Shown here: one piece after another, positions 1 to 64,000 of the stretch
Numbering within the stretch: position 1 is the stretch's first letter
Layout: every line of letters begins with the position of its first letter
Source: an uncultured Bacteroidota bacterium
GTDB lineage: Bacteria; Bacteroidota; Bacteroidia; 2-12-FULL-35-15
DNA length: 64,000 nucleotides
Assembly: GCA_903926385.1 (NCBI GenBank)
Contig: CAIYIS010000080.1
Span: forward strand, 62,001 to 126,000
Direction of reading: 5' to 3'
Notes under the pieces: generated by a model
What the model was told of the DNA's origin: nothing
The model's input: the letters and a program-made list of their open reading frames with translations, nothing else
The model's database searches: none
Position numbers and translations under genes: made by a program

Positions 1-1013
1 TAATTGGAAATTATATTCTTGAAATAAAAGGAATGTATATGGATTACTGGCTGGTGCTGTTTACCACTTCCTGCTTCGCCAATATGCTTGGGTTAAACAT
101 TTCTTCTGCTTTCAATTCGGCAGTTACCATTTACATTCTAATTCCGTTTTTACTCATTCCACAAATATTATTGAGTGGTGTAATTGTAAAGTTCGAAGAG
201 CTTAATCCAAAAATATCAAGTCAGTCTGTTGTGCCTGTTTGGGGCGAAATAATGACTTCGCGCTGGGCTTTCGAAGCTCTTGCTGTCAATCAGTATATCA
301 ATAACGATTACGAAAAAGCTATTTTCCCATTCGAAAAAGAAATCAGTAATTCTTACAGCAAAAAGGTGTATTGGTCGGCTAAGATGAATGACCTGATTGA
401 AGATTACAAAAACAATATAGGTAACCAAACTGAAAAAACAGAAGTGCTGAAACATGAGATAGAAGAGCAAATGCAGGCTGTTCCTTCTGTTTCATTTACC
501 TCATTAAATAAAATTACTTCTGGCAATCGTGATGAAAACACAATTATGGAATTGAAAGAATACATTATTAAACTAAAAAAATATTATTCTGAAAAGTACG
601 ACAATGCTGTGAAAAGCAAAGACGACTGGATGTCGAGTTTTCAGCAAAATGAAAGCGGTAAGGCAAGATATCAGCAATTGCTCAACAATTGTCAGAATAA
701 AAAACTAGAAGAACTGGTAAAGAATGTATCTACCGATTTAGAACCTGTAATTGCCGAAGATGGTAAACTAACCAGCACTTCCGATCCTATTTTCAGAGAT
801 GGCTCTCACGATCACTTTATTCGTTCTCAGTTCTTCGCACCCGGAAAAAATGTATGTGGTAAAACCTATTCTACTTTCCTTGTAAATATTTGTGTTATTT
901 GGGCAATGTCGCTTTTTATGTGGTTGGCTCTTTATTTTGACTGGCTTCGCAAATGCATACGTTACTTTTCCTTCAACAGCGACCGGTTTAAGTTCTTTAA
1001 GAAAAAGAAATAG
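1..1013 (+). CDS. ABC transporter, C-terminal membrane part (5' truncated by window)
   Basis: The frame is open from the first bases, so the ATG at 33 is internal and the gene starts outside the window. Two or three hydrophobic stretches at the start (around residues 5-50 after that ATG), a long charged, largely helical insert (roughly residues 95-235) and a last membrane segment near residues 280-305 are visible. This resembles the ABC-2 type permease half of the ABC proteins with fused ATPase and permease that are common in Bacteroidota; the ATPase part would lie upstream and is not seen. Substrate unknown. The tail is basic and lies after the last membrane span, so it is probably cytoplasmic. 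Confidence 0.7.
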   Translation, partial: IGNYILEIKGMYMDYWLVLFTTSCFANMLGLNISSAFNSAVTIYILIPFLLIPQILLSGVIVKFEELNPKISSQSVVPVWGEIMTSRWAFEALAVNQYINNDYEKAIFPFEKEISNSYSKKVYWSAKMNDLIEDYKNNIGNQTEKTEVLKHEIEEQMQAVPSVSFTSLNKITSGNRDENTIMELKEYIIKLKKYYSEKYDNAVKSKDDWMSSFQQNESGKARYQQLLNNCQNKKLEELVKNVSTDLEPVIAEDGKLTSTSDPIFRDGSHDHFIRSQFFAPGKNVCGKTYSTFLVNICVIWAMSLFMWLALYFDWLRKCIRYFSFNSDRFKFFKKKK

Positions 1014-1076
1014 TCTGCACTTTTAGGTAAGATGTGTGGAGGTGTTTTTAAGTAAAAGACCAAGCACATTTTAATC

Positions 1077-1084
1077 TACCTTTG
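1077..1084 (+). promoter_or_regulatory. Bacteroidota -7 promoter element TACCTTTG
   Basis: A TAnnTTTG match lies 14 nt before the thioesterase ATG, which predicts a very short 5' leader. I see no clear -33 TTG at the usual distance. Confidence 0.5.
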
Positions 1085-1098
1085 TAAAAAAAAATCTT

Positions 1099-1608
1099 AT
1101 GAAACCGAAAACACCAAAAGAATCGTTATCCATACATACCCAAATAGTGTTACCAAACGATACAAATACATTAGGAAATCTGTTTGGAGGAAAATTATTA
1201 CAATGGATGGATATGGCGGCCTCCATTTCTGCGCATCGTCATTGCAGACGTATTGTGGTAACCGCATCAGTAAATAATGTGTCGTTCAACAATCCGATAA
1301 ATCATGCAAGCTTGGTTACGCTCGAAGCTAAAGTTTCGAGAGCATTTAATACTTCCATGGAAGTATTTATTGATGTATGGGTTGAAGATGCAGTAAGTGG
1401 TGCAAAAGAAAAGTGCAATGAGGCAATCTACACATTTGTTGCAGTCGACCAGAACGGCTCCCCCTTGCCTGTTCCTGCATTAATTCCCGAAACGGAAGAA
1501 GAAAAAACAAGATACGAAGCTGCGTTAAGAAGAAAACAATTGAGTTTAATACTTGCTGGGAAACTGAACCCTCACGAAGCCACTGAACTCAAGGCTTTGT
1601 TTCAATAG
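1099..1608 (+). CDS. acyl-CoA thioesterase, hotdog fold (YciA-like)
   Basis: Predicted cytoplasmic thioesterase that hydrolyses acyl-CoA to free fatty acid and CoA. The protein is 169 aa, the usual length for one hotdog domain with a short tail. The segment NLFGGKLLQWMDMAA (about residues 27-41) carries the Asn and Asp expected in the active site of the YciA/BACH group, and it is followed by the family-typical TASVNNVSF strand. The ATG at 1099 fits a TAnnTTTG element just upstream. It stands alone: the ABC transporter ends 85 nt before and the next gene is convergent. Chain-length preference cannot be read from the sequence. Confidence 0.85.
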   Translation: MKPKTPKESLSIHTQIVLPNDTNTLGNLFGGKLLQWMDMAASISAHRHCRRIVVTASVNNVSFNNPINHASLVTLEAKVSRAFNTSMEVFIDVWVEDAVSGAKEKCNEAIYTFVAVDQNGSPLPVPALIPETEEEKTRYEAALRRKQLSLILAGKLNPHEATELKALFQ

Positions 1609-1681
1609 TTGATTTTAAAAAAATGATAAATCAGACATGTAAATTAAAGTCTGATGCAATACAACTTCTGAAGAAAGATGC

Positions 1682-3310
1682 TTAGAAATGAAAGAGTATC
1701 CCGCCCGAAACACCTAACATACTTGGATAGGTTTTAATCGGCACATTGGTGTTAATGGAAGTAATGGATTGTTTAAACGAAGGTTCTGCAAAAACGGATA
1801 TTCGTTGCCAGATGCGATACTGAACACCAATACCGATGCTTGCATTATAATACACTTTGCTTAATCCGGTAATCTCCGGACTGTAGTGGTTACCCGAAAT
1901 ATTATCAGTAATATCTGTCTTTTTTGATGTTAAAAAATTTGCAGCAAAACCAATAGAAATATATCCGCTTAAGCGGTTGCTCCCTATTGAATAATGACAT
2001 TTTAAAGGAACAGAGATGTAATTAAATTTATCAGTCCCGGTAATATTAAGTTTAGCTGTGTCTTGATTGTGCTCAGAATGAGGTGTACTTGCATTATCTG
2101 TATTCGATACCGGAACATCCACCACTCCAAATGTGGTGCTCAGTAAGTAATGAGTTATTCTGGTATGATGATCATTGTCTTCCTCTTCTTCCGAACCTGC
2201 ATCTTTTGATGTTATCATTTTACTGTAATTATACGAACTGCTAATTGATGAATAAACTACATGTGTGGAAATGGACCAATGTTTACCAAACTGATAACCT
2301 AATTTTATTCCAGTTCCGGCAGAGTAATTTATTTTCTCATCCAATGTATTCGAGTTGATATTGGCATCCACTATGTTTGTTACTATTTTATCAGGACTAA
2401 AAAATGCTCCTGCAAAAAACTTGAATGCTTTCATCGGAATAATGCCGGTTACCGGATTAATAATGCCGGTTCCAACTGTGTCAGGAGAATTTTTTGCAGT
2501 AGAAATAGTATCAACTGTGGATGCAGTGGATTTTACCTCTTCTTTTTGTTCATTTAGTGCAGCATTCAAAACTTCATTAACAGTGGTTGATTCTGCCAAC
2601 GTATCAATTGTTGCAGCAGGCATTTCAGTTTTAGTTTCGATTAATGGTGTCTGTGTTTCGGTAACCACAGGGGTTGCATCCGGTATGTTTTCCACTATTG
2701 ATTCAGAAACTGTTGTAGTATTATTTAGTATCGGTTCTGTTATGGTTTCCTCTTTTAATTCTATTTCTTTAGTAGGTTGAGATGTCGCTGTATTATTAAC
2801 AATTGAATTAACAGTGGGTTCTATAATAGTTGATGTTGTTGGTAAATTTTCTTTGTTAATTGTTTCACTTCGTGTTGCAGATTCAAGAGCAAGAGCGGTA
2901 ATATTGTTACTAATCGCAATCAAATTAGACTGTTCGGATTGTTCAGAAATTGAAGTACTTGTTCCGTTTTGAATCTTATTTTCTATTGTTGTAATTTGCT
3001 CAATTTCAGTTGTATTTACTGGTGTGATAGTAGCATCAGCAATATTAGTAACCTGATGATAAGTGCGTGTTAAAGCATGGTCTTTCTTTTTCGAATTATG
3101 ATTTAGAATTAAAAATACGAGAGAAATAACAGCAACTGAGATACCGATGGAAGAATTGAGAACACGACTGTATTTCTTCTTCAAAATGGTTTGATGGGAG
3201 TTCTCTATTTTTTTGTCAATAGAATCCCATACCTTTTGAGAAGGCTTGTTTTCTGATGGTTCTACCACATCACGAAACAGTTTATCTATATCTTCATTAA
3301 ACTCTTTCAA
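1682..3310 (-). CDS. anti-sigma-like membrane protein with C-terminal outer-membrane beta-barrel domain
   Basis: 542 aa. Residues 1-45 are charged and resemble a cytoplasmic anti-sigma N-terminus; one membrane helix follows near residues 52-68; residues about 75-285 are a low-complexity Thr/Ser/Glu-rich linker; and residues about 290-542 read as an outer-membrane beta-barrel domain (PorT-like: alternating strands, terminal aromatic residue F). The start is TTG, overlapping the TGA stop of the sigma gene, which argues for translational coupling. A protein anchored in the inner membrane with a barrel-like C-terminus would have to bridge the periplasm, and the long linker could allow that. It probably restrains the sigma factor encoded upstream. 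The barrel call is by pattern only. Confidence 0.6.
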   Translation of the reverse strand: MKEFNEDIDKLFRDVVEPSENKPSQKVWDSIDKKIENSHQTILKKKYSRVLNSSIGISVAVISLVFLILNHNSKKKDHALTRTYHQVTNIADATITPVNTTEIEQITTIENKIQNGTSTSISEQSEQSNLIAISNNITALALESATRSETINKENLPTTSTIIEPTVNSIVNNTATSQPTKEIELKEETITEPILNNTTTVSESIVENIPDATPVVTETQTPLIETKTEMPAATIDTLAESTTVNEVLNAALNEQKEEVKSTASTVDTISTAKNSPDTVGTGIINPVTGIIPMKAFKFFAGAFFSPDKIVTNIVDANINSNTLDEKINYSAGTGIKLGYQFGKHWSISTHVVYSSISSSYNYSKMITSKDAGSEEEEDNDHHTRITHYLLSTTFGVVDVPVSNTDNASTPHSEHNQDTAKLNITGTDKFNYISVPLKCHYSIGSNRLSGYISIGFAANFLTSKKTDITDNISGNHYSPEITGLSKVYYNASIGIGVQYRIWQRISVFAEPSFKQSITSINTNVPIKTYPSMLGVSGGILFHF

Positions 3311-3894
3311 CCGTGTGAAGCTAGTTCGTATTGCATTGATTTTTCAATCACTTTTTTTAAAATTACCCGTGCATCATGAAGATGTGACCGTGATGTTTCT
3401 TCCGAAATACTCAATAAATTCCCTATTTCTTTATGATTCATTTTTTCGAATGAATAAAGATTAAATACCATTTGATAAGCCGGAGGAAGTTTTTGAATCA
3501 TTCTAATCAATACTTCTGCACTCAACATTTCTAATTCATCCCTTACCGGATTTATTATCGTAAAGTGAATATTTTCAACGTTTATTACATGAGCAAATGG
3601 ACTTGATTTTTTAAAATGTTCTATTGCTGTTAAAACCATGACTTTTCTTGTCCACAGTTCAATCGATTCCATTTTTTTGAATTGTCGAATAGACTCAAAT
3701 AGCTTTACAAAACCAGTTGTTAATACACTTTCGGCTTCCGAATTGCTTCTTGTGTAACGTAAACATAACGACATCATTCTTGGAGCAAGTTGATTATACA
3801 GTATTTGTTGGCATTCACGATCGCCTTTAATACAGTAGTCAATCAATCTTTCCGGATTTAATGATGACTTATTAATTGATGTTATTATGTTCAA
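3307..3894 (-). CDS. ECF-type RNA polymerase sigma factor (sigma-70 family)
   Basis: 195 aa, the size of an ECF sigma factor with regions 2 and 4. Region 2 is at about residues 20-90 (DYCIKGDRECQQILYNQ... LCLRYTRSNSEAESVL), and region 4 at about residues 130-180 (LPPAYQMVFNLYSFEKMNHKEIGNLLSISEETSRSHL), including the helix-turn-helix. The only usable start that keeps region 2 whole is TTG at 3894; the next Met is residue 40. It overlaps the downstream anti-sigma-like gene by 4 nt, so the pair is one regulatory unit. Targets are unknown. The N-terminal half is more divergent than region 4. Confidence 0.85.
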   Translation of the reverse strand: MNIITSINKSSLNPERLIDYCIKGDRECQQILYNQLAPRMMSLCLRYTRSNSEAESVLTTGFVKLFESIRQFKKMESIELWTRKVMVLTAIEHFKKSSPFAHVINVENIHFTIINPVRDELEMLSAEVLIRMIQKLPPAYQMVFNLYSFEKMNHKEIGNLLSISEETSRSHLHDARVILKKVIEKSMQYELASHG

Positions 3895-3898
3895 AATG

Positions 3899-3933
3899 CA
3901 AATTTACTTATTAACAATTACAGAGCAAATATA
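3899..3933 (-). promoter_or_regulatory. two TAnnTTTG -7 elements upstream of the sigma gene
   Basis: On the minus strand TATATTTG (3933-3926) and TAAATTTG (3906-3899) both match the Bacteroidota -7 consensus. The first would give a leader of about 25 nt before the TTG start; the second is too close to be useful for this start. Confidence 0.35.
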
Positions 3934-4033
3934 GAAACATTATTTGTGTTTGTTCGAAAATTGTAGACGAAACGGCCGAATAAAGAGATTAGCGTATTAA
4001 TAACTCCTAATCTTGGTTGATAAATTAAAAAAC

Positions 4034-4067
4034 AAAGCCCCGAGCTTAGTATGAAGCTCAGGGCTTT
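4034..4067 (-). terminator. intrinsic terminator, C10 peptidase gene
   Basis: Near-perfect stem AAAGCCCYGAGCTT with a 6-nt loop, followed on the minus strand by a T-rich run. It lies 22 nt past the stop at 4089. Confidence 0.8.
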
Positions 4068-4088
4068 ATCAGTTTGTTAAAACTAGTA

Positions 4089-6734
4089 TTACTTGATTAC
4101 CACTTTACGATTATACACTTTACCAGCATTGTTAACAGTGATAAAATAGAGACCCGCATCTTTGTCGGTTAAATCGAGTTGAATAAAATCGTTTGAAATT
4201 GCTTTTACATGTTTGGTCATAACAGTTGCTCCTATTACATCATAAACGGTAATGGTTGCATTTTCATCTTCAACTTTTCCAAACCCTACATTAATGATTC
4301 CTCTCGAAGGAATGGGATAAATGGAGATATTTCCTTCCTGAATAGAATTTTGAACCCCTGTAACTACAGAAGGGTTCCATTTATATATACCATCTGATGT
4401 TGGAGAAACATTAAAGCTACCAGCCCAACCTGTATTAATATCTAAAAAGTCAACAGTAGTAAATTGTACAGAACCACTATCAATATTAACAAATGATGTT
4501 CCGTCATTAAAACTAATGGTTGAACCATTACTCGGATAAGAAGCAACATCTACCCAGGTAGAAGTGGTTCCCGGGACAAAAGCCAAATCAGGTGTTTTAA
4601 CAAGATAACCAGTAGGAGCAAGATTTTGCCAGGTGGCGCCTCCATCAGTAGTTTTTTCCATAGCAAATGGAGAGGCTTGTTCCATTGCAATTCCAATATT
4701 AGCATCTTTAAATTCTATTGTGAATGCATCGGTTAAACCTGTTGATGCTACAGACCATGTGGCTCCCATATTGGTAGATTTGTAACATCTTCCCTGATTA
4801 GTTGTAAACCAAATTGTACTTCCAAATGCATCATAATAATTTACGATGCCCGCTTCAGAGGCCTGACAATTCGGTATATTTGAACCCGCAACTTGTGTCC
4901 AAGTTGTTCCTCCGTTAGAGGTAGTATAAATGAAGAAATCTGTTCCGGTTGTGGCTGTAGGGTCACCAACACACACACCGTTATTAGCATCAAAAAAGTG
5001 AACAAAATCTGCCCAGCTGGTTGTGAATGTTGCTGATGGTTGAATATTCCAAGTAGTTCCCCCATCAGTTGTTTTTACAATTGCTCCTCCAGTTCCGCTG
5101 ATTGGGAACATACAAGCGTAAGCATTCATATAATCGAATGCAAAAATATTTGATACTCCGTAGTTAGCTGAGTTGGTGAAATTAATTGTTCCTGGATTCC
5201 AAGTTGCTCCGGCATCATTTGTTTTCGTGAATTCTCTGATATAACCTAATGGATTTGTTCCATCGTAAGCTTTTGCCCAAACTGTATTAGCATCTAAAAT
5301 CTGTATTTGATCAATACCTCTTGAAGGGTTAGCAAATGCAGAGCTTTGTTGAATCCAAACTGTGGGAGCACCCCCAACTTTAATATAACGTTCTTTTGTT
5401 TTTATGTCCGAACCATTAGCATTGGTAGCTTTTAAAGAAACCAAGTGATAACCGTTAGTAGCAAATGTAATTCCTGTTGGGTTTTGAGATGTAGAGGTAG
5501 CGGGTGTTCCTCCGTCAAATGTCCACAACCAAGATGTTGGGCTATTTAGTGATAGATCAGTAAAATCTACTAGTGCGCCAACTGCAGGAATAAGTGAACT
5601 ACCCGAAGCAATGCTGAAATTAGCGATTGGAATCAATGGGTTGAACGGGGTAATACGAATAACAGCAGCACGGTCAGAATTAAACACCATTCCTGATGGA
5701 TTCAATTGAGTAAGGTTGTAATAATTATTAGAACTTCCGCTCCATCCCCAGTTCATATGAAATAGTAAAGTATTAGTGTTATAACCATCACAAACCCATT
5801 CGTGACCAGAACCGGCTGTTCCTGAATTGTCACCTGCTAGCATACATGGACGCCCTTCATTTAATTCTTCTTTTATCAAAGAAAGCCACAAAGCGTCTGT
5901 TGGAAAAGAAGAACGGCTTTTTACTTCGCATGATGGTTGATAGTTAAAGTAATTAATAAAAGAAGGGGGAACCGCTTGTGTAAATGCTCCTGAACCTGCA
6001 GTTTCATAATCCATATTTACCGATATTCCTAAATCAGACATTAAACGAGCTACAGAAGTATTGCCTGATGTAAGCGGCATGGATGACCAGTTATAGGTAG
6101 TAGTACCAAAGTTAGCAGATAATACTCCTGCATAAGTAGAAGTATAAGAATGCGAACCTGTTCCTGTAGTTGGGTAATTCCATTTTTTCATCACCTGTGC
6201 CATTGCTGTAGCCACACATCCTGTAGGAGTTCCCGCAGGAACATAAGTTGCATAAGCACCAGTCTGGTCCCAAGTAGTGGCACAAAGTGGTCCAACAATA
6301 GCATTTGAGCCCTTAGGAAAGTTTTGTGATTTAACCGCATTCCATTGAGCTTTTGTTTCTTTATTCGAATAATTGTTTGTCTTTATATCTTGTATTTCGG
6401 CAACATAAGAATCGAAAAAATGTTGAGCGTTAACAGGAATATTGTTAGGATCATAAATGCCTTCGTAACCATATCCGAGTATTGGTGTCACAGCATCGTC
6501 AGCTGCAACCATTACAAATCCGCCCGAAACGAAATTAAAAGTGTAATAATATGCAGTATTGCCAATTTTCTTTTCGAATTGACTCACCACATTAAAATTA
6601 GTGATAGTACTTGGGGCATAATGTGTATAATACTTTATGGCCACATCCTTTGCATCCACCAGCGAAACGGGCTTTGCAAACATTACAGTGCTCAAAAGCA
6701 CAGTTGCTGAGGTAAAGAGTAGTTTTTTAAACAT
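4089..6734 (-). CDS. secreted C10 family (streptopain-like) cysteine peptidase with PKD domain, YCF48-like repeats and T9SS tail
   Basis: 881 aa. Signal peptide 1-20; Spi-type propeptide about 21-135; C10 peptidase domain about 140-360 with catalytic Cys173 in TGCVATAMAQ and His311 in GSGHEWVCDGY, followed by the family NWGWSG. Then a PKD-type beta domain about 370-455 (SPTSWLWTFDGGTP), a series of YCF48/BNR-like propeller repeats (TTDGGTTWN, TSNGGTTWT and similar, about 460-790) and a type A T9SS sorting tail to the end (YPIPSRG... KVVIK). The protein should be exported by Sec, then moved across the outer membrane and anchored or released by T9SS. Both catalytic residues are present, so it is probably active. 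The propeller may bind substrate or the cell surface. Confidence 0.9.
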   Translation of the reverse strand: MFKKLLFTSATVLLSTVMFAKPVSLVDAKDVAIKYYTHYAPSTITNFNVVSQFEKKIGNTAYYYTFNFVSGGFVMVAADDAVTPILGYGYEGIYDPNNIPVNAQHFFDSYVAEIQDIKTNNYSNKETKAQWNAVKSQNFPKGSNAIVGPLCATTWDQTGAYATYVPAGTPTGCVATAMAQVMKKWNYPTTGTGSHSYTSTYAGVLSANFGTTTYNWSSMPLTSGNTSVARLMSDLGISVNMDYETAGSGAFTQAVPPSFINYFNYQPSCEVKSRSSFPTDALWLSLIKEELNEGRPCMLAGDNSGTAGSGHEWVCDGYNTNTLLFHMNWGWSGSSNNYYNLTQLNPSGMVFNSDRAAVIRITPFNPLIPIANFSIASGSSLIPAVGALVDFTDLSLNSPTSWLWTFDGGTPATSTSQNPTGITFATNGYHLVSLKATNANGSDIKTKERYIKVGGAPTVWIQQSSAFANPSRGIDQIQILDANTVWAKAYDGTNPLGYIREFTKTNDAGATWNPGTINFTNSANYGVSNIFAFDYMNAYACMFPISGTGGAIVKTTDGGTTWNIQPSATFTTSWADFVHFFDANNGVCVGDPTATTGTDFFIYTTSNGGTTWTQVAGSNIPNCQASEAGIVNYYDAFGSTIWFTTNQGRCYKSTNMGATWSVASTGLTDAFTIEFKDANIGIAMEQASPFAMEKTTDGGATWQNLAPTGYLVKTPDLAFVPGTTSTWVDVASYPSNGSTISFNDGTSFVNIDSGSVQFTTVDFLDINTGWAGSFNVSPTSDGIYKWNPSVVTGVQNSIQEGNISIYPIPSRGIINVGFGKVEDENATITVYDVIGATVMTKHVKAISNDFIQLDLTDKDAGLYFITVNNAGKVYNRKVVIK

Positions 6735-7281
6735 ATTTAAGGATTGTTATTTTAGTGAGTGACAAAACTCATGTTTTTTTTCTGATAAACCAAATAATAT
6801 TGATAAATAACTTCAAATATGCGATGGGGAATGTATTTCCTTTATCGATTTAATTGGTGTTCTTTTCTACTTTTAAGGCTCTTTGACTGCATTTTTACTG
6901 ATAGATTACCTAATCGCATCATCCTTGTACTCCTTTCTGTGAGATTGCGTACAATTTCCACAATAATTTGCTACATTTCTATGGGAATGCGTTACTAATT
7001 GACTGATTGAAGACAGTTGCTCGTGAAACTATGCGGAATGACGAATGTTGTTATGCGCACTATTGGGTAATTGCATAAATAAACGTTAGAACTACAGATT
7101 CTTTTCGTTGTTTCATTTTATTTTATTATTAAAGAGGGTAATAATGCCGCAACTAGCGGAATTTGAGTGGGTGTGCTTTTTATTGTATTGTTATTATAGT
7201 TGATTGTTGTTTTCAAATCCAAATTACACAGTGGAATATGTTTTTCAGTTCCACCGCGTAACTTGGGTTTAACCATAGTAT
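6735..7281. other. 547-nt intergenic stretch, no gene seen
   Basis: No coding frame, tRNA or strong hairpin was found. It holds the upstream region of the C10 peptidase gene and the downstream side of the esterase gene. Confidence 0.5.
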
Positions 7282-8586
7282 TTATTCCAGAATTAATTTT
7301 TTAGAAAACACTTTTCCTTCAGAAATAATGTTGATGAAATAAAGGCCATTTGGCAGGTTGTCTCTGTTTATTATGTATGAATCTGTTCTACTATTTACAA
7401 TACTTTTCACGTTTCTTCCCATACAGTCATACATTTCTAACGAAATAGAATGTCCGCTGAAAGCAGCTAAATCAATAACAGCTGTGTTGCTTGCAGGATT
7501 CGGAAATACGTTAAAATCGACATTAGAAGCCAATTCGTTAATGCCTAAAGGTGCTCCGTAATTACAATTCATAGCAGTGTTACAGGTAAAATGTTCCAGA
7601 AAATTTCGTGTAATGTTAATAGTAGAATCTAAATATGCAGCATTTGTGGTTTCAGGTACGTGACCTTGACCAAACCATGTTTCCATACAATTGGGAATAC
7701 CAAGATGATTAGCTCTTACCGCAACCACCGAACTTCCACAAACTTTAAGCAGAGGGTTTCCTAATACAGCTATAGTGGAATATCCGTAAGGAACAGTTCC
7801 ATCAGCAGTTCCATGAAAACTTAGCAAGGGGATATCACCAGTATGCATCCATGTAGTATCGCCCAAAGCACCACAAATATTAACAATTGCCTTTACCGTT
7901 GAAGGATATCCCAGATTTCCGCTTTGTCCTTCTATTCCTCCATGCAATCCGGGTTCACCAGTTGTTGAACCAACGGTAACACCAGTTGTGTCTATATACG
8001 GAGGAAATTCTGATGGCTGATCCAAGTAGGCAAGATGCAACGATGTGAGTGCACCTGCCGAAACCCCAACCATATATATATTATTGGTATCTATTCCGTA
8101 TGTATTACCACCTATACGTGCATCTTTTCTGAAAAAACGTACAGATGCACGCGCATCATGTACCGCACGCATCAGCGCAGCACCGGCATCTGCAGAATCT
8201 ACCGTGTGTTGAGTTGGAATTGGGAAATTAGTCATTCCTAAACGATATTCGATAGAAGCTGTTACGTAACCCATTTTAGCGAATGCTTGGGCCAAAGGCA
8301 CCACATCTACTCCTGTTCTGCTTCCTCCTACAAAGCTTCCTCCATGCACCACTATTACTAATGCACGGTTGGTAGCCACATCACCTACCGGTTGATAAAC
8401 ATCCAGTAATAAACTTTGGGTGGTACCTGTAGCAGTCAAGTTACTTCCGTATACAATGCCAGAAGTAGCAGTTGGTGTGGTAGGAAATACATAATCGTGA
8501 TAGCGATTGCCGACACACTGTGAGAATGATTGCAGTGCGATTACAGCTAGCAAGGCTGCCGAAATAAGAGTGTAGATTTTTTTCAT
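7282..8586 (-). CDS. secreted alpha/beta-hydrolase (carboxylesterase/lipase-like) with T9SS tail
   Basis: 434 aa. Signal peptide about 1-22. The hydrolase domain has the oxyanion-hole motif VVHGGSF (HGG 81-83), the nucleophile elbow GVSAG with Ser176, and a likely acid and His near FHGTADGTVPYG (about 255) and GQGHVPE (about 307). This fits the esterase/feruloyl-esterase-like group acting on ester bonds of plant or lipid material; the exact substrate is unknown. The last 75 residues are a T9SS type A sorting domain (FPNPASN ... GLYFINI ... KKLILE). It follows the FadL gene on the same strand with a 62-nt gap, so the two may share a transcript. Confidence 0.85.
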   Translation of the reverse strand: MKKIYTLISAALLAVIALQSFSQCVGNRYHDYVFPTTPTATSGIVYGSNLTATGTTQSLLLDVYQPVGDVATNRALVIVVHGGSFVGGSRTGVDVVPLAQAFAKMGYVTASIEYRLGMTNFPIPTQHTVDSADAGAALMRAVHDARASVRFFRKDARIGGNTYGIDTNNIYMVGVSAGALTSLHLAYLDQPSEFPPYIDTTGVTVGSTTGEPGLHGGIEGQSGNLGYPSTVKAIVNICGALGDTTWMHTGDIPLLSFHGTADGTVPYGYSTIAVLGNPLLKVCGSSVVAVRANHLGIPNCMETWFGQGHVPETTNAAYLDSTINITRNFLEHFTCNTAMNCNYGAPLGINELASNVDFNVFPNPASNTAVIDLAAFSGHSISLEMYDCMGRNVKSIVNSRTDSYIINRDNLPNGLYFINIISEGKVFSKKLILE

Positions 8587-8648
8587 ATTTAATTGGTTTT
8601 AATTTTCGATAAAGGTAATCATGTGTTATAAATAAAAAAAATATTTCC

Positions 8649-9881
8649 TTAAAAAACGTATTCAATACTTATTCCCGGCACCACCGCTTTGGTTTTGTAG
8701 GTGCCTCCAAAATCGGTTTCCAAATTGGTATCCGTTCTTTTCATTCCTTCTATATATAATAGTGAAGCATCCAGATGAAATTTCTGAGTGAGATGAAAAC
8801 TGGCACCTGCAGTAATTCCTATTTTATTAGCATCGGGTGTTTCCGGTGTTAAATAACCTGCTTTTACAGGCGTTTGATCAAAATAAGTTCCCATGCGCAG
8901 AATCCACTTATTGCTTACATGATATTGTGCACCTAAACGAAATATAAATGCGTTTTGATAGCATCGCGGAGAATGAATATCTGCCAACTTATCTGTATTG
9001 TCAGCAAAATCAATAACAAGCGAGTCGTACGATTTCCATCCAATATAATTTACATCAAAAGCCAAAGTAAGTTTCTTGTTTGGAGCATATCCAAAACCAA
9101 GTGATAAGGTGCTTGGGAGACGAAGGCTTGTGGAAAATGAAGTGGAAGGAAAATATGTGGCAACCGAAGCAGGAGTTGTAAAATCAGCTGTACCATTAGC
9201 AACTTTCACATTTACCTGAGAGCGATAATCAAGCCCCAGCGAAAACTTGTCATTCAGTTTTAAGTACACTCCTGCATTAAAACCATATCCGGAAGCTTTA
9301 CCATTTAAGGTTGCTTCGCCATATTTTCCGGTACTATCCTGAATGGGTACACCTCTTCGCAAGCTAAAATCGCCAGTGGCATAAACAAAACCTGCTCCAA
9401 CTCCAATCTTCTCATTCAATTTAAAAGAAACGGTAGGTTGGATAAAAAATGTTTTTAAATCAATTTCACTTAGCAGAAATTGACCCTGCCAGTCGTCCGG
9501 ATATTGTACGCGACTTCCGAAAGGGTTATAAATAGCTAAACCCATATTCCATTTTTGTGAATTCTTAAATTTATACACTGCATACATAGTAATGGGCGTA
9601 CCAGTGTGGTGTTCGGTATGTGTTACATAACCTAATTCAGAATTCATATAGGTGGTACGAGGAAAAATGAAGCTGCCACCAAAAGATACACTTTTGAGAG
9701 AATCTAAAAATGAAACAGCTCCCGGATTAAAAAACAAAGAAGCGTTATCCAAACAAAGCCCAGTACCTGTATGGCCCATTCCAGTTTGTTTTTGCCCTTG
9801 CAAGTTTATTTGAAACCCTCCGGCAAAAGCAGAAGAGGAAATAAAAAAGAATACTATATATAATAGGTGTCGATTTTTCAC
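8649..9881 (-). CDS. OmpP1/FadL/TodX family outer-membrane transporter
   Basis: 410 aa. Signal peptide 1-20, then the N-terminal hatch motif typical of FadL relatives (GGFQINLQGQKQTGMGHTG, where residues fill the barrel lumen), NP-G-AVSFLD, and amphipathic beta strands to a terminal aromatic residue (EYVF). Members pass long-chain fatty acids or other hydrophobic molecules across the outer membrane. The start codon is GTG, immediately before a classic signal sequence, and I see no better ATG. The esterase gene lies downstream on the same strand; release of acyl products by that enzyme and uptake by this porin would be a sensible pairing, but that is inference. Confidence 0.88.
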   Translation of the reverse strand: MKNRHLLYIVFFFISSSAFAGGFQINLQGQKQTGMGHTGTGLCLDNASLFFNPGAVSFLDSLKSVSFGGSFIFPRTTYMNSELGYVTHTEHHTGTPITMYAVYKFKNSQKWNMGLAIYNPFGSRVQYPDDWQGQFLLSEIDLKTFFIQPTVSFKLNEKIGVGAGFVYATGDFSLRRGVPIQDSTGKYGEATLNGKASGYGFNAGVYLKLNDKFSLGLDYRSQVNVKVANGTADFTTPASVATYFPSTSFSTSLRLPSTLSLGFGYAPNKKLTLAFDVNYIGWKSYDSLVIDFADNTDKLADIHSPRCYQNAFIFRLGAQYHVSNKWILRMGTYFDQTPVKAGYLTPETPDANKIGITAGASFHLTQKFHLDASLLYIEGMKRTDTNLETDFGGTYKTKAVVPGISIEYVF

Positions 9882-10268
9882 GGAGCGAAAGTAAATGAAA
9901 TTAATTAAGAAACAAAGAATGAAATGGAATGATATATCGAAAAAAAGGTGGGAGGAAAGTAGGGACCTATATATATTGTATGATTAACGAAAAGATATAA
10001 ACATGCGAACACCTTATTATAGTGGCCAAACAAAAAATTATTGTTAACAAATAATAATAACTGAAATATTTCTTCAAACCTATCAATATTTATCTACATT
10101 TGCACCCGCAAAAAAAAGGGGGAAGACAAAAATTTTTGAAATAAATCATTTTTTTTATTGTCAATCTATAAATGTTTGTTAGCTTTGCAATCCTTTTTTA
10201 AGGGGGTATGTCAGTTTTTACATATCAATAGTCTCAAAAGTTCTTTAAAATATAGTGTTTCGGAATAA
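9882..10268. other. intergenic region with tRNA/tuf promoter region
   Basis: Besides the promoter at 10158-10187, a second -7 match, TACATTTG, is at 10095-10102 without a good -33 element. No gene seen. Confidence 0.5.
10158..10187 (+). promoter_or_regulatory. promoter of the tRNA-tuf-secE-nusG operon
   Basis: TTG at 10158-10160, a 19-nt spacer, then TAGCTTTG at 10180-10187: both Bacteroidota elements at the expected spacing, about 80 nt before the first tRNA. Confidence 0.65.
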
Positions 10269-10342
10269 GCCGATGTAGCTCAGTTGGCCAGAGCAGCTGA
10301 TTTGTAATCAGCTGGTCGGGGGTTCGAATCCCTCCATCGGCT
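10269..10342 (+). tRNA. tRNA-Thr (anticodon TGT)
   Basis: Acceptor stem GCCGATG/CATCGGC, D arm, anticodon stem GCTGA/TCAGC with loop TTTGTAA (anticodon TGT), and T arm GGTTCGAATCC. CCA is not encoded. First of four tRNAs ahead of tuf. Confidence 0.95.
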
Positions 10343-10363
10343 CTTTTTTTTGTTGAAACAGTA

Positions 10364-10444
10364 GGGGAGATACCAGAGTGGCCAAATGGGACAGACTGTA
10401 AATCTGTTGTTTCGACTTCGAAGGTTCGAATCCTTCTCTCCCCA
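10364..10444 (+). tRNA. tRNA-Tyr (anticodon GTA)
   Basis: 81 nt with the long variable arm of a class II tRNA. Acceptor stem GGGGAGA/TCTCCCC; anticodon loop CTGTAAA gives GTA. Confidence 0.95.
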
Positions 10445-10549
10445 CTCAGGGATTGCGGATTAAGAATTTGCGATTAAAGAAAATTAAACGAAAGTAAATA
10501 AAGAATAAAGGAACGAAAGTTTCTTTATCCGAAAATACTAGGAATATAA

Positions 10550-10622
10550 GCGGAAGTAGCTCATTTGGTAGAGCGTCAGCCTTCCAAGCTGAGGGTGGCC
10601 GGTTCGAGCCCGGTCTTCCGCT
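10550..10622 (+). tRNA. tRNA-Gly (anticodon TCC)
   Basis: Acceptor stem GCGGAAG/CTTCCGC, anticodon stem TCAGC/GCTGA, loop CTTCCAA with anticodon TCC, T arm GGTTCGAGCC. Confidence 0.95.
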
Positions 10623-10755
10623 CCAGGGTAATGGTCCTGCTTTATGCAGGATCATTGCTCTTTAAAAATTGAAAATGTCATTGGCTGTTCGGCATTGGTA
10701 ATTTAAAAGTTGAACTTGATTGATGACAATTGCCTTCTGACTAATGACAAAAAAA

Positions 10756-10827
<72 letters not shown>

Positions 10828-10900
10828 CAAACTAAAATTGAAAAGCAGTAATAACAATTAATAGTAAACAATAAAACAACAATTAAATAAATAAATAACA

Positions 10901-12088
10901 ATGGCAAAAGAAAAATTCGACCGCAGTAAACCACACGTAAATATTGGTACTATCGGTCACGTTGACCACGGTAAAACTACCTTAACCGCAGCAATTACTG
11001 TTGTATTAGCTGAAAAAGGTTTATCTGAAGTGAGAGATTTCTCTTCAATTGATAATGCTCCTGAAGAAAAAGAGCGTGGTATTACAATTAATACATCACA
11101 CGTTGAGTATTCAACTGCTAGCCGTCACTATGCTCACGTTGACTGTCCGGGTCACGCGGATTATGTGAAGAACATGGTTACAGGTGCTGCTCAGATGGAC
11201 GGTGCAATTTTAGTTGTTGCTGCTACTGATGGTCCTATGCCTCAAACTCGTGAACATATCCTTTTGGCTCGTCAGGTTGGTGTGCCTAAAATTGTTGTGT
11301 TTATGAACAAAGTGGATATGGTTGACGATCCTGAATTGTTGGAACTTGTTGAAATGGAAATTCGTGATTTGTTAACTTTCTATCAATTTGATGGTGCTAA
11401 TACTCCAATTATCCAAGGTTCTGCTTTGGGTGGTTTGAACAAAGACCCAAAATGGATGCCGAAAATTATGGAATTAATGGATGCAGTTGATACATACATT
11501 CCAATTCCTAAACGTGAAGTTGATAAAGCATTTTTGATGCCGGTTGAAGACGTGTTCACTATCACTGGACGTGGTACTGTTGCAACAGGAAAAATCGAAA
11601 CTGGTGTTATAAATACAGGTGATGAGATTGAAATCATCGGTATGCAAGAGGAAAAATTAAAATCAGTAATTACTGGTGTTGAGATGTTCCGTAAGATCCT
11701 TGACAGAGGTGAAGCAGGTGATAACGTAGGTTTGTTGTTACGTGGTATTGATAAAAAAGATATACGCAGAGGTATGGTTGTTGTTAAACCAGGAACTATT
11801 ACTCCTCACACTGATTTCAAAGCAGAGATCTATGTATTGAAAAAAGAAGAAGGTGGTCGTCACACTCCTTTCCATAACAAATACCGTCCTCAATTCTACT
11901 TACGTACAACTGACGTAACAGGAGAAATTGAATTACCTGCAGGACGCGAAATGGTAATGCCTGGTGATAACGTAACTATTACAGTAAAATTAATCGTTCC
12001 GGTTGCAATGACATTAGGTTTACGTTTCGCTATCCGTGAGGGTGGAAGAACTGTAGGTGCTGGTCAGGTAACTGAAATTTTAAAATAA
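10901..12088 (+). CDS. tuf: translation elongation factor Tu
   Basis: 395 aa, full length. The GTPase carries aminoacyl-tRNA to the ribosome. G motifs: GHVDHGKTT (about 18-26), the RGITIN switch I region, DCPGHADY (about 80-87), NKVDM (about 135-139) and SAL (about 173-175). Domains 2 and 3 complete the protein. The start ATG heads the usual MAKEKFDR. It is co-oriented with four tRNAs upstream and tRNA-Trp, secE and nusG downstream, and probably cotranscribed with them. Confidence 0.98.
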
Positions 12089-12115
12089 AAAACCAGATTT
12101 TGAGAACAGAGAAGA

Positions 12116-12145
12116 GAGATTTGAGACACTTGTGTCTCGAATCTC
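12116..12145 (+). terminator. hairpin after tuf (partial terminator or processing site)
   Basis: A 13-bp stem with one G-T pair and a short loop (GAGATTTGAGACA / TGTCTCGAATCTC). There is no proper T run, so it may attenuate or be a processing signal ahead of tRNA-Trp rather than end transcription. Confidence 0.5.
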
Positions 12146-12204
12146 TTGTCTCATTTCTGACATCTCATTAAGCAGGTTGGATGACACATATTTGGAGTTG
12201 ATTT

Positions 12205-12275
12205 ACAGGTGTAGTTCAAGGGTAGAATAGAGGTCTCCAAAACCTTTGATGGGAGTTCGAATCTCTCCACCTGTG
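12205..12275 (+). tRNA. tRNA-Trp (anticodon CCA)
   Basis: Acceptor ACAGGTG/CACCTGT, anticodon loop CTCCAAA with anticodon CCA, T arm GGAGTTCGAATCTC. Lies between tuf and secE, a common bacterial position. Confidence 0.95.
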
Positions 12276-12338
12276 CAAAAATAAAATTTAGTAATTAGCT
12301 AATCAGCTAATACATCAATTAGCTAATTTTTTAAAAAC

Positions 12339-12530
12339 ATGAGCAAATTCAAAGCATACATTGACGAAACCACCAACGAACTTTTTCATAAAGTAAGCTG
12401 GCCTACATGGAGTGAATTACAAAGCAGTGCCGTTTTGGTGGCTGTGGCATCGATGATCATTGCCATTATTGTATTTGCTATGGATTTTACGTTTAACAAA
12501 TTGATGGAAGTTATTTATCATTTATTTTAA
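12339..12530 (+). CDS. secE: preprotein translocase subunit SecE
   Basis: 63 aa, the short single-span form of SecE. A basic amphipathic N-terminal helix with the family KVSWPTWSEL motif (about residues 18-27) precedes one membrane helix (about 31-55). It clamps SecY in the inner-membrane Sec channel. Start ATG at 12339; nusG begins 18 nt after the stop, so the two are one transcript. Confidence 0.95.
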   Translation: MSKFKAYIDETTNELFHKVSWPTWSELQSSAVLVAVASMIIAIIVFAMDFTFNKLMEVIYHLF

Positions 12531-12548
12531 TAAAAAAGAGTTACTAAA

Positions 12549-13115
12549 ATGAGTGAGCCAGTAAAAGTGGAGTCGGTAATGAAGTGGTATGTTATCAGAG
12601 CTATCAGCGGACAGGAAAAGAAGGTGAAGCATCAGATAGAAGTGGAGATAAGCCGAATGGGACTGAGCAATAACGTAGCTCAAATATTAATTCCTACCGA
12701 AAAAGTTTACCAATTACGCAACGGAAAAAAAGTTACTAAAGAACGTCCTTTTTACGGAGGATATATCTTAATTGAAGCTGCTCTGGTAGGTGAGGTTCCT
12801 CACACAATAAAAAATGTTACCGGTGTTATCGGATTTTTGGGTGAAACCAAAGGCGGTGCTCCTGTACCTATGCGTTTGTCCGAAATTAACCGTATCCTTG
12901 GTACTGTGGATGATTTGGCCGAAAGCGATGCTCAAATAAGCATTCCTTTTATTGTTGGCGAAACAGTAAAAGTTATAAACGGGCCTTTCAGCGGTTTTAC
13001 AGGAACCATCGAAAAAGTGTTTGAAGACAAGAAAAAGCTAGAAGTTATGGTTAAAATATTTGGCCGTAAAACTCCTCTCGAACTAGGTTATCTGGAAGTA
13101 GAGAAAGAAGCTTAA
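12549..13115 (+). CDS. nusG: transcription antitermination factor NusG
   Basis: 188 aa. NGN domain from about residue 11 (MKWYVIRAISGQEKKV) to about 115, then a KOW domain at about 130-185 (GETVKVINGPFSGFTGTIEKV). It binds RNA polymerase, raises processivity and links to Rho or ribosomal S10. Two ATGs are possible (12549 and the internal one before KWYVIRA); the first is kept because spacing to secE is normal. A strong terminator follows at once, so the transcript ends here instead of running on toward rplK. Confidence 0.96.
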   Translation: MSEPVKVESVMKWYVIRAISGQEKKVKHQIEVEISRMGLSNNVAQILIPTEKVYQLRNGKKVTKERPFYGGYILIEAALVGEVPHTIKNVTGVIGFLGETKGGAPVPMRLSEINRILGTVDDLAESDAQISIPFIVGETVKVINGPFSGFTGTIEKVFEDKKKLEVMVKIFGRKTPLELGYLEVEKEA

Positions 13116-13140
13116 TTAAGTTTATTAATTAATACACCAA

Positions 13141-13176
13141 AATCCCGCTCTGAGCCATCAGAGCGGGATTTTTTTT
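13141..13176 (+). terminator. intrinsic terminator after nusG
   Basis: Stem AATCCCGCTCTGA/TCAGAGCGGGATT with a 4-nt loop and eight T residues. Confidence 0.9.
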
Positions 13177-13496
13177 GAAATTTATGTACCAAAACTGATA
13201 TCTATCATATCCCTATGTTTTGATTTGTAAGTTTAAGGTTGTTACTTAGCGCCCTCAATTCCTTATAATAAATTAGTAAAATAAAATCTACTTGAAACAT
13301 TGAAACTCGTTCGTTTGCAGGTGAAAAAACACCTGCAAAGGCATCGTTTCTGCAAAATTTAGAGAGGAAGTATGGAACACCAACAAGGGCTAATATATTC
13401 ACGGATATAGTAGCTCAATCGAATAACTTAATATGGCAGTCGTATCAATCAGATAATTGTATCCGTAATACACCATCAAATCTCAAATTTCCGTTA

Positions 13497-14687
13497 ATGT
13501 TAGCAACAATTGGAAATTCTTGGGATTTTTCTATTCCTGTCCCTCCTAGCCCTCTAGAAGTTATCCAATGGTATGCAGATGGCAATTCCGGACCTTGTCC
13601 ATCAAGCCTGATTACATTATATAATACTACGAAGCAAGGAATTAATTTTCAAGGAAATTTTACAGGAGGTCAGGCTTCTTGTTTAAATGCTTGGGAAGAT
13701 AATAATTATGGTTGGGATTTGTTTTACGGTTCAATAAATCGGCTTTTGTACGATGAGCCTTCTAATGATATTGACAAATGTAGGATGGCAGCAATATTAA
13801 GCGATGCACCTGACTACCCAGGTGGACCCTTTTATCGATCTTTTGGAAGCGGAGATCATGGTGTATCGGGGTGGAGATCAAGTCGAAGGTTTTTTGATGG
13901 TTATCCAACTCAACGGGATGGTGATGATGATTTTATGGGTAATTTTAATGGTCTTGATTATATGTTATTTCACAATCTCTATTATTTAGAAAACGACCCT
14001 CAACAATCTCATATTTCTCTTATTATGAGTTCACTATTTTACCAATTTAATGGATGGACTTACACCATAGGCCCACCTTTTATTAATTTGAATCAATTTC
14101 AAAACATATTAGTAGACAATACAGCAATTGCTCATTATCAGTCTATCTATGGCTCTGCAATAATAGTTGGTGGTTCGCAAGGGGTTACAATTGGTGATAA
14201 TGTTATTGTAGAAGAAGGAGCCTCGTTAGATGTACATAATGATATTGGTTGTTCTGTAAGTCAAGATTCCTATGTGTTTAATTCAAGCGCTTATAGGTCA
14301 ATGATTACAAACTCTTCACAGGACTCTACTTCAAACACATTAATCGTATCCCATTCGAACAACAACGTTGACCATTCATTGGCTCCGTATATGATGTCCA
14401 ATGAGTTTAAAACTGATTTTAAAGGGGAATATAATTTATCAAATTATCCGAATCCATTTAATGATAATACAACTATAGCTTTTAGTATAAAAGAAAAAGC
14501 AAATGTGAATATTACGGTAACAGATATATATGGAAAAGAGTTAGAGGAGCTAGTTAATAATGCGTCATACGAAAAAGGGAATTATACAGTTAATTTAAAT
14601 TCTGCTAAATTTGCAGCTGGAATTTATTATTGCCAAATGAAGGCTAATGAATTTTCAAAAACAATTAAATTAATTATCGCTAAATAA
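13497..14687 (+). CDS. T9SS-secreted protein of unknown function, probably 5' truncated
   Basis: 396 aa from the first ATG. Residues about 30-170 are rich in Trp, Asp, Gly and Tyr and match no family I recognise. The last 80 residues are a T9SS type A sorting domain (NYPNPFND... GIYYCQMKANEFSKTIKLI). There is no signal peptide, which a T9SS substrate needs. The same frame stays open upstream to 13296 and codes plausible protein there (for example LERKYGTPTRANIF), but has no start codon; a TGA closes it at 13293. So the gene has probably lost its 5' end at the island edge or holds a frameshift. It precedes a YCF48 protein gene by 10 nt. Confidence 0.6.
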   Translation: MLATIGNSWDFSIPVPPSPLEVIQWYADGNSGPCPSSLITLYNTTKQGINFQGNFTGGQASCLNAWEDNNYGWDLFYGSINRLLYDEPSNDIDKCRMAAILSDAPDYPGGPFYRSFGSGDHGVSGWRSSRRFFDGYPTQRDGDDDFMGNFNGLDYMLFHNLYYLENDPQQSHISLIMSSLFYQFNGWTYTIGPPFINLNQFQNILVDNTAIAHYQSIYGSAIIVGGSQGVTIGDNVIVEEGASLDVHNDIGCSVSQDSYVFNSSAYRSMITNSSQDSTSNTLIVSHSNNNVDHSLAPYMMSNEFKTDFKGEYNLSNYPNPFNDNTTIAFSIKEKANVNITVTDIYGKELEELVNNASYEKGNYTVNLNSAKFAAGIYYCQMKANEFSKTIKLIIAK

Positions 14688-14697
14688 AAACAGCCTT

Positions 14698-15876
14698 ATG
14701 AAAAAACTACTATTAATAATTTCAATTGCATTTTCAATTCACGCTAATGCACAATGGGTGCAGCAAACATCAGGGACATCTGTAAATCTTTCATCCATTT
14801 TTTTCCCAACTCCTGTTAAGGGATATTCTTTACAAGATGACGGTTTGATGAATAAAACGAGTAACGGAGGTAGCAATTGGGGTATAGCGAGCACTTACCA
14901 ATCTATGGTTGGGCAATTGTTTTTTACAAGTGCAGATACCGGATTTGCAACAAGTGCGAGTGGCGTTAGAAAAACAGTAAACGGTGGTATTTCTTGGCAA
15001 AATAATTTTCCTGATTCAGTTAATATTCTTTCAATTCATTTTCCTACCTCAAACATTGGTTATGCTCTTGGAACAAATCTAACGTATGATACTTTATATA
15101 TTTATAAAACAATAAATGGGGGTAATAGTTGGTTTTCGGTTTATACACAGCTCTCATCGGGTTATCCTACCTATGTTTTTTTCACCGACCCGTCAACTGG
15201 TTTCATTAGTTTGAGTGACGGTATTTACAAAACTACTGACGGAGGAGTTACGTTGACTAAAAAATCAATTGCCACTATTATTAATTGTATTCATTTTCCG
15301 TCTGCTAACGTAGGATATGCAGTGGGTGACAGTCTTTTTAAAACAGTAGATGCTGGAGAAACATGGACAATACAGGCTAATCCTAATTCTGCTTTGTTTT
15401 TTTCTACTTACTTCCTAAACGACAATTATGGGTATGCTTGTGGGGGAAACAATTGGAATAGTGGGCTTATTGAAAAGACAGTGGATGGAGGAGTAAATTG
15501 GACTATTGACTTATCAAGTATTCAAATAATTCATTCCCTTTCGTTCCCCAACTCAAATACAGGCTACGCTTGTGGTACAGGGGGAGTGATTTACAAACTC
15601 ACAACATCAAACGGCATCACCGAAGCCCTTGATGCCACCACCCTAACTCTTTCGCCCAACCCTGTTACAAATCAATTAACCATTACCAGTCAAAAGGCAG
15701 CACTAAAAGAAATAAAAATAATGAACTCGTTAGGTCAATGTATGCTTGCATCTACTCCACTTGGTGGAGGTAAGGAGGGGCTTGTAGATATGAGTAGTTT
15801 GGCAAACGGTATTTACTTTATCCAACTAACAGACGAAAACAAAAACGTAATTAATAAAAAGATAATTAAAGAATAA
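14698..15876 (+). CDS. secreted YCF48-like beta-propeller protein with T9SS tail
   Basis: 392 aa. Signal peptide 1-18 (ending HANAQ), then about seven repeats of roughly 40 residues with the YCF48/BNR signature (SNGGSNWG, VNGGISWQ, INGGNSWF, VDAGETWT, VDGGVNWT), each preceded by a GY(A/S) strand, giving a propeller. Residues about 315-392 form a T9SS type A sorting domain (LSPNPVTNQL ... NGIYFIQLTDENKNVINKKIIKE). The YCF48 fold in photosynthetic organisms helps assemble photosystem II; here it is more likely a surface or secreted binding module. A paralogue lies at 17564-18763. Confidence 0.85.
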   Translation: MKKLLLIISIAFSIHANAQWVQQTSGTSVNLSSIFFPTPVKGYSLQDDGLMNKTSNGGSNWGIASTYQSMVGQLFFTSADTGFATSASGVRKTVNGGISWQNNFPDSVNILSIHFPTSNIGYALGTNLTYDTLYIYKTINGGNSWFSVYTQLSSGYPTYVFFTDPSTGFISLSDGIYKTTDGGVTLTKKSIATIINCIHFPSANVGYAVGDSLFKTVDAGETWTIQANPNSALFFSTYFLNDNYGYACGGNNWNSGLIEKTVDGGVNWTIDLSSIQIIHSLSFPNSNTGYACGTGGVIYKLTTSNGITEALDATTLTLSPNPVTNQLTITSQKAALKEIKIMNSLGQCMLASTPLGGGKEGLVDMSSLANGIYFIQLTDENKNVINKKIIKE

Positions 15877-15997
15877 ACCCATGTTCCCTTTTGGAGCCAT
15901 ATTATTTTCTAAAACTTTGCCAAGAGGCAGGGGTAGAAAAATAATAAACTCCCAAGAACAATTACCCTCAGAGCAGGAAAAACAGGCAGCGGGACAA

Positions 15998-16375
15998 ACG
16001 GAAATGCGCTCCGCATTATCGAAAATGCTCAGCTCATTACCTAAAATGGTGAAAGGATTAGCCGAAATGCTGGCGGCATTAGCGCTAATGCCGTCAGCAT
16101 TCGGGCTAGGGAAATGTTCCCTAAAGGTAGGGGCGGCATCCCTGGGTTTAGTCACCTTGTGCCCGGTTTGGGGCATGGGAGCAGTAAAGTTGGCCCTGCG
16201 GGAGTCGGGCAGGGGGTGGAGTGCCTTGGGCTTGTCCCATCTTCGCCAAACTTCGAGAGCACCTCCCCCAATGTGGGCATAGTGTGCACTCAGGCCGTGG
16301 CTGAGGCCTAACTTTAGTCCCGCCATGCCTACCGTTAGGGAGCATATCCCTAAAGTTGGTCACCAAGCCTCAAAT
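15998..16375. repeat. array A: about 17 degenerate 21-bp units with dyad cores
   Basis: GC-rich tract that divides into 21-nt units from 15998. Core sites sit at unit junctions as an arm, four variable bases and the complementary arm: TTA-GCGC-TAA (16079), CTA-AAGG-TAG (16121), CTA-CCGT-TAG (16329). Early units are also hairpin-like inside (AAATGC...GCATTA). The period holds, with one slip of about 2 nt near 16.29-16.31 kb. Arms drift from CATTA/TAATG to CCCTA/TAGGG along the array. A frame through the first 13 units is open and reads as heptapeptides (KMLSSLP, KMVKGLA, EMLAALA), but it stops at 16282 while the units continue. No cas genes and no unique spacers, so not CRISPR. Confidence 0.75.
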
Positions 16376-16429
16376 CATCGTGATAACATTCTTTATCAAT
16401 ACATTAATAAACATAAAAAAATACGAATA

Positions 16430-16464
16430 GCCCCTCAACCTCTTTTTTAGAATCAGAGTGGGGC
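16430..16464 (+). promoter_or_regulatory. 5' hairpin ahead of the small gene at 16481
   Basis: GCCCCTC ... GAGTGGGGC can pair around a T-rich loop, 17 nt before the ATG. A similarly placed hairpin precedes the second small gene (31141-31179). Could be a leader structure or translation control; function unknown. Confidence 0.4.
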
Positions 16465-16480
16465 AAAAACAAAGAATAAT

Positions 16481-17152
16481 ATGGCTATAGCTAATTTTCC
16501 TGAAAAATTAGAAGAAAAAAACACTTATTATATAGGTGCCCGAAGCAGGATAGGGTTAAACATGACGAGGTTGGGAGTAACTACCGATAACAAGGATTTA
16601 CTCGATAACCTTATGGATGACGCGAACGGCTGGATAGCCGTTAAAACTAAACATTCTTCAGAAGACGGTAACACCACCACCGTTCAAAAAAGATTGGATG
16701 AGTTAGTTGGTCTGGTGGAAAATCAATTTAAAGTAATTTATGCAGATATACCTGCTTCAAGTATTAATTCGGAAGACAAAACTGTGTTTCGTTTTAATGC
16801 CGGAACCAGCACTCATGGCCACATAGTGGCTCAAAGTGTGCCGGGTGAATTAACAGTAGAGGAGTCTCATCATTTGAGTCATAAATTAAGGATTAGAAAT
16901 CCGTTAACTCCTTCGAGCGATGCTATGCCACATGGCAATAGTGCAAGAATATGGACAGCTGTAATGGCCAAAAAAGTGGATGCAAGCCAGATTACCTGGA
17001 GCGATAATCCTAAAAAAGCCACTACTCGTTTTTTCTCACAATCATTTACCGAAACTCAGGTAGGTATGTTTGCCGCATACAAAACCTGTTACGAAAATCA
17101 GACAGGAGAGCAGGGCACTCCCAGCGAACCCATCTGGATGCCTATTTGGTAA
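16481..17152 (+). CDS. small array-associated protein A, unknown function
   Basis: 223 aa, no signal peptide and no membrane segment. The N-terminal 90 residues look helical (TTVQKRLDELVGLVENQF); then comes a beta-rich part (YADIPASSINSEDKTVFRFN onward) that ends KTCYENQTGEQGTPSEPIW. That ending resembles the last strands of a fibronectin-III-like domain and matches, by eye, the end of the 220-aa protein at 31205-31867 (KT..HNTAGAGPESAP). Both genes follow a 21-bp array and a hairpin and end in a CCCGCTC/GAGCGGG terminator. I do not recognise the family. Cytoplasmic location is inferred from the lack of export signals. Confidence 0.6.
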   Translation: MAIANFPEKLEEKNTYYIGARSRIGLNMTRLGVTTDNKDLLDNLMDDANGWIAVKTKHSSEDGNTTTVQKRLDELVGLVENQFKVIYADIPASSINSEDKTVFRFNAGTSTHGHIVAQSVPGELTVEESHHLSHKLRIRNPLTPSSDAMPHGNSARIWTAVMAKKVDASQITWSDNPKKATTRFFSQSFTETQVGMFAAYKTCYENQTGEQGTPSEPIWMPIW

Positions 17153-17177
17153 ATCCGGGTTGGTGTATCATTTCAAA

Positions 17178-17212
17178 AAAAAATCCCGCTCAGCAATGAG
17201 CGGGATTTTTTT
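17178..17212 (+). terminator. intrinsic terminator after small protein A
   Basis: AAAATCCCGCTCA/TGAGCGGGATTTT stem with a 4-nt loop and a long T run. Confidence 0.9.
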
Positions 17213-17425
17213 TATTGATTATTTTTTATTGGCTATTGATTATTGGCTATTGATTATTGCCTATTCGCTATTCGCTAATGCAAAATTGCCTACTGCAAAA
17301 TTGTAGAATTCCATCCCCCTATTGCCTTTTCGCTATTCGCTATTCGCTACTGCAAAATTGCTACTGCAAAATTGTAGAATTCCATCCCCCTATTGCCTAT
17401 TCGCTATTCGCTAATGCCTAATTGA
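17213..17425. repeat. direct and short tandem repeats (37-bp exact repeat, 71-bp period)
   Basis: A 37-bp block beginning CTACTGCAAAATTGTAG is present identically at 17290-17326 and 17361-17397, within runs of (T)ATTGGCTATTGATTA and CTATTCGCTATTCG. Related AT-rich words (CAATTGGGCAATT, GGCAATA) recur at 29.86-29.90 and 30.07-30.18 kb. No coding content. Confidence 0.8.
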
Positions 17426-17531
17426 ACAATAGCCAAAGGTAACAAAGATTGAAAAGCGATGAAAGGCAAAAAAGTAGGCATCAAAATGCGAATAGGATTG
17501 AATTCATGAAATATTTAAAACAAAATTAAAT

Positions 17532-17539
17532 TAATTTTG
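17532..17539 (+). promoter_or_regulatory. -7 element TAATTTTG for the YCF48 gene
   Basis: TAnnTTTG match 24 nt before the ATG at 17564. No clear -33 TTG. Confidence 0.45.
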
Positions 17540-17563
17540 TGCCGAATTTTATAACCAACCAAA

Positions 17564-18763
17564 ATGAAAAGAAATTTATTAATCCTAATCCTTGCCTGGT
17601 CAAGCAGTACTTATGCGCAGTGGTTTCCGCAAATAAGCGGTACTAATAGTTATCTTTATTCTGCCTCCTTTCCTGATGCGTTGCACGGTTGCGCTGTTGG
17701 AAACGATGCCATTCAAGGTGCCATGGTAAGAACCGTTGATGGCGGAACCAACTGGAATGCGGTTACACTTCCTACCACTTCTCCTCTTTATGGGGTTAGT
17801 TTTCCATCGTTAACCACTGGTTATGCAGTAGCCGATACAGGTGTAATAATTAAAACTACTGATGGCGGAGCCAATTGGGTTACTCAAACTTCTACAACCC
17901 TACATTCGTTATCGGGTGTTTATTTCAGAGATACATTAACCGGCTATGCTGTGGGAACGTTAGGTACTATTTTGCGAACCAATAATGGAGGCGCAAATTG
18001 GGCATTGCAGAATGTTGGCACCAACCACTTGTATGGAGTGCATTTTCCATCCGCAGCCATTGGTTATGCTGTGGGAAATGCAGGAAGTATCTTGAAAACG
18101 GTAGATTCGGGAGCAACCTGGATGACTCAGTTGAGTGGAACAGCTCAAAATCTGCGCGGACTTTATTTTACTAGCGTGGATACAGGATATGCGGTGGGTT
18201 ATGCCGGAACAGTGCTGAAAACAGTGAATGGAGGAACCAACTGGACTGTTGTGCCAAGCGGGATAACAAATATCATCTTCTCTGTTCAGTTTCTGACCTC
18301 TAATTTAGGTTATATAACCACTACAGTAGGGCATGTATTGAAAACCACCAATGGCGGAGTAACTTGGACGACACAACCAACTGGACTCACTCATTCAATG
18401 CGAAAAGTATTTATGATAGATGCAAATGTTGGTTATTGTGTAGGCGATTCGGGTAAGGTTATCAAAACAACTACCGGAGGCGCCAGTACAGTTGGTATTG
18501 CCGACATTAACCAGAATAATTTTGGAAATTCTTGTTTGATACACCCTAGCCCCGTTAGCAGTTTATTAACCATCAATTTTAGCGCAGAACAAAGAAACAC
18601 CAGTCTGATAATTACAGATGTTTTAGGAAATATTGTTCATCAATCTACAATCAATACACGCCAATATATGATGGACATGAGCAACTTTGCCAGCGGAGTT
18701 TATTTCGTGCGGATAGAAGATGTGAATAAAAATTTGGTGAATAAGAAGATAATCAAGGATTAA
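17564..18763 (+). CDS. secreted YCF48-like beta-propeller protein with T9SS tail (second copy)
   Basis: 399 aa. Signal peptide 1-18 (ending TYAQ). Seven clear repeats of about 42 residues, each with GYAVG and a (T/N)(D/N)GG(A/T)NW signature, form a closed propeller up to about residue 315; a T9SS type A sorting domain follows (IHPSPVSSLL ... ASGVYFVRIEDVNKNLVNKKIIKD). It parallels the protein at 14698-15876 but its repeats are more regular. It has its own -7 element and its own terminator, so it is monocistronic. Role unknown; probably extracellular or surface-attached. Its tail is close to the gene relic at 35623. Confidence 0.87.
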   Translation: MKRNLLILILAWSSSTYAQWFPQISGTNSYLYSASFPDALHGCAVGNDAIQGAMVRTVDGGTNWNAVTLPTTSPLYGVSFPSLTTGYAVADTGVIIKTTDGGANWVTQTSTTLHSLSGVYFRDTLTGYAVGTLGTILRTNNGGANWALQNVGTNHLYGVHFPSAAIGYAVGNAGSILKTVDSGATWMTQLSGTAQNLRGLYFTSVDTGYAVGYAGTVLKTVNGGTNWTVVPSGITNIIFSVQFLTSNLGYITTTVGHVLKTTNGGVTWTTQPTGLTHSMRKVFMIDANVGYCVGDSGKVIKTTTGGASTVGIADINQNNFGNSCLIHPSPVSSLLTINFSAEQRNTSLIITDVLGNIVHQSTINTRQYMMDMSNFASGVYFVRIEDVNKNLVNKKIIKD

Positions 18764-18783
18764 CAAATTGAACTGTTGATAAA

Positions 18784-18816
18784 AAAACTCCGAACCTTTT
18801 TGTTCGGAGTTTTTTA
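18784..18816 (+). terminator. intrinsic terminator after the YCF48 gene
   Basis: AACTCCGAAC/GTTCGGAGTT stem with a 6-nt loop, then a T run. Confidence 0.9.
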
Positions 18817-18855
18817 TTTGCTATAACTCGCCAAAAAAATATTTCAAGGGTGATG

Positions 18856-18885
18856 TTGTATATATTAAATAGTTTTTTACCTTTG
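18856..18885 (+). promoter_or_regulatory. promoter of the rplK-rpoC operon
   Basis: TTG at 18856-18858, a 19-nt spacer and TACCTTTG at 18878-18885. The leader to rplK would be about 140 nt. It supplies the ribosomal operon with its own start, which is needed because nusG ends in a terminator 5.7 kb upstream. Confidence 0.65.
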
Positions 18886-19034
18886 CCCTCCCAAAAAAAA
18901 TAGCGTTCATAAAAATGTTATAAAATAAAGGGTGGTATTAAGCTTCCATTAGTACTATTAACAGGGGTTTTAAAAGAAATAAACAAGTATTGTAACGATA
19001 TTTTTTACGCAGTACTAAACACACAAATACAAAA

Positions 19035-19478
19035 ATGGCAAAAGAAGTAAGTGCAATGATTAAGTTGCAAATAAAAGGAGGAGCAGCAAATCCGTCACCT
19101 CCAATTGGTCCTGCATTGGGAGCAAAAGGTGTGAACATTATGGAGTTTTGCAAGCAGTTTAATGCAAGAACTCAGGATAAAGCCGGAAAAGTAATTCCTG
19201 TTATCATCACAGTTTATAACGATAAATCGTTTGAATTTATTACTAAAAATCCACCGGTAGCTGTTTCGTTATTGGAGATTACAAAAGTAAAACAAGGTTC
19301 AAAAGAATCAAATCGATTGAAAGTAGGTAATGTTACTTGGGCACAGATACGCGAAGTAGCCGAAGCAAAAATGCCGGATTTAAATTGTTTTACAATTGAA
19401 TCAGCAATAAGCATGGTAGCTGGTACAGCTCGCAGTATGGGTTTAACCATAACCGGAGAATCTCCGTTGAAAAAATAA
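19035..19478 (+). CDS. rplK: 50S ribosomal protein L11
   Basis: 147 aa. N-terminal domain with the Pro-rich [20 protein letters not shown] segment (about 18-37, target of thiostrepton-type antibiotics with 23S rRNA helices 43/44) and C-terminal rRNA-binding domain to EISTAR-like [10 protein letters not shown]. It forms part of the GTPase-associated centre of the large subunit. First gene of the rplK-rplA-rplJ-rplL-rpoB-rpoC operon. Confidence 0.98.
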
Positions 19479-19605
19479 TTTTAGAATTTTAGATTTCGAG
19501 AATTTTAAAATTAATTCTGCCAATCAACACATTTCTAAAACAACAATTAAATTAACAGGTGGAGCCCGATAATGTAAGGCGTTTGAACACCATAAATTAA
19601 TACGA

Positions 19606-20298
19606 ATGAAAATTTCAAAGAAAAGAAAAGCCGCAATGGCTAAGTATGATGCAACAAAATCATACACTGTAGCAGAAGCTGCAAAAATTATCAAAGACAT
19701 CACTTCAGTAAAATTTGATGCTTCAGTAGAAATAAGCGTGAGATTAGGAGTTGACCCTCGTAAAGCAAATCAAATGGTTCGTGGTTCGGTAACATTACCG
19801 CATGGTTCAGGTAAAACAATGCGTGTTTTGGCATTGGTTACACCAGATAAAGAGGCTGAAGCAAAAGCTGCAGGAGCTGATTTTGTGGGATTGGACGAGT
19901 ACATCGAAAAAATTAAAGGTGGCTGGACCGATGTTGATGTTATTATCACTATGCCATCAGTAATGGGTAAAGTTGGAGCTTTGGGTCGTGTGTTGGGACC
20001 TCGCGGATTAATGCCAAACCCAAAAACAGGAACTGTTACTATGGAAGTAGGAAAAGCGGTAACTGAATCGAAAGGCGGTAAAATCGATTTCAAAGTTGAT
20101 AAAGCTGGTATTGTTCAGGCATTGGTTGCAAAAGCATCATTCGACTCAAACAAAATAGCTGACAACGCAAACGAATTATTACAAACCATCATGAAACTTA
20201 AACCGTCATCGGCAAAAGGAACTTATGTAAGAAGCATCTATATGTCTTCTACTATGAGTCCAAGTGTTCAGATTGACTCTAAGTTTTTAGGTCAGTAA
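19606..20298 (+). CDS. rplA: 50S ribosomal protein L1
   Basis: 230 aa, normal length. Conserved [26 protein letters not shown] (about 36-61) in domain I and the MPNPKTGTV signature (about 140) are present. L1 binds the 23S stalk that guides exit of deacylated tRNA and, in other bacteria, represses its own mRNA. The 127-nt gap after rplK holds a short possible stem (GGTG...CACC around 19558-19591) that could be a regulatory site, not certain. Confidence 0.98.
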
Positions 20299-20326
20299 TA
20301 TTCGATAAATAAACACGAATAATAAA

Positions 20327-20393
20327 CACCCCGGAAAGAGTAAATGCTCAGGGGATAAAAACATTATCTGAACAGGCTTCCACTGAACAGATA
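20327..20393 (+). promoter_or_regulatory. probable L10-type leader upstream of rplJ
   Basis: Two consecutive stems: CCCC..GAG/CTCA-GGGG and ATCTG/CAGAT, in the gap where bacterial rplJ-rplL leaders that bind the L10-L12 complex are found. Assigned by position and shape, not by consensus matching. Confidence 0.45.
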
Positions 20394-20411
20394 TATTAAT
20401 AAACAACAGAA

Positions 20412-20936
20412 ATGAAAAAAGAAGATAAAACAGTAGTAATAGATTCGCTGGTAAAGCAATTAGCTGATAACAGTCATTTCTATTTGACCGATGTGGCTTC
20501 TTTAACTGCTGACAAAACATCACAGTTAAGAAGATTATGTTTTTCAAAAAACATCAAAATGCTTGTCGTTAAAAATTCGTTGCTTCAAAAAGCAATGGAG
20601 CGTAGCGAAGGCAAAGATTATCAACCGTTGTATGGCTCATTGAAAGGCTCAACAGCAATTATGTTTTCAGAAACAGGCAGCGATCCTGCAAAACTTATCA
20701 AGGAATTCCGTTCCAAAAACGATAAGCCTGTATTGAAAGCAGCATTTGTTGAGGAATGTGTTTACATAGGCGATGATCAATTGGATGTGTTGGCAAGCAT
20801 CAAATCGAAAAATGAGCTTATTGGCGACATTATCGGGTTGTTGCAGTCTCCTGCTAAAAATGTTATTTCAGCTCTTAAATCGAGCGGAGGTAAATTGGCA
20901 GGTATTGTAAAAACATTATCGGAAAAACCGGAATAA
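20412..20936 (+). CDS. rplJ: 50S ribosomal protein L10
   Basis: 174 aa. N-terminal rRNA-binding domain (VIDSLVKQLADNSHFYLTDVASLTADKTSQLRR, like the family region that contacts helices 42-44) and a C-terminal helix that carries L7/L12 dimers. It forms the base of the stalk. rplL starts 72 nt after its stop. Confidence 0.96.
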   Translation: MKKEDKTVVIDSLVKQLADNSHFYLTDVASLTADKTSQLRRLCFSKNIKMLVVKNSLLQKAMERSEGKDYQPLYGSLKGSTAIMFSETGSDPAKLIKEFRSKNDKPVLKAAFVEECVYIGDDQLDVLASIKSKNELIGDIIGLLQSPAKNVISALKSSGGKLAGIVKTLSEKPE

Positions 20937-21008
20937 GAATCGAAAAAAAACAAGTAAAGTAACTAAAGTAATAAAAATAGTAATTAACAATTAAAACAAT
21001 AAATAAAA

Positions 21009-21383
21009 ATGGCAGATTTAAAATCGTTCGCAGAGCAATTAGTAAACTTAACAGTAAAAGAAGTTAATGAATTAGCTCAAATTTTAAAAGATGAGTATGG
21101 TATCGAACCAGCAGCAGCAGCAGTAGCAGTAGCAGTAGGTGGTGGTGCAGGAGCAGCAGCAGTTGCTGAAAAAACAGCTTTTGATGTAATGCTTGTTGAA
21201 GCAGGTGCAGCAAAATTAGGTGTTGTTAAAATCGTAAAAGATTTAACAGGATTAGGATTGAAAGAAGCTAAAGATTTAGTGGATGGCGCTCCAAAACCAG
21301 TTAAAGAAGGAGTTTCTAAAGAAGAAGCTGAGTCAATTAAAAAACAATTAGAAGAGGCAGGAGCAAAGATTGAGATTAAATAA
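21009..21383 (+). CDS. rplL: 50S ribosomal protein L7/L12
   Basis: 124 aa. N-terminal dimerisation helices ([23 protein letters not shown]), an Ala-rich hinge (about 38-58) and the C-terminal globular domain that recruits translation GTPases ([36 protein letters not shown]). Full length. Confidence 0.98.
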
Positions 21384-21415
21384 GCTGCCGGCAAATACAC
21401 AATAATAAAGGTCTG

Positions 21416-21446
21416 GACCTCATCCCCGAAATATAGGGATGGGGTC
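21416..21446 (+). terminator. attenuator hairpin between rplL and rpoB
   Basis: Stem GACCTCATCCC/GGGATGGGGTC with a 9-nt loop, then CCCTTTTGTTG. Placed as the rplL-rpoB attenuator that in other bacteria reduces transcription into rpoBC relative to ribosomal protein genes. Confidence 0.65.
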
Positions 21447-21540
21447 TAAGCCCTTTTGTTGTTTATAGTTGTTTTATCTTATTAACCAGGCATGGTGTTT
21501 ATCTTCGAAAAGATAAAATCATGCTAAAATCTTTAAAATC

Positions 21541-24500
21541 GTGGCTCAACCAAAAAAAAACCAAAGAATAAGTTTCGCGTCTATAAAAAGTCAAATTGAT
21601 TACCCTGACTTTTTGGACATCCAACTTAAATCGTTTCAAGACTTTTTTCAGTTAGAAACTACATCTGAAAATCGTCAAAACGAAGGATTGTACAAAGTTT
21701 TCGCAGAGAATTTTCCAATCTCCGATGCACGTAATAACTTCGTGCTCGAATTTTTAGATTATTTTATTGATCCTCCCCGCTATTCACTCGAAGAGTGTAT
21801 TGAGCGTGGTTTGACATACAGCGTACCGCTAAAAGCGAAAGTGCGTTTGTACTGTACAGACCCGGAACATGAGGATTTTGAAACAATCGTTCAGGATGTG
21901 TATTTGGGAACTATTCCTTATATGACACCTAAAGGCACATTTGTTATCAATGGTGCTGAACGCGTTATTGTTTCTCAGTTACACCGTTCACCAGGTGTAT
22001 TCTTTGGTCAAAGCCGTCACGCAAACGGAACAAAACTTTATTCGGCACGTGTAATTCCTTTCAAGGGCTCGTGGATAGAGTTTTCTACCGATATCAACAG
22101 TGTGATGTATGCTTACATTGACCGTAAGAAAAAATTACCGGTTACCACATTATTAAGAGCTATCGGCTTTGAAAGCGATAAACAAATTCTCGAAATATTT
22201 GGATTAGCTGATGAAATAAAAGTTAGTAAACCAGGCTTAAAAGCCGTGCTTGGCCGTAAACTGGCAGCAAGGGTATTGAAAACTTGGATTGAAGACTTTG
22301 TGGATGAAGATACCGGTGAGGTGGTTTCGATAGAACGTAACGAGGTTATTATTGACCGCGAAACTATTCTTGAGGAAAAACACATTGATTTGATTATTGA
22401 TGCAAACGTTAAATCTGTAATTCTTCATAAAGAAGATATCAATGCAGGTGACTATGCAATTATATATAACACATTACAGAAAGATACTTCCAACTCTGAA
22501 AAAGAAGCTGTGGAGCATATCTATCGTCAGTTGCGTAACGCTGAACCACCAGATGAAGAAACAGCTCGTGGTATTATCGACAAATTATTTTTCTCTGACA
22601 AACGTTACGATTTAGGTGAAGTAGGTCGTTACAGAATCAACAAAAAGTTGAATCTGACAACACCAATGGATCATAAAACATTGACCAAAGAAGACATTAT
22701 CTGTATCATCAAGTATCTGATTGAGCTAATCAATTCGAAAGCTGATGTGGATGATATTGACCACTTAAGTAACAGACGTGTTCGTACAGTTGGAGAGCAA
22801 TTGTATTCTCAGTTTGGAGTAGGTTTAGCTCGTATGGCTCGTACCATTCGTGAGCGTATGAACGTTCGTGATAACGAGGTGTTCACTCCAACCGATTTGA
22901 TTAATGCTAAAACATTATCATCAGTTATCAACTCTTTCTTTGGAACCAATCAGTTGTCACAATTTATGGATCAAACCAACCCACTGGCAGAACTTACGCA
23001 CAAGCGCAGGCTCTCCGCCCTAGGGCCAGGTGGTTTATCCAGAGAGCGTGCCGGATTTGAGGTGCGTGACGTTCACTATACTCACTACGGACGTTTGTGT
23101 ACGATAGAAACTCCCGAAGGACCAAACATTGGTTTGATTTCTTCGTTGTGTGTATTTGCGAAAATAAACAAACTAGGATTTATTGAAACTCCATACATGA
23201 CTGTTACAGACGGTAAGGTGGATGTAGATAAAGGTGTAATTTATTTAAGCGCTGAAGAAGAAGATTCGAAAACAATTGCGCAGGCAAATGCTCCGATAGA
23301 TGCAAAAGGTAACTTTGTTGATGCAAAAGTAAAGGCTCGTTACGAAGGGGATTTCCCGGTTGTAGATCCTGAAAAATTGCATTTAATGGACGTTGCTCCA
23401 AATCAAATTGCATCGATAGCAGCATCGCTTATTCCTTTCCTTGAACATGATGATGCTAACCGTGCCCTAATGGGATCGAACATGCAACGTCAGGCCGTTC
23501 CATTGCTTCGTCCGGAGGCTCCTATTGTAGGAACCGGATTAGAGCCATTGGTAGCTCGCGATTCGAGAGTTCTTATCAACTCAGAAGGAGAAGGAGTAGT
23601 AGAGTACGTTGATTCAAACGAAATAGTAATACGTTACAGCCGTTCGGAAGATGAGAAATTAATCTCGTTTGAAGAGGATGTAAAGCGTTATAAACTTACC
23701 AAGTTCCGCAAAACCAACCAGAGTACATGTATCAACCTTAAACCGATTGTGAAAAAAGGTGAACGTGTTACTAAAGGACAGGTATTGTGCGATGGTTATG
23801 CAACTCAAAACGGTGAATTAGCTTTGGGTCGTAACATGAAAGTGGCGTTCATGCCATGGAAAGGTTACAATTTTGAGGATGCGATTGTAATTTCGGAACG
23901 TGTAGCACGTGAAGATATCTTTACATCGGTTCACATTGATGAGTATTCATTGGAGGTACGTGATACAAAACGCGGACTGGAAGAATTAACTTCGGATATT
24001 CCAAACGTTTCGGAAGAAGCTACAAAAGACCTTGACGAAAACGGATTGATACGTATTGGTGCGGAAGTAAAAGAAGGAGATATATTAATCGGAAAAATTA
24101 CTCCGAAAGGAGAAACCGACCCTTCTCCGGAAGAAAAACTATTACGTGCTATCTTTGGTGATAAAGCAGGTGATGTGAAAGATGCTTCGTTAAAAGCGCC
24201 TCCATCATTACGTGGTATCGTAATCGATAAAAAATTATTCTCCAGAATAATTAAAGATAAAAAGACTAAATCGGAAGAAAAACCTTTGTTGGAAAAAATC
24301 GACAAAGAACATGCAGTTGAAATGGCAGCGTTGAAAGAAAAGTTGGTTGACAAACTTACTAGTCTGGTAAACGGAAAAACATCTCAAGGTGTGTACAATC
24401 TGATGAAGGAAGAAGTAGTAGGCAAGAGTATCAAGTTTACACAAAAAATACTTGAGAAAATTGACTTTACTGGTGTAAATCCTGGTAAATGGACAACTGA

Positions 24501-25350
24501 TAAAGAGATAAACGAGAAGATTAAAATTTTGCTTCACAATTATCTTATCAGATATAACGATTTATTAGGTTCGTACAAACGCAAGAAATTTGCAGTAACC
24601 ATTGGTGATGAGTTACCATCAGGTATTATGCAGCTTGCTAAAATTTACATTGCTAAAAAACGTAAATTAAAAGTAGGGGATAAAATGGCGGGTCGTCACG
24701 GTAACAAGGGTATTGTTGCTCGTATTGTTCGCGATGAGGATATGCCTTTCTTAGATGACGGAACACCGGTTGATATTGTGTTGAATCCATTAGGGGTGCC
24801 TTCGCGTATGAACCTTGGTCAGATATATGAAACTGTTTTGGCTTGGGCCGGAAAAACATTGGGAGAGAAATTCTTTACCCCGATATTTGACGGAGCAACC
24901 ACCGATCAGCTGAATGAGTGGACAGACAAAGCAGGCTTGCCTCGCTATGGCCGTACATTCTTAACAGATGGCGGAACAGGAGAGAAATTCGATCAGCCGG
25001 CTACAGTAGGTATTATCTACATGCTTAAACTGGGCCACATGGTGGATGATAAGATGCACAGTCGTTCTATCGGACCATACTCATTGATTACACAACAACC
25101 TTTGGGCGGTAAAGCTCAGTTTGGAGGTCAGCGTTTTGGTGAGATGGAGGTTTGGGCACTCGAAGCATTTGGAGCAGCCAATATACTACAGGAAATTCTG
25201 ACTATTAAATCGGATGATGTGGTAGGACGTGCTAAAGCTTACGAAGCTATAGTAAAAGGCGAAAACATGCCAACTCCGGGAATCCCTGAATCGTTCAACG
25301 TATTGTTGCACGAGTTAAGAGGATTGGGATTGAACATTTCGCTTGACTAA
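21541..25350 (+). CDS. rpoB: DNA-directed RNA polymerase subunit beta
   Basis: 1269 aa, the usual length in Bacteroidota. Starts at GTG after a leader that holds the attenuator. Seen in order: the N-terminal lobes, the rifampicin region ([33 protein letters not shown] in short, about 466-500), the catalytic-face segments ([13 protein letters not shown], about 786) and the C-terminal clamp motif ([44 protein letters not shown] in short). The rifampicin-region residues are of the normal sensitive type (Q-L-S, D, H, R, S conserved). Confidence 0.98.
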
Positions 25351-25455
25351 ATAAGTTTATTGTTTAAAGTTTGAAAGTTACACATTTAGTAACTTTTGAA
25401 CTTTAAACTTAACAACTTCGAACATTAAACTATTTAACTTTTAAACTAATTATAA

Positions 25456-28400
25456 ATGGCTTTCAAAAGAGATCATAAATTAAAAAGTAATTTCTCGAAA
25501 ATTACCATCAGTCTTGCATCACCAGAAGCAATTTTGGAGCGATCGAGCGGTGAGGTAGTAAAACCGGAAACCATCAATTACAGAACATACAAACCAGAAA
25601 TGGGCGGTTTGTTTTGTGAGCGTATATTCGGGCCGGTAAAAGATTGGGAGTGTGCTTGCGGAAAATATAAACGTATTCGTTATAAAGGCATCGTGTGCGA
25701 CCGTTGCGGTGTGGAGGTAACAGAGAAAAAAGTGCGTAGAGAGCGCATGGGACACATAGCACTTGTGGTTCCGGTGGCTCATATCTGGTACTTTAAATCA
25801 TTGCCTAACAAAATCGGTTATCTATTAGGTCTTCCTACAAAGAGACTTGATATGATTATCTACTACGAGCGTTATGTAGTAGTAAATCCGGGAGTAAAAG
25901 CAGCTGATGGTGTTAACTACCTTGATTTTTTATCAGAGGAAGAATACCTGAACATATTAGAAACATTACCGAAAGAAAATCAATACCTGGATGATGAAGA
26001 CCCAAACAAGTTTATCGCTAAGATGGGTGCTGAAGCGTTACAAGCGTTATTGAGCCGTGTTGATTTAGACTCGTTATCTTTCGACTTACGTCACAAAGCC
26101 AATACTGAAACTTCGCAGCAACGTAAAAACGAAGCGTTGAAGAGACTTCAGGTGGTAGAAGGCTTCCGCCATGCCAACGAGCATGTGGAAAATCGTCCGG
26201 AATGGATGATTGTAAAAATCGTACCGGTTATTCCACCGGAATTGCGTCCGTTAGTTCCATTGGATGGCGGTCGTTTTGCAACGTCAGATTTAAATGATTT
26301 GTACAGACGTGTTATTATCCGTAACAACCGTTTGAAACGATTAATAGAAATTAAAGCACCAGAAGTAATCTTACGTAACGAAAAACGTATGCTTCAGGAG
26401 TCGGTAGATTCATTATTCGACAACTCTCGTAAATCGAATGCTGTTAAAACAGAATCGAACCGTGCGTTGAAATCGTTATCCGATTCATTGAAAGGTAAAC
26501 AAGGTCGTTTCCGTCAGAACTTATTGGGTAAACGTGTGGATTATTCGGCTCGTTCGGTAATTGTCGTTGGGCCTGAATTGAAATTGCACGAATGCGGATT
26601 GCCAAAAGATATGGCAGCAGAGTTATTCAAACCATTTATCATTCGTAAAATGATTGAGCGTGGTGTGGTAAAAACTGTAAAATCTGCAAAGAAAATAGTT
26701 GATAAAAAAGAACCAATTGTTTGGGATATTTTGGAAAACGTGTTGAAAGGACATCCAGTTCTTTTGAATCGTGCTCCGACATTGCACAGATTGGGTATTC
26801 AGGCTTTCCAACCAAAATTAATTGAAGGAAAAGCGATACAATTGCACCCGTTAACTTGTACTGCGTTTAACGCGGATTTTGACGGTGACCAGATGGCGGT
26901 TCACGTTCCGTTGGGACATGCTGCTATATTGGAAGCTCAACTATTGATGCTTGCTTCGCACAATATTTTGAACCCTGCTAATGGTGCTCCGGTGGCTGTA
27001 CCTTCTCAGGACATGGTGCTTGGTTTGTATTACATGACCAAAGGAAAGAAAAACACGAAAGACGAAGTTGTAAAAGGCGAAGGTTTGGTGTTCTATTCTC
27101 CGGAAGAAACTGTAATAGCTTACAACGAAAAGAAAGTAGATTTGCATGCATGGGTAAAAGTACGTTTGCAAGTAAAAGAAGGTGATAAAATGGTTACCAA
27201 ATTAATTGAAACCACTGTAGGGCGTATTTTATTCAATAAAGTAGTTCCTGAAGAAGTAGGTTATATCAATGAATTGTTAACTAAAAAATCGTTGCGCGAC
27301 ATTATCGGAAACATTGTGAAAGAAACCGGAATGGCGAAAACAGCGAAATTTTTGGACGAAATAAAAACATTAGGTTATATGCATGCGTTCCGCGGAGGCT
27401 TGTCGTTTAACCTAGGCGATGTGGTTATTCCGGAAGACAAAGGAAAAATGATTGCTGATGCAAATGCTCAGGTGGAAGAGGTGGTAGGAAACTACAATGC
27501 CGGTTTCATCACTAATAACGAGCGTTACAATCAGATTATCGATATCTGGACACATACCAACTCTCGTATCACAGCTAAGGTGTTGAATACATTGACCAAC
27601 GACCGTCAGGGATTCAATCCGGTGTTTATGATGCTTGACTCAGGGGCGAGGGGTTCGAAAGAGCAAATTCGTCAGTTAGGTGGTATGCGTGGATTGATGG
27701 CTAAACCTCAAAAAGGTGCAGGTGGAGGAGAGATTATCGAAAATCCGATTCTTTCGAACTTTAAAGAAGGACTATCCATCTTGGAGTACTTTATCTCTAC
27801 TCACGGTGCGCGTAAAGGACTTGCGGATACGGCTCTTAAGACAGCTGATGCGGGTTACTTAACACGTAGGTTGGTTGACGTGGCTCAGGACGTAATTATC
27901 ACTATCGAAGACTGTGGTACATTGCGTGGACTTGTGGCTACTCCATTGAAGAAAAATGATGAGGTTGTAGAATCGTTATACGACAGAATTTTGGGTAGAA
28001 CCACTGTTCATGATGTGTACAACCCGCTTACAGGAAAATTAATTATTGCTTCGGGTGAAGAAATTACTGAAGATTTTGCGAAAGAAATAACTACCTCACC
28101 TATCGAATCAGTAGAAATACGTTCGGTGTTGACATGCGAAAGTAAAAACGGAGTATGTGGTAAATGTTACGGACGTAACCTTGCTACTGGCCGAATGGTA
28201 CAACGCGGAGAGGCTGTAGGTGTTATTGCTGCTCAGTCTATCGGTGAGCCGGGAACACAGCTTACATTACGTACGTTCCACGTTGGAGGTGTTGCGGGTG
28301 GATCTGTGGCTTCGTCTAAACTAGAAGCTAAATATGATGGTTTACTGGAAATAGACGAATTAAAAACTGTAAAACGTAAATCGGGTAAAGAAATTGTTGA

Positions 28401-29742
28401 TGTGGTTATCGGTCGTTCGGCTGAGGTGCGCATTATCGATGCTACTACCAAGATTGTATTAACCACAGGAAATATTCCTTACGGTTCGCAAGTATATGTA
28501 GCTGGTGAAACCAAAATTAAAAAAGGTACATTAATATGCGACTGGGATCCGTATAACGCGGTGATTGTTTCGGAATTTGCAGGTAAACTGGAATTCGAAA
28601 ATATTGAAGAAGGTATTACTTTCCGTGAAGAATCGGATGAGCAAACCGGATTTAAGGAAAAAGTGATTGTTGAAAGCCGTGATAAATCAAAGAACCCTGC
28701 GATTAAAATTATGGTGAACAAGGAAGTGGTACGTACGTACAACATTCCGGTAGGCGCTCACGTTATTGTAAACGATAAAGACAAAATCGAAACCGGTCAG
28801 ATATTGGTTAAAATTCCTCGTTCTTCTGGTAAAACAGGAGATATCACGGGAGGTTTACCACGTGTTACCGAGTTGTTCGAGGCTCGTAACCCAAGTAACC
28901 CGGCTGTGGTTTCCGAAATTGATGGTATTGTTACATTTGGTAAGATTAAACGTGGTAACCGTGAGGTGTTCGTTGAATCGAGAACAGGTGAAAAGAAAAC
29001 ATACCTTGTTCAGTTGAGTAAACACATCCTGGTACAGGAAAACGATTTCATTAAAGCTGGAGAAGCATTGTGCGATGGAGCTATTACTCCTGCCGACATA
29101 CTTGCTATCAAAGGGCCTACTGCAGTGCAGGAATATCTGGTAAACGAGGTACAAGAGGTATACCGTTTGCAAGGGGTGAAAATTAATGATAAACACTTTG
29201 AGGTAATTGTTCGTCAGATGATGCGTAAAGTTGACATCAGCGAAGCAGGAGATTCTACTTTCCTTGAAAAACAGCTTATCAATAAAGCTAATTTCATGGA
29301 AGAAAATGATAACTTGTACGGAAAAGTGGTAATTACTGATGCAGGAGAATCTACATTGTTTAAAGCAGGACAGATTATCAGTGCACGTAAACTAAGAGAC
29401 GAAAACTCTTCTATGAAACGTAGAGATTTGAAACCTATAGTAGCTCGCGAAGCAGTTCCGGCCACATCTAATCAGGTGTTGCAAGGAATTACCAGAGCAT
29501 CGTTACAAACACAAAGCTTTATGAGTGCTGCATCGTTCCAGGAAACGACAAAAGTATTGAACGAAGCTGCTGTGGCAGGTAAAGAAGATCATTTGTTAGG
29601 ATTGAAAGAAAACGTTATTGTTGGACATTTAATCCCGGCAGGTACCGGATTGAGAATTTACGACAAATTAATTGTTGGTTCTCAGGAAGAGTACGACAGA
29701 TTAATGGCTTCTAAAAAAGAAGCAATGGAAGAACAAGCGTAA
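25456..29742 (+). CDS. rpoC: DNA-directed RNA polymerase subunit beta'
   Basis: 1428 aa. Zinc site 1 Cys66, Cys68, Cys81, Cys84 (CACG...CDRCG); catalytic NADFDGDQM with three Mg-binding Asp (about 473-481); second zinc cluster [13 protein letters not shown] (about 895-907); trigger-loop region near 910-940 ([25 protein letters not shown] in short). The C-terminal part carries the usual jaw and sandwich-barrel insertions. Follows rpoB by 105 nt and ends the operon at a strong terminator. Confidence 0.98.
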
Positions 29743-29772
29743 AATAGATTCCAAATTTCAAATTTCAAATTA

Positions 29773-29807
29773 AAGAGGAGTAACGAAAGTTGCTCCTCTT
29801 TTTTTGT
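29773..29807 (+). terminator. intrinsic terminator after rpoC
   Basis: Stem AAGAGGAGTAAC/GTTGCTCCTCTT closed by a GAAA tetraloop and followed by seven or more T. Confidence 0.9.
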
Positions 29808-29933
29808 GGTTGGGTGTTTAGTTGTGGTGGGAAATGGAGGGAGCGCAGTTCAATTGGGCAATTCTTCAATTGGGCAATTGGGCAGTAGGCAATAAACAAT
29901 AAACAATCAACCTTCGCCAATCACCAATCAAAA

Positions 29934-30064
29934 GAGATTCCTCACTACGTTCGGAATGACACGCAATATGAGGATACAGAAAGGGAAAAAAGTCGGCTTT
30001 GCCGACTTTTTTCCCGCCCCTACACTAAAGCTAGCCTGTCATTCAGAGCGAAGCGATGAATCTC
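29934..30064. repeat. 131-bp inverted-repeat element with inner 15-bp perfect hairpin
   Basis: Outer arms starting GAGATTCCTCACTACG and ending CGATGAATCTC are imperfect inverted copies (about 21 of 27). Inside, GGGAAAAAAGTCGGC-TTT-GCCGACTTTTTTCCC (29983-30015) is a perfect 15-bp stem with T run. The outer word, of the type GATTCC-TCGnnACGTTCGGAATGACA, is a dispersed non-coding repeat seen in many bacteria. Looks like a MITE; no transposase here. Confidence 0.65.
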
Positions 30065-30326
30065 TACAGTTCAATTGGGCAATTGTACAATTAAGCAATA
30101 GGCAATAATCAATCTCAAATCTAAAATCTCAATACTCATATCTAATTTGCCTACTGAATAATTGCAAGATTGCTTAATTGTTTTTAGCGCATCTCTTCTT
30201 ATTATCTTTCAGTTCTCACTCCGAACTTGCTCTTTTGCGAGTTTGGTTGCTCCCCCCTTATCCCCCCCCACAAATATAATACATATATATATATGTATAC
30301 TTAAAACTTATTCCAACCGTCACGCA
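30065..30326. other. AT-rich intergenic repeats, no gene
   Basis: Words such as CAATTGGGCAATTG and AAGCAATAGGCAATAA, then poly-C runs and an AT dinucleotide run (30278-30296). No credible coding frame. Confidence 0.5.
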
Positions 30327-30413
30327 TCTCCCCCTCTCCTTCGGAGAGGGGCCGGGGGTGAGGTGTTGCGTTACAAACGCTATTCTCAACCGCCCTCGTT
30401 ACAAACGAGGGCG
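30327..30413. repeat. REP-like palindromes (CCCCTCTCC type and CGCCCTCG type)
   Basis: CCCCCTCTCC-TTC-GGAGAGGGG at about 30331-30353, flanked by a GGGGGTGAGG tail, is the same palindrome found inside the MITE at 35.87-35.98 kb. A second perfect hairpin, CGCCCTCG-TTACAAA-CGAGGGCG, is at 30391-30413, and the word GCGTTACAAACGC repeats just before it. Confidence 0.75.
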
Positions 30414-30461
30414 AGTGGTGCTTACCTTGACAAATATCATATTTTTAAAAAATTTAATTTG

Positions 30462-30469
30462 TATATTTG
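30462..30469 (+). promoter_or_regulatory. -7 element TATATTTG upstream of array B
   Basis: TAnnTTTG match. No -33 TTG at the normal spacing. If used, the transcript would run through array B into the gene at 31205, leaving the array in a leader of about 730 nt. Confidence 0.4.
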
Positions 30470-30523
30470 CACTACCAAATAATTAAAACTATAGACAAAC
30501 TTACATTTTAACAACTCATTAAA

Positions 30524-30631
30524 ATGACTCAAAACACAACCACAGCAAAGCATTGCGCAGAGCGCGTTTCGAAGGCTCCGAAAGCCTTGTGGTTATTGAG
30601 TTTTACCCCCCCCATTTATTTTATAGGCTAA
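30524..30631 (+). CDS. possible 35-codon leader peptide
   Basis: ATG at 30524, about 50 nt after the -7 element, opens a 35-codon frame (MTQNTTTAKHCAERV... ending IYFIG). The first half uses Bacteroidota-like codons; the second half is low-complexity. No homology recognised. May be chance. Confidence 0.2.
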   Translation: MTQNTTTAKHCAERVSKAPKALWLLSFTPPIYFIG

Positions 30632-30777
30632 AAGCCTTTATTAACAAGCCTTTCAGGGGCATTCTCCTTTCTTATTTTTTTGCTTTTTTTAGTGTTTTTG
30701 GTTCGGCTTATAGTTGGTTTGGCTCATCTCCATTTGTTAAAAAATACCCCCATTTTTGGCTAAAATATGCCCAAAAA

Positions 30778-31040
30778 TACAACTGTATGAATGGTTCATA
30801 CAACTGTATTTGCCATTTTTTGAACTGTATGAGGAGTTCATACAACTGTATTTGTCATTTTTTGAACTGTATGAGGGGTTCGTACAACCGTATTTGCTCC
30901 TTTACCAATCGTATTGGGTACGCATACAACCGTATTGAACCTTCTACCAACCGTATGCATGAGCTTTACGGTTGTAAACCTATTGATTACGGTTGTAAAC
31001 CATTTGCATACGATTGTAAAGGGAGTATTTACCATCGTAT
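30778..31040. repeat. array B: 13 units of exactly 21 bp with TAC-NNNN-GTA dyad cores
   Basis: Cores begin at 30778 and recur every 21 bp to 31030. All 13 end in GTA; nine begin TAC (the others TTG or ACC). Inner four bases run AACT (5), AACC/AATC/AACC/AACC, GGTT, GGTT, GATT, CATC. GGTT and GATT are the reverse complements of AACC and AATC, so three units are flipped while phase is kept. The 11-bp spacers vary, though some alternate (TATTTGCCATTT, TATGAGGAGTTC). Both strands show open frames reading as 7-residue units (YNCICHF; NTVVRTP), which any stop-free 21-bp period would give. Confidence 0.85.
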
Positions 31041-31140
31041 TTGGGCCTGTTTTTACCCTATTTTGATATATATTAATGTTATTCAGCATAATAACGATTT
31101 TTTGACGTAACATAAAACGACATTACAGAATGGAAAAAAA

Positions 31141-31179
31141 CCTCCGTTTTCATACTGTATTATTTCTATTAGCCGGAGG
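31141..31179 (+). promoter_or_regulatory. 5' hairpin ahead of the small gene at 31205
   Basis: ACCTCCG/CGGAGGT closes a loop of about 27 nt, ending 25 nt before the ATG. Analogous to the hairpin at 16430-16464 before small protein A. Confidence 0.45.
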
Positions 31180-31204
31180 TAATTATTAATTAAAAACAAT
31201 TATT

Positions 31205-31867
31205 ATGTCAGCACGAGCTGTAAAAATTAAACGAAAGAACGACCAGGACAAACCTGGAGACGTTCAAAGCATTACCGAGACGGTAGGGGCCAACACCTCT
31301 ACCAGCACTATCACGGCTGTTGCGGCCAAAGGAGCTTTGGCTACCACTGCAGCCGGAACTCTGAGAACTTCTATTACAGACAACACAAACAAACACAATG
31401 CTGCCGTAGCCGCTACAGGGGTTATGCACAGCAAAAATGGGCTTGCAGCCGAGGCTTACAATAATTTGGCTGCTGTGGTAGAAATCGAAATTCCGAACGA
31501 TCCGGATGCCTGGAAAGCATTTGGATTTGAATTAACAAAAAGCGAAGCAACTGCGGTGCCGTTGCCGGGGCCGGTGGTAAACGGAGGAGTGAGCAATGGC
31601 GACTTTTTGGGTACTGCCGACATTCATCACGACCCAGTGGCGGGTGCTAAAAATTACACTCACCGTGTAACCAAAGGCGACCCTACCAAAGACGAATCGT
31701 ATATTGCTGTTACCAGTCCTACAGTGCAATATACCAAAAGCAGCGCTACTGTGGATGTTCCGGCAGATTACCTTAATGTGCCATTATTTTGGAAAACTAC
31801 GGCTCATAACACAGCCGGTGCAGGACCAGAATCGGCTCCTTATGGCGGTTGCCGCATAAACGGGTAA
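31205..31867 (+). CDS. small array-associated protein B, unknown function
   Basis: 220 aa, no signal peptide. Basic start (MSARAVKIKRKNDQDK), then an Ala/Thr-rich, probably helical part (about 35-95), then a beta-rich C-terminal part (VEIEIPNDPDAWKAFGFEL to the end) that looks like a fibronectin-III-type domain, closing with LFWKTTAHNTAGAGPESAP. The arrangement (helical N-half, D/EIP motif near 90-95, KT..N..G.G.. S.P near the end) parallels protein A at 16481-17152; the identity is low. Preceded by array B and a hairpin, followed by a CCCGCTC-type terminator. GC content is higher than in its neighbours. Function unknown. Confidence 0.6.
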   Translation: MSARAVKIKRKNDQDKPGDVQSITETVGANTSTSTITAVAAKGALATTAAGTLRTSITDNTNKHNAAVAATGVMHSKNGLAAEAYNNLAAVVEIEIPNDPDAWKAFGFELTKSEATAVPLPGPVVNGGVSNGDFLGTADIHHDPVAGAKNYTHRVTKGDPTKDESYIAVTSPTVQYTKSSATVDVPADYLNVPLFWKTTAHNTAGAGPESAPYGGCRING

Positions 31868-31898
31868 TACCCCACATGCAGCACACCAAAACCAAAAA

Positions 31899-31936
31899 CA
31901 ATCCTGCTCGAGCAGTTGAGCGGGATTGTTTTTTTA
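31899..31936 (+). terminator. intrinsic terminator after small protein B
   Basis: Stem CAATCCTGCTC/GAGCGGGATTG with an 8-nt loop and T run. Confidence 0.85.
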
Positions 31937-32014
31937 AAAGTAAAAAGTGGAGACCAGAACCCACTTTAATAAACGGGGCATGAAAAACTAATGTGGCGAC
32001 TACGCAAAAATAGA

Positions 32015-33748
32015 ATGAAAAAAACAATTACAACATTTTTAACATTTATGATTATAAACATTAGTGTTTTTGCACAACAAAATATTTGGGCAGAAGCTCC
32101 ATTTGCAACAGTTTTTGCAATGACTATTGACAATGCAGGGAATACTTTTCTTACAGGTAACTTTCCAAGTGGGGGAAATAATTACGATTTTGACCCGGGA
32201 CCGGGAACAGCTTACCTAAATGATTTACTTAACGGAAATGCATTTATTGCAAAATATGATAGTGCCGGGCATTATGTTTGGGCAAAAAGTTTTGGTGCAA
32301 GTGCTGAACCTTTTTCAATTGCTGTAGATGCCGCTGATAATGTTATAATTACTGGTCAACTTACAGTTTCAGCTGATTTTGACCCAAGCGCAGCCACAGC
32401 TATTTTATCGGGAACAAATAAATTGTTTCTTGCAAAATACGACAGTAATGGAAATTATTTATGGGCGGGAATACAACAAGGTTGGGGGCATGGTAAGGGT
32501 ACCTCTTTAAAAACAGATGCTTCAAACAATATTTATGTTACAGGAACTTTTTCATCCGACTCTGCTGATTTCAATATGGGTTCGGGTGTTGCAAATCTTT
32601 ATGCTCCTTCTTCCGGTTCTCCCAGAATGTTTGTAGCAAAATATGACCCTAACGGTGCCTATATTTGGGCGCATTCTATGGATTCCCCTTCAACATCTTC
32701 CTCTGTTGTTTCACCAGTAAAAATTGATTTGGATGCTACAGGTAATATAGTTGTCGCAGGAAGTTTTAATGGCTCTATTGATTTTAATATTAGTGCAACA
32801 ATAAGCTATGCATCTTCAGCCGGATTTGATGATATATTTATGGCTAAATTTGACAACAGTTGTAATTTACTTTGGGTTGAAAGAATTGGAGCTGCAAGTT
32901 ATGACGATCTTAATTCAATGTCTTTAGATGGTTCAGGAAATATTGTATTAGTTGGTAGTTTTATAAATACCGTAGATTTTAATCCGGGAGTTGGTACTGC
33001 AAATATAGCAGGCGGAACGGGTGGTAGCAATTTCATCGCGAAATACAGTTCAACGGGAGCCTATCTTTGGGCAGAAAAAATAAGTTCTTCTCCTGCTGCC
33101 AGCTTTTATGGTGTTGCAACAGATGGAAATGGCAATGTTGTAACAACCGGAAGCTTTACAGGAACGGTTGATTTTGACCCTTCTTCTGGAGTATCTACCT
33201 TGGTAAGCACAAGCACTGGAGTAAGTCCTTCAGATGATGTTTTTTTGGCAGAGTATAGTAGCGGAGGTAGCTATTTGTGGGCATTCAAAATTGGATATTC
33301 CGGCTCTGATGTGGGGAAGTTTATTTATGTTGATGGAGGAAATAATATATTTACATCGGGTTATGCTTCGGGCTTTGCTATGCCTTACAATCTTGATTTC
33401 CAACCAGGGGTTGATTCTAATATTGTAACAATGAGTAATTCACAGGCTTATTATTTAGCAAAATATTTCGGACCAATAGTGACTGTTGGAGTGGCAGAAA
33501 CTCAAAATGAAAACGGAATCACTATTTATCCAAATCCTTTCACTTCGAAAACAACCATTGATTTTAATGAAGAACAAAAGAACATTATTATTAGAATAGT
33601 TGACATGTTAGGCAAAGAAATAGCAACAATAAACTTTACAGGCAGACAATATGTAATTGAAAAAGAAAATATGAAAGCAGGTATTTATTTTGTGATGATA
33701 ACGGATGAAAAGAAAAATGTGGTGAATAGGAAAATAATAATTGAATAA
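32015..33748 (+). CDS. secreted SBBP-type beta-propeller protein with T9SS tail
   Basis: 577 aa from the ATG at 32015. An ATG 24 nt upstream is possible, but MKKTITTFLTFMIINISVFAQ at 32015 is a proper signal peptide. The body holds about eight repeats of 50-55 residues, each with a FDPG or FNPG turn, (I/L)AKYDS-G-Y-WA and a D--GN(V/I) strand, the SBBP beta-propeller pattern. The last 75 residues are a T9SS type A sorting domain (IYPNPFTSKT ... AGIYFVMITDEKKNVVNRKIIIE). Exported and probably surface-bound; ligand unknown. It follows small gene B as the YCF48 gene follows small gene A. Confidence 0.85.
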   Translation: MKKTITTFLTFMIINISVFAQQNIWAEAPFATVFAMTIDNAGNTFLTGNFPSGGNNYDFDPGPGTAYLNDLLNGNAFIAKYDSAGHYVWAKSFGASAEPFSIAVDAADNVIITGQLTVSADFDPSAATAILSGTNKLFLAKYDSNGNYLWAGIQQGWGHGKGTSLKTDASNNIYVTGTFSSDSADFNMGSGVANLYAPSSGSPRMFVAKYDPNGAYIWAHSMDSPSTSSSVVSPVKIDLDATGNIVVAGSFNGSIDFNISATISYASSAGFDDIFMAKFDNSCNLLWVERIGAASYDDLNSMSLDGSGNIVLVGSFINTVDFNPGVGTANIAGGTGGSNFIAKYSSTGAYLWAEKISSSPAASFYGVATDGNGNVVTTGSFTGTVDFDPSSGVSTLVSTSTGVSPSDDVFLAEYSSGGSYLWAFKIGYSGSDVGKFIYVDGGNNIFTSGYASGFAMPYNLDFQPGVDSNIVTMSNSQAYYLAKYFGPIVTVGVAETQNENGITIYPNPFTSKTTIDFNEEQKNIIIRIVDMLGKEIATINFTGRQYVIEKENMKAGIYFVMITDEKKNVVNRKIIIE

Positions 33749-33782
33749 AGTAGAACAAATAAGTTTTAGAAGTGAATTAAAA

Positions 33783-33877
33783 AAGCTTTGGGCAGAAATG
33801 TTCAGGGCTTTTTTACTCTGTGAAACTCTTTTTTGTTTTGTGCACTCTGTGTTGAAAAAGAAAAGAAAAACAAAATG
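33783..33877 (+). repeat. dispersed terminator-spacer repeat, copy 1
   Basis: A weak hairpin (GCTTTG..CAGGGC) with T run, then ACTCTGTGAAACTC, TTTGTGCACTCTGTG and TTGAAAAAGAAAAG. Serves as terminator for the SBBP gene. Three further copies follow at 33889, 34751 and 34951. Confidence 0.7.
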
Positions 33878-33888
33878 GATAATAAACC

Positions 33889-33984
33889 TCCGTTCAGAAA
33901 TGTTCGGAGTTTTTTTTGTTTCTCTGTGAAACTCCTTTTTTGCTTTGTGTACTCTGTGTTGAAAAAGAAAAAACAAACAAAATG
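33889..33984 (+). repeat. dispersed terminator-spacer repeat, copy 2
   Basis: CTCCGTTCAGAAATGTTCGGAG hairpin plus T run, then the same CTCTGTGAAACTC...CTCTGTGTTGAAAAAG spacer. Lacks the TATCTTTG element of copies 3 and 4. Confidence 0.7.
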
Positions 33985-34029
33985 GATAAAGAGGCTGTGC
34001 TTCCTTATACTTTTTTTATTTGTAGTAAA

Positions 34030-34329
34030 TTATTTTTTTCGTTTAAATTTTTTGTCTGGATTTTGGCTGGTGTGAAATACACTATGTATAACCACTGCCG
34101 AAGGATAGACTTTATATAAGATAACAAAAGGGAATTTTTTGATGGGTATTTGCCTGAACTTTTTATAAACTATTCGAAATGCTTCGGGATTTTCTTTTAT
34201 GATGTCAATGTATGTATCAATTTTCTTAAGAAACACATCACCTAAACCAATTTTTGCATCCTCATACCACCAATAAGCAGACATCATTTCGCTTATTGCT
34301 TTATCTCTGAAAAGAATTTTACGCGACAT
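34030..34329 (-). CDS. RelE/ParE family toxin
   Basis: 99 aa with the ParE/RelE fold pattern: N-terminal helices (DKAISEMMSAYWWYEDAKIGLGDVFLKKI), a beta sheet with a conserved Arg-rich strand (FRQIPIKKFPFVILYKV), a last strand, VVIHSVFHTSQNPDKK, and a basic tail. In this family the toxin acts on DNA gyrase (ParE) or ribosome-bound mRNA (RelE); which applies here cannot be read. It overlaps the antitoxin gene by 11 nt. One of two TA modules in this island. Confidence 0.8.
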   Translation of the reverse strand: MSRKILFRDKAISEMMSAYWWYEDAKIGLGDVFLKKIDTYIDIIKENPEAFRIVYKKFRQIPIKKFPFVILYKVYPSAVVIHSVFHTSQNPDKKFKRKK

Positions 34330-34564
34330 TTTTTTTGCTGCGAATTATTTTTTTTGCTTCTTCCCACGAATGATATTTTCCTTTCCCCTGTTTATATTCC
34401 AAATCCCGCTCATCCAAAATTGCTTTTTGCTCATCAGTCAACTCATAAAAATCAGTACTGTCGGCTTTAGAAGAGACAATTTCATAAACAGCTTTTAAAA
34501 ACTTAGGATCTTCAATATTCTCCAATGCCTTGTAAATATTGTTTTTTATAGCGATAGTTGTCAT
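34319..34564 (-). CDS. antitoxin partner of the ParE/RelE toxin
   Basis: 81 aa: an N-terminal helical segment, then the addiction-module motif LTDEQKAILDERDLEYKQGKGKYHSWEEAKKIIR, in which the SWEEAK stretch is typical of the short antitoxins that precede ParE toxins. Neutralises the toxin and probably represses the pair. Gene order antitoxin-toxin with overlap supports the call. Confidence 0.75.
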   Translation of the reverse strand: MTTIAIKNNIYKALENIEDPKFLKAVYEIVSSKADSTDFYELTDEQKAILDERDLEYKQGKGKYHSWEEAKKIIRSKKNVA

Positions 34565-34643
34565 AGTTGATGTAATTAATTCGAAAACAAAATTACGAAA
34601 TGTTTTCAGATAATAATAGTAAGCAAAAAAATAACGAACGTAG

Positions 34644-34718
34644 CTGGCAAAGGGAGTTTATTTTTTATCAGTAAATAGCCAAGAGGGAGTAGTGAATAGG
34701 AAGATAGTTAAAGAATAG
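34644..34718 (+). pseudogene. relic of a T9SS sorting domain (C-terminal 24 codons)
   Basis: A 25-codon frame reads LAKGVYFLSVNSQEG then VVNRKIVKE and a stop, exactly the end of a type A sorting domain as in the intact genes here. Nothing upstream continues it. The matching N-side of such a domain, ending SGLAK, survives as a relic at 35623-35743. Confidence 0.7.
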
Positions 34719-34750
34719 AAATTATAAATGATGAATTATAAATTATAAAT

Positions 34751-34870
34751 GAAGCTCCGGGCAGAGATGTTCGGGGCTTTTTTTACTCTGTGAAACTCTT
34801 TTTTGCTTTGTGTACTCTGTGTTGAAAAAGAAAAGAATTATCTTTGTAAAAAAAAATAAAAACAAAATGA
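34751..34870 (+). repeat. dispersed terminator-promoter repeat, copy 3
   Basis: GCTCCGGGCAGAGATGTTCGGGGC-type hairpin with T run, the CTCTGTGAAACTC spacer, then TATCTTTG (34839-34846) and ATGACAA at 34867. The last 40 nt match copy 4, including the ATG, but no gene follows: palindromes begin at once. Confidence 0.75.
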
Positions 34871-34877
34871 CAACCCC

Positions 34878-34931
34878 GCTGGCGCTAGCGTGTTTCGCTA
34901 GTGCCGTTTATTAGGTGGTGTCCTCACCACC
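34878..34931. repeat. REP-like double palindrome
   Basis: GGCGCTAGCG-TGTTT-CGCTAGTGCC (34881-34905) and GGTGGTG-TCCT-CACCACC (34914-34931). This pair of hairpins resembles REP elements moved by IS200/IS605-type Y1 transposases. It sits directly behind the orphan promoter and start codon of copy 3. Confidence 0.75.
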
Positions 34932-34950
34932 ACAAATCACTTTTCAAATA

Positions 34951-35083
34951 AATTAAGAATGAGGCTCCGGGCAGAAATGTTCGGGGCCTTTTTTTATTTG
35001 CTCTGTGAAGCTCTTTTTTGCTTTGTGCACTCTGTGTTGAAAAGGAAAAGAATTATCTTTGTAAAAAAAATAAAAACAAAATG
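34951..35083 (+). repeat. dispersed terminator-promoter repeat, copy 4
   Basis: Same terminator hairpin and spacer as copy 3, then TATCTTTG (35054-35061) 20 nt before the antitoxin ATG at 35081. Here the element drives a real gene. Confidence 0.75.
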
Positions 35084-35314
35084 ACAATTCAAGCACAAAA
35101 ATTAGAATTGGTAAAGCTGATTTTAGACATTGATGATAAAACAGTTTTAAGTAATTTTATTCAACTGGTAAAAGCATCAAAAGAAGATTGGTGGGATAAA
35201 ATTTCTGATAAAGAAAGAGCAGCCATTGAAGAAGGAATTTTACAAGCAGACAGCGGACAGTTAATTGCACATACAGCGGTGATGGCGAAAATAAAAGGCA
35301 AGTATAAACTTTAA
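35081..35314 (+). CDS. antitoxin of second RelE/ParE module
   Basis: 77 aa. MTIQAQKLELVKLILDIDD, a helical region, then SDKERAAIEEGILQADSGQLIAHTAVMAKIKGKYKL, the pattern of small antitoxins ahead of RelE/ParE toxins in Bacteroidota. The start is ATG 35081, 20 nt behind a TATCTTTG element; an upstream in-frame ATG at 35018 would read through the promoter repeat and is rejected. The toxin gene begins 6 nt after the stop. Confidence 0.75.
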   Translation: MTIQAQKLELVKLILDIDDKTVLSNFIQLVKASKEDWWDKISDKERAAIEEGILQADSGQLIAHTAVMAKIKGKYKL

Positions 35315-35320
35315 CCACCC

Positions 35321-35614
35321 ATGGTAATGGAAATAAAATGGACAGAAAAAGCCCAATCAGATTTCGATTCAATACTTGACTTCCTCCTTTCTGATTTCTC
35401 AATAAAAGAGGTTGAGAAATTTATCAATTTAACAGAAGATACTTTATTCCTGATTTCGAAAACCCCTTTGATGTTCCCTAAAGCAAAAAATAATAATGTA
35501 CGCAAATGTGTATTGGTAAAACAAGTGAATTTATATTACCGTGTACATAAAAATCAGATTGAGCTTTTAACTTTTTGGGATAACAGGAGAAATCCGGAGA
35601 AATTAAAATATTAA
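35321..35614 (+). CDS. RelE/ParE family toxin (second module)
   Basis: 97 aa: EIKWTEKAQSDFDSILDFLLSDFSIKEVEKFINLTEDTLFLISKTPLMFPKAK in short, then a sheet NVRKCVLVKQVNLYYRVHKNQIELLTFWDNRRNP, the classical RelE/ParE pattern ending in the Arg-rich motif (DNRRNPEKL). A second ATG two codons later (35327) is an equal candidate start. Intact and paired with the upstream antitoxin. Confidence 0.85.
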   Translation: MVMEIKWTEKAQSDFDSILDFLLSDFSIKEVEKFINLTEDTLFLISKTPLMFPKAKNNNVRKCVLVKQVNLYYRVHKNQIELLTFWDNRRNPEKLKY

Positions 35615-35622
35615 GAACTTAC

Positions 35623-35743
35623 TTTCCTTCGATAAGAGTATTACAAAAAAACACAAGTCTAATAATAACTGATGTTTTGGGAAATGTTGTTCAGCAACTA
35701 ACAACTAACCCTTAATATGAGCGGGCTGGCAAAAGATATTTAA
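35623..35743 (+). pseudogene. relic of a T9SS sorting domain (N-terminal part)
   Basis: Frame reads FPSIRVLQKNTSLIITDVLG then NVVQQLTTNP and a stop; after a one-base shift the next codons read NMSGLAKDI and stop. This is close to the domain of the intact YCF48 gene (QRNTSLIITDVLGNIVHQ). It lacks the last 20 residues, which survive in the relic at 34644. Confidence 0.7.
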
Positions 35744-35768
35744 TATTGATCCTTTAAGATAAATACAA

Positions 35769-36197
35769 ATGAACCCAAGAGTAAAATCAGTTACTGCTTT
35801 TCAAGAATATTTTCTGGAAATTATATTTAATAAGGCACTAATCCCTAAGATTATTTATTAATTGCAAAACGCCTCACCCCCGGCCCCTCTCCAAAGGAGA
35901 GGGGAGAATAAGTAAATGCAAAAATCAGGTTTCTTTAAGCTTCGCCCCCTCTCCTTTGGAGAGGGGATAAAGGGGTGAGGCGTTCAGACGAATATAATCT
36001 TAGGGATAGGTGTATTTAATAATAATGAAAAGAAAATGTTTGATGTGAAGCCCTATTTGAATTTCGGTCTTTTCAGCGAATTGAAAGATATTATGATGTT
36101 TCAAACAGCAAAAGTGGAATCAGGCACCGTTACTTGGAAAAACGGATTAGACATTTGTCCTGATACTTTATATCTGGAGAGTTCAAAAGTGGAATAA
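35769..36197 (+). pseudogene. DUF2442 gene interrupted by a MITE
   Basis: The first 21 codons (MNPRVKSVTAFQEYFLEIIFN) and the last 58 codons (starting NEKKMFDVKPYLNFGLFSE and ending LESSKVE) flank a 179-bp insert. Removing the insert and one copy of its 10-bp duplication restores a continuous 79-codon frame with the DUF2442 features FDVKPYL..G.F.ELKD...F....V..GTVTWKNGLDICPDTLY. DUF2442 proteins are often found with DUF4160 in small toxin-antitoxin-like pairs; no partner is seen here. The gene is broken but recently so, since both halves are free of stops. Confidence 0.85.
35834..36012. mobile_element. 179-bp MITE with 19-bp terminal inverted repeats and 10-bp target duplication
   Basis: Ends CACTAATCCCTAAGATTAT (35836-35854) and the reverse complement of CACCTATCCCTAAGATTAT (35994-36012) match at 17 of 19. 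Flanks are identical TATTTAATAA at 35824-35833 and 36013-36022. The core is an inverted pair of CGCCTCACCCC/CCCCTCTCC palindromes (about 35871-35983). No coding capacity, so it was moved by an enzyme encoded elsewhere. Confidence 0.85.
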
Positions 36198-36224
36198 ATC
36201 AGCAAGTTTAAATTCTGGATTACA

Positions 36225-36257
36225 AAAAAACTCCCGTATATGTTACGGGAGTTTTTT
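36225..36257 (-). terminator. terminator of the nitric oxide synthase gene
   Basis: Stem AAAAAACTCCCGTA/TACGGGAGTTTTTT with a 5-nt loop; a T run on both strands, so it can work in either direction. Confidence 0.85.
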
Positions 36258-36263
36258 TGTTTA

Positions 36264-37406
36264 TCAAGCTTTGTGTATGTGGAAAGGGCAACCTGCTTGT
36301 TTTTCCATTTCTTCGGCAGTAGGTTTTCGCCAGGCTGCAAATTCGCGATAAAAATTGGGAGCTACCACTTCGTTTTTCCATTCTCTGAAAAATGTTTTAG
36401 TAGCCGAGCCCGACATAGGAGGTACTATCCACGACCAGTCGGCATTAATTTCTCTTCCGCATTCGTTTTCCGATTCTTCAAAATTGATGAATTGGTCGGT
36501 AGCGGTGTGATGGTCTACCATGGCTACTTTACTTTTTTGATAAGAATGTAAAACAGCTAGGTTGAGTTCGAGCAAGGCTCTGTCTTTCCAAAGGGTGCTG
36601 TTCTTGGAAGTATCTAATCCCATACGTGCAGCCAAAGTGGGCAAAACATTATAACGTTGCTCGTCTCCGAAATTGCGCGAAGCTATTTCTGTTTCCATAT
36701 ACCAACCGTTGAAAGGCACAGCAGAGTATACAATGCCGCCTATCTCCAACACCATATTAGAAATGATAGGCACAGCATACCATTTTAAGCCAAGCTCTTT
36801 GAACCACTCCAGAGTGGGATGTTCGATGTTTACTTCGTTAATAAAACTATCGGGAATAGGAACCAACACCGGAGGATGGTCGGCAATTTGAATAACCAAA
36901 GGCAAAATATCAAAATCAGTCTTCGCACTTTTCCAACCCAGCTTTATACATTCGGCCGTAAACTCCAGCGAATCGGGGTCGCCTATTATTTTATTTCCTT
37001 CCGCCTGATAGCCTGCATATCTTACCAATTGTGCATTCCATATTTTGATAGAATTGTTTTTCACTTCGTCTGCTTGTCTGAAAACTGTAACACTGGGGCG
37101 AATCTTGCCATCGTTGTAAGCAAACTTAATATGATTAAGCATCTCATCACATATTTCTTTTTCAGTAGTCAGGTGGCGTTGGTCTCTCACCGAAAGTTTT
37201 TTCCAGAAAAACCTACCTATACATCGGTTGCTGTTTCGCCAGGCTATCTTTGCTCCGTGCTCCAATTCAAGAGCGGTGTGAACGTAAGTGCCCGTGCGGG
37301 CTATTTCATCTTTTACTTCTGTTAATCTTTTTTCCAGATTATCCCATTCGTTTTCGGAATAACATTGCTTGAGAAAAGTTTCTGCTTTTGATACTAATAA
37401 ATTCAT
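36264..37406 (-). CDS. nos: bacterial nitric oxide synthase oxygenase domain protein
   Basis: 380 aa, the length of stand-alone bacterial NOS proteins, which lack the reductase half and borrow electrons from cellular flavoproteins. They oxidise L-arginine to citrulline and nitric oxide. The heme thiolate is Cys62 in the signature WRNSNRCIGR; the arginine-binding Glu240 is in NGWYMETE; and PFNGWYM, IGGIVYSAVPF and the C-terminal pterin-site segment (ADWSWIVPPMSGSATK, FHREW-type FFREW) are present. It stands alone between terminators, with no visible reductase or regulator. Physiological roles elsewhere are oxidative-stress defence and signalling; the role here is unknown. Confidence 0.93.
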   Translation of the reverse strand: MNLLVSKAETFLKQCYSENEWDNLEKRLTEVKDEIARTGTYVHTALELEHGAKIAWRNSNRCIGRFFWKKLSVRDQRHLTTEKEICDEMLNHIKFAYNDGKIRPSVTVFRQADEVKNNSIKIWNAQLVRYAGYQAEGNKIIGDPDSLEFTAECIKLGWKSAKTDFDILPLVIQIADHPPVLVPIPDSFINEVNIEHPTLEWFKELGLKWYAVPIISNMVLEIGGIVYSAVPFNGWYMETEIASRNFGDEQRYNVLPTLAARMGLDTSKNSTLWKDRALLELNLAVLHSYQKSKVAMVDHHTATDQFINFEESENECGREINADWSWIVPPMSGSATKTFFREWKNEVVAPNFYREFAAWRKPTAEEMEKQAGCPFHIHKA

Positions 37407-37703
37407 AAAAGGGTTTTTATTGATTGATTAATTTTTAGTGTTGAAAGGGCTATTAATGCTTGCTTCTCCCCATCTTGTTATCATTTCGAATTAAAAAAAT
37501 AAGAAATACAACTTGAGCAAACGTACGAAATTAAAGTTGGTAAGAAGGGTTGATTTAAATCAGGTTAACTTATGTAGGTGTTACAGGCAAGCAGGAAGGG
37601 AGAAAGGAAAGAAAAGAAAAGAAAAGAAATCATGAAAAAGCATAAAAGTTGGATGAATTGTAAATTAATATCAGTAGTTTTGTTACTCAAAATAAAGCAA
37701 GTT
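37407..37703. other. intergenic region between divergent nos and secreted protein genes
   Basis: Contains a purine-rich GAAAAGAAAAGAAAAG run (about 37606-37628) and two upstream in-frame ATGs for the next gene (37578 and 37632). No other gene. Confidence 0.4.
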
Positions 37704-40229
37704 ATGCAATTCAGAACAAAACTAATATCGGCAGTCATATTCTTTTTCTTTGCTAGTGCAGGGTTGGAGGCACAGGAATGGATGAAAAACATTCCACAGA
37801 AAAAAGATATTACCTTTTACGACATTCAAAAAACGTTTAACGATTATTGGGCAGGTAAAGCACCAAGTGCAACAGAGGAGGGTAATCTGGAGGATGGAGG
37901 GTACCAACAGTTTAAACGCTGGGAGAAATTTATGGAACCCAGAGTATATCCATCAGGTAAGTTTAATGCACTTGCTCTGTGGGACGAATATCATGCTTCG
38001 CTTTCCAAAACAAAAAATGAGAAAAGCGATAATACCATAAACAATTGGGTACTGCTTGGCCCTAATCAAGTTCCGGGAAATGGCGGAGGAATGGGTCGAT
38101 TGAACGTTTTGCAATTTGATCCTTCTAATTCAAGTATTATGTGGGTGGGAGCCGCCAACGGAGGATTGTGGAAATCGACCAATGGAGGAGCAAGCTGGAC
38201 AACGAATACAGATTTGTTACCCAATATAAGTATTGCCGATATAGCGATAGACCCTTCGAATACAAGTGTAATGTATATTGCTACCGGAGATGGATATGGC
38301 TACGAAGCGGGAGGCTCAGGTTTTTCGCCTTTATGGGGAGGTACTTACAGTGCAGGGTTGCTGAAATCGACAGATGGAGGAAATACCTGGAATACCACTG
38401 GTTTAACCTATACACAAATGCAGAACAATATTATTCAACGTATATTAATATCGCCTGTTAATTCTCAGACATTGCTTGCAGCCGCTCGTGACGGACTTTG
38501 GAGAAGTACTGACGGGGGTGCTACATGGTCCAATGTGTTAACAGGCCATGTCTATGATATGGAGTTTAACACGGGTAATGCAACCAAGATATATGCTAGT
38601 AAAAGCAATGATATTTATATGTCTTTAGATTCAGGCTTAACCTGGGCGCCAGTTAATGCAGGTTATACAGGCAACCCGGATAGGGTGAGCTTGGCTGTAA
38701 CACCGGCAAACCCCAATATAATCTATGCACTAACATCGGCCGGAGATTTGTTTGAATCGGCTGACGGAGGTGTTTCGTTTAGTAATATTGGTACAGCAGA
38801 TGCAGGCTACGGTTACTACAATACAATTATCAATGTATCCCCTCTCGACCCAAATACACTTTATACATCAGGTCTTGATGTGAGCAAGTCGGTAAACGGT
38901 GGGAACTCTTGGAATACTGTAAGCGATTGGGCTGGTTGGCCATCCTTCACATACGACCATGCAGATGGACATGATGTGAAATTTTTTCCTCATGGAAATG
39001 ATACAGTGTATACATGTAATGACGGGGGGGTATTCATATCTATTAATGGAGGTGTTTCCTGGACGGACCTCAGTCATAATATTGCCATTTCTCAATTTTA
39101 TCGTTTGAGCTGTTCGCAAACTAATGCGGATCTTGTTTTTTGCGGACAGCAAGACAATGGTTCGGTGAAGTATAGTGCTGGAGCGTGGAATCAGAAACAG
39201 GGCGGAGATGGCATGGAACAACTTATCGACTTTTCTGATTCGAACAGAGTAATAAGTTGTTTACCCAGTGGTGGGTTAAGTTTGTCAGTTGACGGAGGAA
39301 TGCATTATATGGATGTTTCGCCTGATGTGAATGGTGACTGGATAACACCTCTGGTGCAAGACCCTGCCAATAATCAGAATTATTATACGGCTTACAAAAG
39401 TGTTTGGGAATCGAACGATGAAGGTATTAGTTATTACCCAATATCAACCCCACTAACGGGAAGCCCTCTGAATGTTTTGGCGGTTGCTCCATCTAATAAT
39501 AGCTACATTTATACAGGAAATTACACTCATTTATATCGAACAGCTGACGGAGGAAATACATGGACTTCTATCGTGTCTGGTTTGCCGGTAAGTAATGCAG
39601 CCATCACTTATGTGGCAGTGTGCAATACCGATCCTCAAAAGCTATGGGTAACACTTTCGGGATATGTGAACGGTAGTAAGGTATTTAAATCGGTAAACGG
39701 AGGCAACACCTGGACCAATGTCTCTGGATCATTGAGTAATGTTCCGGTTAATTGTATTGTATATGTCAATTATTCAAATGATGCACTATATATTGGTACT
39801 GACTTCGGGGTTTATTACATGGATAACACAATGATCGACTGGGTGGCTTTTGATAATGGATTGCCACATGTAATAGTAGACGAACTGGAAATACAATATT
39901 ATTCTAAAAAACTAAGAGCAGCAACTTATGGAAGAGGTTTGTGGGAAACCGATATTCATATTAGCGGATTAAATGTTGGAGAATATCCAGATGAGGTGAA
40001 CATGTCTGTTTATCCTAATCCGAGCACCGGCTTGTTTCATGTCAGAAGTCAAAGAAGTAAGATTGTAACTGTAAAAGTTTTTAATTTGCTGGGAGAAGAA
40101 ATTATCAATAATAGAATAAATGCTCAACAAACAACAATAGATTTGACAGGCTATACCAAAGGAATTTATTTTGTGTGGTTGGAAGATGAAAACAAAAACA
40201 CCTCCAAAAAGAAAATAGTGGTGCAATAA
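37704..40229 (+). CDS. large secreted BNR/sortilin-like beta-propeller protein with T9SS tail
   Basis: 841 aa from ATG 37704, chosen because MQFRTKLISAVIFFFFASAGLEAQ is a clean signal peptide; ATG 37632 would add 24 residues. A region of about 80 residues is followed by many BNR/Asp-box repeats (STNGGASWT, STDGGNTWN, SADGGVSFS, SVNGGNSWN, SINGGVSWT, TADGGNTWT, SVNGGNTWT) spread over about 600 residues in the manner of two sortilin/Vps10-like propellers, then a T9SS type A sorting domain (YPNPSTGLFHV... GIYFVWLEDENKNTSKKKIVVQ). Similar proteins are annotated as glycosyl-hydrolase-like, but no catalytic residues can be assigned. Surface or secreted location. Confidence 0.85.
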   Translation: MQFRTKLISAVIFFFFASAGLEAQEWMKNIPQKKDITFYDIQKTFNDYWAGKAPSATEEGNLEDGGYQQFKRWEKFMEPRVYPSGKFNALALWDEYHASLSKTKNEKSDNTINNWVLLGPNQVPGNGGGMGRLNVLQFDPSNSSIMWVGAANGGLWKSTNGGASWTTNTDLLPNISIADIAIDPSNTSVMYIATGDGYGYEAGGSGFSPLWGGTYSAGLLKSTDGGNTWNTTGLTYTQMQNNIIQRILISPVNSQTLLAAARDGLWRSTDGGATWSNVLTGHVYDMEFNTGNATKIYASKSNDIYMSLDSGLTWAPVNAGYTGNPDRVSLAVTPANPNIIYALTSAGDLFESADGGVSFSNIGTADAGYGYYNTIINVSPLDPNTLYTSGLDVSKSVNGGNSWNTVSDWAGWPSFTYDHADGHDVKFFPHGNDTVYTCNDGGVFISINGGVSWTDLSHNIAISQFYRLSCSQTNADLVFCGQQDNGSVKYSAGAWNQKQGGDGMEQLIDFSDSNRVISCLPSGGLSLSVDGGMHYMDVSPDVNGDWITPLVQDPANNQNYYTAYKSVWESNDEGISYYPISTPLTGSPLNVLAVAPSNNSYIYTGNYTHLYRTADGGNTWTSIVSGLPVSNAAITYVAVCNTDPQKLWVTLSGYVNGSKVFKSVNGGNTWTNVSGSLSNVPVNCIVYVNYSNDALYIGTDFGVYYMDNTMIDWVAFDNGLPHVIVDELEIQYYSKKLRAATYGRGLWETDIHISGLNVGEYPDEVNMSVYPNPSTGLFHVRSQRSKIVTVKVFNLLGEEIINNRINAQQTTIDLTGYTKGIYFVWLEDENKNTSKKKIVVQ

Positions 40230-40260
40230 AAATAACAACAGAAGGATAGTTGCGTACTAA

Positions 40261-40290
40261 AAAAGCCTCACCGAATGGTGAGGCTTTTTT
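40261..40290. terminator. bidirectional intrinsic terminator
   Basis: AAAAGCCTCACC-GAAT-GGTGAGGCTTTTTT between two convergent genes; A and T runs on both sides suit both directions. Confidence 0.9.
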
Positions 40291-40307
40291 AGTTGATGTC
40301 AGAATAA

Positions 40308-40826
40308 CTAATAGCCCAACTTTTTCTTCAGTTTTTTTGTGTACTCGCTGTCGAACTCGAAAAGTTGAGTGGTAGTATTAAACTTTACAAGAGCAATCGG
40401 AAAATCCATCAGATCATCTTCTTTTGTAGGGTCGGTTTTAAAAACATCAACTTCAAATTCGAAACTGGTTTTCGGATTATCGTAACTAATCACAAAATCT
40501 TTAGGTAAACGTGTGTCGATACCAATGGAACGGGTTACATAGCCGGTTTTCGAGACCTGAATAGTGTAATACGAATTACCAAGCAAATTGTAAGAAAAAT
40601 GATGGTCGTGTTTCGGGTTGCTGGTAATTTCGCTCCATTCCACCACTTCGTTTCCTTTAAAAATAGTGATGACAGCACTATCGAGAGGAGCACCTGCAGA
40701 AGTAGCCAAACCAATAGCTTTCATACATTCTACTGTATCGTTTAACGGAAAAGGTTGAGCATAGGAAGTTACTCCGCAGAAAAGACAAAACAAGAATATG
40801 GAGCAGCTCTTTTTAAAGTTCTTCAT
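40308..40826 (-). CDS. secreted or periplasmic protein with carboxypeptidase-regulatory-like beta domain
   Basis: 172 aa from ATG 40826 (MKNFKKSCSIFLFCLFCGVTSYAQ is a signal peptide; an ATG 51 nt upstream adds an implausible leader). The mature part, about residues 35-130, has the beta-sandwich pattern of carboxypeptidase-regulatory-like domains: AGAPLDSAVITIFKGNE ... YYTIQVSKTGYVTRSIGIDTRLP. The tail is charged. No T9SS tail. Probably periplasmic or outer-membrane associated. Single-gene unit with its own terminator. Confidence 0.6.
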   Translation of the reverse strand: MKNFKKSCSIFLFCLFCGVTSYAQPFPLNDTVECMKAIGLATSAGAPLDSAVITIFKGNEVVEWSEITSNPKHDHHFSYNLLGNSYYTIQVSKTGYVTRSIGIDTRLPKDFVISYDNPKTSFEFEVDVFKTDPTKEDDLMDFPIALVKFNTTTQLFEFDSEYTKKLKKKLGY

Positions 40827-40930
40827 AACATTTCGTGAAAATACCGATTGGTTAAAAAGGATGAAGGATATTATCACATTCAGTGAGCAATAATAATAAA
40901 TATTTTTCTTTGGAAGTTAAATTCATAAAA

Positions 40931-40965
40931 AAACTCCCTGCAAATAGATTTTACAGGGAGTTTTT
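40931..40965 (-). terminator. hairpin with T run, upstream side of the gene at 40308
   Basis: AAACTCCCTG/CAGGGAGTTT stem. It probably ends the gene whose relic lies at 40989-41123 on the minus strand. Confidence 0.7.
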
Positions 40966-40988
40966 CAGTTGTCCGATCAGGACTTTTT

Positions 40989-41123
40989 TTAATTTTTTAA
41001 CGGATAGCAGTCATAGGAGTTTCGGTTGGTTTTTAAAATTTCAGGTAACACATTGGTAGCACTTTCAAAACTTGTCTTAGGGACTCCGATACGGACTAAA
41101 TCGTTTATTAAATATACTGTCAA
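40989..41123 (-). pseudogene. possible C-terminal relic of a lost gene
   Basis: A 44-codon minus-strand frame reads YLINDLVRIGVPKTSFESAT and ends NSYDCYPLKN, stopping 24 nt before a good terminator. It has no start region beyond a TTG and no homology I recognise. Either a remnant C-terminus or chance; the terminator placement is the main argument. Confidence 0.3.
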
Positions 41124-41342
41124 CTATTGCTAATGTTTATTATTTGTTCTAAAAGGTAAGATGTTTTTTAAAAGTTCAAAGTGCCTTGAGTTTTGCCAAA
41201 TCATACAGATAATAATAATCATTTATTCAATTTTCAATAGATAAATAATTTAAGTTTTTATATAAAGAAAATCTCAAAATAAAATTGTTATCAACAAAAA
41301 AGATTAACTTAGCGCATAAAAAATTCTCCCTTTTTATATCAA
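41124..41342. other. AT-rich region ahead of the TPR-like gene
   Basis: No gene seen. No exact TAnnTTTG match near 41343. Confidence 0.4.
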
Positions 41343-43349
41343 ATGAAAAATCAAATTACCCAAGCAGGTATTCTTGTTGCAGCTGCCATTACAAGTCATG
41401 TACTTGGGGAAGGGGTGTACTGTGAAGAGACTGCTAAATTTATTGGAATTTCACCAGAGGTGGCAAGTGGTGCATTGTCAATTAGTACCCATATTCTTAC
41501 TAAAAATGTTCATGACAGTTTGACAGGTATTAAAGATGGCATTACTAAGAATGTAAATTCTGATTTGGAAAAAGCAATTTTAAATGCATATAAAAATTCT
41601 CTTTCACAAATTAAAAAGGATATAATTAAAGAATATGAGTTAGAAGAAACAAAAAATGAAAAAATATTTAGAAATATTTTTAATAAATCAAATGAACACC
41701 ACGAAATTATTGCTGATCTTGATAATTCCTTTTTAGCCCCACTATTGGATGAACTTATAAGTGAGAAAACCATCTCTGAAATGCTTGAAGGAAATGAACA
41801 AATAAATGCAGATTATTTCTTAAAAAAAGTGATTAGAAATGCAACTCCTGATTATGATAAAAAAGAAGTTAAATGCCTCAATGAATTTGTAGATTTTGTT
41901 TGTGATAAATTTAAATATCACTTCCGTCATTATTTTCGTCATGAGCTAAAATCTGGAGATAAAGCAAAAACAGTTTATTTTACTCATTTATTAGAAGGGA
42001 TTATTCTTAGCACAAAAGATTTAAAAAAAGATTTTTCATTAATAAGGAATTTCGCTGAAAAGACAGGAATTAATCTGTTATATGTTCTTCGTCTTCTTAA
42101 AAAAAGTGCAGTAGATTTTAGTCAATTCGAAAAATTAGTTAAGGAGCATCAAGTTAGAATTGAATATAAAATGGACGCTCTTCATTCAAAACAAGATAAA
42201 ACATTAGAATTGCAGGGTAAAACCTTAGACATCCTTCAAAATATTCAGAATAAACAATTAGAACAAAATTATAAATCAAATTTAAACAACTTTGGTAGTT
42301 CTTTTATTTTTGGTTCCTCTAATAATACGGAGCCATCATTTCAAAATATTACTGCACTTGCACCCCAGGTTAAAAAGTTTCTGGAAAATGGAAATTATAT
42401 TAGTGCAATAAATGTTTTGCTGGGAGGTTATAAATTTGAAGAAGTTATTTTAAGGAGGCAAATTGAAATCATAAAGATTGAACAGAAATCTGGTTTTATT
42501 AAACAAATGGATGGTGTCGAAGGAGCAAGAAGGCACATAAATATTTTATTGGGGGAAAATAAATTTTCAAAATATCCTACTGAAATTCAGGCTGAAATTC
42601 TGCTTTTGAATTTAAAAATTCTCAATCAAGAAGGTGAATATAAACATGTTATTAATAATTACAGGAAAGTAATTAGCAAAATGAACGGGGCAATTCATGA
42701 TGGGTTAAAATGTGGAGCTTATCATCGAGTTGCCATAGCTTTTGCTTTATATGGTAATCATAGTAAGGCAAATTATTTTTTAATGCAGTCTTTAGAAATT
42801 TCTACTCGTTTAAATATAGGACATTCAATAGTTACATGTAAAATGTTTGCAAGTATTTGTTCGGTTTTTTCCAGAGCTGATTATGGAATTGAAGACCCTA
42901 TTAAGCAATTGGAAGTCTGTGGGGAGGAATACTTTAAATATCCTGTTAATCATCAATATTGGCAATATAATGGATTAAAGTCTTCTGTACTTTGCCTTTT
43001 TGCAGAAGGTTCAGCACTATTGTTTGCAGGTGAAGTAGAGAAAGGATTAATGCGATTAACAGCAGGAAATCTATTTGCTTATTTCACAAAGGCCCATCCA
43101 TTTTCAGAAGGATATGCAGAATTGTTAGGCTTTATACCTGATGGGATGAATAAAGATTTGATTAAATTAGCAATGCTTCCTGACACTGAAAGTCAAAACC
43201 TTTTTCAGAAAGTAACACCTTCAATGCCGAGATACTTAATAGATTTAGAAAAATCAGTTAGCCAAGCAATAAAAACCCCAACAGTTGCGAATTGGAAAAA
43301 GTTGAGAAAAAATTTACAAAATTTGGATAAAAAATATCATTTAAAATAA
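41343..43349 (+). CDS. large helical protein with TPR-like C-terminus, unknown function
   Basis: 668 aa. The first 30 residues are hydrophobic and Ala-rich (ITQAGILVAAAITSHVLG) without a cleavage site, then charged helical segments to about residue 270, a coiled-coil-like stretch at about 275-310 (KMDALHSKQDKTLELQGKTLDILQNIQNKQLEQ in short), a Ser/Asn-rich linker (about 315-335) and a helical-repeat C-terminus in which TPR-like pairs can be read (about 345-600). No NTPase motif. The shape recalls sensor parts of STAND-type proteins, but that is a guess. The sulfotransferase gene starts 10 nt after its stop, so they are co-transcribed. Confidence 0.6.
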   Translation: MKNQITQAGILVAAAITSHVLGEGVYCEETAKFIGISPEVASGALSISTHILTKNVHDSLTGIKDGITKNVNSDLEKAILNAYKNSLSQIKKDIIKEYELEETKNEKIFRNIFNKSNEHHEIIADLDNSFLAPLLDELISEKTISEMLEGNEQINADYFLKKVIRNATPDYDKKEVKCLNEFVDFVCDKFKYHFRHYFRHELKSGDKAKTVYFTHLLEGIILSTKDLKKDFSLIRNFAEKTGINLLYVLRLLKKSAVDFSQFEKLVKEHQVRIEYKMDALHSKQDKTLELQGKTLDILQNIQNKQLEQNYKSNLNNFGSSFIFGSSNNTEPSFQNITALAPQVKKFLENGNYISAINVLLGGYKFEEVILRRQIEIIKIEQKSGFIKQMDGVEGARRHINILLGENKFSKYPTEIQAEILLLNLKILNQEGEYKHVINNYRKVISKMNGAIHDGLKCGAYHRVAIAFALYGNHSKANYFLMQSLEISTRLNIGHSIVTCKMFASICSVFSRADYGIEDPIKQLEVCGEEYFKYPVNHQYWQYNGLKSSVLCLFAEGSALLFAGEVEKGLMRLTAGNLFAYFTKAHPFSEGYAELLGFIPDGMNKDLIKLAMLPDTESQNLFQKVTPSMPRYLIDLEKSVSQAIKTPTVANWKKLRKNLQNLDKKYHLK

Positions 43350-43359
43350 TTTTTTTAGA

Positions 43360-44145
43360 ATGAATCCGCACCATGTATTATTAATAAGCCACAGGCGTTC
43401 CGGTACACATCTTACAATTGATTTAATAAGAAACAATTTTGTCGACTATGCACAACCATACGTTTCATTAAATGAAGTTTTAAAAGGCAATGTCCACAGC
43501 TATTCTAATAATTTTCTGGATGAGATTGATAGAAATCCCAGGATTTTCAAATCACATTCTGATAGTAATTACTTATCTTTCCATCAACATCAGCCGTGGA
43601 TTGGAGAATTTTATCATCAACTCATAGAAAATGTGAAATTAATATACGTATATCGTGAGCCAAAGGACACATTAACATCTCTTTATTTTCATTATTTATC
43701 CAGTGACCCTAACATACTTACTGGTTCCATAAACGACTTTATTTTTTCAATCAATGAGTACCATCAAGAGACATATAAAGGGATACTAAACAGAATAGAG
43801 TATTGGAACTATCATATTGAAGGATGGTTAAAATATAGAAACAGAATTTTATTTGTTAGGTTTGAAGACATCATATTAAATTATGAAAAAACAGTCCTTT
43901 TGATTGCTAAATATCTTAATTCAAACATTAAATCAAACATTGTTGATGTAAGATTAAATGATTCAACGATTGTTGTTAAGAAAAATAATAGTGTTGTTAC
44001 TGGAAATAAAATTCACTTTACAAGTGTAAATTTTCGTGGCGGTGAAATAGGTGGTTATGCTAAACATCTTAATAATGAAACTATTTGCAAAATTAATCAT
44101 TTGGCTAATCCACTATATAACAAACTGAGTAAGGGTAGTAAATGA
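43360..44145 (+). CDS. sulfotransferase-family protein
   Basis: 261 aa. The PAPS-binding loop RRSGTHLTIDL (residues 12-22) is the family 5'-phosphosulfate motif, and YVYREPKDTLTSLYFHY (about residues 95-111) is the 3'-phosphate-binding strand and helix with Arg and Ser positions; a GGEIGGY segment near the C-terminus is like the family GxxGxW region. It transfers sulfate from PAPS to a hydroxyl or amine acceptor in the cytoplasm. Acceptor unknown; its neighbours point to a glycan or glycolipid. Confidence 0.8.
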   Translation: MNPHHVLLISHRRSGTHLTIDLIRNNFVDYAQPYVSLNEVLKGNVHSYSNNFLDEIDRNPRIFKSHSDSNYLSFHQHQPWIGEFYHQLIENVKLIYVYREPKDTLTSLYFHYLSSDPNILTGSINDFIFSINEYHQETYKGILNRIEYWNYHIEGWLKYRNRILFVRFEDIILNYEKTVLLIAKYLNSNIKSNIVDVRLNDSTIVVKKNNSVVTGNKIHFTSVNFRGGEIGGYAKHLNNETICKINHLANPLYNKLSKGSK

Positions 44146-44222
44146 CAGGAAATAATTTGGATAGTTTTCTAAAAAATAATTCAAACGTATTGAATTCAAT
44201 ATATAATATATAAAGGAATAAA

Positions 44223-45908
44223 ATGTCCAAGCGAAAATATATAGATTCTCAACTGTCTATTAGTGATTTTTTTAATAAATTAAATATCTTAGGAGTAAAA
44301 TATGTAGTCCTTAGATGGTTTCAAAATTATAAATTACTATCATCGCAGAGTGATTTAGATTTATTGGTAGCTGATAAAGATATTAAAATAATAAATAGTT
44401 TGTTGACGCATGAAGAAAATTCAGGCAATATGATGGTCGATGTTTATAGTGTAAGTGGAGTTTCGGGTTCAGGATATCTAAAGTTACCATATTATCCAAA
44501 ACATTTAGCTTTAAAAATTTTGAAGAGCCGTATATTGTCAAGTGATTTATATTTCGTTCCCTCGCCTGATATATATATGTTAAGTTTTATTTTTCATATT
44601 GTTTTTCATAAAGCAGAATCTTCAGGAATTCCAGTTAATAGAAATATTCCAATAGGTTCATTTAAAATCAACAAATATACCGAGGAGCTTAAAAGGTTCT
44701 TAAAAAAAACAAATTGTTATTTTCAAGAAATCTGTTTGGAGAATTTATATGATTTTCTGAAGCAAAAAAACTGGTTGCCAAGTATTGAATGGGTTAGGAA
44801 AATAGGATATAACAAAAGTCCATGGCTGTCGTCTCTTCATCCAATTTTAAGAGAACATTCTGAATTAACAGTTTTCATTATTCGAGAAAAAGCAAAGGGT
44901 CAAATAATACATAAAAAACTTGTAAATTTATTTAATGATTTAGGTGTTGAAATATTATTTTATTCCACCTTCAGTATAAAACAGAAATTAAAGGCAAAGA
45001 CATATATTAGAAGTGGCAAATGGGATAGTGGGCCGAATAACAAAAGTGGCGGTCTCCCATACGCTGCCTACATACTTTGCGATCTATCTCCCGAGAAAGC
45101 ACCTATTGTTATAAGGAAAGATTATCCTTATTTGACAAATTACAGATTTTTCAAGCTGAAGTTAAAAATGAGAGAAATTACAAACTTGTACCTTGGATCT
45201 GAATTTGACTATAATTGCATACATAGTTGCGATGATAGCATCGAGGCCTTAGAATATATAAATATTCTGTTTCCTGAAAAAGTCAAAAACATAAAACGAA
45301 AAAGACAACGAATTTGTGATGAATATTCAACTCCATTTAAAGTTACAAAACAATTAAAGGGAAATAATAGAAGAGCTAAAGTCGAAATTGTTAATTTTAA
45401 AGGTGAATTGGCCGTTTGTAAAACATATAAACCGGGAAAAGAAAAATTTTATAACAGAGAATTATTGGCATATCAAACATTGTCAGATAGAAATATTTTG
45501 ATGCCAAAATTACTATATTATGATAGAAATTATTTTGTAACGGAATTAATAGATTATGAGGAAAATCAACAGAAAAGCCTCTTAAAGACCAAGTTAAGAG
45601 AAATCTCGCAAATTATTTATAACCTTTGGATTTCAGGGGTAGCTCATCTTGATCTACATCCGGGTAATTTTATTGTTGATACTAAAGGAAATGTTTTTGT
45701 CATAGATTTTGAGTTTTTATATCAATACGAAAAACCAACAATAAATATTTTTGAATCTTACGACATTGTTAATATGCCAGATCCTATTGCCTGGGGGCTT
45801 CGAAGTACACAACCCTCAACGTTCATAAATAAAATTTGGAAGGAGTTCACTGGCTATAATTTTAAAGAAATAATAACAAACAATCTTTGTATCAACACAG
45901 AAATTTAG
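44223..45908 (+). CDS. fusion: nucleotidyltransferase-like N-half and aminoglycoside/LPS-kinase-like C-half
   Basis: 561 aa. N-terminal part: LNILGVKYVVLRW ... SDLDLLV (about residues 13-60) looks like an NTase fold with a DxD-type metal site. The middle part (about 215-370) is not recognised. C-terminal part (about 375-510): a kinase fold with an ATP-site Lys strand (GELAVCKTYKPG), HLDLHPGNF (475-483) as the catalytic loop, and IDFEF (494-498) as the metal-binding DFG equivalent, as in Kdo/heptose and RIO-like kinases. Probably phosphorylates a sugar or lipid. The next gene starts 3 nt past the stop. Confidence 0.65.
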   Translation: MSKRKYIDSQLSISDFFNKLNILGVKYVVLRWFQNYKLLSSQSDLDLLVADKDIKIINSLLTHEENSGNMMVDVYSVSGVSGSGYLKLPYYPKHLALKILKSRILSSDLYFVPSPDIYMLSFIFHIVFHKAESSGIPVNRNIPIGSFKINKYTEELKRFLKKTNCYFQEICLENLYDFLKQKNWLPSIEWVRKIGYNKSPWLSSLHPILREHSELTVFIIREKAKGQIIHKKLVNLFNDLGVEILFYSTFSIKQKLKAKTYIRSGKWDSGPNNKSGGLPYAAYILCDLSPEKAPIVIRKDYPYLTNYRFFKLKLKMREITNLYLGSEFDYNCIHSCDDSIEALEYINILFPEKVKNIKRKRQRICDEYSTPFKVTKQLKGNNRRAKVEIVNFKGELAVCKTYKPGKEKFYNRELLAYQTLSDRNILMPKLLYYDRNYFVTELIDYEENQQKSLLKTKLREISQIIYNLWISGVAHLDLHPGNFIVDTKGNVFVIDFEFLYQYEKPTINIFESYDIVNMPDPIAWGLRSTQPSTFINKIWKEFTGYNFKEIITNNLCINTEI

Positions 45909-45910
45909 AA

Positions 45911-46987
45911 ATGAAGTTAATATTAATGCCGCACAAAAATCCTTATTTTGGGCAAGATTATACAATTAGTTATTTGGTTAAAACAATGGGGCTAATTCCA
46001 ATTTTTCTTGTAAACGGGGAATATAATTTAGATGAGATAAAATTGAATAAGATTGAATTAATAATTTCAAGGTATCCTGATTTTGAATGCGATAGAAATA
46101 TTATCAAGAAATTTGCAGGTGTATTTCCAATTATTACTCATCTTCATTTGAAATATTCATTTTTAAGTTCCAAACAAAAGTGTATTTTAAGTGAATCATT
46201 ATCATCTTCAAATTGTATAATTACTAATTGTACGCAACTGAATAGTGAATATAGCTCAATTTTTCCAAAATACAAATGGAAGTTTGTAAATAATGGTATA
46301 GATTCGAATGTTTTCAAACCATCAACAGAAGATGAACGTTATGAATTTAAATCGAATCACGGAATTCCCAAAGGGAAAATTATAGTAACTTATACTGGAA
46401 GATTAAATAAGCCTAAAGGGATACAAATATTAGAAAGATTGTGTGAATATATTTCAAAGTCACGGAAATTTTATCTAATAATTCAAAGTGTCTATCATCC
46501 AAAGTATTGTAATAAATTTAAGGAACTAAAAAATAAATTTAAAAATTTAAAAATAATTACAACACAAGACATAAAAGTCCTACGTTTTAGCGATATAAAT
46601 ATAAGCACCTCACTTTGTGAGACTACCTCCTTAGTGACTTTGGAATCTTTGTTTTCGGGGGTTCCTGTAATTTGTACTAATGTTACAGAATTTTATAATG
46701 ATATTGACAAGTATAATAAAGGGTTTAAGTATTTCCGAAGGGTGGAAATGCCAAGTGATTTTCCCCTTATTGCAAACAATGAAAAATCTAAAATAATACT
46801 CTCAGAGGAGGATGCAACTAAACTATCTGAAGCGTTTATTGAAAGGCTTAACGAAACGGAAATCATTGGAGATTCTCAAAGAAATAAACTTGGAAAGAAA
46901 TGGAAGGACTCAAAATATGAAGCAAAAAAAATGAATAAAAAGTTAGAAAAATTGTATAATTCAGTTCTCAAAAAATTTAATAATTAA
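45911..46987 (+). CDS. glycosyltransferase, GT4-like
   Basis: 358 aa from ATG 45911; an ATG at 45887 would overlap the previous gene by 22 nt. Rossmann half 1 has LMPHKNPYFGQDYTISYLVKTMGL; half 2 has the donor-binding strand VTYTGRLNKPKGIQILERL (about 155-173) and the Glu-containing motif STSLCETTSLVTLESLFSGVPVI (about 230-252) of retaining GT4 enzymes. It moves a sugar from an NDP donor to an acceptor. Tightly spaced behind the kinase fusion. Confidence 0.85.
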   Translation: MKLILMPHKNPYFGQDYTISYLVKTMGLIPIFLVNGEYNLDEIKLNKIELIISRYPDFECDRNIIKKFAGVFPIITHLHLKYSFLSSKQKCILSESLSSSNCIITNCTQLNSEYSSIFPKYKWKFVNNGIDSNVFKPSTEDERYEFKSNHGIPKGKIIVTYTGRLNKPKGIQILERLCEYISKSRKFYLIIQSVYHPKYCNKFKELKNKFKNLKIITTQDIKVLRFSDINISTSLCETTSLVTLESLFSGVPVICTNVTEFYNDIDKYNKGFKYFRRVEMPSDFPLIANNEKSKIILSEEDATKLSEAFIERLNETEIIGDSQRNKLGKKWKDSKYEAKKMNKKLEKLYNSVLKKFNN

Positions 46988-47009
46988 TGCGCATTTTTTG
47001 TTAATAATA

Positions 47010-48683
47010 TCAGCCTTTTATATTTATGTTTTCCCATCCATTATCGTGTAGTATTCCGTGTAATTTCATTTTTTCTGAAGTCACTTTTACATCATTATAA
47101 TATATCGGGATTGTCTCGTCTGAGCTATTAAGTGAAGTAAGCAAAACAACTCCTACCCCCATTTTTGCCTTAATACAAATCAAAAGTTTATAGAGTAACG
47201 AATTATCAGATTTAACTATCTGAACTCTTGAGCCTCCAGTTATGTGTATTGCAGAAGGAATTAAATCAATCGCAATTAGTCTTGCTTTAACTGTCCATGC
47301 CATATTAACCGAACCATTACCATAATATAAAAGATCAAAATCTTCCTCAAGAATTGCAGGAGCAAATGGCATAAACTCGGGTCTGTTTTTACAACGATTT
47401 AATTTGTTTTTACTTTCTAAGTCAAATGCGTTTCCAATAATACATCGCCCCCCTAAAGCTCTTGGCCCAAATTCTAAACGGCCAGATGCTAAAGCAATTA
47501 ATTTCCCTTGAAGGATTGCCTCAACAGCAATTTTTATATCGTTCTCTAAATCATTTGAAATTTTTCCTTGATTAATTACTTTAGGGCCAAGAAAAGCTCC
47601 TGCTTTCGGAATTTCTATCCCCTGATTGGCTTTAATGAAGCTACATACAGCCGCGCCAATCGCGGTTCCAGAGTCCTCAGACCATGGACTAATTGTAACC
47701 GAGCCAATGTCACATTTCATGAGCCATTTTATAAAATATTCATTCGCTTGACAATTTAAGGCAGCCCCTCCCGCAAATCCAATATGATCAACTTTTAATT
47801 TTAAATTATTTCTTGCAAAAATTATATTCTGCTCTATTAATTTCCAACTATTATAAGTAAACCATGCTTGAATAGACGCGGCAATATCTTTCCCTTTTTG
47901 ATAGTTGTTTTTCGAATCAATTAATGCTAATTTTAAATTTGTATCATTACATTTGTTTATGAATATATCTGGGGCATCCTTCAGCCGATGAGAAGGATAT
48001 TTATATTGAAAAATTTCAAAATCCGTTTTTTTAACAATTGAAATTTCATTTAAATTTTCTAACCAAATAGGTTTTCCATATCCCGATAATGCCATCAGTT
48101 TCCCTGGGCCAGTTCTTCCTTTGAATCCTAAATGATAAGCGAATTGATGAAAAACAGATCCAAAAGAATTTGGATGTGAAATTCGGTTAATAAGCCTCAT
48201 TTTTCCATCCCAATAAAAAAATGAAATAGATTCAAATTCACCAATTGTGTCGCTAATGAATATTAAACTATTTTTGGGTAGCCCAAATGGAATTAAACTA
48301 TATGCATGTGATGCGTGGTGTCCAATATAATTAAATGTACCATAGCGACTATATCCTGAATAACCTTGTTTCATCCTTTCCCATTCCTTCAGCAGTCTCA
48401 TTTCATAATAATTTCTATCACCAAAATATTGAAGAGAATGAAGTAGTCCCTTTAAAAAGAAACGCTTATATATATTCCAACCTTCGCTCCAAACAATAGT
48501 GTCTTCAACAAAATCACTTTCTAAAATTAAATTAATGCCGTTATAAGGAAATCTTGATGTATTTTTTTCCTTAACGATTCTGTCTTCCTCTACTGCGAAA
48601 GTTAATAGCCCCTGGTAATTAAGTGCGCAAGCTGCTGATCCGTGCCCGAAATTAGTGCCGATATACGTTTTTTTATTCTTCAA
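47010..48683 (-). CDS. carbamoyltransferase (NodU/CmcH/TobZ type)
   Basis: 557 aa. N-terminal ASKHA-like domain beginning YIGTNFGHGSAACAL, with GHHASHAYSLIPFG (metal-binding His residues) at about 125-138 and FAGGAALNCQAN at about 303-314; C-terminal YrdC-like/carbamoyl domain with RLEFGPRALGGRCIIGNA (about 398-415) and RPEFMPFAPA. Transfers a carbamoyl group from carbamoyl phosphate, through carbamoyl-AMP, to a hydroxyl of a sugar or natural product. The start is TTG at 48683, overlapping the stop of the preceding gene. Converges on the glycosyltransferase gene with a 22-nt gap. Confidence 0.88.
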   Translation of the reverse strand: MKNKKTYIGTNFGHGSAACALNYQGLLTFAVEEDRIVKEKNTSRFPYNGINLILESDFVEDTIVWSEGWNIYKRFFLKGLLHSLQYFGDRNYYEMRLLKEWERMKQGYSGYSRYGTFNYIGHHASHAYSLIPFGLPKNSLIFISDTIGEFESISFFYWDGKMRLINRISHPNSFGSVFHQFAYHLGFKGRTGPGKLMALSGYGKPIWLENLNEISIVKKTDFEIFQYKYPSHRLKDAPDIFINKCNDTNLKLALIDSKNNYQKGKDIAASIQAWFTYNSWKLIEQNIIFARNNLKLKVDHIGFAGGAALNCQANEYFIKWLMKCDIGSVTISPWSEDSGTAIGAAVCSFIKANQGIEIPKAGAFLGPKVINQGKISNDLENDIKIAVEAILQGKLIALASGRLEFGPRALGGRCIIGNAFDLESKNKLNRCKNRPEFMPFAPAILEEDFDLLYYGNGSVNMAWTVKARLIAIDLIPSAIHITGGSRVQIVKSDNSLLYKLLICIKAKMGVGVVLLTSLNSSDETIPIYYNDVKVTSEKMKLHGILHDNGWENINIKG

Positions 48684-49375
48684 AAGATTCTTTTTTGTTC
48701 AATGTAATTTTTTAACCAATCACTGATAGTAGTACATGCATGAAATTGGTCACGGATTAAATCAATATACTGACAGTTGGGATCTTTATTCACACAATTA
48801 GTAATAAATGATTTTGTGATTTGATCTCCATTCCGATGAATCATTTCAGTTAGATTTGACAAATTGATTTCATTCTGTTCCCCGATTTTGATTTTATATA
48901 AATTATTAATGGATTTGCCTCCAATTTCATCACAAATTTGTTTAAAACGTTGATTGTTATCAACAGTTCTCATAAGCATCATTATTGTTTTAGCTTTAAA
49001 ATAATCATTGTTTTCTGTGCCAAATTTTAAAGTTTTTAAATAGGATATTAAATATTCGTATATAAATTTAACCTTAGAATGTTCAATTGATATGTTTGAC
49101 AAGTGATCATCAAAGTGAATTGACACTTTCATTGGTAAGATATTCTTTAAGCTTTGCTCAATTTCAAATTTTAACATGGTTGTATCAATATTGAGGGATT
49201 TTGGAGCAATCAAATCAATATCACTATAGGTAAAAGTTTTGAGAAAATCCAAATGAAAATCATTATACTTCCAAGAACCACGAATGATGAAATGAGGACT
49301 GAAATTCATGATTTCATTAATAACCCTTTCCTTAATGATGGCTCTTCTTAAAAAATAATTGGTTGTTGTCGTCAT
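48680..49375 (-). CDS. nucleotidyltransferase-like protein, unknown function
   Basis: 231 aa. FIIRGSWKYNDFHLDFL ... YSDIDLIAP (about residues 29-56) reads as a GS...DxD nucleotidyltransferase-like core; the rest is helical, with GSW in place of the typical GSF. The stop overlaps the carbamoyltransferase start, so the two are translated together. It may be a partner enzyme or a degenerate NTase; no clear family. Confidence 0.5.
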   Translation of the reverse strand: MTTTTNYFLRRAIIKERVINEIMNFSPHFIIRGSWKYNDFHLDFLKTFTYSDIDLIAPKSLNIDTTMLKFEIEQSLKNILPMKVSIHFDDHLSNISIEHSKVKFIYEYLISYLKTLKFGTENNDYFKAKTIMMLMRTVDNNQRFKQICDEIGGKSINNLYKIKIGEQNEINLSNLTEMIHRNGDQITKSFITNCVNKDPNCQYIDLIRDQFHACTTISDWLKNYIEQKRIF

Positions 49376-49677
49376 CTTTCTCGTGAAACGATAGTATAAA
49401 GTATTCTAATTTTCTGACCTTTTTAATTTCACCAAAATAGATAGTTGAGCTGAGTATTAAAAATTGTGAAATTAAAAAGAAATGATTAACAGAATGAATA
49501 TTTCATACTTTTCACTTCAAATTATTCGAAATTTCCGATTTGCTTTTTAATATTCAAATAGGTTAAAGTGTTGAATTATAAAAGAAGTTTTTAAAGCACT
49601 ATTCTATTTTCTCAAGGTACTTGCAAATTCTTTTGAAGAAATAATTATGTTAATAATAAATGAATCACTCTTTTTAT
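49376..49677. other. 302-nt gap between carbamoyltransferase unit and defence operon
   Basis: AT-rich, with no gene, tRNA or convincing terminator seen. It is the downstream end of the long defence operon. Confidence 0.4.
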
Positions 49678-50373
49678 TTACGCTAGCAGTTTTTCCAACT
49701 TCATTTTCCATTTTTCCCAATCCGGCATTTCCTTGGTTTGTAGGTCAATAAACTTTTGGGTATGGTCGTGATGAATGAGGTGGCAGAGTTCGTGAATGAT
49801 AACATATTCAATACACCCCTTTGGTGCTTTAATCAATTCAGGATTGAGAATTATTTTGCCTTTGGGTGTGCAGCTTCCCCACCGGGTTGGCATCTCTCTC
49901 AACACGATTGACGAGGGTTCTACATTATGTTTCTTGAATTTGTCAATGATTGGTTTTGCAGTGGAATGAAACTTTGTTTTCGCATTTTGTAAATACCATT
50001 CGTTTATTAATTGTTTCACTTTTGATTTGTTGTTTGTAGTAACTTCAATATACTGTCCCTTCAGTTTCACTGATTCTATTTTGCTTTGAATAATTTTCAA
50101 ACGATATTGCCTGCCAAGATAAAGATGTGATTCGCCACCTACAAATTTTCTTGTCGGTGTTTTTGGATGGAAAGAAAGAAAGAAACTTTGTTGTTTTATA
50201 ATCCAAGGTGCTTTCTTTTTTAGTTTTTCTTTAACCTTATCCAACGAAGTATCAACAGGTGCTTTTACTAAAACAGTTAAGTCCGGTGTAACAGTAATAC
50301 CTAAAGATTTCCTGGAGGAATATTCTAATCGGAAATCTATTTGTTTTGAACCGAAAGAAATTGATTGTATCAT
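49678..50373 (-). CDS. YgjP-like zinc metallopeptidase (M48-like/SprT-like)
   Basis: 231 aa. The motif IIHELCHLIHHDHTQKF (HExxH with a third His further on, about residues 190-206) and the family strand LREMPTRWGSCTPKGKIILNPELI are present. YgjP/WLM-like metallopeptidases are often encoded next to hsdR. Start ATG 50373 overlaps the hsdR stop by 4 nt. Substrate unknown; it may process a host or phage protein, but this is inference. Last gene of the operon. Confidence 0.85.
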   Translation of the reverse strand: MIQSISFGSKQIDFRLEYSSRKSLGITVTPDLTVLVKAPVDTSLDKVKEKLKKKAPWIIKQQSFFLSFHPKTPTRKFVGGESHLYLGRQYRLKIIQSKIESVKLKGQYIEVTTNNKSKVKQLINEWYLQNAKTKFHSTAKPIIDKFKKHNVEPSSIVLREMPTRWGSCTPKGKIILNPELIKAPKGCIEYVIIHELCHLIHHDHTQKFIDLQTKEMPDWEKWKMKLEKLLA

Positions 50374-53300
50374 TTCTTGTAACGAATTTTAGCAACATTG
50401 ACGCACAGTTCCGCCACCTTGTCAATTTCTTCAAAACTCATTTGCAGGTAGTATTTATCTCTCACTTCATCAATTAAATAATCGCCAATCAGGTGAATCA
50501 TTTTTTTAGGAACATCTACTTCATTTTGCCAATTTACTTTTATGAGTTTTTTTATTATTTCATCAATTGCCAATGCGGTATGTGCAGAAATTTGTTTTCG
50601 TGTTTCTGAATCACTCACTTTGTTTTGTAATTCCTCATTAGTGATTCCATAAAATGCCTTTGCCACATCAACATTTTGTAGCGATGCAGGAATATCAGTA
50701 TCGGTATGTGACAAAACAGCATCCATTATTTCTTTCACTTTGTTTAAATATTGCGCCTCGTTAATTCGTTTGGTTTCATAATCTGCAATAGCATCTTTTA
50801 GCATCTGGGAAAACTTTTTATAGAAAGCAGGGTCTTCCTCCATTTTCTCTGTAATGTGTTTTGCAGTCCTGCTAACAATCTTGTCTGCTTTTGCAACCTT
50901 ACCAATAGTATTCTCAACTTCCTCCTGAAATTTTTCTTTGTCAAAAATATTCACCAACTCTGTTATGGTTGCCACACCTTCGGTTTGAATATGAGTATCA
51001 ATTAGTTTTTGAATTTGCCCCTCGTATTGTTTGTAATCAATCACATCAGAATACCGTTGCAATACAGCGGTTCTTAATTTTATAAAAAATGCTAAATCAT
51101 CTTTATATCGTTTCATTGTTTTTTCATCTGTGTTTTTGTGAAAGTCAATAGATGAAAAAGCCAGTTTCAAAAGTTTTGCAAATGCTGCCAGTTTATCATA
51201 AAAATCAACTCTTATCGCTTCGTCTTTTAATAATAGTTGATATGCTTCTGCATCTCTTTTGTTTGAAATCGTTTTGAAAATATCCCATAATTCAGAATAT
51301 TTCTGTGGTAATTTTTTTATTTCTTCATTGATATTGGTGAGAGTTCCCAACAAATCCTCATTGTCAAAATCTTCAAATGATGAATACATTTCCAATGCTT
51401 CATCCAAATTTTGAATCACGCCATAATAGTCTATGATGTATCCATAATCCTTATCAGGATAAACACGGTTTACCCTTGCAATAGCTTGTAATAAGGTATG
51501 TCCTTTTAAATTCCGTGTGAGATAAAGAACAGTATTTTTTGGTTCATCAAATCCGGTTAAGAGTTTATCTACTACAATAATTATTTCAGGTTTGTCTGAT
51601 TTTTTAAAACGATTGATAAGATTATTCTGGTATTTTTTTGGTGTGCCATGTTCATCCATCATCTTTTTCCAAAATACTTTCACCTTGTCGGTTGATTCAG
51701 CATAAGCACTATCTTCACCTTCCCTTTCATCAGTTGGAGAAATTAAAACTTCTGTACTGACAATTCCTATTTCATCAAGAAACATTTTATATTTGATTGC
51801 AGCATCTTTATTTTGTGTTACCAATTGCCCTTTGAAAGGTGTTCTACCCTGAAAATTATCCCGGTAATGATAACTTATGTCCCAACAAATAGCATAAATT
51901 TTTTGCTCGGCAATATTCAGCTGGTCTGCTCTTGAAAATTTTCTTTTCAAATCCGCTTTCTGAAATTCATTCAAAGGTTCTGATATGTTACTAAAAAATT
52001 CATCAATTGGTTTTTCATGTACCGTTTGTTTCGCAAACCTTCCTTCATACAATAAAGGGACAACCGCTTTATCTTTTACAGCCTGGTCAACAGTATAAGC
52101 ATCTATCATTCCACCAAACTTGACTGCCGTACTTTTATCCTTTTTGAAAAGTGGTGTTCCGGTAAATGCAATGAAACAAGCATTAGGTAAAGTCTTTTGC
52201 ATTTCGATATTGAATGTACCATGTTGTGTTCGGTGTCCTTCATCTACCAAAACAAATATGTCGTGGCTCTCCAATGGTTTTGTGATTTTTTTAACTGCTG
52301 CTTCAAACTTATTAATTACAGTTGTAACTACTGAATCACTTTTGCTTTCTAACAATTCAACCAATCTCTGCCCTGTCGTTGCATTCTCTACAAACATTCC
52401 GCACTTGCGAAATGTCCCTGTTATCTGGTCGTCTAAATCTATGCGGTCAGTTACTAATATTATTTTAGGATTGCGGATTTGTTTTTCTAATGCGATTGCT
52501 TGAGCAAGCATTACCATTGTCAAAGATTTTCCGCTTCCCTGTGTATGCCATACTACACCACCTATTCTTCTTCCATTTTCCAAATGTAAAATCCTGTGAA
52601 TTGATTTTTTTATTACAAAGTATTGCTGATAACGTGCAATCTTTTTTTCGCCATTATCAAACAAAATGAAATTAAAAGCTAAATCCATCAGCCTTTCAGG
52701 TCGGCATAAACTATAAAGGTATTCATCTTGTTTGGTGGGCAATATGTTTTCGCTTTCAAGTGCATCAAAGTAAGAGCGGACATAACGAAACCGTTCTGAA
52801 AACAATTTGCTTTTCTGGTCTGGACTTAAAGGTTGGTTTTTTAAAGTATGTAGAATTCCATTGTAATTATTTTCCTGTTCTTTGTTCTCAAATTTTTCAT
52901 TCCAAATAGCCCAAAACTCTTCCGTTGTTCCATTGGTTGCATATTTTGCTGAATCAGTTGCAATGCTCAAAATACTTTGTGCATATACATACAAACTCCG
53001 AATACCATCTTCCTGCTGATTTCGTAACTGCTGACTAATTGCTTGTTGTAATGGCTCTTTCATATCTGGTCGCTTGCACTCAATGATACAAAATGGAATT
53101 CCATTTACAAACAAAACTAAATCCGGGCGGTAATGTTCTTTGCTCATGCTACGCATTACCCCAAATTCTTCGGTTACATGAAATACATTGTTCTCTATAT
53201 TTTTCCAATCAATGTATTGCATTGTAAAACTTTTTTTATCCCCATCAATGCTTTGTTCTAAATCCTTTCCTAATGTAATACGGTTGTAAGCCACTTCACA

Positions 53301-53582
53301 AGCAGCTATGTAACCCTCATTCATTGGTAAATCTTTCAATGCTAATATTCCAGTTTCAATGTTTGCATCCGTAAACAAAGAAGTTTTAGTTGAACTAACC
53401 TTAATGCTATTGATTTCCTTTAGCTGATTCCGCAATACTTTTTCCAAAATCACATTACTGGTTTTGTTGCTTCTCAATTCCAATGCTTCTTCAGGACTTA
53501 GATATATATAACCCAATTTTTGCAATAACTGCAAAGCAGGGATTTGACTTATGTGGTCTTCTTTAAAACTTGGTGTGTCCAT
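50370..53582 (-). CDS. hsdR: type I restriction enzyme R subunit (HsdR)
   Basis: 1070 aa, full length. Nuclease domain: RPDLVLFVNGIPFCIIECKRP (about 152-172), the D...ExK site. Helicase domains: Walker A VVWHTQGSGKSLTMVM (about 343-358), DEGH in VLVDEGHRTQHG, SAT-like AFTGTPL, and motif VI QAIARVNRVYPDKDYG. A helical C-terminus (about 820-1070) binds the methylase complex. It translocates DNA with ATP and cuts it when HsdS sites are unmethylated. It is separated from hsdS by six inserted genes. Confidence 0.95.
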   Translation of the reverse strand: MDTPSFKEDHISQIPALQLLQKLGYIYLSPEEALELRSNKTSNVILEKVLRNQLKEINSIKVSSTKTSLFTDANIETGILALKDLPMNEGYIAACEVAYNRITLGKDLEQSIDGDKKSFTMQYIDWKNIENNVFHVTEEFGVMRSMSKEHYRPDLVLFVNGIPFCIIECKRPDMKEPLQQAISQQLRNQQEDGIRSLYVYAQSILSIATDSAKYATNGTTEEFWAIWNEKFENKEQENNYNGILHTLKNQPLSPDQKSKLFSERFRYVRSYFDALESENILPTKQDEYLYSLCRPERLMDLAFNFILFDNGEKKIARYQQYFVIKKSIHRILHLENGRRIGGVVWHTQGSGKSLTMVMLAQAIALEKQIRNPKIILVTDRIDLDDQITGTFRKCGMFVENATTGQRLVELLESKSDSVVTTVINKFEAAVKKITKPLESHDIFVLVDEGHRTQHGTFNIEMQKTLPNACFIAFTGTPLFKKDKSTAVKFGGMIDAYTVDQAVKDKAVVPLLYEGRFAKQTVHEKPIDEFFSNISEPLNEFQKADLKRKFSRADQLNIAEQKIYAICWDISYHYRDNFQGRTPFKGQLVTQNKDAAIKYKMFLDEIGIVSTEVLISPTDEREGEDSAYAESTDKVKVFWKKMMDEHGTPKKYQNNLINRFKKSDKPEIIIVVDKLLTGFDEPKNTVLYLTRNLKGHTLLQAIARVNRVYPDKDYGYIIDYYGVIQNLDEALEMYSSFEDFDNEDLLGTLTNINEEIKKLPQKYSELWDIFKTISNKRDAEAYQLLLKDEAIRVDFYDKLAAFAKLLKLAFSSIDFHKNTDEKTMKRYKDDLAFFIKLRTAVLQRYSDVIDYKQYEGQIQKLIDTHIQTEGVATITELVNIFDKEKFQEEVENTIGKVAKADKIVSRTAKHITEKMEEDPAFYKKFSQMLKDAIADYETKRINEAQYLNKVKEIMDAVLSHTDTDIPASLQNVDVAKAFYGITNEELQNKVSDSETRKQISAHTALAIDEIIKKLIKVNWQNEVDVPKKMIHLIGDYLIDEVRDKYYLQMSFEEIDKVAELCVNVAKIRYKK

Positions 53583-53583
53583 T

Positions 53584-54132
53584 TTAATCCTTTAAATAAG
53601 TATATAAACAGAAAATTCCTGCTAAAGGAAAGGTTATATAAGCAGAAATGGTTATCCAAACGGCAATAGTGAAATAGGAATATTTTCTACTTGCTATTAT
53701 CGAGTTCTGTCTGATTTGTTCGGCAATATCTTTTTCAAAATCTGGGGGTAAATTTTCCTTCAAATCATATTGGGTTTTATTAATTTCATTCATTATTTCT
53801 AAAGTAGTTTTTGTTTTAAGATACTCAAAGAATAAAGTGTTTGCAATGTTTCCAGACGCATAATATCCGCCTTTAATTATTTTAACTCTCGGTGCAAATG
53901 ATATTAGAGCACAAATGCTCGAAAACGCCAACTGTACTATTACAAAAAACAAATAATAACTTAGAAAAGAATTATCCTTTACAAGTTCTAAATCGTAGGT
54001 TTTTGTAATACCGTATATTGATGCAGCGTTAAATGCTAGCATCATTGCGTTTTTTGCCTCTGCAAACTTTAACCAGTCATTCACGTTTGAAAATACTTTA
54101 AAAAGTCTTTCTTCGTTTGTCATTTCTGCCAT
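53584..54132 (-). CDS. Pycsar-type membrane effector (PycTM/DUF5706-like)
   Basis: 182 aa. A short N-terminal helix carries VNDWLKFAEAKNAMMLAFNAAS (about 14-35), the conserved W.KFAE.KN...L..N pattern of the DUF5706/PycTM family, then membrane helices at about 58-80 and 152-178. The segment between them is charged. PycTM effectors are thought to damage the inner membrane when they bind cyclic pyrimidine nucleotides. The gene directly follows a class III cyclase (15-nt gap) and precedes hsdR by 1 nt. Family assignment by pattern; effector role by analogy. Confidence 0.7.
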   Translation of the reverse strand: MAEMTNEERLFKVFSNVNDWLKFAEAKNAMMLAFNAASIYGITKTYDLELVKDNSFLSYYLFFVIVQLAFSSICALISFAPRVKIIKGGYYASGNIANTLFFEYLKTKTTLEIMNEINKTQYDLKENLPPDFEKDIAEQIRQNSIIASRKYSYFTIAVWITISAYITFPLAGIFCLYTYLKD

Positions 54133-54147
54133 GATAAAATTTTGTTA

Positions 54148-55143
54148 TTATTTAATATCCCAATTTACATTTCCTCCATACACTTTTTGGGAAACATTTT
54201 TAATTACTTGCTTTTGTTCAATCCAATAGTTATTAATAATATCATTTCTTTTGGAATTTTCGTTTTTAATTCCATTATAAACTTCCCCTGTCATTAAAAT
54301 TGCAGGATAAGATTTCGTTCTCTTTTTTTTTGAAAAATTTATAATATTTCCCCCCATCATATAAAGTTCTCCAGGTTTAATACTACTTATATTATTTGCA
54401 AATTCTTCAGTAGTCATTTCTACTGTTTCAAGAGTAGTTAAATAGTAAGGTGCAAGAGGGTCATAAGATGAATTGCTGGCATATAAAGAGAGGTAGTTAA
54501 AAAAAGGCTTAATTGCTCTGGGATTGATTGGGTTTCTAATCACTTCAAAATAAGTTTCTTCAATTGTTTTATTTGCTACATCAGTCAATCTTGATGCAAT
54601 GTTTGCAGGATAGCCTACCCAAACTAATCCTTTATTTTCTCCATTTTCATTTCCATTTCTTTGAATTCCAACCTTAATTACCCTTAGTTCACCATAGTCA
54701 ATTCCTATCCCACATTTGAAATCAACACCTTTGAATTGTTGATTAATGATAAATTTTGCAATATGATTGATTGAGATAGCGCAATTAACGGCATTTGTAA
54801 AACAATCAGTTGATGGAAAAACTATCATAACTCTATCGCCAATAATATTTCGAGTATGACCACTATGGTGGCGTGCTACTTTCAAAACTGCTTTTGTAAA
54901 AGCAGTATAGATTCTACCCATAGTTTGAGTATGATGCTTTTCTGTTAACGCAACAGAATTTCTTATATCAACGTAAAGGACGCAAGTTTCAATTTTTTTA
55001 CCTTTTTTATCTTTGCCACTTTCATAAGTAAGTTCCCCATCCATTGAATTAGGCACTACTCTCGTATCATTGTGAATGAAATTCGTTTTAGTAACATCTA
55101 TCACATCCTTTTCAATTTCCTCTATTATGCTTTTTACCGACAT
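54148..55143 (-). CDS. class III nucleotide cyclase (PycC-like, probable Pycsar cyclase)
   Basis: 331 aa. The cyclase domain (about 50-185) keeps both metal Asp (LYVDIRNSVALTE; RNIIGDRVMIVFP), GIGIDYG, and the transition-state pair Asn and Arg in WVGYPANIASRLTDV. The WVG-PAN-ASRLTD segment is like that of Pycsar cyclases, which make cUMP or cCMP. The C-terminal 150 residues are unusual for a bacterial adenylate cyclase and may be sensory. It lies between another cyclase and a PycTM-like gene. All catalytic residues look intact. Pyrimidine specificity is inference from context. Confidence 0.75.
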   Translation of the reverse strand: MSVKSIIEEIEKDVIDVTKTNFIHNDTRVVPNSMDGELTYESGKDKKGKKIETCVLYVDIRNSVALTEKHHTQTMGRIYTAFTKAVLKVARHHSGHTRNIIGDRVMIVFPSTDCFTNAVNCAISINHIAKFIINQQFKGVDFKCGIGIDYGELRVIKVGIQRNGNENGENKGLVWVGYPANIASRLTDVANKTIEETYFEVIRNPINPRAIKPFFNYLSLYASNSSYDPLAPYYLTTLETVEMTTEEFANNISSIKPGELYMMGGNIINFSKKKRTKSYPAILMTGEVYNGIKNENSKRNDIINNYWIEQKQVIKNVSQKVYGGNVNWDIK

Positions 55144-55155
55144 ATTATTTTATAT

Positions 55156-55944
55156 TTATATATAACCAGGGAATTTCATATACTTTACTTTAGTAAAATC
55201 AACACCTTGTAATTTACCTGATTCAAATCCTCTACATGAAACAATCGATTTATCAAAAATGCTGTAGTCCCAACCTAAGTGGTCGTAAGATGAACCATCA
55301 TAAAAGTTTATTGCATTGGACTTGGAAACACTCTCTAACCTGTATAAGTCAGTAATTGGTTGACCTATTATTGTGTATTCTCCATAATGTTCCCCTGGCA
55401 CCTTGTAATAATTCACAGTTCCTTTATGTATAGCAACTTTTACATTCTTACCTGAACCATGAAACTTTTTGATAGCTTCTTCAGCACATGTTTCTGCTTT
55501 ATAAACATGTTGGGGATTTGGCAAATCCAAAAATGGTTTACCGAACACACAAATAATTCCATCGCCCATTAACTTCTCAATTTCACCACCATTTCTATAA
55601 ATAATTGGAATTATTTTTTTATAGTAGTCATCCAAGTAATTTTTCATTTTTGAATTTGTCCATCCAGAAATAGTTTTCGAAAAGGAAGTAATATCAATAA
55701 AAAGCAAGACGACATCTTCTTCTCTCCCTTCATCAAAATATTTAATTAGGTCAGGTTTTGCAGGGTTTAAGTTTTCGTTAATAAACGAAAACATTCTTCT
55801 TTCATTTAGGCTACCCGAATCAAATGCTTTTTTTAAAATATCCTTAGCTTCCGATTTTTCTAAATAATTTTTCACCATTCTGTCTTTAACGTTCAACTCA
55901 TAGAACTCCTGTTTTAGGGAATAAATTTGATTAAGATTTGGCAT
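55156..55944 (-). CDS. second class III nucleotide cyclase-like protein
   Basis: 262 aa. A helical N-terminus (1-80) is followed by a cyclase domain with the metal Asp pair (LLFIDITSFSKTISG; EKLMGDGIICVFG) and YTIIGQPITDLYRLESV in the place of the Asn/Arg motif. The aligned Asn is Thr here (N to T at the TDLYR site) while the Arg is kept, so activity may be altered, or it may act as a partner. A 12-nt gap separates it from the next cyclase. Heterodimers of two class III domains are known elsewhere; here this is only a suggestion. Confidence 0.65.
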   Translation of the reverse strand: MPNLNQIYSLKQEFYELNVKDRMVKNYLEKSEAKDILKKAFDSGSLNERRMFSFINENLNPAKPDLIKYFDEGREEDVVLLFIDITSFSKTISGWTNSKMKNYLDDYYKKIIPIIYRNGGEIEKLMGDGIICVFGKPFLDLPNPQHVYKAETCAEEAIKKFHGSGKNVKVAIHKGTVNYYKVPGEHYGEYTIIGQPITDLYRLESVSKSNAINFYDGSSYDHLGWDYSIFDKSIVSCRGFESGKLQGVDFTKVKYMKFPGYI

Positions 55945-55974
55945 TTCTTTTTATTTATAAATAGTTTAAATTTT

Positions 55975-57081
55975 TTATTTTTCAACTTTATTTTTTTCTC
56001 CCCAAACATTAGCAGAATTAGCATCGTAATAACTGATTGCAAAATCTTGGTTTCTTCTTTTTCTTTTTATTGCTTCAACACTTGCAATAATTTTCTTATT
56101 GCCCACCGAATCAGGATTACCATATATGCTAACGAAAAGATGATTGAATTTCCCGTTAGAAATTTTCTTTATTATATGTTCATCGTTTTCAGAAAACGAA
56201 ACCCCATAGGTGAAAAGACATGAGGTTGAGCGTTTGTCACCCGTTTTCATTCGAGTGCTAAAACTTTTATAAGAATGAAATAAATATCCGCTGTGAGAAA
56301 TTCTTGTTAGTTTTTTCTTGCTGTCGCCTTCTGCAACAAATAAAGGGAAACGATTTTCTTCTAATGCTTCTCGTGTTTGCTCAATTAAAGGTTTGCCTGT
56401 ATTAACCCAAGTGAACTTTTCTATTTCTGCATCCTTTTCAAAAATATGCAATGCTCCATGAAGGTAATGTATATTCTGCCCGTGTGCATTACTGTCACCT
56501 TGCCAAATCACATAATCTGAAACCGAAACAGGAATATCCGCATCATTAAGCTCTACATCTTTTCCAAATCCATCATTAGGTTGAGCATTTAGCAATCCTT
56601 CATTCATTCCGTACATCAAAGTCCAGTAAAGCAACAAGTCGTAATTCAAAGAATAAATTACCCCATCGTTACCAAGAAAATTATTCAGGAACTGAATACA
56701 TGCTTTGTATTTGCTTTCGCCTAAGTCAGAGGGTCTGCCCGGATGGTTCTTTGCAATCGTTTCAATCAATATTTCTTTCAGCTTCTGTGCGTGTTTGTGA
56801 ATGAGTGCAACAGTTTTTGGTAATGCTTTGTAAGACGGTAAAACAATACTACAATGTTCAAGTGCTTTAACCACTTCTTCAAAATCCTGTGTATTAAGAT
56901 TCTTAAAAACTTCTTTCACTTCTGGCATTTTTGAAAAGTCGGCTTGCTTAAATAATGATGTATATGTAAATATAGTCGGTACGCAAGCAATGCTGAAACC
57001 ATTCCCAAGCAGTAAGTTTTTTTTATTATAACTTCCGGCTTGTTTAATTGCTTCTTGAAAAGAGAGTAGTTTCATTGTCAT
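55975..57081 (-). CDS. DUF4917 family protein (SIR2-like-looking fold)
   Basis: 368 aa. The start YNKKNLLLGNGFSIACVPTIFTY resembles the nucleotide-binding GNG-FS turn of SIR2-like and DUF4917 proteins; VIYSLNYDLLLYW and HYLHGALHIF match the same family. No catalytic proof. Such proteins occur in phage-defence islands as possible NAD-degrading or nucleotide-sensing effectors. Two ATGs at the 5' end are equal (57081 and two codons later). The gap before it is 8 nt and after it 30 nt, the longest in the operon. Confidence 0.65.
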   Translation of the reverse strand: MTMKLLSFQEAIKQAGSYNKKNLLLGNGFSIACVPTIFTYTSLFKQADFSKMPEVKEVFKNLNTQDFEEVVKALEHCSIVLPSYKALPKTVALIHKHAQKLKEILIETIAKNHPGRPSDLGESKYKACIQFLNNFLGNDGVIYSLNYDLLLYWTLMYGMNEGLLNAQPNDGFGKDVELNDADIPVSVSDYVIWQGDSNAHGQNIHYLHGALHIFEKDAEIEKFTWVNTGKPLIEQTREALEENRFPLFVAEGDSKKKLTRISHSGYLFHSYKSFSTRMKTGDKRSTSCLFTYGVSFSENDEHIIKKISNGKFNHLFVSIYGNPDSVGNKKIIASVEAIKRKRRNQDFAISYYDANSANVWGEKNKVEK

Positions 57082-57089
57082 TAATTAAT

Positions 57090-57953
57090 TTATTCATTAG
57101 GAAACTTTTCGCCAAACAGTTGTTTCCAAATATTACATGCTTTTCCGTTACTGTTTGTTTCAACGGCTTGTTTTGCTTCTGAAAGCATGTGTCTATATAT
57201 CTCTTTAAAGTTTGTTCGCTGGTTAAAATCTAATTTTAATAAATTATCCTTTGGAGTTGCCGGATTCATTGCAACCGTATCAACAAAACCACCACCGAAA
57301 CAAGTTTCAATTGCTTTGGCTGTTTCATAAAAAGCTCTATCATCACGTTTGTTGGGTTTGTAATAATTCGCAATCCAAACTGTGAATGCAATTCCACTTG
57401 GCATTTTCTTAGCCCTTTGATTTGCCCACGACTTAAAATATTTTACCAACCGCATTAATTGTCCATTCTTGTCTTTCTTTCTTTCAAACCAATCGCACAA
57501 TTCTTTTGGGTCGCTTTCCAACCACCCATTTTTTGTGGCTAAGAATGGGTGCTTGTCATTTTGTGTTTTATAGTACACCGGTATATCAATATCAAAATCG
57601 CCTTTGTAAATAACACGGATACATTTATCTCTGTGTTCGACTCCCGTAACAGTATGGTCTTTCACTGCATTAAAAACATTTTTCTGTAAGCTGAGAGGTT
57701 CAATATTCGGTTTCTCCAAAAAGTAAACTCCAAGGTCAACATCATAAGAACTTTCCTTGTCCATTACCATTGTTCCCATTTTGTAAGAGCCTTGAATGTA
57801 AAACTTTGGGACAAGAAGTTTTGCATGTGCTTTGAAATATTGTGTGATGCGTTTTTCTAATGCCGTCCGTGCAGCAATCAATTTCTTTTTTTTGCTCGAA
57901 CTAATTGAAACATTTTGTTCAAATTTTAAAAAGTGGTTATGAGTATTCGCCAT
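57090..57953 (-). CDS. CD-NTase-like nucleotidyltransferase (CBASS-type synthase)
   Basis: 287 aa. GSYKMGTMV (GS at 55-56), DVD at 71-73 (YDVDLGVYF) and the third Asp at 121/123 (DIDIPVYY) form the active site of the cGAS/DncV-like CD-NTase family, with the helical C-terminal half typical of these enzymes. It probably makes a cyclic oligonucleotide signal when phage is sensed. The patatin gene ends 1 nt before its start: the two-gene core of a type I CBASS. It lacks an AGS-C domain, unlike the NTase at 60208-61743. Confidence 0.75.
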   Translation of the reverse strand: MANTHNHFLKFEQNVSISSSKKKKLIAARTALEKRITQYFKAHAKLLVPKFYIQGSYKMGTMVMDKESSYDVDLGVYFLEKPNIEPLSLQKNVFNAVKDHTVTGVEHRDKCIRVIYKGDFDIDIPVYYKTQNDKHPFLATKNGWLESDPKELCDWFERKKDKNGQLMRLVKYFKSWANQRAKKMPSGIAFTVWIANYYKPNKRDDRAFYETAKAIETCFGGGFVDTVAMNPATPKDNLLKLDFNQRTNFKEIYRHMLSEAKQAVETNSNGKACNIWKQLFGEKFPNE

Positions 57954-57954
57954 A

Positions 57955-58989
57955 TTATGTTGTATATAAAAAGTGTTTATTTAAAATTTCATTTCCTTTA
58001 ACCTGAAATTCTCTTGTTGCCCTTTCCGACAAACGTTTTAATTTGTCTTGGTTTGTTTCGTCAAGCGCAATGTTTGAGGTTTCATCAAGTTCAGTATCTA
58101 TTCTGCTATAAATAAAATTATCAACTTCGCTTCTTCCAATTCCTTTATGTAATAAACTAACTAAATTTTCTACTTGCTGTGATTGAGCCTGCATAAATAA
58201 GTCAATTAATCTTTTCTTTCCATCTTTAAGCATCCAATAATTTATACCCCATTTTTTACTATTTACTGAGTCGGAGTACTTGCAATAACCTGTTCCAATT
58301 GATAATACATTAAGTTCATTCAAAGGTCTGTTAAAGGCTTTTTGAGCCTCTATAATACCAATCAAAGTAGGATTATTTGCCACGACTCCTCCGTCAACTT
58401 TGTTTGCAAATGAATTTTCTATACCATTTAAATCTGTATATGTTGTTGAGTAGGGGTCAAAATAAGTAGGTGCAGAAGATGTTGCAAGCGCAACTTTATA
58501 AGCAGGAATGTGAAAATCTCTTGTAAATGCGGGATGATAATTGTTCTTAAGAACAGAAGGAGCGCCATTTAATAAATCATAAATGGGAACACAAACATTT
58601 GTTTTGCAATCTTTAAGACGAGGGTCTATATTTTGTTTGAAAGCCCTTTTATACTTTGCTCGTATTAGTTCTTCCAACCCTGCTCTATTGTGTGCCGAAT
58701 ATTTTAATTTTTTTATAAATCCTTTCTTTTTACTCCCAAAAATAGCTGACGCATTATCCAAATAAAGTTTATAGATTTCGGAGGCTGGCATTCCTAAAGC
58801 TAAACCAATTGCAATTATACCTCCCGTTGAAGTCCCACAAATTAAATCGAAATGTTGGAAGATTTGTGTTTTTTCTACTCCCTTTGCTTTTAATTCTGCT
58901 TCAATTTTAGCTAAGAACATAGCCGGAAATACACCACGAATCCCGCCTCCGTCAATGGATAATATTTTGAAAGGTTTTTGTTCTTTCAT
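57955..58989 (-). CDS. capV: patatin-like phospholipase, CBASS-type effector (CapV-like)
   Basis: 344 aa. The glycine-rich oxyanion segment SIDGGGIRGV (11-20), GTSTGG with nucleophile Ser54, and VDGGVVANNP with Asp199 (198-207) are all present, so the Ser-Asp dyad is complete. In CBASS, CapV is activated by the cyclic nucleotide and degrades inner-membrane phospholipids to kill the infected cell. Start ATG overlaps the hsdS stop by 4 nt. The symbol is used for family likeness plus neighbour; direct activation is not shown. Confidence 0.85.
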   Translation of the reverse strand: MKEQKPFKILSIDGGGIRGVFPAMFLAKIEAELKAKGVEKTQIFQHFDLICGTSTGGIIAIGLALGMPASEIYKLYLDNASAIFGSKKKGFIKKLKYSAHNRAGLEELIRAKYKRAFKQNIDPRLKDCKTNVCVPIYDLLNGAPSVLKNNYHPAFTRDFHIPAYKVALATSSAPTYFDPYSTTYTDLNGIENSFANKVDGGVVANNPTLIGIIEAQKAFNRPLNELNVLSIGTGYCKYSDSVNSKKWGINYWMLKDGKKRLIDLFMQAQSQQVENLVSLLHKGIGRSEVDNFIYSRIDTELDETSNIALDETNQDKLKRLSERATREFQVKGNEILNKHFLYTT

Positions 58990-60200
58990 TTCAATCTTTG
59001 TTTTCCAGTTAATAAAAGTTGCATCAATCCCTTCTTTTGATTCTTCAGTGCTTCCAATTTGTTTTGATGAAATGATAATTCTTTAAAAGCAGTATTCAAA
59101 ACTGACGCAATTGTTTTTTGTTCTTCAACACTTGGAATCACTAATTCAATTTTAGGAAAATCCTTTTTGCTCATTACTCTATTTCTTCCAGCACCACCAG
59201 GACTGATTAAATCCAATTGATACTTGAAATGTTTTTGAAGAATAAAATATCTGAAAAAATCAGGGACTGCATTTTCTGTTTTGAAAGTATAAGTTGGGAA
59301 ACGGTGTGAAACCAATCCCCCATCATCTTGTTTTCCTGCAATGGCAATGGCCTGCTCCCAAGCAAAAGTGATATTTACTATCAAATCATTTTCTTTCACT
59401 TCATACAACACATCCATTGCTAAGTCTTCCGGTTCAAAATCATTTTTATGAAAAATGCCTTTACCGTGACTCCGAATTCCTAATGCAAAAAAGCTTGAGT
59501 TTGGTTTTGGAACTTCTCGTGGCGAATAAGTAAGGCAATCACCTAATTTTTTCTTTTCCCATTTCTCATTTGAAAGCCTTTTTAATCTTTTCTCTCCACA
59601 AAGTAGTTGTTGCATTAGCCATTTATTTCGGTGTTGCAATTGCACAATTAATTTTTTGGTTTTATCAATTGCATTGTCCCAAGTACTAAGAATATTTGCT
59701 ATTGCTTTTTGCTCTTGTAAAGGAGGTAAAGGGAAAGGATAATCGTTAAGTTTTTCAATATCAATTCCTGTTTGTCCCCCCGAACGTTGTGACAACCCTT
59801 CTAGGTATTTTCTTAACTCAGTTCTAGTCAAATAATAAAAACAATAATTTTTGTTGACTTTGGAATTCGGAGTTGCTTTAATCAACGCAACATTGTATGC
59901 GCCTTTTAATCCTTTAAATATTTGGAATATTGGTGGTCCATATCTACCAATCATAATATCATCTTCACCGCATGTTTTTTTTACCATTCCAATGGGAATA
60001 TATGTTTTATATTTATTGGTTCGGTAATCACGTGTCTGTATTAATCTTATATACCCTTCTCGTTCTTCATTTATAAATACCTTTTGTGGGGGCTGGCTTC
60101 CGCCAGAGAACTTAATTAGTTTTCCAATAGTTAAAAGTTCCCAATCTTTTGGAATGATTGAATTGTAAAAGGATTTTGATTTTGAGGCTGCTTGTTTCAT
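58986..60200 (-). CDS. hsdS: type I restriction-modification specificity subunit (HsdS)
   Basis: 404 aa with the standard two half-sites: target recognition domain 1 (IPKDWELLTIGKL... to QSGGQTG-type RSGGQTGID), conserved helix 1 (LPPLQEQKAIANILSTWDNAID), domain 2 (NEKWEKKKLGDCLTYS ...) and helix 2 (IPSVEEQKTIASVLNTAF). It sets the DNA target of methylation and cutting. The cognate hsdM lies upstream, beyond three other genes, and hsdR downstream beyond six. Confidence 0.93.
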   Translation of the reverse strand: MKQAASKSKSFYNSIIPKDWELLTIGKLIKFSGGSQPPQKVFINEEREGYIRLIQTRDYRTNKYKTYIPIGMVKKTCGEDDIMIGRYGPPIFQIFKGLKGAYNVALIKATPNSKVNKNYCFYYLTRTELRKYLEGLSQRSGGQTGIDIEKLNDYPFPLPPLQEQKAIANILSTWDNAIDKTKKLIVQLQHRNKWLMQQLLCGEKRLKRLSNEKWEKKKLGDCLTYSPREVPKPNSSFFALGIRSHGKGIFHKNDFEPEDLAMDVLYEVKENDLIVNITFAWEQAIAIAGKQDDGGLVSHRFPTYTFKTENAVPDFFRYFILQKHFKYQLDLISPGGAGRNRVMSKKDFPKIELVIPSVEEQKTIASVLNTAFKELSFHQNKLEALKNQKKGLMQLLLTGKQRLK

Positions 60201-60207
60201 TCTTTTC

Positions 60208-61743
60208 TTATTCTACATTTACAAAAAACTCACTGCTCCTTGCAATGCAAATACCATCTTTCACAATGAAACATTCAATCCAATGTGTACCTTTGTACTG
60301 AGTGGTTTCCTTTTGTGAAAGTCCACCAACTCCATAGGTTTTGGAATGGAATATCCCCCCTCTTAAATTGCCTCTTGCTTCATCACCAGTATTTACAACT
60401 TGCCAATACACTTCAAAAGGTTTGGGAGCATTAGTTGTTGCACCAAATAGAATTTCACATCCTTTTGGGATTTTTGTTGTTGACGAAACAGATTTCCACC
60501 TGTTCCCAAATTTATATCTCCCATGAACTTCAACATATTTACTCAAACGCATCTGCCATTCAGGTTGTCTTCTGTGAGGAACAGAAAGTAAAGCAGGAGA
60601 AAAGGCAGTAGGGTATGCAGCAGATTTGGCAATTACTTCTACTAATCCTGAATTTCGGAACGCTTCATTTATTCCTATTGTTCCAAAAGATGCTTTTAGT
60701 ATTTCATAGTTCTCACTAATTGATTTTGTTTTTAGGTAACTAAAATCTTCCTTCAGTTTTTCCAACCAGTCATAAAAATTATCCTGCTTTGTCTTGTTTT
60801 CTGCCCATTTATCAGCAAAGTTTTCTACTGTGTTTACAGGGTTTTCAACCCACTTAATAGTTCTACTATATTTCACAGAATACTTTTCCGTAATGAAAAG
60901 ATGCATTCTGTCAATCACACTTAGCAATGCTTCTACAATGTTTGTTTGCTTTTGATATGAATGTGATGCAAGAGTTGTAATGATTATTGAGATGGGTTTA
61001 TCTTCATCACCTCCAAACATGATATCTCGATGTCGTTTCAGAATTTGCACCACTCGTTGCAGTGGTAATTTGTTCTTTTGAAATTTTGGGACAGGTTGCA
61101 CCGATTCACTCATCATTACAGATTTCTGCATTAGCAAACTTGCTCTTTGTTCAAACCAAATTCCGTAACCAAAGGGATTGCTCTTTTGCCATTCATCAGG
61201 ATTGGTTGAAGTTTCATAAATGGTTTCTATATTGTCTGTAATCCGAATGGCAATAGCATTGAAATCTTTCAATGCTACCTCTGACATTGCTTTTTCAAGA
61301 ATAGTTTTGTAATCACTGCTCACAATGCAGGGCAAAACATCCATGTGAAAAGCACTTTTATAATCTAGTCTCCAACACCTTCTACTATCAGGAATTATTA
61401 CAAGCGGTTTTATAATTCCGTGGTCTTTCAACCGGTCTCCTACAATCATTTTTAAATCATATTGAGTCCAATTTGTTTGTTTTCCTTCTAAGCGGCAAAC
61501 TAAGTCAACGTCCAATTCATCTCCTTCATTCACAGGCTTTATCATTGTGTTAAGCAAGAAAGAACCCTGCGGTAAAATTTGAGGATTGTATTTTGCTAGA
61601 GGAGAATCTTCTGATGATAAATGATTGCCAACAAATTCATAGCTTGCAACTGCTTTGTCGTGCTGTTCTTGTGATATATCAAGAGTTTTTCCAAACTCCT
61701 CCAGTATATCACTGAATTGTTTTTTTTGTTCTGTTATAAGCAC
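60208..61743 (-). CDS. CD-NTase-like nucleotidyltransferase with C-terminal AGS-C sensor domain
   Basis: 511 aa, GTG start. NTase core: LPQGSFLLNTMIKP (GS 60-61), DVDLVC (DVD 78-80) and a third Asp (135) in FHMDVLPC, followed by the helical part with SIIITTLA. Residues about 375-511, beginning RRQPEWQMRLSKYVEV, fit the AGS-C domain (adenylyl/guanylyl and SMODS C-terminal sensor) described for a group of conflict-system nucleotidyltransferases. So a second possible signal maker is encoded in the same operon. It is 7 nt from hsdS and 5 nt from fic. Confidence 0.75.
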   Translation of the reverse strand: MLITEQKKQFSDILEEFGKTLDISQEQHDKAVASYEFVGNHLSSEDSPLAKYNPQILPQGSFLLNTMIKPVNEGDELDVDLVCRLEGKQTNWTQYDLKMIVGDRLKDHGIIKPLVIIPDSRRCWRLDYKSAFHMDVLPCIVSSDYKTILEKAMSEVALKDFNAIAIRITDNIETIYETSTNPDEWQKSNPFGYGIWFEQRASLLMQKSVMMSESVQPVPKFQKNKLPLQRVVQILKRHRDIMFGGDEDKPISIIITTLASHSYQKQTNIVEALLSVIDRMHLFITEKYSVKYSRTIKWVENPVNTVENFADKWAENKTKQDNFYDWLEKLKEDFSYLKTKSISENYEILKASFGTIGINEAFRNSGLVEVIAKSAAYPTAFSPALLSVPHRRQPEWQMRLSKYVEVHGRYKFGNRWKSVSSTTKIPKGCEILFGATTNAPKPFEVYWQVVNTGDEARGNLRGGIFHSKTYGVGGLSQKETTQYKGTHWIECFIVKDGICIARSSEFFVNVE

Positions 61744-61748
61744 TTTAT

Positions 61749-63092
61749 TTATTTTTTATCGTTAGTAATTCTTTCTAATGTTGCTTCAATATTTTCAAGC
61801 AACATATTTCCTAATACGTCACTAACTGTTTGCATTTCATCATCACTTAAATGTTGGTGATATAATTTGCTTATTATGGTTTTGTTGTCTTGTGTGCTTA
61901 TTTCATAAACAAACTGGTGAAAAGTTATTTTCAAAGAAGCTGACACATTAAAGGTTTTTACGCCTACTTTTCTAAAACCATTCAACCCATAACTTAAATT
62001 CATGTTGTGTATTCCGTTTTTGAAATCGTGAAAGTCAGTTTCCTTCTCAAGTAACTCTTTCAGGTTGGAATGAACTCTACCTTCTATAGTCAAATCAATA
62101 TTCCTGCTTTTAAACAATGGTTCAAATTGTTGTAAGCGATTAATAATTTCCTGAAACATCGGTCGCATATCGCTGTTAAATATTTGGTGTGTTATCTCAT
62201 TCGTTCTTTCCGTTTTCACTTCATCATCCTTGCTGTTTTCCAATCGTTGTTTCAATAAATCCAATTTCTTTTCAAGGTCACCTGGTTCATGAATAGCTTT
62301 TCCTGAAATAGCATCTAACACTAATTGTTGCGAACGCAAAATCATATCAGTAGCAAACTCAAAAAACAAATCAGGGTTTCCTCCATAACCTTGAATATCC
62401 CCAATATATTGGTTGTACACACCACGTTCATTAGTCTTCACCCAAAATGGAGGAAAGCCAAATGAAATTAACAGTAGATTAGTAAGAATCCTTGCAGTAC
62501 GTCCATTTCCATCATAAAATGGGTGAATAATTACATAATCCAAATGAAATTGTAAAGCAACATCAACAGGGTGTGGTGCATCTTTTTTGTTTTGTTGAAT
62601 TGCATCTATCGCTGCATTCGTTTTATTCAGCAATTCGTGCATCCTTTCAGGAACCTCTGGCGGTAGAACAAAATCAAATCGTTCATTTTTATAGTTGAAA
62701 AGATAATTCGGGTCTGTTTTCCATACTCCAATTTTCCCCTTCTTGCTCTCATCTTCTTCGTGCATGATGCCTTTATGAATCTCCTTAATTCTTTTCTCCG
62801 AAAGGCGTACTTCTCCTTTTCCAATATTAATTATTTCTGAAATAACTTGATCGTGCCCTTTAATTTCTAATACGTCTTTTATTGGTTTTCCACCAACAGT
62901 AAGGTTACCAACCATTACACTTCTGGTTTCATCCATTGTAAGTGTGTTTCCTTCCATACTATTGGAGTAGTAATTCCAGTCCAAACGGAATTTATAATTG
63001 ATTTTCTTTTTTACGTCAACACTTAATTCTCCATGAGAATTTATTTTTTGCAGAAGTAAATCAATCTGATTTCTTTTTTCAATATAACTCAT
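61749..63092 (-). CDS. Fic family protein, class II (N-terminal inhibitory motif)
   Basis: 447 aa. The Fic core motif is HPFYDGNGRTAR (190-201), complete, with catalytic His190. A self-inhibitory motif S-x-x-x-E-G/N is seen in SNSMEGN (43-49), ahead of the Fic core, as in class II Fic proteins. Fic enzymes usually move AMP from ATP to target proteins. A long helical C-terminal part (about 260-447) is of unknown use. It starts with a 4-nt overlap from the GIY-YIG gene. Fic genes are seen inside type I R-M loci elsewhere. Confidence 0.88.
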   Translation of the reverse strand: MSYIEKRNQIDLLLQKINSHGELSVDVKKKINYKFRLDWNYYSNSMEGNTLTMDETRSVMVGNLTVGGKPIKDVLEIKGHDQVISEIINIGKGEVRLSEKRIKEIHKGIMHEEDESKKGKIGVWKTDPNYLFNYKNERFDFVLPPEVPERMHELLNKTNAAIDAIQQNKKDAPHPVDVALQFHLDYVIIHPFYDGNGRTARILTNLLLISFGFPPFWVKTNERGVYNQYIGDIQGYGGNPDLFFEFATDMILRSQQLVLDAISGKAIHEPGDLEKKLDLLKQRLENSKDDEVKTERTNEITHQIFNSDMRPMFQEIINRLQQFEPLFKSRNIDLTIEGRVHSNLKELLEKETDFHDFKNGIHNMNLSYGLNGFRKVGVKTFNVSASLKITFHQFVYEISTQDNKTIISKLYHQHLSDDEMQTVSDVLGNMLLENIEATLERITNDKK

Positions 63093-63667
63093 GACATTAA
63101 ATTTTTTATGGTTTTATTAGTATCATATCCCCTAACAATTTTTGGAACACTGTTATAAAGCAATATTCCTTTTTCCTCGTATGCTTTCATTAAAATCCTT
63201 TCAAGTCGGTCGCACTCTTTTTCATTGACTCCATTATCCAGACAGTTAATTCTAACCATTTCAAATTTTTCAATTAACGGAATTACTTCGCTATAAAATC
63301 GTTCTTTATCGAACGCGGCTTTAGCATCATTAATTATAATTTCTGCTGCTTTTCTTGCCAATTTGTTAAACGAATAATCTTTTCGACCATCAAATTGACG
63401 ATGGCTTTGGAAGCGATGAATAAAATTACTATCGGCTTTTCCCACATAAACAGGAACATTATTATCAAACATAACATAAACACCATACCCAAAGATTGCT
63501 TTTTGCCATTGTTCAGCAATTTTTATAGCTGGCAAATGAGTATTGATTTGCAATTCGTCAACAGAGAGAGTCCCATAATTAAGCTTGCTAAAATTTTGAA
63601 TATAATCAATAGCTTGTCTTGGAAGAAAATTTTCAATCTCAACGTAATTTATAAGTCCCTTTTTCAT
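63089..63667 (-). CDS. GIY-YIG nuclease family protein
   Basis: 192 aa. YGVYVMFDNNVPVYVGKADS (about 61-80) is the GIY-YIG core in the variant GVY...YVG, followed by the conserved His/Arg region (FIHRFQSHR, 82-90). A conserved Glu later in the protein (NEKECDRLERILM) is like that of Eco29kI-type restriction enzymes. It overlaps hsdM and fic by 4 nt on each side. Possible extra nuclease, or a nicking module tied to the R-M system. Confidence 0.75.
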   Translation of the reverse strand: MKKGLINYVEIENFLPRQAIDYIQNFSKLNYGTLSVDELQINTHLPAIKIAEQWQKAIFGYGVYVMFDNNVPVYVGKADSNFIHRFQSHRQFDGRKDYSFNKLARKAAEIIINDAKAAFDKERFYSEVIPLIEKFEMVRINCLDNGVNEKECDRLERILMKAYEEKGILLYNSVPKIVRGYDTNKTIKNLMS

Positions 63668-64000
63668 ACCCCTAATTCTTTTAAGTACTTTTCCATTTCT
63701 GCTTGTACTGTTTTTAATTCGACTTCCAGCACTTCAATTTCTTTTTGCACTGCCGCAATATCCACTTCCGCTTCTTCCTCAAAAGTATCAACATATCTTG
63801 GAATGTTTAGGTTAAATTCGTTTTCTTTTATTTCTTCGAAAGTTGCAACATAACTGTATTTATCTTCTATAATTCCGGTTTCCAATTTCCCTGAGTTAAA
63901 TTTCCGATATGTATTAACTATATGTTCTATATCAGTATCACGAAGTCTGTTTTGATTCTTAACAGATTCAAAATGTTTACTGCTATCAATAAACAAAACA
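63664..64000 (-). CDS. hsdM: type I R-M DNA methyltransferase subunit (HsdM), C-terminal part only
   Basis: Partial, cut by the window end; 112 C-terminal residues remain, open to base 64000. LFIDSSKHFESVKNQNRLRDTDIEHIVNTYR in short is the conserved HsdM C-terminal segment, followed by a coiled-coil-like tail (VDIAAVQKEIEVLEVELKTVQAEMEKYLKEL in short). The rest of HsdM, with the methylase motifs, lies beyond the window. First visible gene of the operon. Confidence 0.93.
   Translation of the reverse strand, partial: VLFIDSSKHFESVKNQNRLRDTDIEHIVNTYRKFNSGKLETGIIEDKYSYVATFEEIKENEFNLNIPRYVDTFEEEAEVDIAAVQKEIEVLEVELKTVQAEMEKYLKELGV

Follow-up and report, generated by a model that had tools for sequence, protein, structure and literature searches.

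Bacterial DNA elements are normally recognised by a shared sequence. The tandem array at positions 15998–16375 of the window (the whole stretch of 64,000 nucleotides analysed here, from an uncultured Bacteroidota bacterium) raises the question of what such an element conserves when it is not its sequence. The original prediction described it as an array of 21-bp units and proposed that period plus symmetry is the rule it keeps in common with a second array further downstream (arrays A and B, Table 1).

Table 1. Positions of the arrays, the leader and the family genes in the window
Feature	Position	Strand	Description
Array A, strong part	16000..16187	.	~9 units of 21 bp, dyad axes every 10.5 bp
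Array A, degenerate part	16188..16375	.	lag-21 z 3.7, 21-bp lattice shared with the strong part
Leader, array A to gene	16376..16480	+	promoter-like scan
Family gene behind array A	16481..17152	+	223 aa
Array B	30763..31060	.	21/42-bp lattice, unit sequence differs from array A
Second family gene of the window	31205..31867	+	220 aa, downstream of array B

The two arrays of the window

Base matches in array A were counted over 15998–16375 and compared with 1000 dinucleotide-preserving shuffles. They amount to 99, 160, 93, and 131 at lags 20, 21, 22, and 42, with z values of 1.0, 8.2, 0.4, and 5.9, respectively; the count at lag 21 was equalled by none of the shuffles, and its z value is 8.7 under simple base shuffles. 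The predicted coordinates thus hold, and lag 21 stands well apart from its neighbours. The signal is strong over about nine units (z 8.8 over 15998–16186) and weak thereafter. The dyad score of array A is 142, against a shuffle mean of 93.9 and a maximum of 109 (none of 200 as high), and the dyad phases, 37 and 16 on a scale of 42 half-steps, are separated by 10.5 bp. Taken by itself, the second half has a score that 5 of 200 shuffles attain and that is not clearly above chance. The high GC content that had been noticed is real (0.55 versus 0.358 for the window), and the drift of the arms, from AATG/CATT to AGGG/CCCT, is plain on reading the units. Less is left of the claim that early units fold internally: only 2 of the 17 units beat their own shuffles at p<0.05 (those at 16105 and 16336), while two early ones do so at p about 0.1.

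Array B is strongly periodic as well (over 30778–31050, z is 10.9 and 11.1 at lags 21 and 42, respectively) and has one diverged full-length sister in its own genome (G000:C9:83763-84052, 79% over 290 bp). The two arrays were said to share no sequence, and indeed array A gave no match at E<=0.001 to array B or to the rest of the genome, except its own inverted match. A scan of the leader of array A revealed no convincing Bacteroidetes-type promoter, the best score being 6/10. Just downstream of the family gene, positions 17213–17430 hold another tandem region, unrelated to array A, with periods of 7, 14, and 71, lag 14 being the strongest.

Period and symmetry in front of family genes

Both arrays precede genes of one family, the 220-aa product being a distant relative of the 223-aa product. 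Array B is among the 21-bp arrays, differing in sequence, behind which the own-genome paralogues of the latter stand. When 396 genomes of the class were searched with a profile of 18 members, 18 of them, from eight genera, contained the family. The family loci examined number 62, comprising 55 of the 69 profile-search rows and 7 loci found outside those rows, with 14 weaker rows left out; 61 of them, each with at least 168 bp of upstream DNA, entered the upstream analysis. The best of lags 10–60 was 21 or 42 in 60 of these 61, including three weak cases (L037, z 4.4 and 1.3 kb away; L021, z 4.7; L004, z 5.1), and the sole exception is L050. An array (z>6, within 700 bp) lies upstream of 53 of the 61 family genes and downstream of 2, compared with 15 and 9, respectively, of 215 other genes of at least 180 aa from the array's own genome (Fisher p 3e-34 for the upstream enrichment). 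Family arrays have a median of 9 units (8–15), and the median distance from the end of the array to the start codon is 125 bp.

Averaged over the 57 family arrays that have z>=5.5, the lag spectrum reaches 10.7 at lags 21 and 42, and lies between -1.2 and 1.0 at all other lags up to 48. A unit motif common to all arrays was considered and rejected, as the shared consensus holds 3.56 bits, only slightly above the 2.93–3.11 of column-permuted controls. Dyad complementarity on the best axis, which was chosen from the data, is 0.54–0.55 versus 0.26 elsewhere, and unit consensuses pair at 7 or more of 10 positions in 30 of the 57 arrays versus about 13% of shuffles; several arrays show no trace of a dyad. 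The proposed rule of period plus symmetry is therefore supported far beyond two arrays, with the period as its firmer half and dyad symmetry as a strong and frequent, not universal, tendency. Since what the loci share is geometry only, the arrays are invisible to sequence searches, and the constraint lies in the geometry of the helix.

Three other accounts of this geometry were rejected. A heptad-repeat coding sequence was rejected, since all six frames are interrupted in 31 of 103 arrays and the arrays are therefore not coding. DNA bending by 10.5-bp A/T phasing was rejected as well, the weak/strong signal being absent at lags 10–11. Nor did the hairpin or covariation reading implied by the original prediction survive: among 99 arrays, local complementarity was higher than that between adjacent units in 43 and lower in 50 (difference -0.0008, p 0.44), and with the axis taken from cross-unit data the compared values were 0.538 versus 0.553 on axis A and 0.554 versus 0.536 on axis B. 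As there is no unit-specific compensation, paired hairpins are not what selection keeps. Three arrays have a period of 41 rather than 42 (L089:14463-14840, L114:12349-12656, and L118:1877-2282), which means that the half-period departs at times from exactly two turns.

The missing compensation also bears on a possible role at the RNA level, in which the repeats, once transcribed, would act on the downstream product by binding or regulating it. Type III toxin-antitoxin systems also have a tandem array directly upstream of the toxin gene, and the place of the arrays before genes of about 220 aa is similar at the 53 of 61 family genes, with a gap below 60 bp at some loci, short for the usual promoter plus leader. 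On the other side, the exact 21-bp spacing is the number expected of B-DNA, many arrays have no such gene, and positions 13000–33000 of the window gave no Rfam match; strong promoter candidates (9–10 of 10) favour neither side, 4 of 53 loci having one between the array and its gene and 5 of 53 upstream of the array. In type III systems as described, RNA repeats neutralise an endoribonuclease (PMC5086642, PMC8860590); the present arrays differ from that description in their dsDNA-like lattice, in the architecture of the protein, and in lying mostly elsewhere. No ToxN/AbiQ-type endoribonuclease was matched by the family in Pfam, NCBIfam, or PHROG, an absence that excludes nothing; the C-terminal domain resembles FN3, and the N-terminus is poorly modelled. 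Altogether, an RNA-level role is very improbable.

Turnover of the units and a proposed binding platform

Unit sequences are specific to each locus. Between most loci, the profiles of the units resemble each other no more than permuted profiles do, a few pairs excepted, and array similarity grows with protein identity, from a mean of 0.29 without detectable identity to 0.55 above 70%. Even so close a pair as L033/L047, with proteins 76% identical and DNA 80% identical from 214 bp before the gene, has unrelated arrays (similarity 0.28). At L008/L009, conserved DNA flanks arrays that do not align: identity is 0.80 in the left flank, 0.86 in the leader, 0.76 in the gene, and 0.55 in the array (below the shuffled value of 0.65); these global alignments had free end gaps, and array values of 0.55–0.93 are to be read against shuffled values of 0.63–0.85. 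Before tRNA-Leu/prs, the window's own genome (G000) and G013 each carry an array at one and the same site, built of unrelated units (similarity 0.23), and no array was found upstream of prs in the genomes inspected for comparison, 4 further family-bearing and 9 family-less ones. Near position 1260 of the corresponding loci (L182, L185), the arrays of the two species directly adjoin the tRNA-Leu(caa) gene. At some orthologous sites, units have thus been wholly replaced while the 21-bp lattice was kept; at others they are partly conserved (0.92 for L046/L048, 0.80 for L005/L069). Length changes by whole units, as in L034/L045, which are 98% identical and offset by 63 bp, i.e. three units. Whole arrays are also copied, as in array B and its C9 sister, or in the L006 array and its sister G000:C81:73846-74100 (L178). 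The latter keeps a frameshifted remnant of the start of a family gene, which shows that an array and its gene can be duplicated together before the gene is lost.

The reading that we favour, at a probability of roughly 0.4, is that the array is a cis-acting, double-stranded and helix-phased binding platform, promoter-proximal for family genes, with a fast turnover of its units. Some 8–15 mostly dyad-symmetric sites, spaced exactly two helical turns (21 bp) apart, would allow a symmetric DNA-binding protein to line up along a single face of the helix. Before family genes, the lattice would act as a promoter-proximal control platform, and arrays elsewhere would be lattices of the same kind that lack a family gene one can recognise. 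Whole units and arrays would be gained, lost, and copied, which would renew the sequence and leave the geometry. The binding of a protein, its symmetry, and the family gene as its target are what we infer. The exact two-turn spacing, the dyads, and the promoter-proximal place together point to a double-stranded lattice for a symmetric protein. Fast turnover of the units suggests either that what persists is the lattice rather than its letters or that units and reader evolve together. The main objection to a platform is that a sequence-specific binder should hold its units constant, yet the L033/L047 arrays are unrelated; the binder must therefore read shape or co-evolve fast. No candidate gene for the binder was found: with a median pI of 7.0, the family proteins are close to neutral, and array-bearing genomes have no surplus of HTH_3 genes (5–14 matches in 5 of them versus 5–17 in 7 array-less ones). 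Promoters have no fixed position, and array and start codon show no helical phase (R 0.10, p 0.64).

A bolder form of the platform, which we consider somewhat unlikely, would make the arrays a bacterial counterpart of satellite chromatin, in which a two-turn protein coat would fix the 21-bp lattice at hundreds of chromosomal sites and leave the sequence free to turn over, and a fast-diverging family of FN3-domain proteins would be expressed from promoters beside these sites. In eukaryotic satellite DNA, as described, repeat length is often tied to the chromatin unit while sequence turns over (PMC8122249); the present arrays are similar in this kept length, but differ from what is described there in being bacterial, 21 bp in period, about nine units long, and placed beside genes. 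If such a protein lattice exists, it would amount to a period-locked, sequence-free chromosomal element in bacteria.

Occurrence within and among genomes

The search for further arrays, which had been suggested for the whole genome, found 20 in 349 kb of the own genome, or about 230 by extrapolation, so hundreds of loci in one genome have in common only the period and, mostly, dyad symmetry. A scan of 421 kb of this genome yielded 29 periodic clusters, with a best lag of 21 in 14 and of 42 in 7. Arrays occupy all kinds of intergenic places, and for 32 of 38 unselected arrays no family gene is detectable within 1.2 kb, so control of the family cannot be their sole role. Five of the 38 adjoin family-like genes, three of which (L074, L082, and L115) were labelled by eye only. 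That orphan arrays are relics of family genes was rejected, as one clear remnant was found among the 38 and none among 114 control segments.

Because most arrays have no detectable family gene, neutral or selfish minisatellites are a serious rival to the binding platform. A habit of replication or recombination would then make 21-bp tandem duplications, with no bound protein and no function, and the varied intergenic places, the length change by whole units, the copied arrays, and the rapid turnover would all follow. But the arrays lie upstream and not downstream of family genes, have a dyad tendency, and are partly conserved at some orthologous loci, and slippage by itself does not explain why the period should be exactly 21 at almost all loci; we therefore regard a neutral origin as unlikely. 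Locus-specific and fast-evolving tandem arrays scattered through a genome are also known from Borgs, whose repeats are rare in comparison host genomes and are described as having variable unit lengths and perfect A-rich units, about half of them lying inside genes (PMC9879509). Set against that description, the present arrays have a period of 21/42, an associated gene family, and degenerate, mostly dyad-symmetric units, and 39 of 57 family arrays are GC-richer than their flanks.

Genomes were compared at z>7, counting lags 21, 41, and 42. Twelve family-bearing genomes contain 40 arrays in 749 kb, spread over 26 of 38 stretches. In 13 same-genus genomes where no family member was detected, 661 kb contain none (0 of 36 stretches; Fisher p 4e-11). 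At z>6, the family-less set yields two weak lag-21 loci (z 6.8 and 6.5), and four family-bearing genomes (G117, G113, G201, and G091) showed no array in the 20–40 kb sampled. This co-occurrence is partly confounded with phylogeny, as the positive genomes of the genus mostly form one clade, with prs identities to the own gene of mostly 94–97% versus 85–91% in family-less genomes; G004 is at 93% (partial match) and G027, at 89%, is outside the main positive clade. Since positives also occur in other families (G038, G145, and G266), the link between array and gene family is not one event. Sister species without arrays are ready controls. In several family-less genomes, a repetitive frame after prs (L182–L196, near position 3000) has lag-21 scores of 6–8; it is probably rplY, a source of false positives in lattice scans.

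The absence of arrays where the family gene is absent would also suit a mobile element or recombination site, such as integron attC sites or REP elements, some of which are tied to RAYT genes, which encode a Y1-type transposase. Arrays are likewise palindromic and intergenic, have one gene family nearly always beside them, and have been copied as blocks between loci, once with a remnant of a gene start. Against this stand the unit sequence, which is not common to most loci, the lack of defined ends established for the arrays, and the lack of any transposase-like or integrase-like match among 18 family members (Pfam, NCBIfam, and PHROG), although the latter absence excludes nothing. REP palindromes are described as small, intergenic, and present in many copies (PMC3733652); there the sequence is common genome-wide, whereas the present arrays share geometry only and array A matches only itself. 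We consider a mobile element or recombination site very improbable, and the least credible of the explanations.

The family protein and possible readers

Arrays could also be locus-specific operators, each with its own small, co-evolving XRE-type regulator and with the two-turn spacing known from phage operators. Of 11 loci around coiled-coil HTH genes in array-bearing genomes, 8 have an array (9 counting a weak one), versus 0 of 9 in array-less genomes, and an HTH gene lies upstream at 6 of the 62 family loci. The same model finds none at the other 56, having missed at least two weak Pfam matches near L018 and L023, and the HTH_3 counts per array-bearing genome are far below some 230 arrays, i.e. 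too few readers; we consider such operators improbable. Iterons and tandem operator arrays, read by plasmid Rep proteins and phage repressors, have one sequence per system and an identified reader protein. Like the present arrays they consist of helix-phased sites about two turns apart next to a gene, and direct repeats at whole helical turns are found here at 21 and 42 bp, with a few at 41. They differ in that each has one read sequence, as opposed to the present arrays, of which a genome has about 230, unrelated in sequence, and for which no obvious reader gene was found.

The 223-aa protein itself belongs to no Pfam family and has no NCBIfam match above E 0.2; its only PHROG match is at E 0.37, and over 18 members PHROG matches are scattered and weak (best E 0.00087, to one member). 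AlphaFold models from three sequences are poor (mean pLDDT 45), with only the C-terminal part modelled and a poor N-terminus, and Foldseek found nothing at E<=0.001 with the predicted structure. The C-terminal domain is predicted to be FN3-like (fibronectin-III-like), with a best Z of 6.9 and an rmsd of 2.8 over 80 residues; as this domain fills the VIA structure list, absence from that list is uninformative on the N-terminus. Family members were not found in viral contigs (subfamily A4 as query), phages (window protein), or plasmids (L018 protein).

A word-based search of open-licence papers found no earlier description of such arrays, Borg tandem repeats and REP palindromes being the closest cases on record. 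They would appear to be a categorically new class of element, for which the mechanism set out above is a proposal. At the far end of the window, the frames of positions 50370–63996 make up what we take, from their motifs, to be a defence island, with restriction subunits and patatin-like, nucleotidyltransferase-like, and cyclase-like proteins.

Follow-up and report, generated by a model that had tools for sequence, protein, structure and literature searches.

Between rpoC and a gene encoding a protein of 220 amino acids (aa), the window (the whole 64,000-nucleotide [nt] stretch of Bacteroidota DNA analysed here) carries a noncoding array of palindromes repeated every 21 base pairs (bp). Arrays of this kind are phase-locked, dyad-symmetric and without strand bias, are tied to families of small proteins and are duplicated in trans. 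We tentatively interpret the array as a noncoding double-stranded DNA element that most likely serves as a multivalent platform on which a symmetric, oligomeric DNA-binding factor docks, with the linked protein as the first candidate for that factor. The results point to a bacterial DNA element of a kind not yet described; no description of such arrays was found in the searchable part of the literature, which omits most subscription papers. The features of the locus are as follows.

30462..30469, + strand: possible Bacteroidota -7 element, TATATTTG (TAnnTTTG), approximately 310 nt 5' of the array; weak, and without a matching -33 box.
30757..31101, no strand: array plus short edges, duplicated colinearly at approximately 83,755-84,087 of contig C9 of the same genome (G000:C9; 79% identical).
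30770..31063, no strand: 21-bp phased palindrome array of 13 units with TACAAYYGTA cores, detected by autocorrelation against all other lags.
31205..31867, + strand: linked gene, 220 aa, with the array 5' of it; supported by homologues and an AlphaFold model.
31908..31936, + strand: hairpin and T run resembling an intrinsic terminator, immediately following the linked gene and evident from the sequence itself.

The 13 units start at 30778, 30799, 30820 and so on to 31030, every step being exactly 21 bp, and three of them (at 30967, 30988 and 31009) are flipped in phase; on both points an earlier note on this DNA is borne out. It had also described the outer bases as fixed, which is incorrect: the exact core TACNNNNGTA is present in 9 of 13 units, and the other four have a decayed 5' (left) arm (TTGAACTGTA at 30820 and 30862, ACCAATCGTA at 30904, and ACCAACCGTA at 30946). 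Its list of the inner four bases (AACC, AACT and AATC, or GGTT and GATT) lacks the CATC of the final core, TACCATCGTA, and its limits of 30778-31040 place the array correctly and are slightly short, as periodicity reaches approximately 30757-31101, matching the extent of the segment that has a second copy in the genome. Nine exact in-phase cores and 73 matched outer bases are observed, compared to at most 2 and 42, respectively, in 2000 dinucleotide-shuffled versions of the segment.

The window protein had no Pfam or NCBIfam match in a profile search. Its AlphaFold model has a helical N-terminus (residues 17-31 and 37-95) and an FN3-like beta domain (approximately residues 125-217), and helices followed by an FN3-like domain are seen in two AlphaFold models with pLDDT values of 83 and 94.5. 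Foldseek matches of the models are all FN3 or Ig-like, with FN3 structures at E values of about 1e-5. PF00041 (FN3) is matched by 29 of 46 members of the wider family, the window protein being FN3 by fold only. Profile and Foldseek searches found no catalytic or known DNA-binding domain in the linked protein; this result, the mixed isoelectric points (pI) of the family (median 9.25) and the acidic pI of the window protein (6.3) count against the linked protein as the binder. A plasmid or phage origin was rejected, as one family protein had no match in plasmids and another had none in phages; PHROG hits appear to reflect the shared FN3 fold.

The 220-aa gene has homologues in 7 of the 36 genomes from its genus, mostly with arrays immediately 5' and at 21 bp. 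These arrays differ in their units, for example GAAACAATTGTTTC (L008), CCAAGTACACTTGG (L007), TGCAGTACTGCA (L009 and L010) and GACATCATATGATGTC (L037). With a wider homologue (L027) as the query, related genes were found in 42 of 395 genomes of the class. Averaged over 86 loci, the best upstream self-match is 0.39-0.43 at lags of 8-63, except at 21 (0.638), 42 (0.679) and 63 (0.638). The 5' array scores above all of its own shuffles at 69 of these loci, and among the loci without such an array, at least six carry one 3' of the gene. The earlier note had proposed checking the period in related genomes and had named a unique array, with no phase conservation in relatives, as evidence against its reading; the period is kept, as 68 arrays from across the class (7-29 units each) have 21 bp at 1006 of their 1027 steps between units, under a fitting procedure that penalises other steps. 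A few related arrays have a pitch of 20, approximately 20.5, approximately 20.7 or 22 bp, values that are near two turns of B-DNA and are not multiples of three. Three arrays of G019 (L101, L106 and L067, with pitches of 20, approximately 20.7 and 20.5 bp) come from one genome and one protein subfamily. Array similarity drops to background below approximately 45% protein identity, and orthologous cassettes are not syntenic, the orthologous gene sitting in other genomic contexts in G012, G021 and G032. Unit sequence varies by locus, and period, dyad symmetry and adjacency to the gene persist; across the class, homologues of the window protein almost always adjoin a 21-bp array on one side or the other, and the link of arrays to protein families looks obligate.

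Arrays also occur without the gene. The C9 copy is colinear over the whole window array, including the inverted units; its flanks are unrelated, the gene is not copied, and the copy lies between a FAD-dependent gene on the minus strand and a secreted-protein gene on the plus strand. At this site (G000:C9, approximately 83,755-84,446; L241), one intergenic region contains a pair of solo arrays that belong to different sets and follow each other, resembling a landing site. About a dozen further homologous sets occur in the same genome, usually with one gene-linked and one or two solo members (C45:1.7k with C81:135k and C2:70k; C45:97k with C45:62k; C2:88k with C81:74k; C7:49k with C45:23k; and others), and homology between copies mostly stops at the array ends. 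Over 14 pairs, identity is 0.827 in core columns and 0.771 in spacers (p about 2e-5), and for the window and C9 pair the values are 0.86 and 0.74; the difference varies by pair, with none in some pairs.

TACAAYTGTA arrays are present at two or more loci in all four genomes with an orthologue of the window gene (G012, G021 and G032 each have one gene-linked array and further ones elsewhere), and are absent from 31 of 32 genomes without an orthologue, the exception being G034, which has a solo array. The pair flanking the core is A..T in most genomes and G..C on both sides in G012. A second TACAAYTGTA array in G021 (C155) adjoins another FN3-family member (L282), so cores and proteins do not pair up strictly, contradicting a rule of one core per protein. 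The neighbours of solo arrays differ between species, and orthologous arrays usually resemble each other less than copies from one genome do. A role for solo arrays as conserved sites of regulation was rejected, since solo positions are not kept between species.

The window lies on contig C80 of a 4.27-Mb draft genome (G000), of which approximately 1.46 Mb was covered overall and 1.21 Mb was scanned with no preselected lag. Self-match segments number 51, 61 and 41 at lags 21, 42 and 63, compared to 0-8 at each other lag from 12 to 62. Merging gives 68 arrays in the 1.21 Mb, some of which are weak or inside other repeats (e.g. L168_741 and L170_64), so that approximately 60 is a safer count. 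Array density is about one per 16-18 kb; the scanned contigs were partly picked for family genes, and unselected contig starts are similar, with approximately one array per 16 kb. It looks as if the whole genome holds a couple of hundred arrays. More than 94% of array bases are intergenic, compared to 22% of all sequence. Random stretches of six genomes without the family (G185, G142, G240, G218, G014 and G017) contain no or almost no arrays; among family-bearing genomes, G034 has seven in 100 kb and G019 has one. Of 27 wider-family genes found in the window's own genome, approximately 25 adjoin an array in the fetched flanks (0.12 expected per gene), and about half of these arrays lie 3' of the gene. 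Further small proteins without a known family are found beside arrays, namely the group of the 223-aa protein described below and an L137/L153 group. A group of 317-329-aa proteins with no Pfam match also adjoins 21-bp arrays (L119:17441-18394, L165:12743-13693, L174:4836-5822 and L152:1044-1997).

The window itself contains a second array and linked gene:

15998..16376, no strand: another 21-bp array, more diverged than the first and built of other palindromes (e.g. AATGCG-CTC-CGCATT and TAGGGAA-ATG-TTCCCTA), detected by self-match.
16481..17152, + strand: linked gene of the second array (223 aa), whose paralogue at G000:C81 is 59% identical.

The 223-aa protein is very distant from, or unrelated to, that encoded at 31205. 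AT-rich tandem repeats of another kind (periods 7, 14, 21 and 71) follow its gene at 17213-17413. Both cassettes, together with genes for proteins with secretion-type C-terminal tails (13497-18763 and 31991-33748), lie within or next to the nusG-rplK-rplA-rplJ-rplL-rpoB-rpoC cluster, which normally runs without interruption. Elsewhere in the window, a protein with a nitric oxide synthase oxygenase domain (36264-37406, minus strand; PF02898, E 1.5e-162) is encoded with no obvious reductase nearby. A dense defence island (50370-63092, minus strand) encodes a type I restriction enzyme and specificity subunit, a patatin-like phospholipase effector, two CD-NTase cyclases (57090-57953 and 60208-61743), two Pycsar-cyclase-like proteins, a PDC-S21/DUF4917 protein and a Fic protein.

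Self-complementarity of the unit consensus exceeds that of column shuffles (p<0.05) in 50 of the 68 family arrays and in 32 of the 68 arrays from the window's own genome, and Watson-Crick pairing at the best dyad is 0.50, compared to 0.26 at other centres. (A second dyad midway between cores is automatic in periodic palindromes and is not independent evidence.) The earlier note had read the inversions as selection on a dyad at the DNA or RNA level and not on a protein, and the data agree, favouring DNA. A functional RNA strand should favour G.T mismatches, but G.T and A.C are balanced: G.T/(G.T+A.C) is 0.467 and 0.449 at dyads and 0.454 in controls, indicating that the symmetry acts on double-stranded DNA and not on an RNA hairpin. 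The occurrence of arrays 5', 3' or without any family gene also favours the DNA level. Covariation of the arms, which the note had suggested examining, is weak when pooled (0.502 versus 0.497; 0.479 versus 0.453) and is thus left out of the main evidence. It is improbable, then, that the arrays are RNA elements, whether hairpins that form in the 5' leader sequence of the mRNA of the linked gene or small RNAs, that bind protein or control translation. A TAnnTTTG-like promoter does lie 5' of the array in the window and in L004, and some arrays (L031, L009 and L018) resemble strings of hairpins in which both arms carry changes, but neither strand-biased wobble pairs nor an Rfam family matching the arrays was found, and arrays also lie 3' of genes or alone. 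A role solely as promoter or operator of the linked gene is excluded by the 3' and solo arrays; the TAnnTTTG motif has no overall enrichment. The probability is slighter by far that the array codes for a protein of seven-residue repeats in the frame at 30553-31110, translation of which the earlier note had named as evidence against its reading. The frame is open and 21 is 3 x 7, but it has no family match, column variability is without a period of 3 (p<0.05 in only 5 of 68 and 2 of 68 arrays), and relatives have periods of 20, approximately 20.5, approximately 20.7 and 22 bp; the missing codon periodicity and the periods not divisible by 3 largely refute a coding heptad repeat.

Two explanations at the DNA level have to be weighed against a docking platform. 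Non-autonomous repetitive DNA, similar to satellites or MITEs, could spread between intergenic regions and grow by unequal recombination or slippage; the palindromes and 21-bp length would then reflect the copying machinery instead of a bound protein, and the linked genes would be passengers or would supply copying activity. We consider this unlikely, but it keeps its standing because solo arrays have no conserved positions and the most similar copies usually come from one genome; solo copies at unrelated sites, homology that mostly ends with the array, and the lack of synteny between orthologous cassettes are also in its favour. It does not account for cores that are better conserved than spacers or for the tight link to particular protein families across the class, and we know of no copying process with a 21-bp ruler. 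Still less likely are the arrays to be architectural DNA, in which two-turn repeats would sum small bends to curve the DNA or mark chromosome domains, with no specific recognition. Such a role would suit a pattern in which only period matters over long times and in which arrays are dispersed between genes approximately every 16-18 kb, but it leaves unexplained the palindromes, the cores shared by gene-linked and solo arrays, and the linked protein families. Curvature by A-tracts was rejected, as A-tract phasing is found in only 15 of 68 arrays. Counting for the docking platform are cores that outconserve spacers, a period and symmetry that outlast sequence, the dyads with their balanced mismatches, the link to genes, the existence of gene-linked and solo copies, the presence of TACAAYTGTA arrays in the genomes with the orthologue, and the two-sided change of the flanking pair in G012; counting against it are the properties of the linked protein given above, the mismatches of core and protein in G021 and G034, solo positions that differ between species, and the palindromic consensus of only 32 of 68 own-genome arrays.

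As a docking platform, the array would present sites of two-fold symmetry at intervals of two helical turns, on which identical dimers might line up along one face of the DNA and act cooperatively; the 21-bp phase fits a placement of all sites on one helical face. A cassette would comprise an array and the adjacent gene for a small helical and FN3-like protein, with gene-free copies of the array in other intergenic regions: one locus would make the protein and hold one array, and solo arrays would be further sites in trans. We infer from these patterns that a factor may bind the arrays, as dimers and on one face, that the linked protein may be this factor, and that there may be an effect on transcription or chromosome folding.

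Several known systems share some of these properties. Plasmid and phage iterons are direct repeats of approximately 17-22 bp, helically phased and beside the gene of their binding protein, sometimes with copies elsewhere. The arrays described here are likewise phased with the helical turn, beside a gene and copied elsewhere; however, iterons serve a Rep initiator and no Rep domain was found in the linked proteins, and here the units are palindromic and differ in sequence, with approximately one array per 16-18 kb of chromosome. The parS clusters of ParABS systems are palindromic sites near the binding-protein gene and elsewhere, with a nearly universal sequence. The present sites are similarly placed, with a candidate binder, but parS is not arrayed every 21 bp and no ParB-like domain was found here. 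CRISPR and TIGR arrays have repeats with variable spacers and an associated gene, as do the arrays here, in which, unlike in those systems, the unit is 21 bp, the repeats drift, and the spacers are periodic too. In place of near-identical repeats, unrelated spacers and a cas locus, periodicity here extends over all of the 21-bp unit; neither a Cas nor a Tas protein was recognised, no cas gene was recognised among the array neighbours listed, and a PADLOC scan of the window proteins returned CBASS, Pycsar and type I restriction-modification models and no Cas. REP/BIME and GTAG/CGTC repeats are dispersed intergenic palindromes in many copies, as are the arrays here (PMC3733652). REPs have one family sequence and a tag in common, whereas each set here has its own sequence, a 21-bp phase and a linked gene (PMC3733652). 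The unit consensus differs between most arrays, so they do not form one shared repeat family.

We propose, a little more tentatively than the docking platform itself, that these arrays belong to a new system, in which each of many small proteins per genome (helical and FN3-like, or of other folds) has its own array of palindromes at a two-turn pitch, with gene-free copies acting in trans. If this proposal is right, genomes in part of the Bacteroidota each contain hundreds of phased palindrome arrays, every one tied to a fast-changing protein family, and annotation overlooks this layer of chromosome biology because it labels the proteins hypothetical or FN3 and treats the arrays as spacer. These would offer many natural protein and site variants for the study of cooperative DNA recognition, and a testable case in which DNA symmetry and helical pitch outlast sequence.
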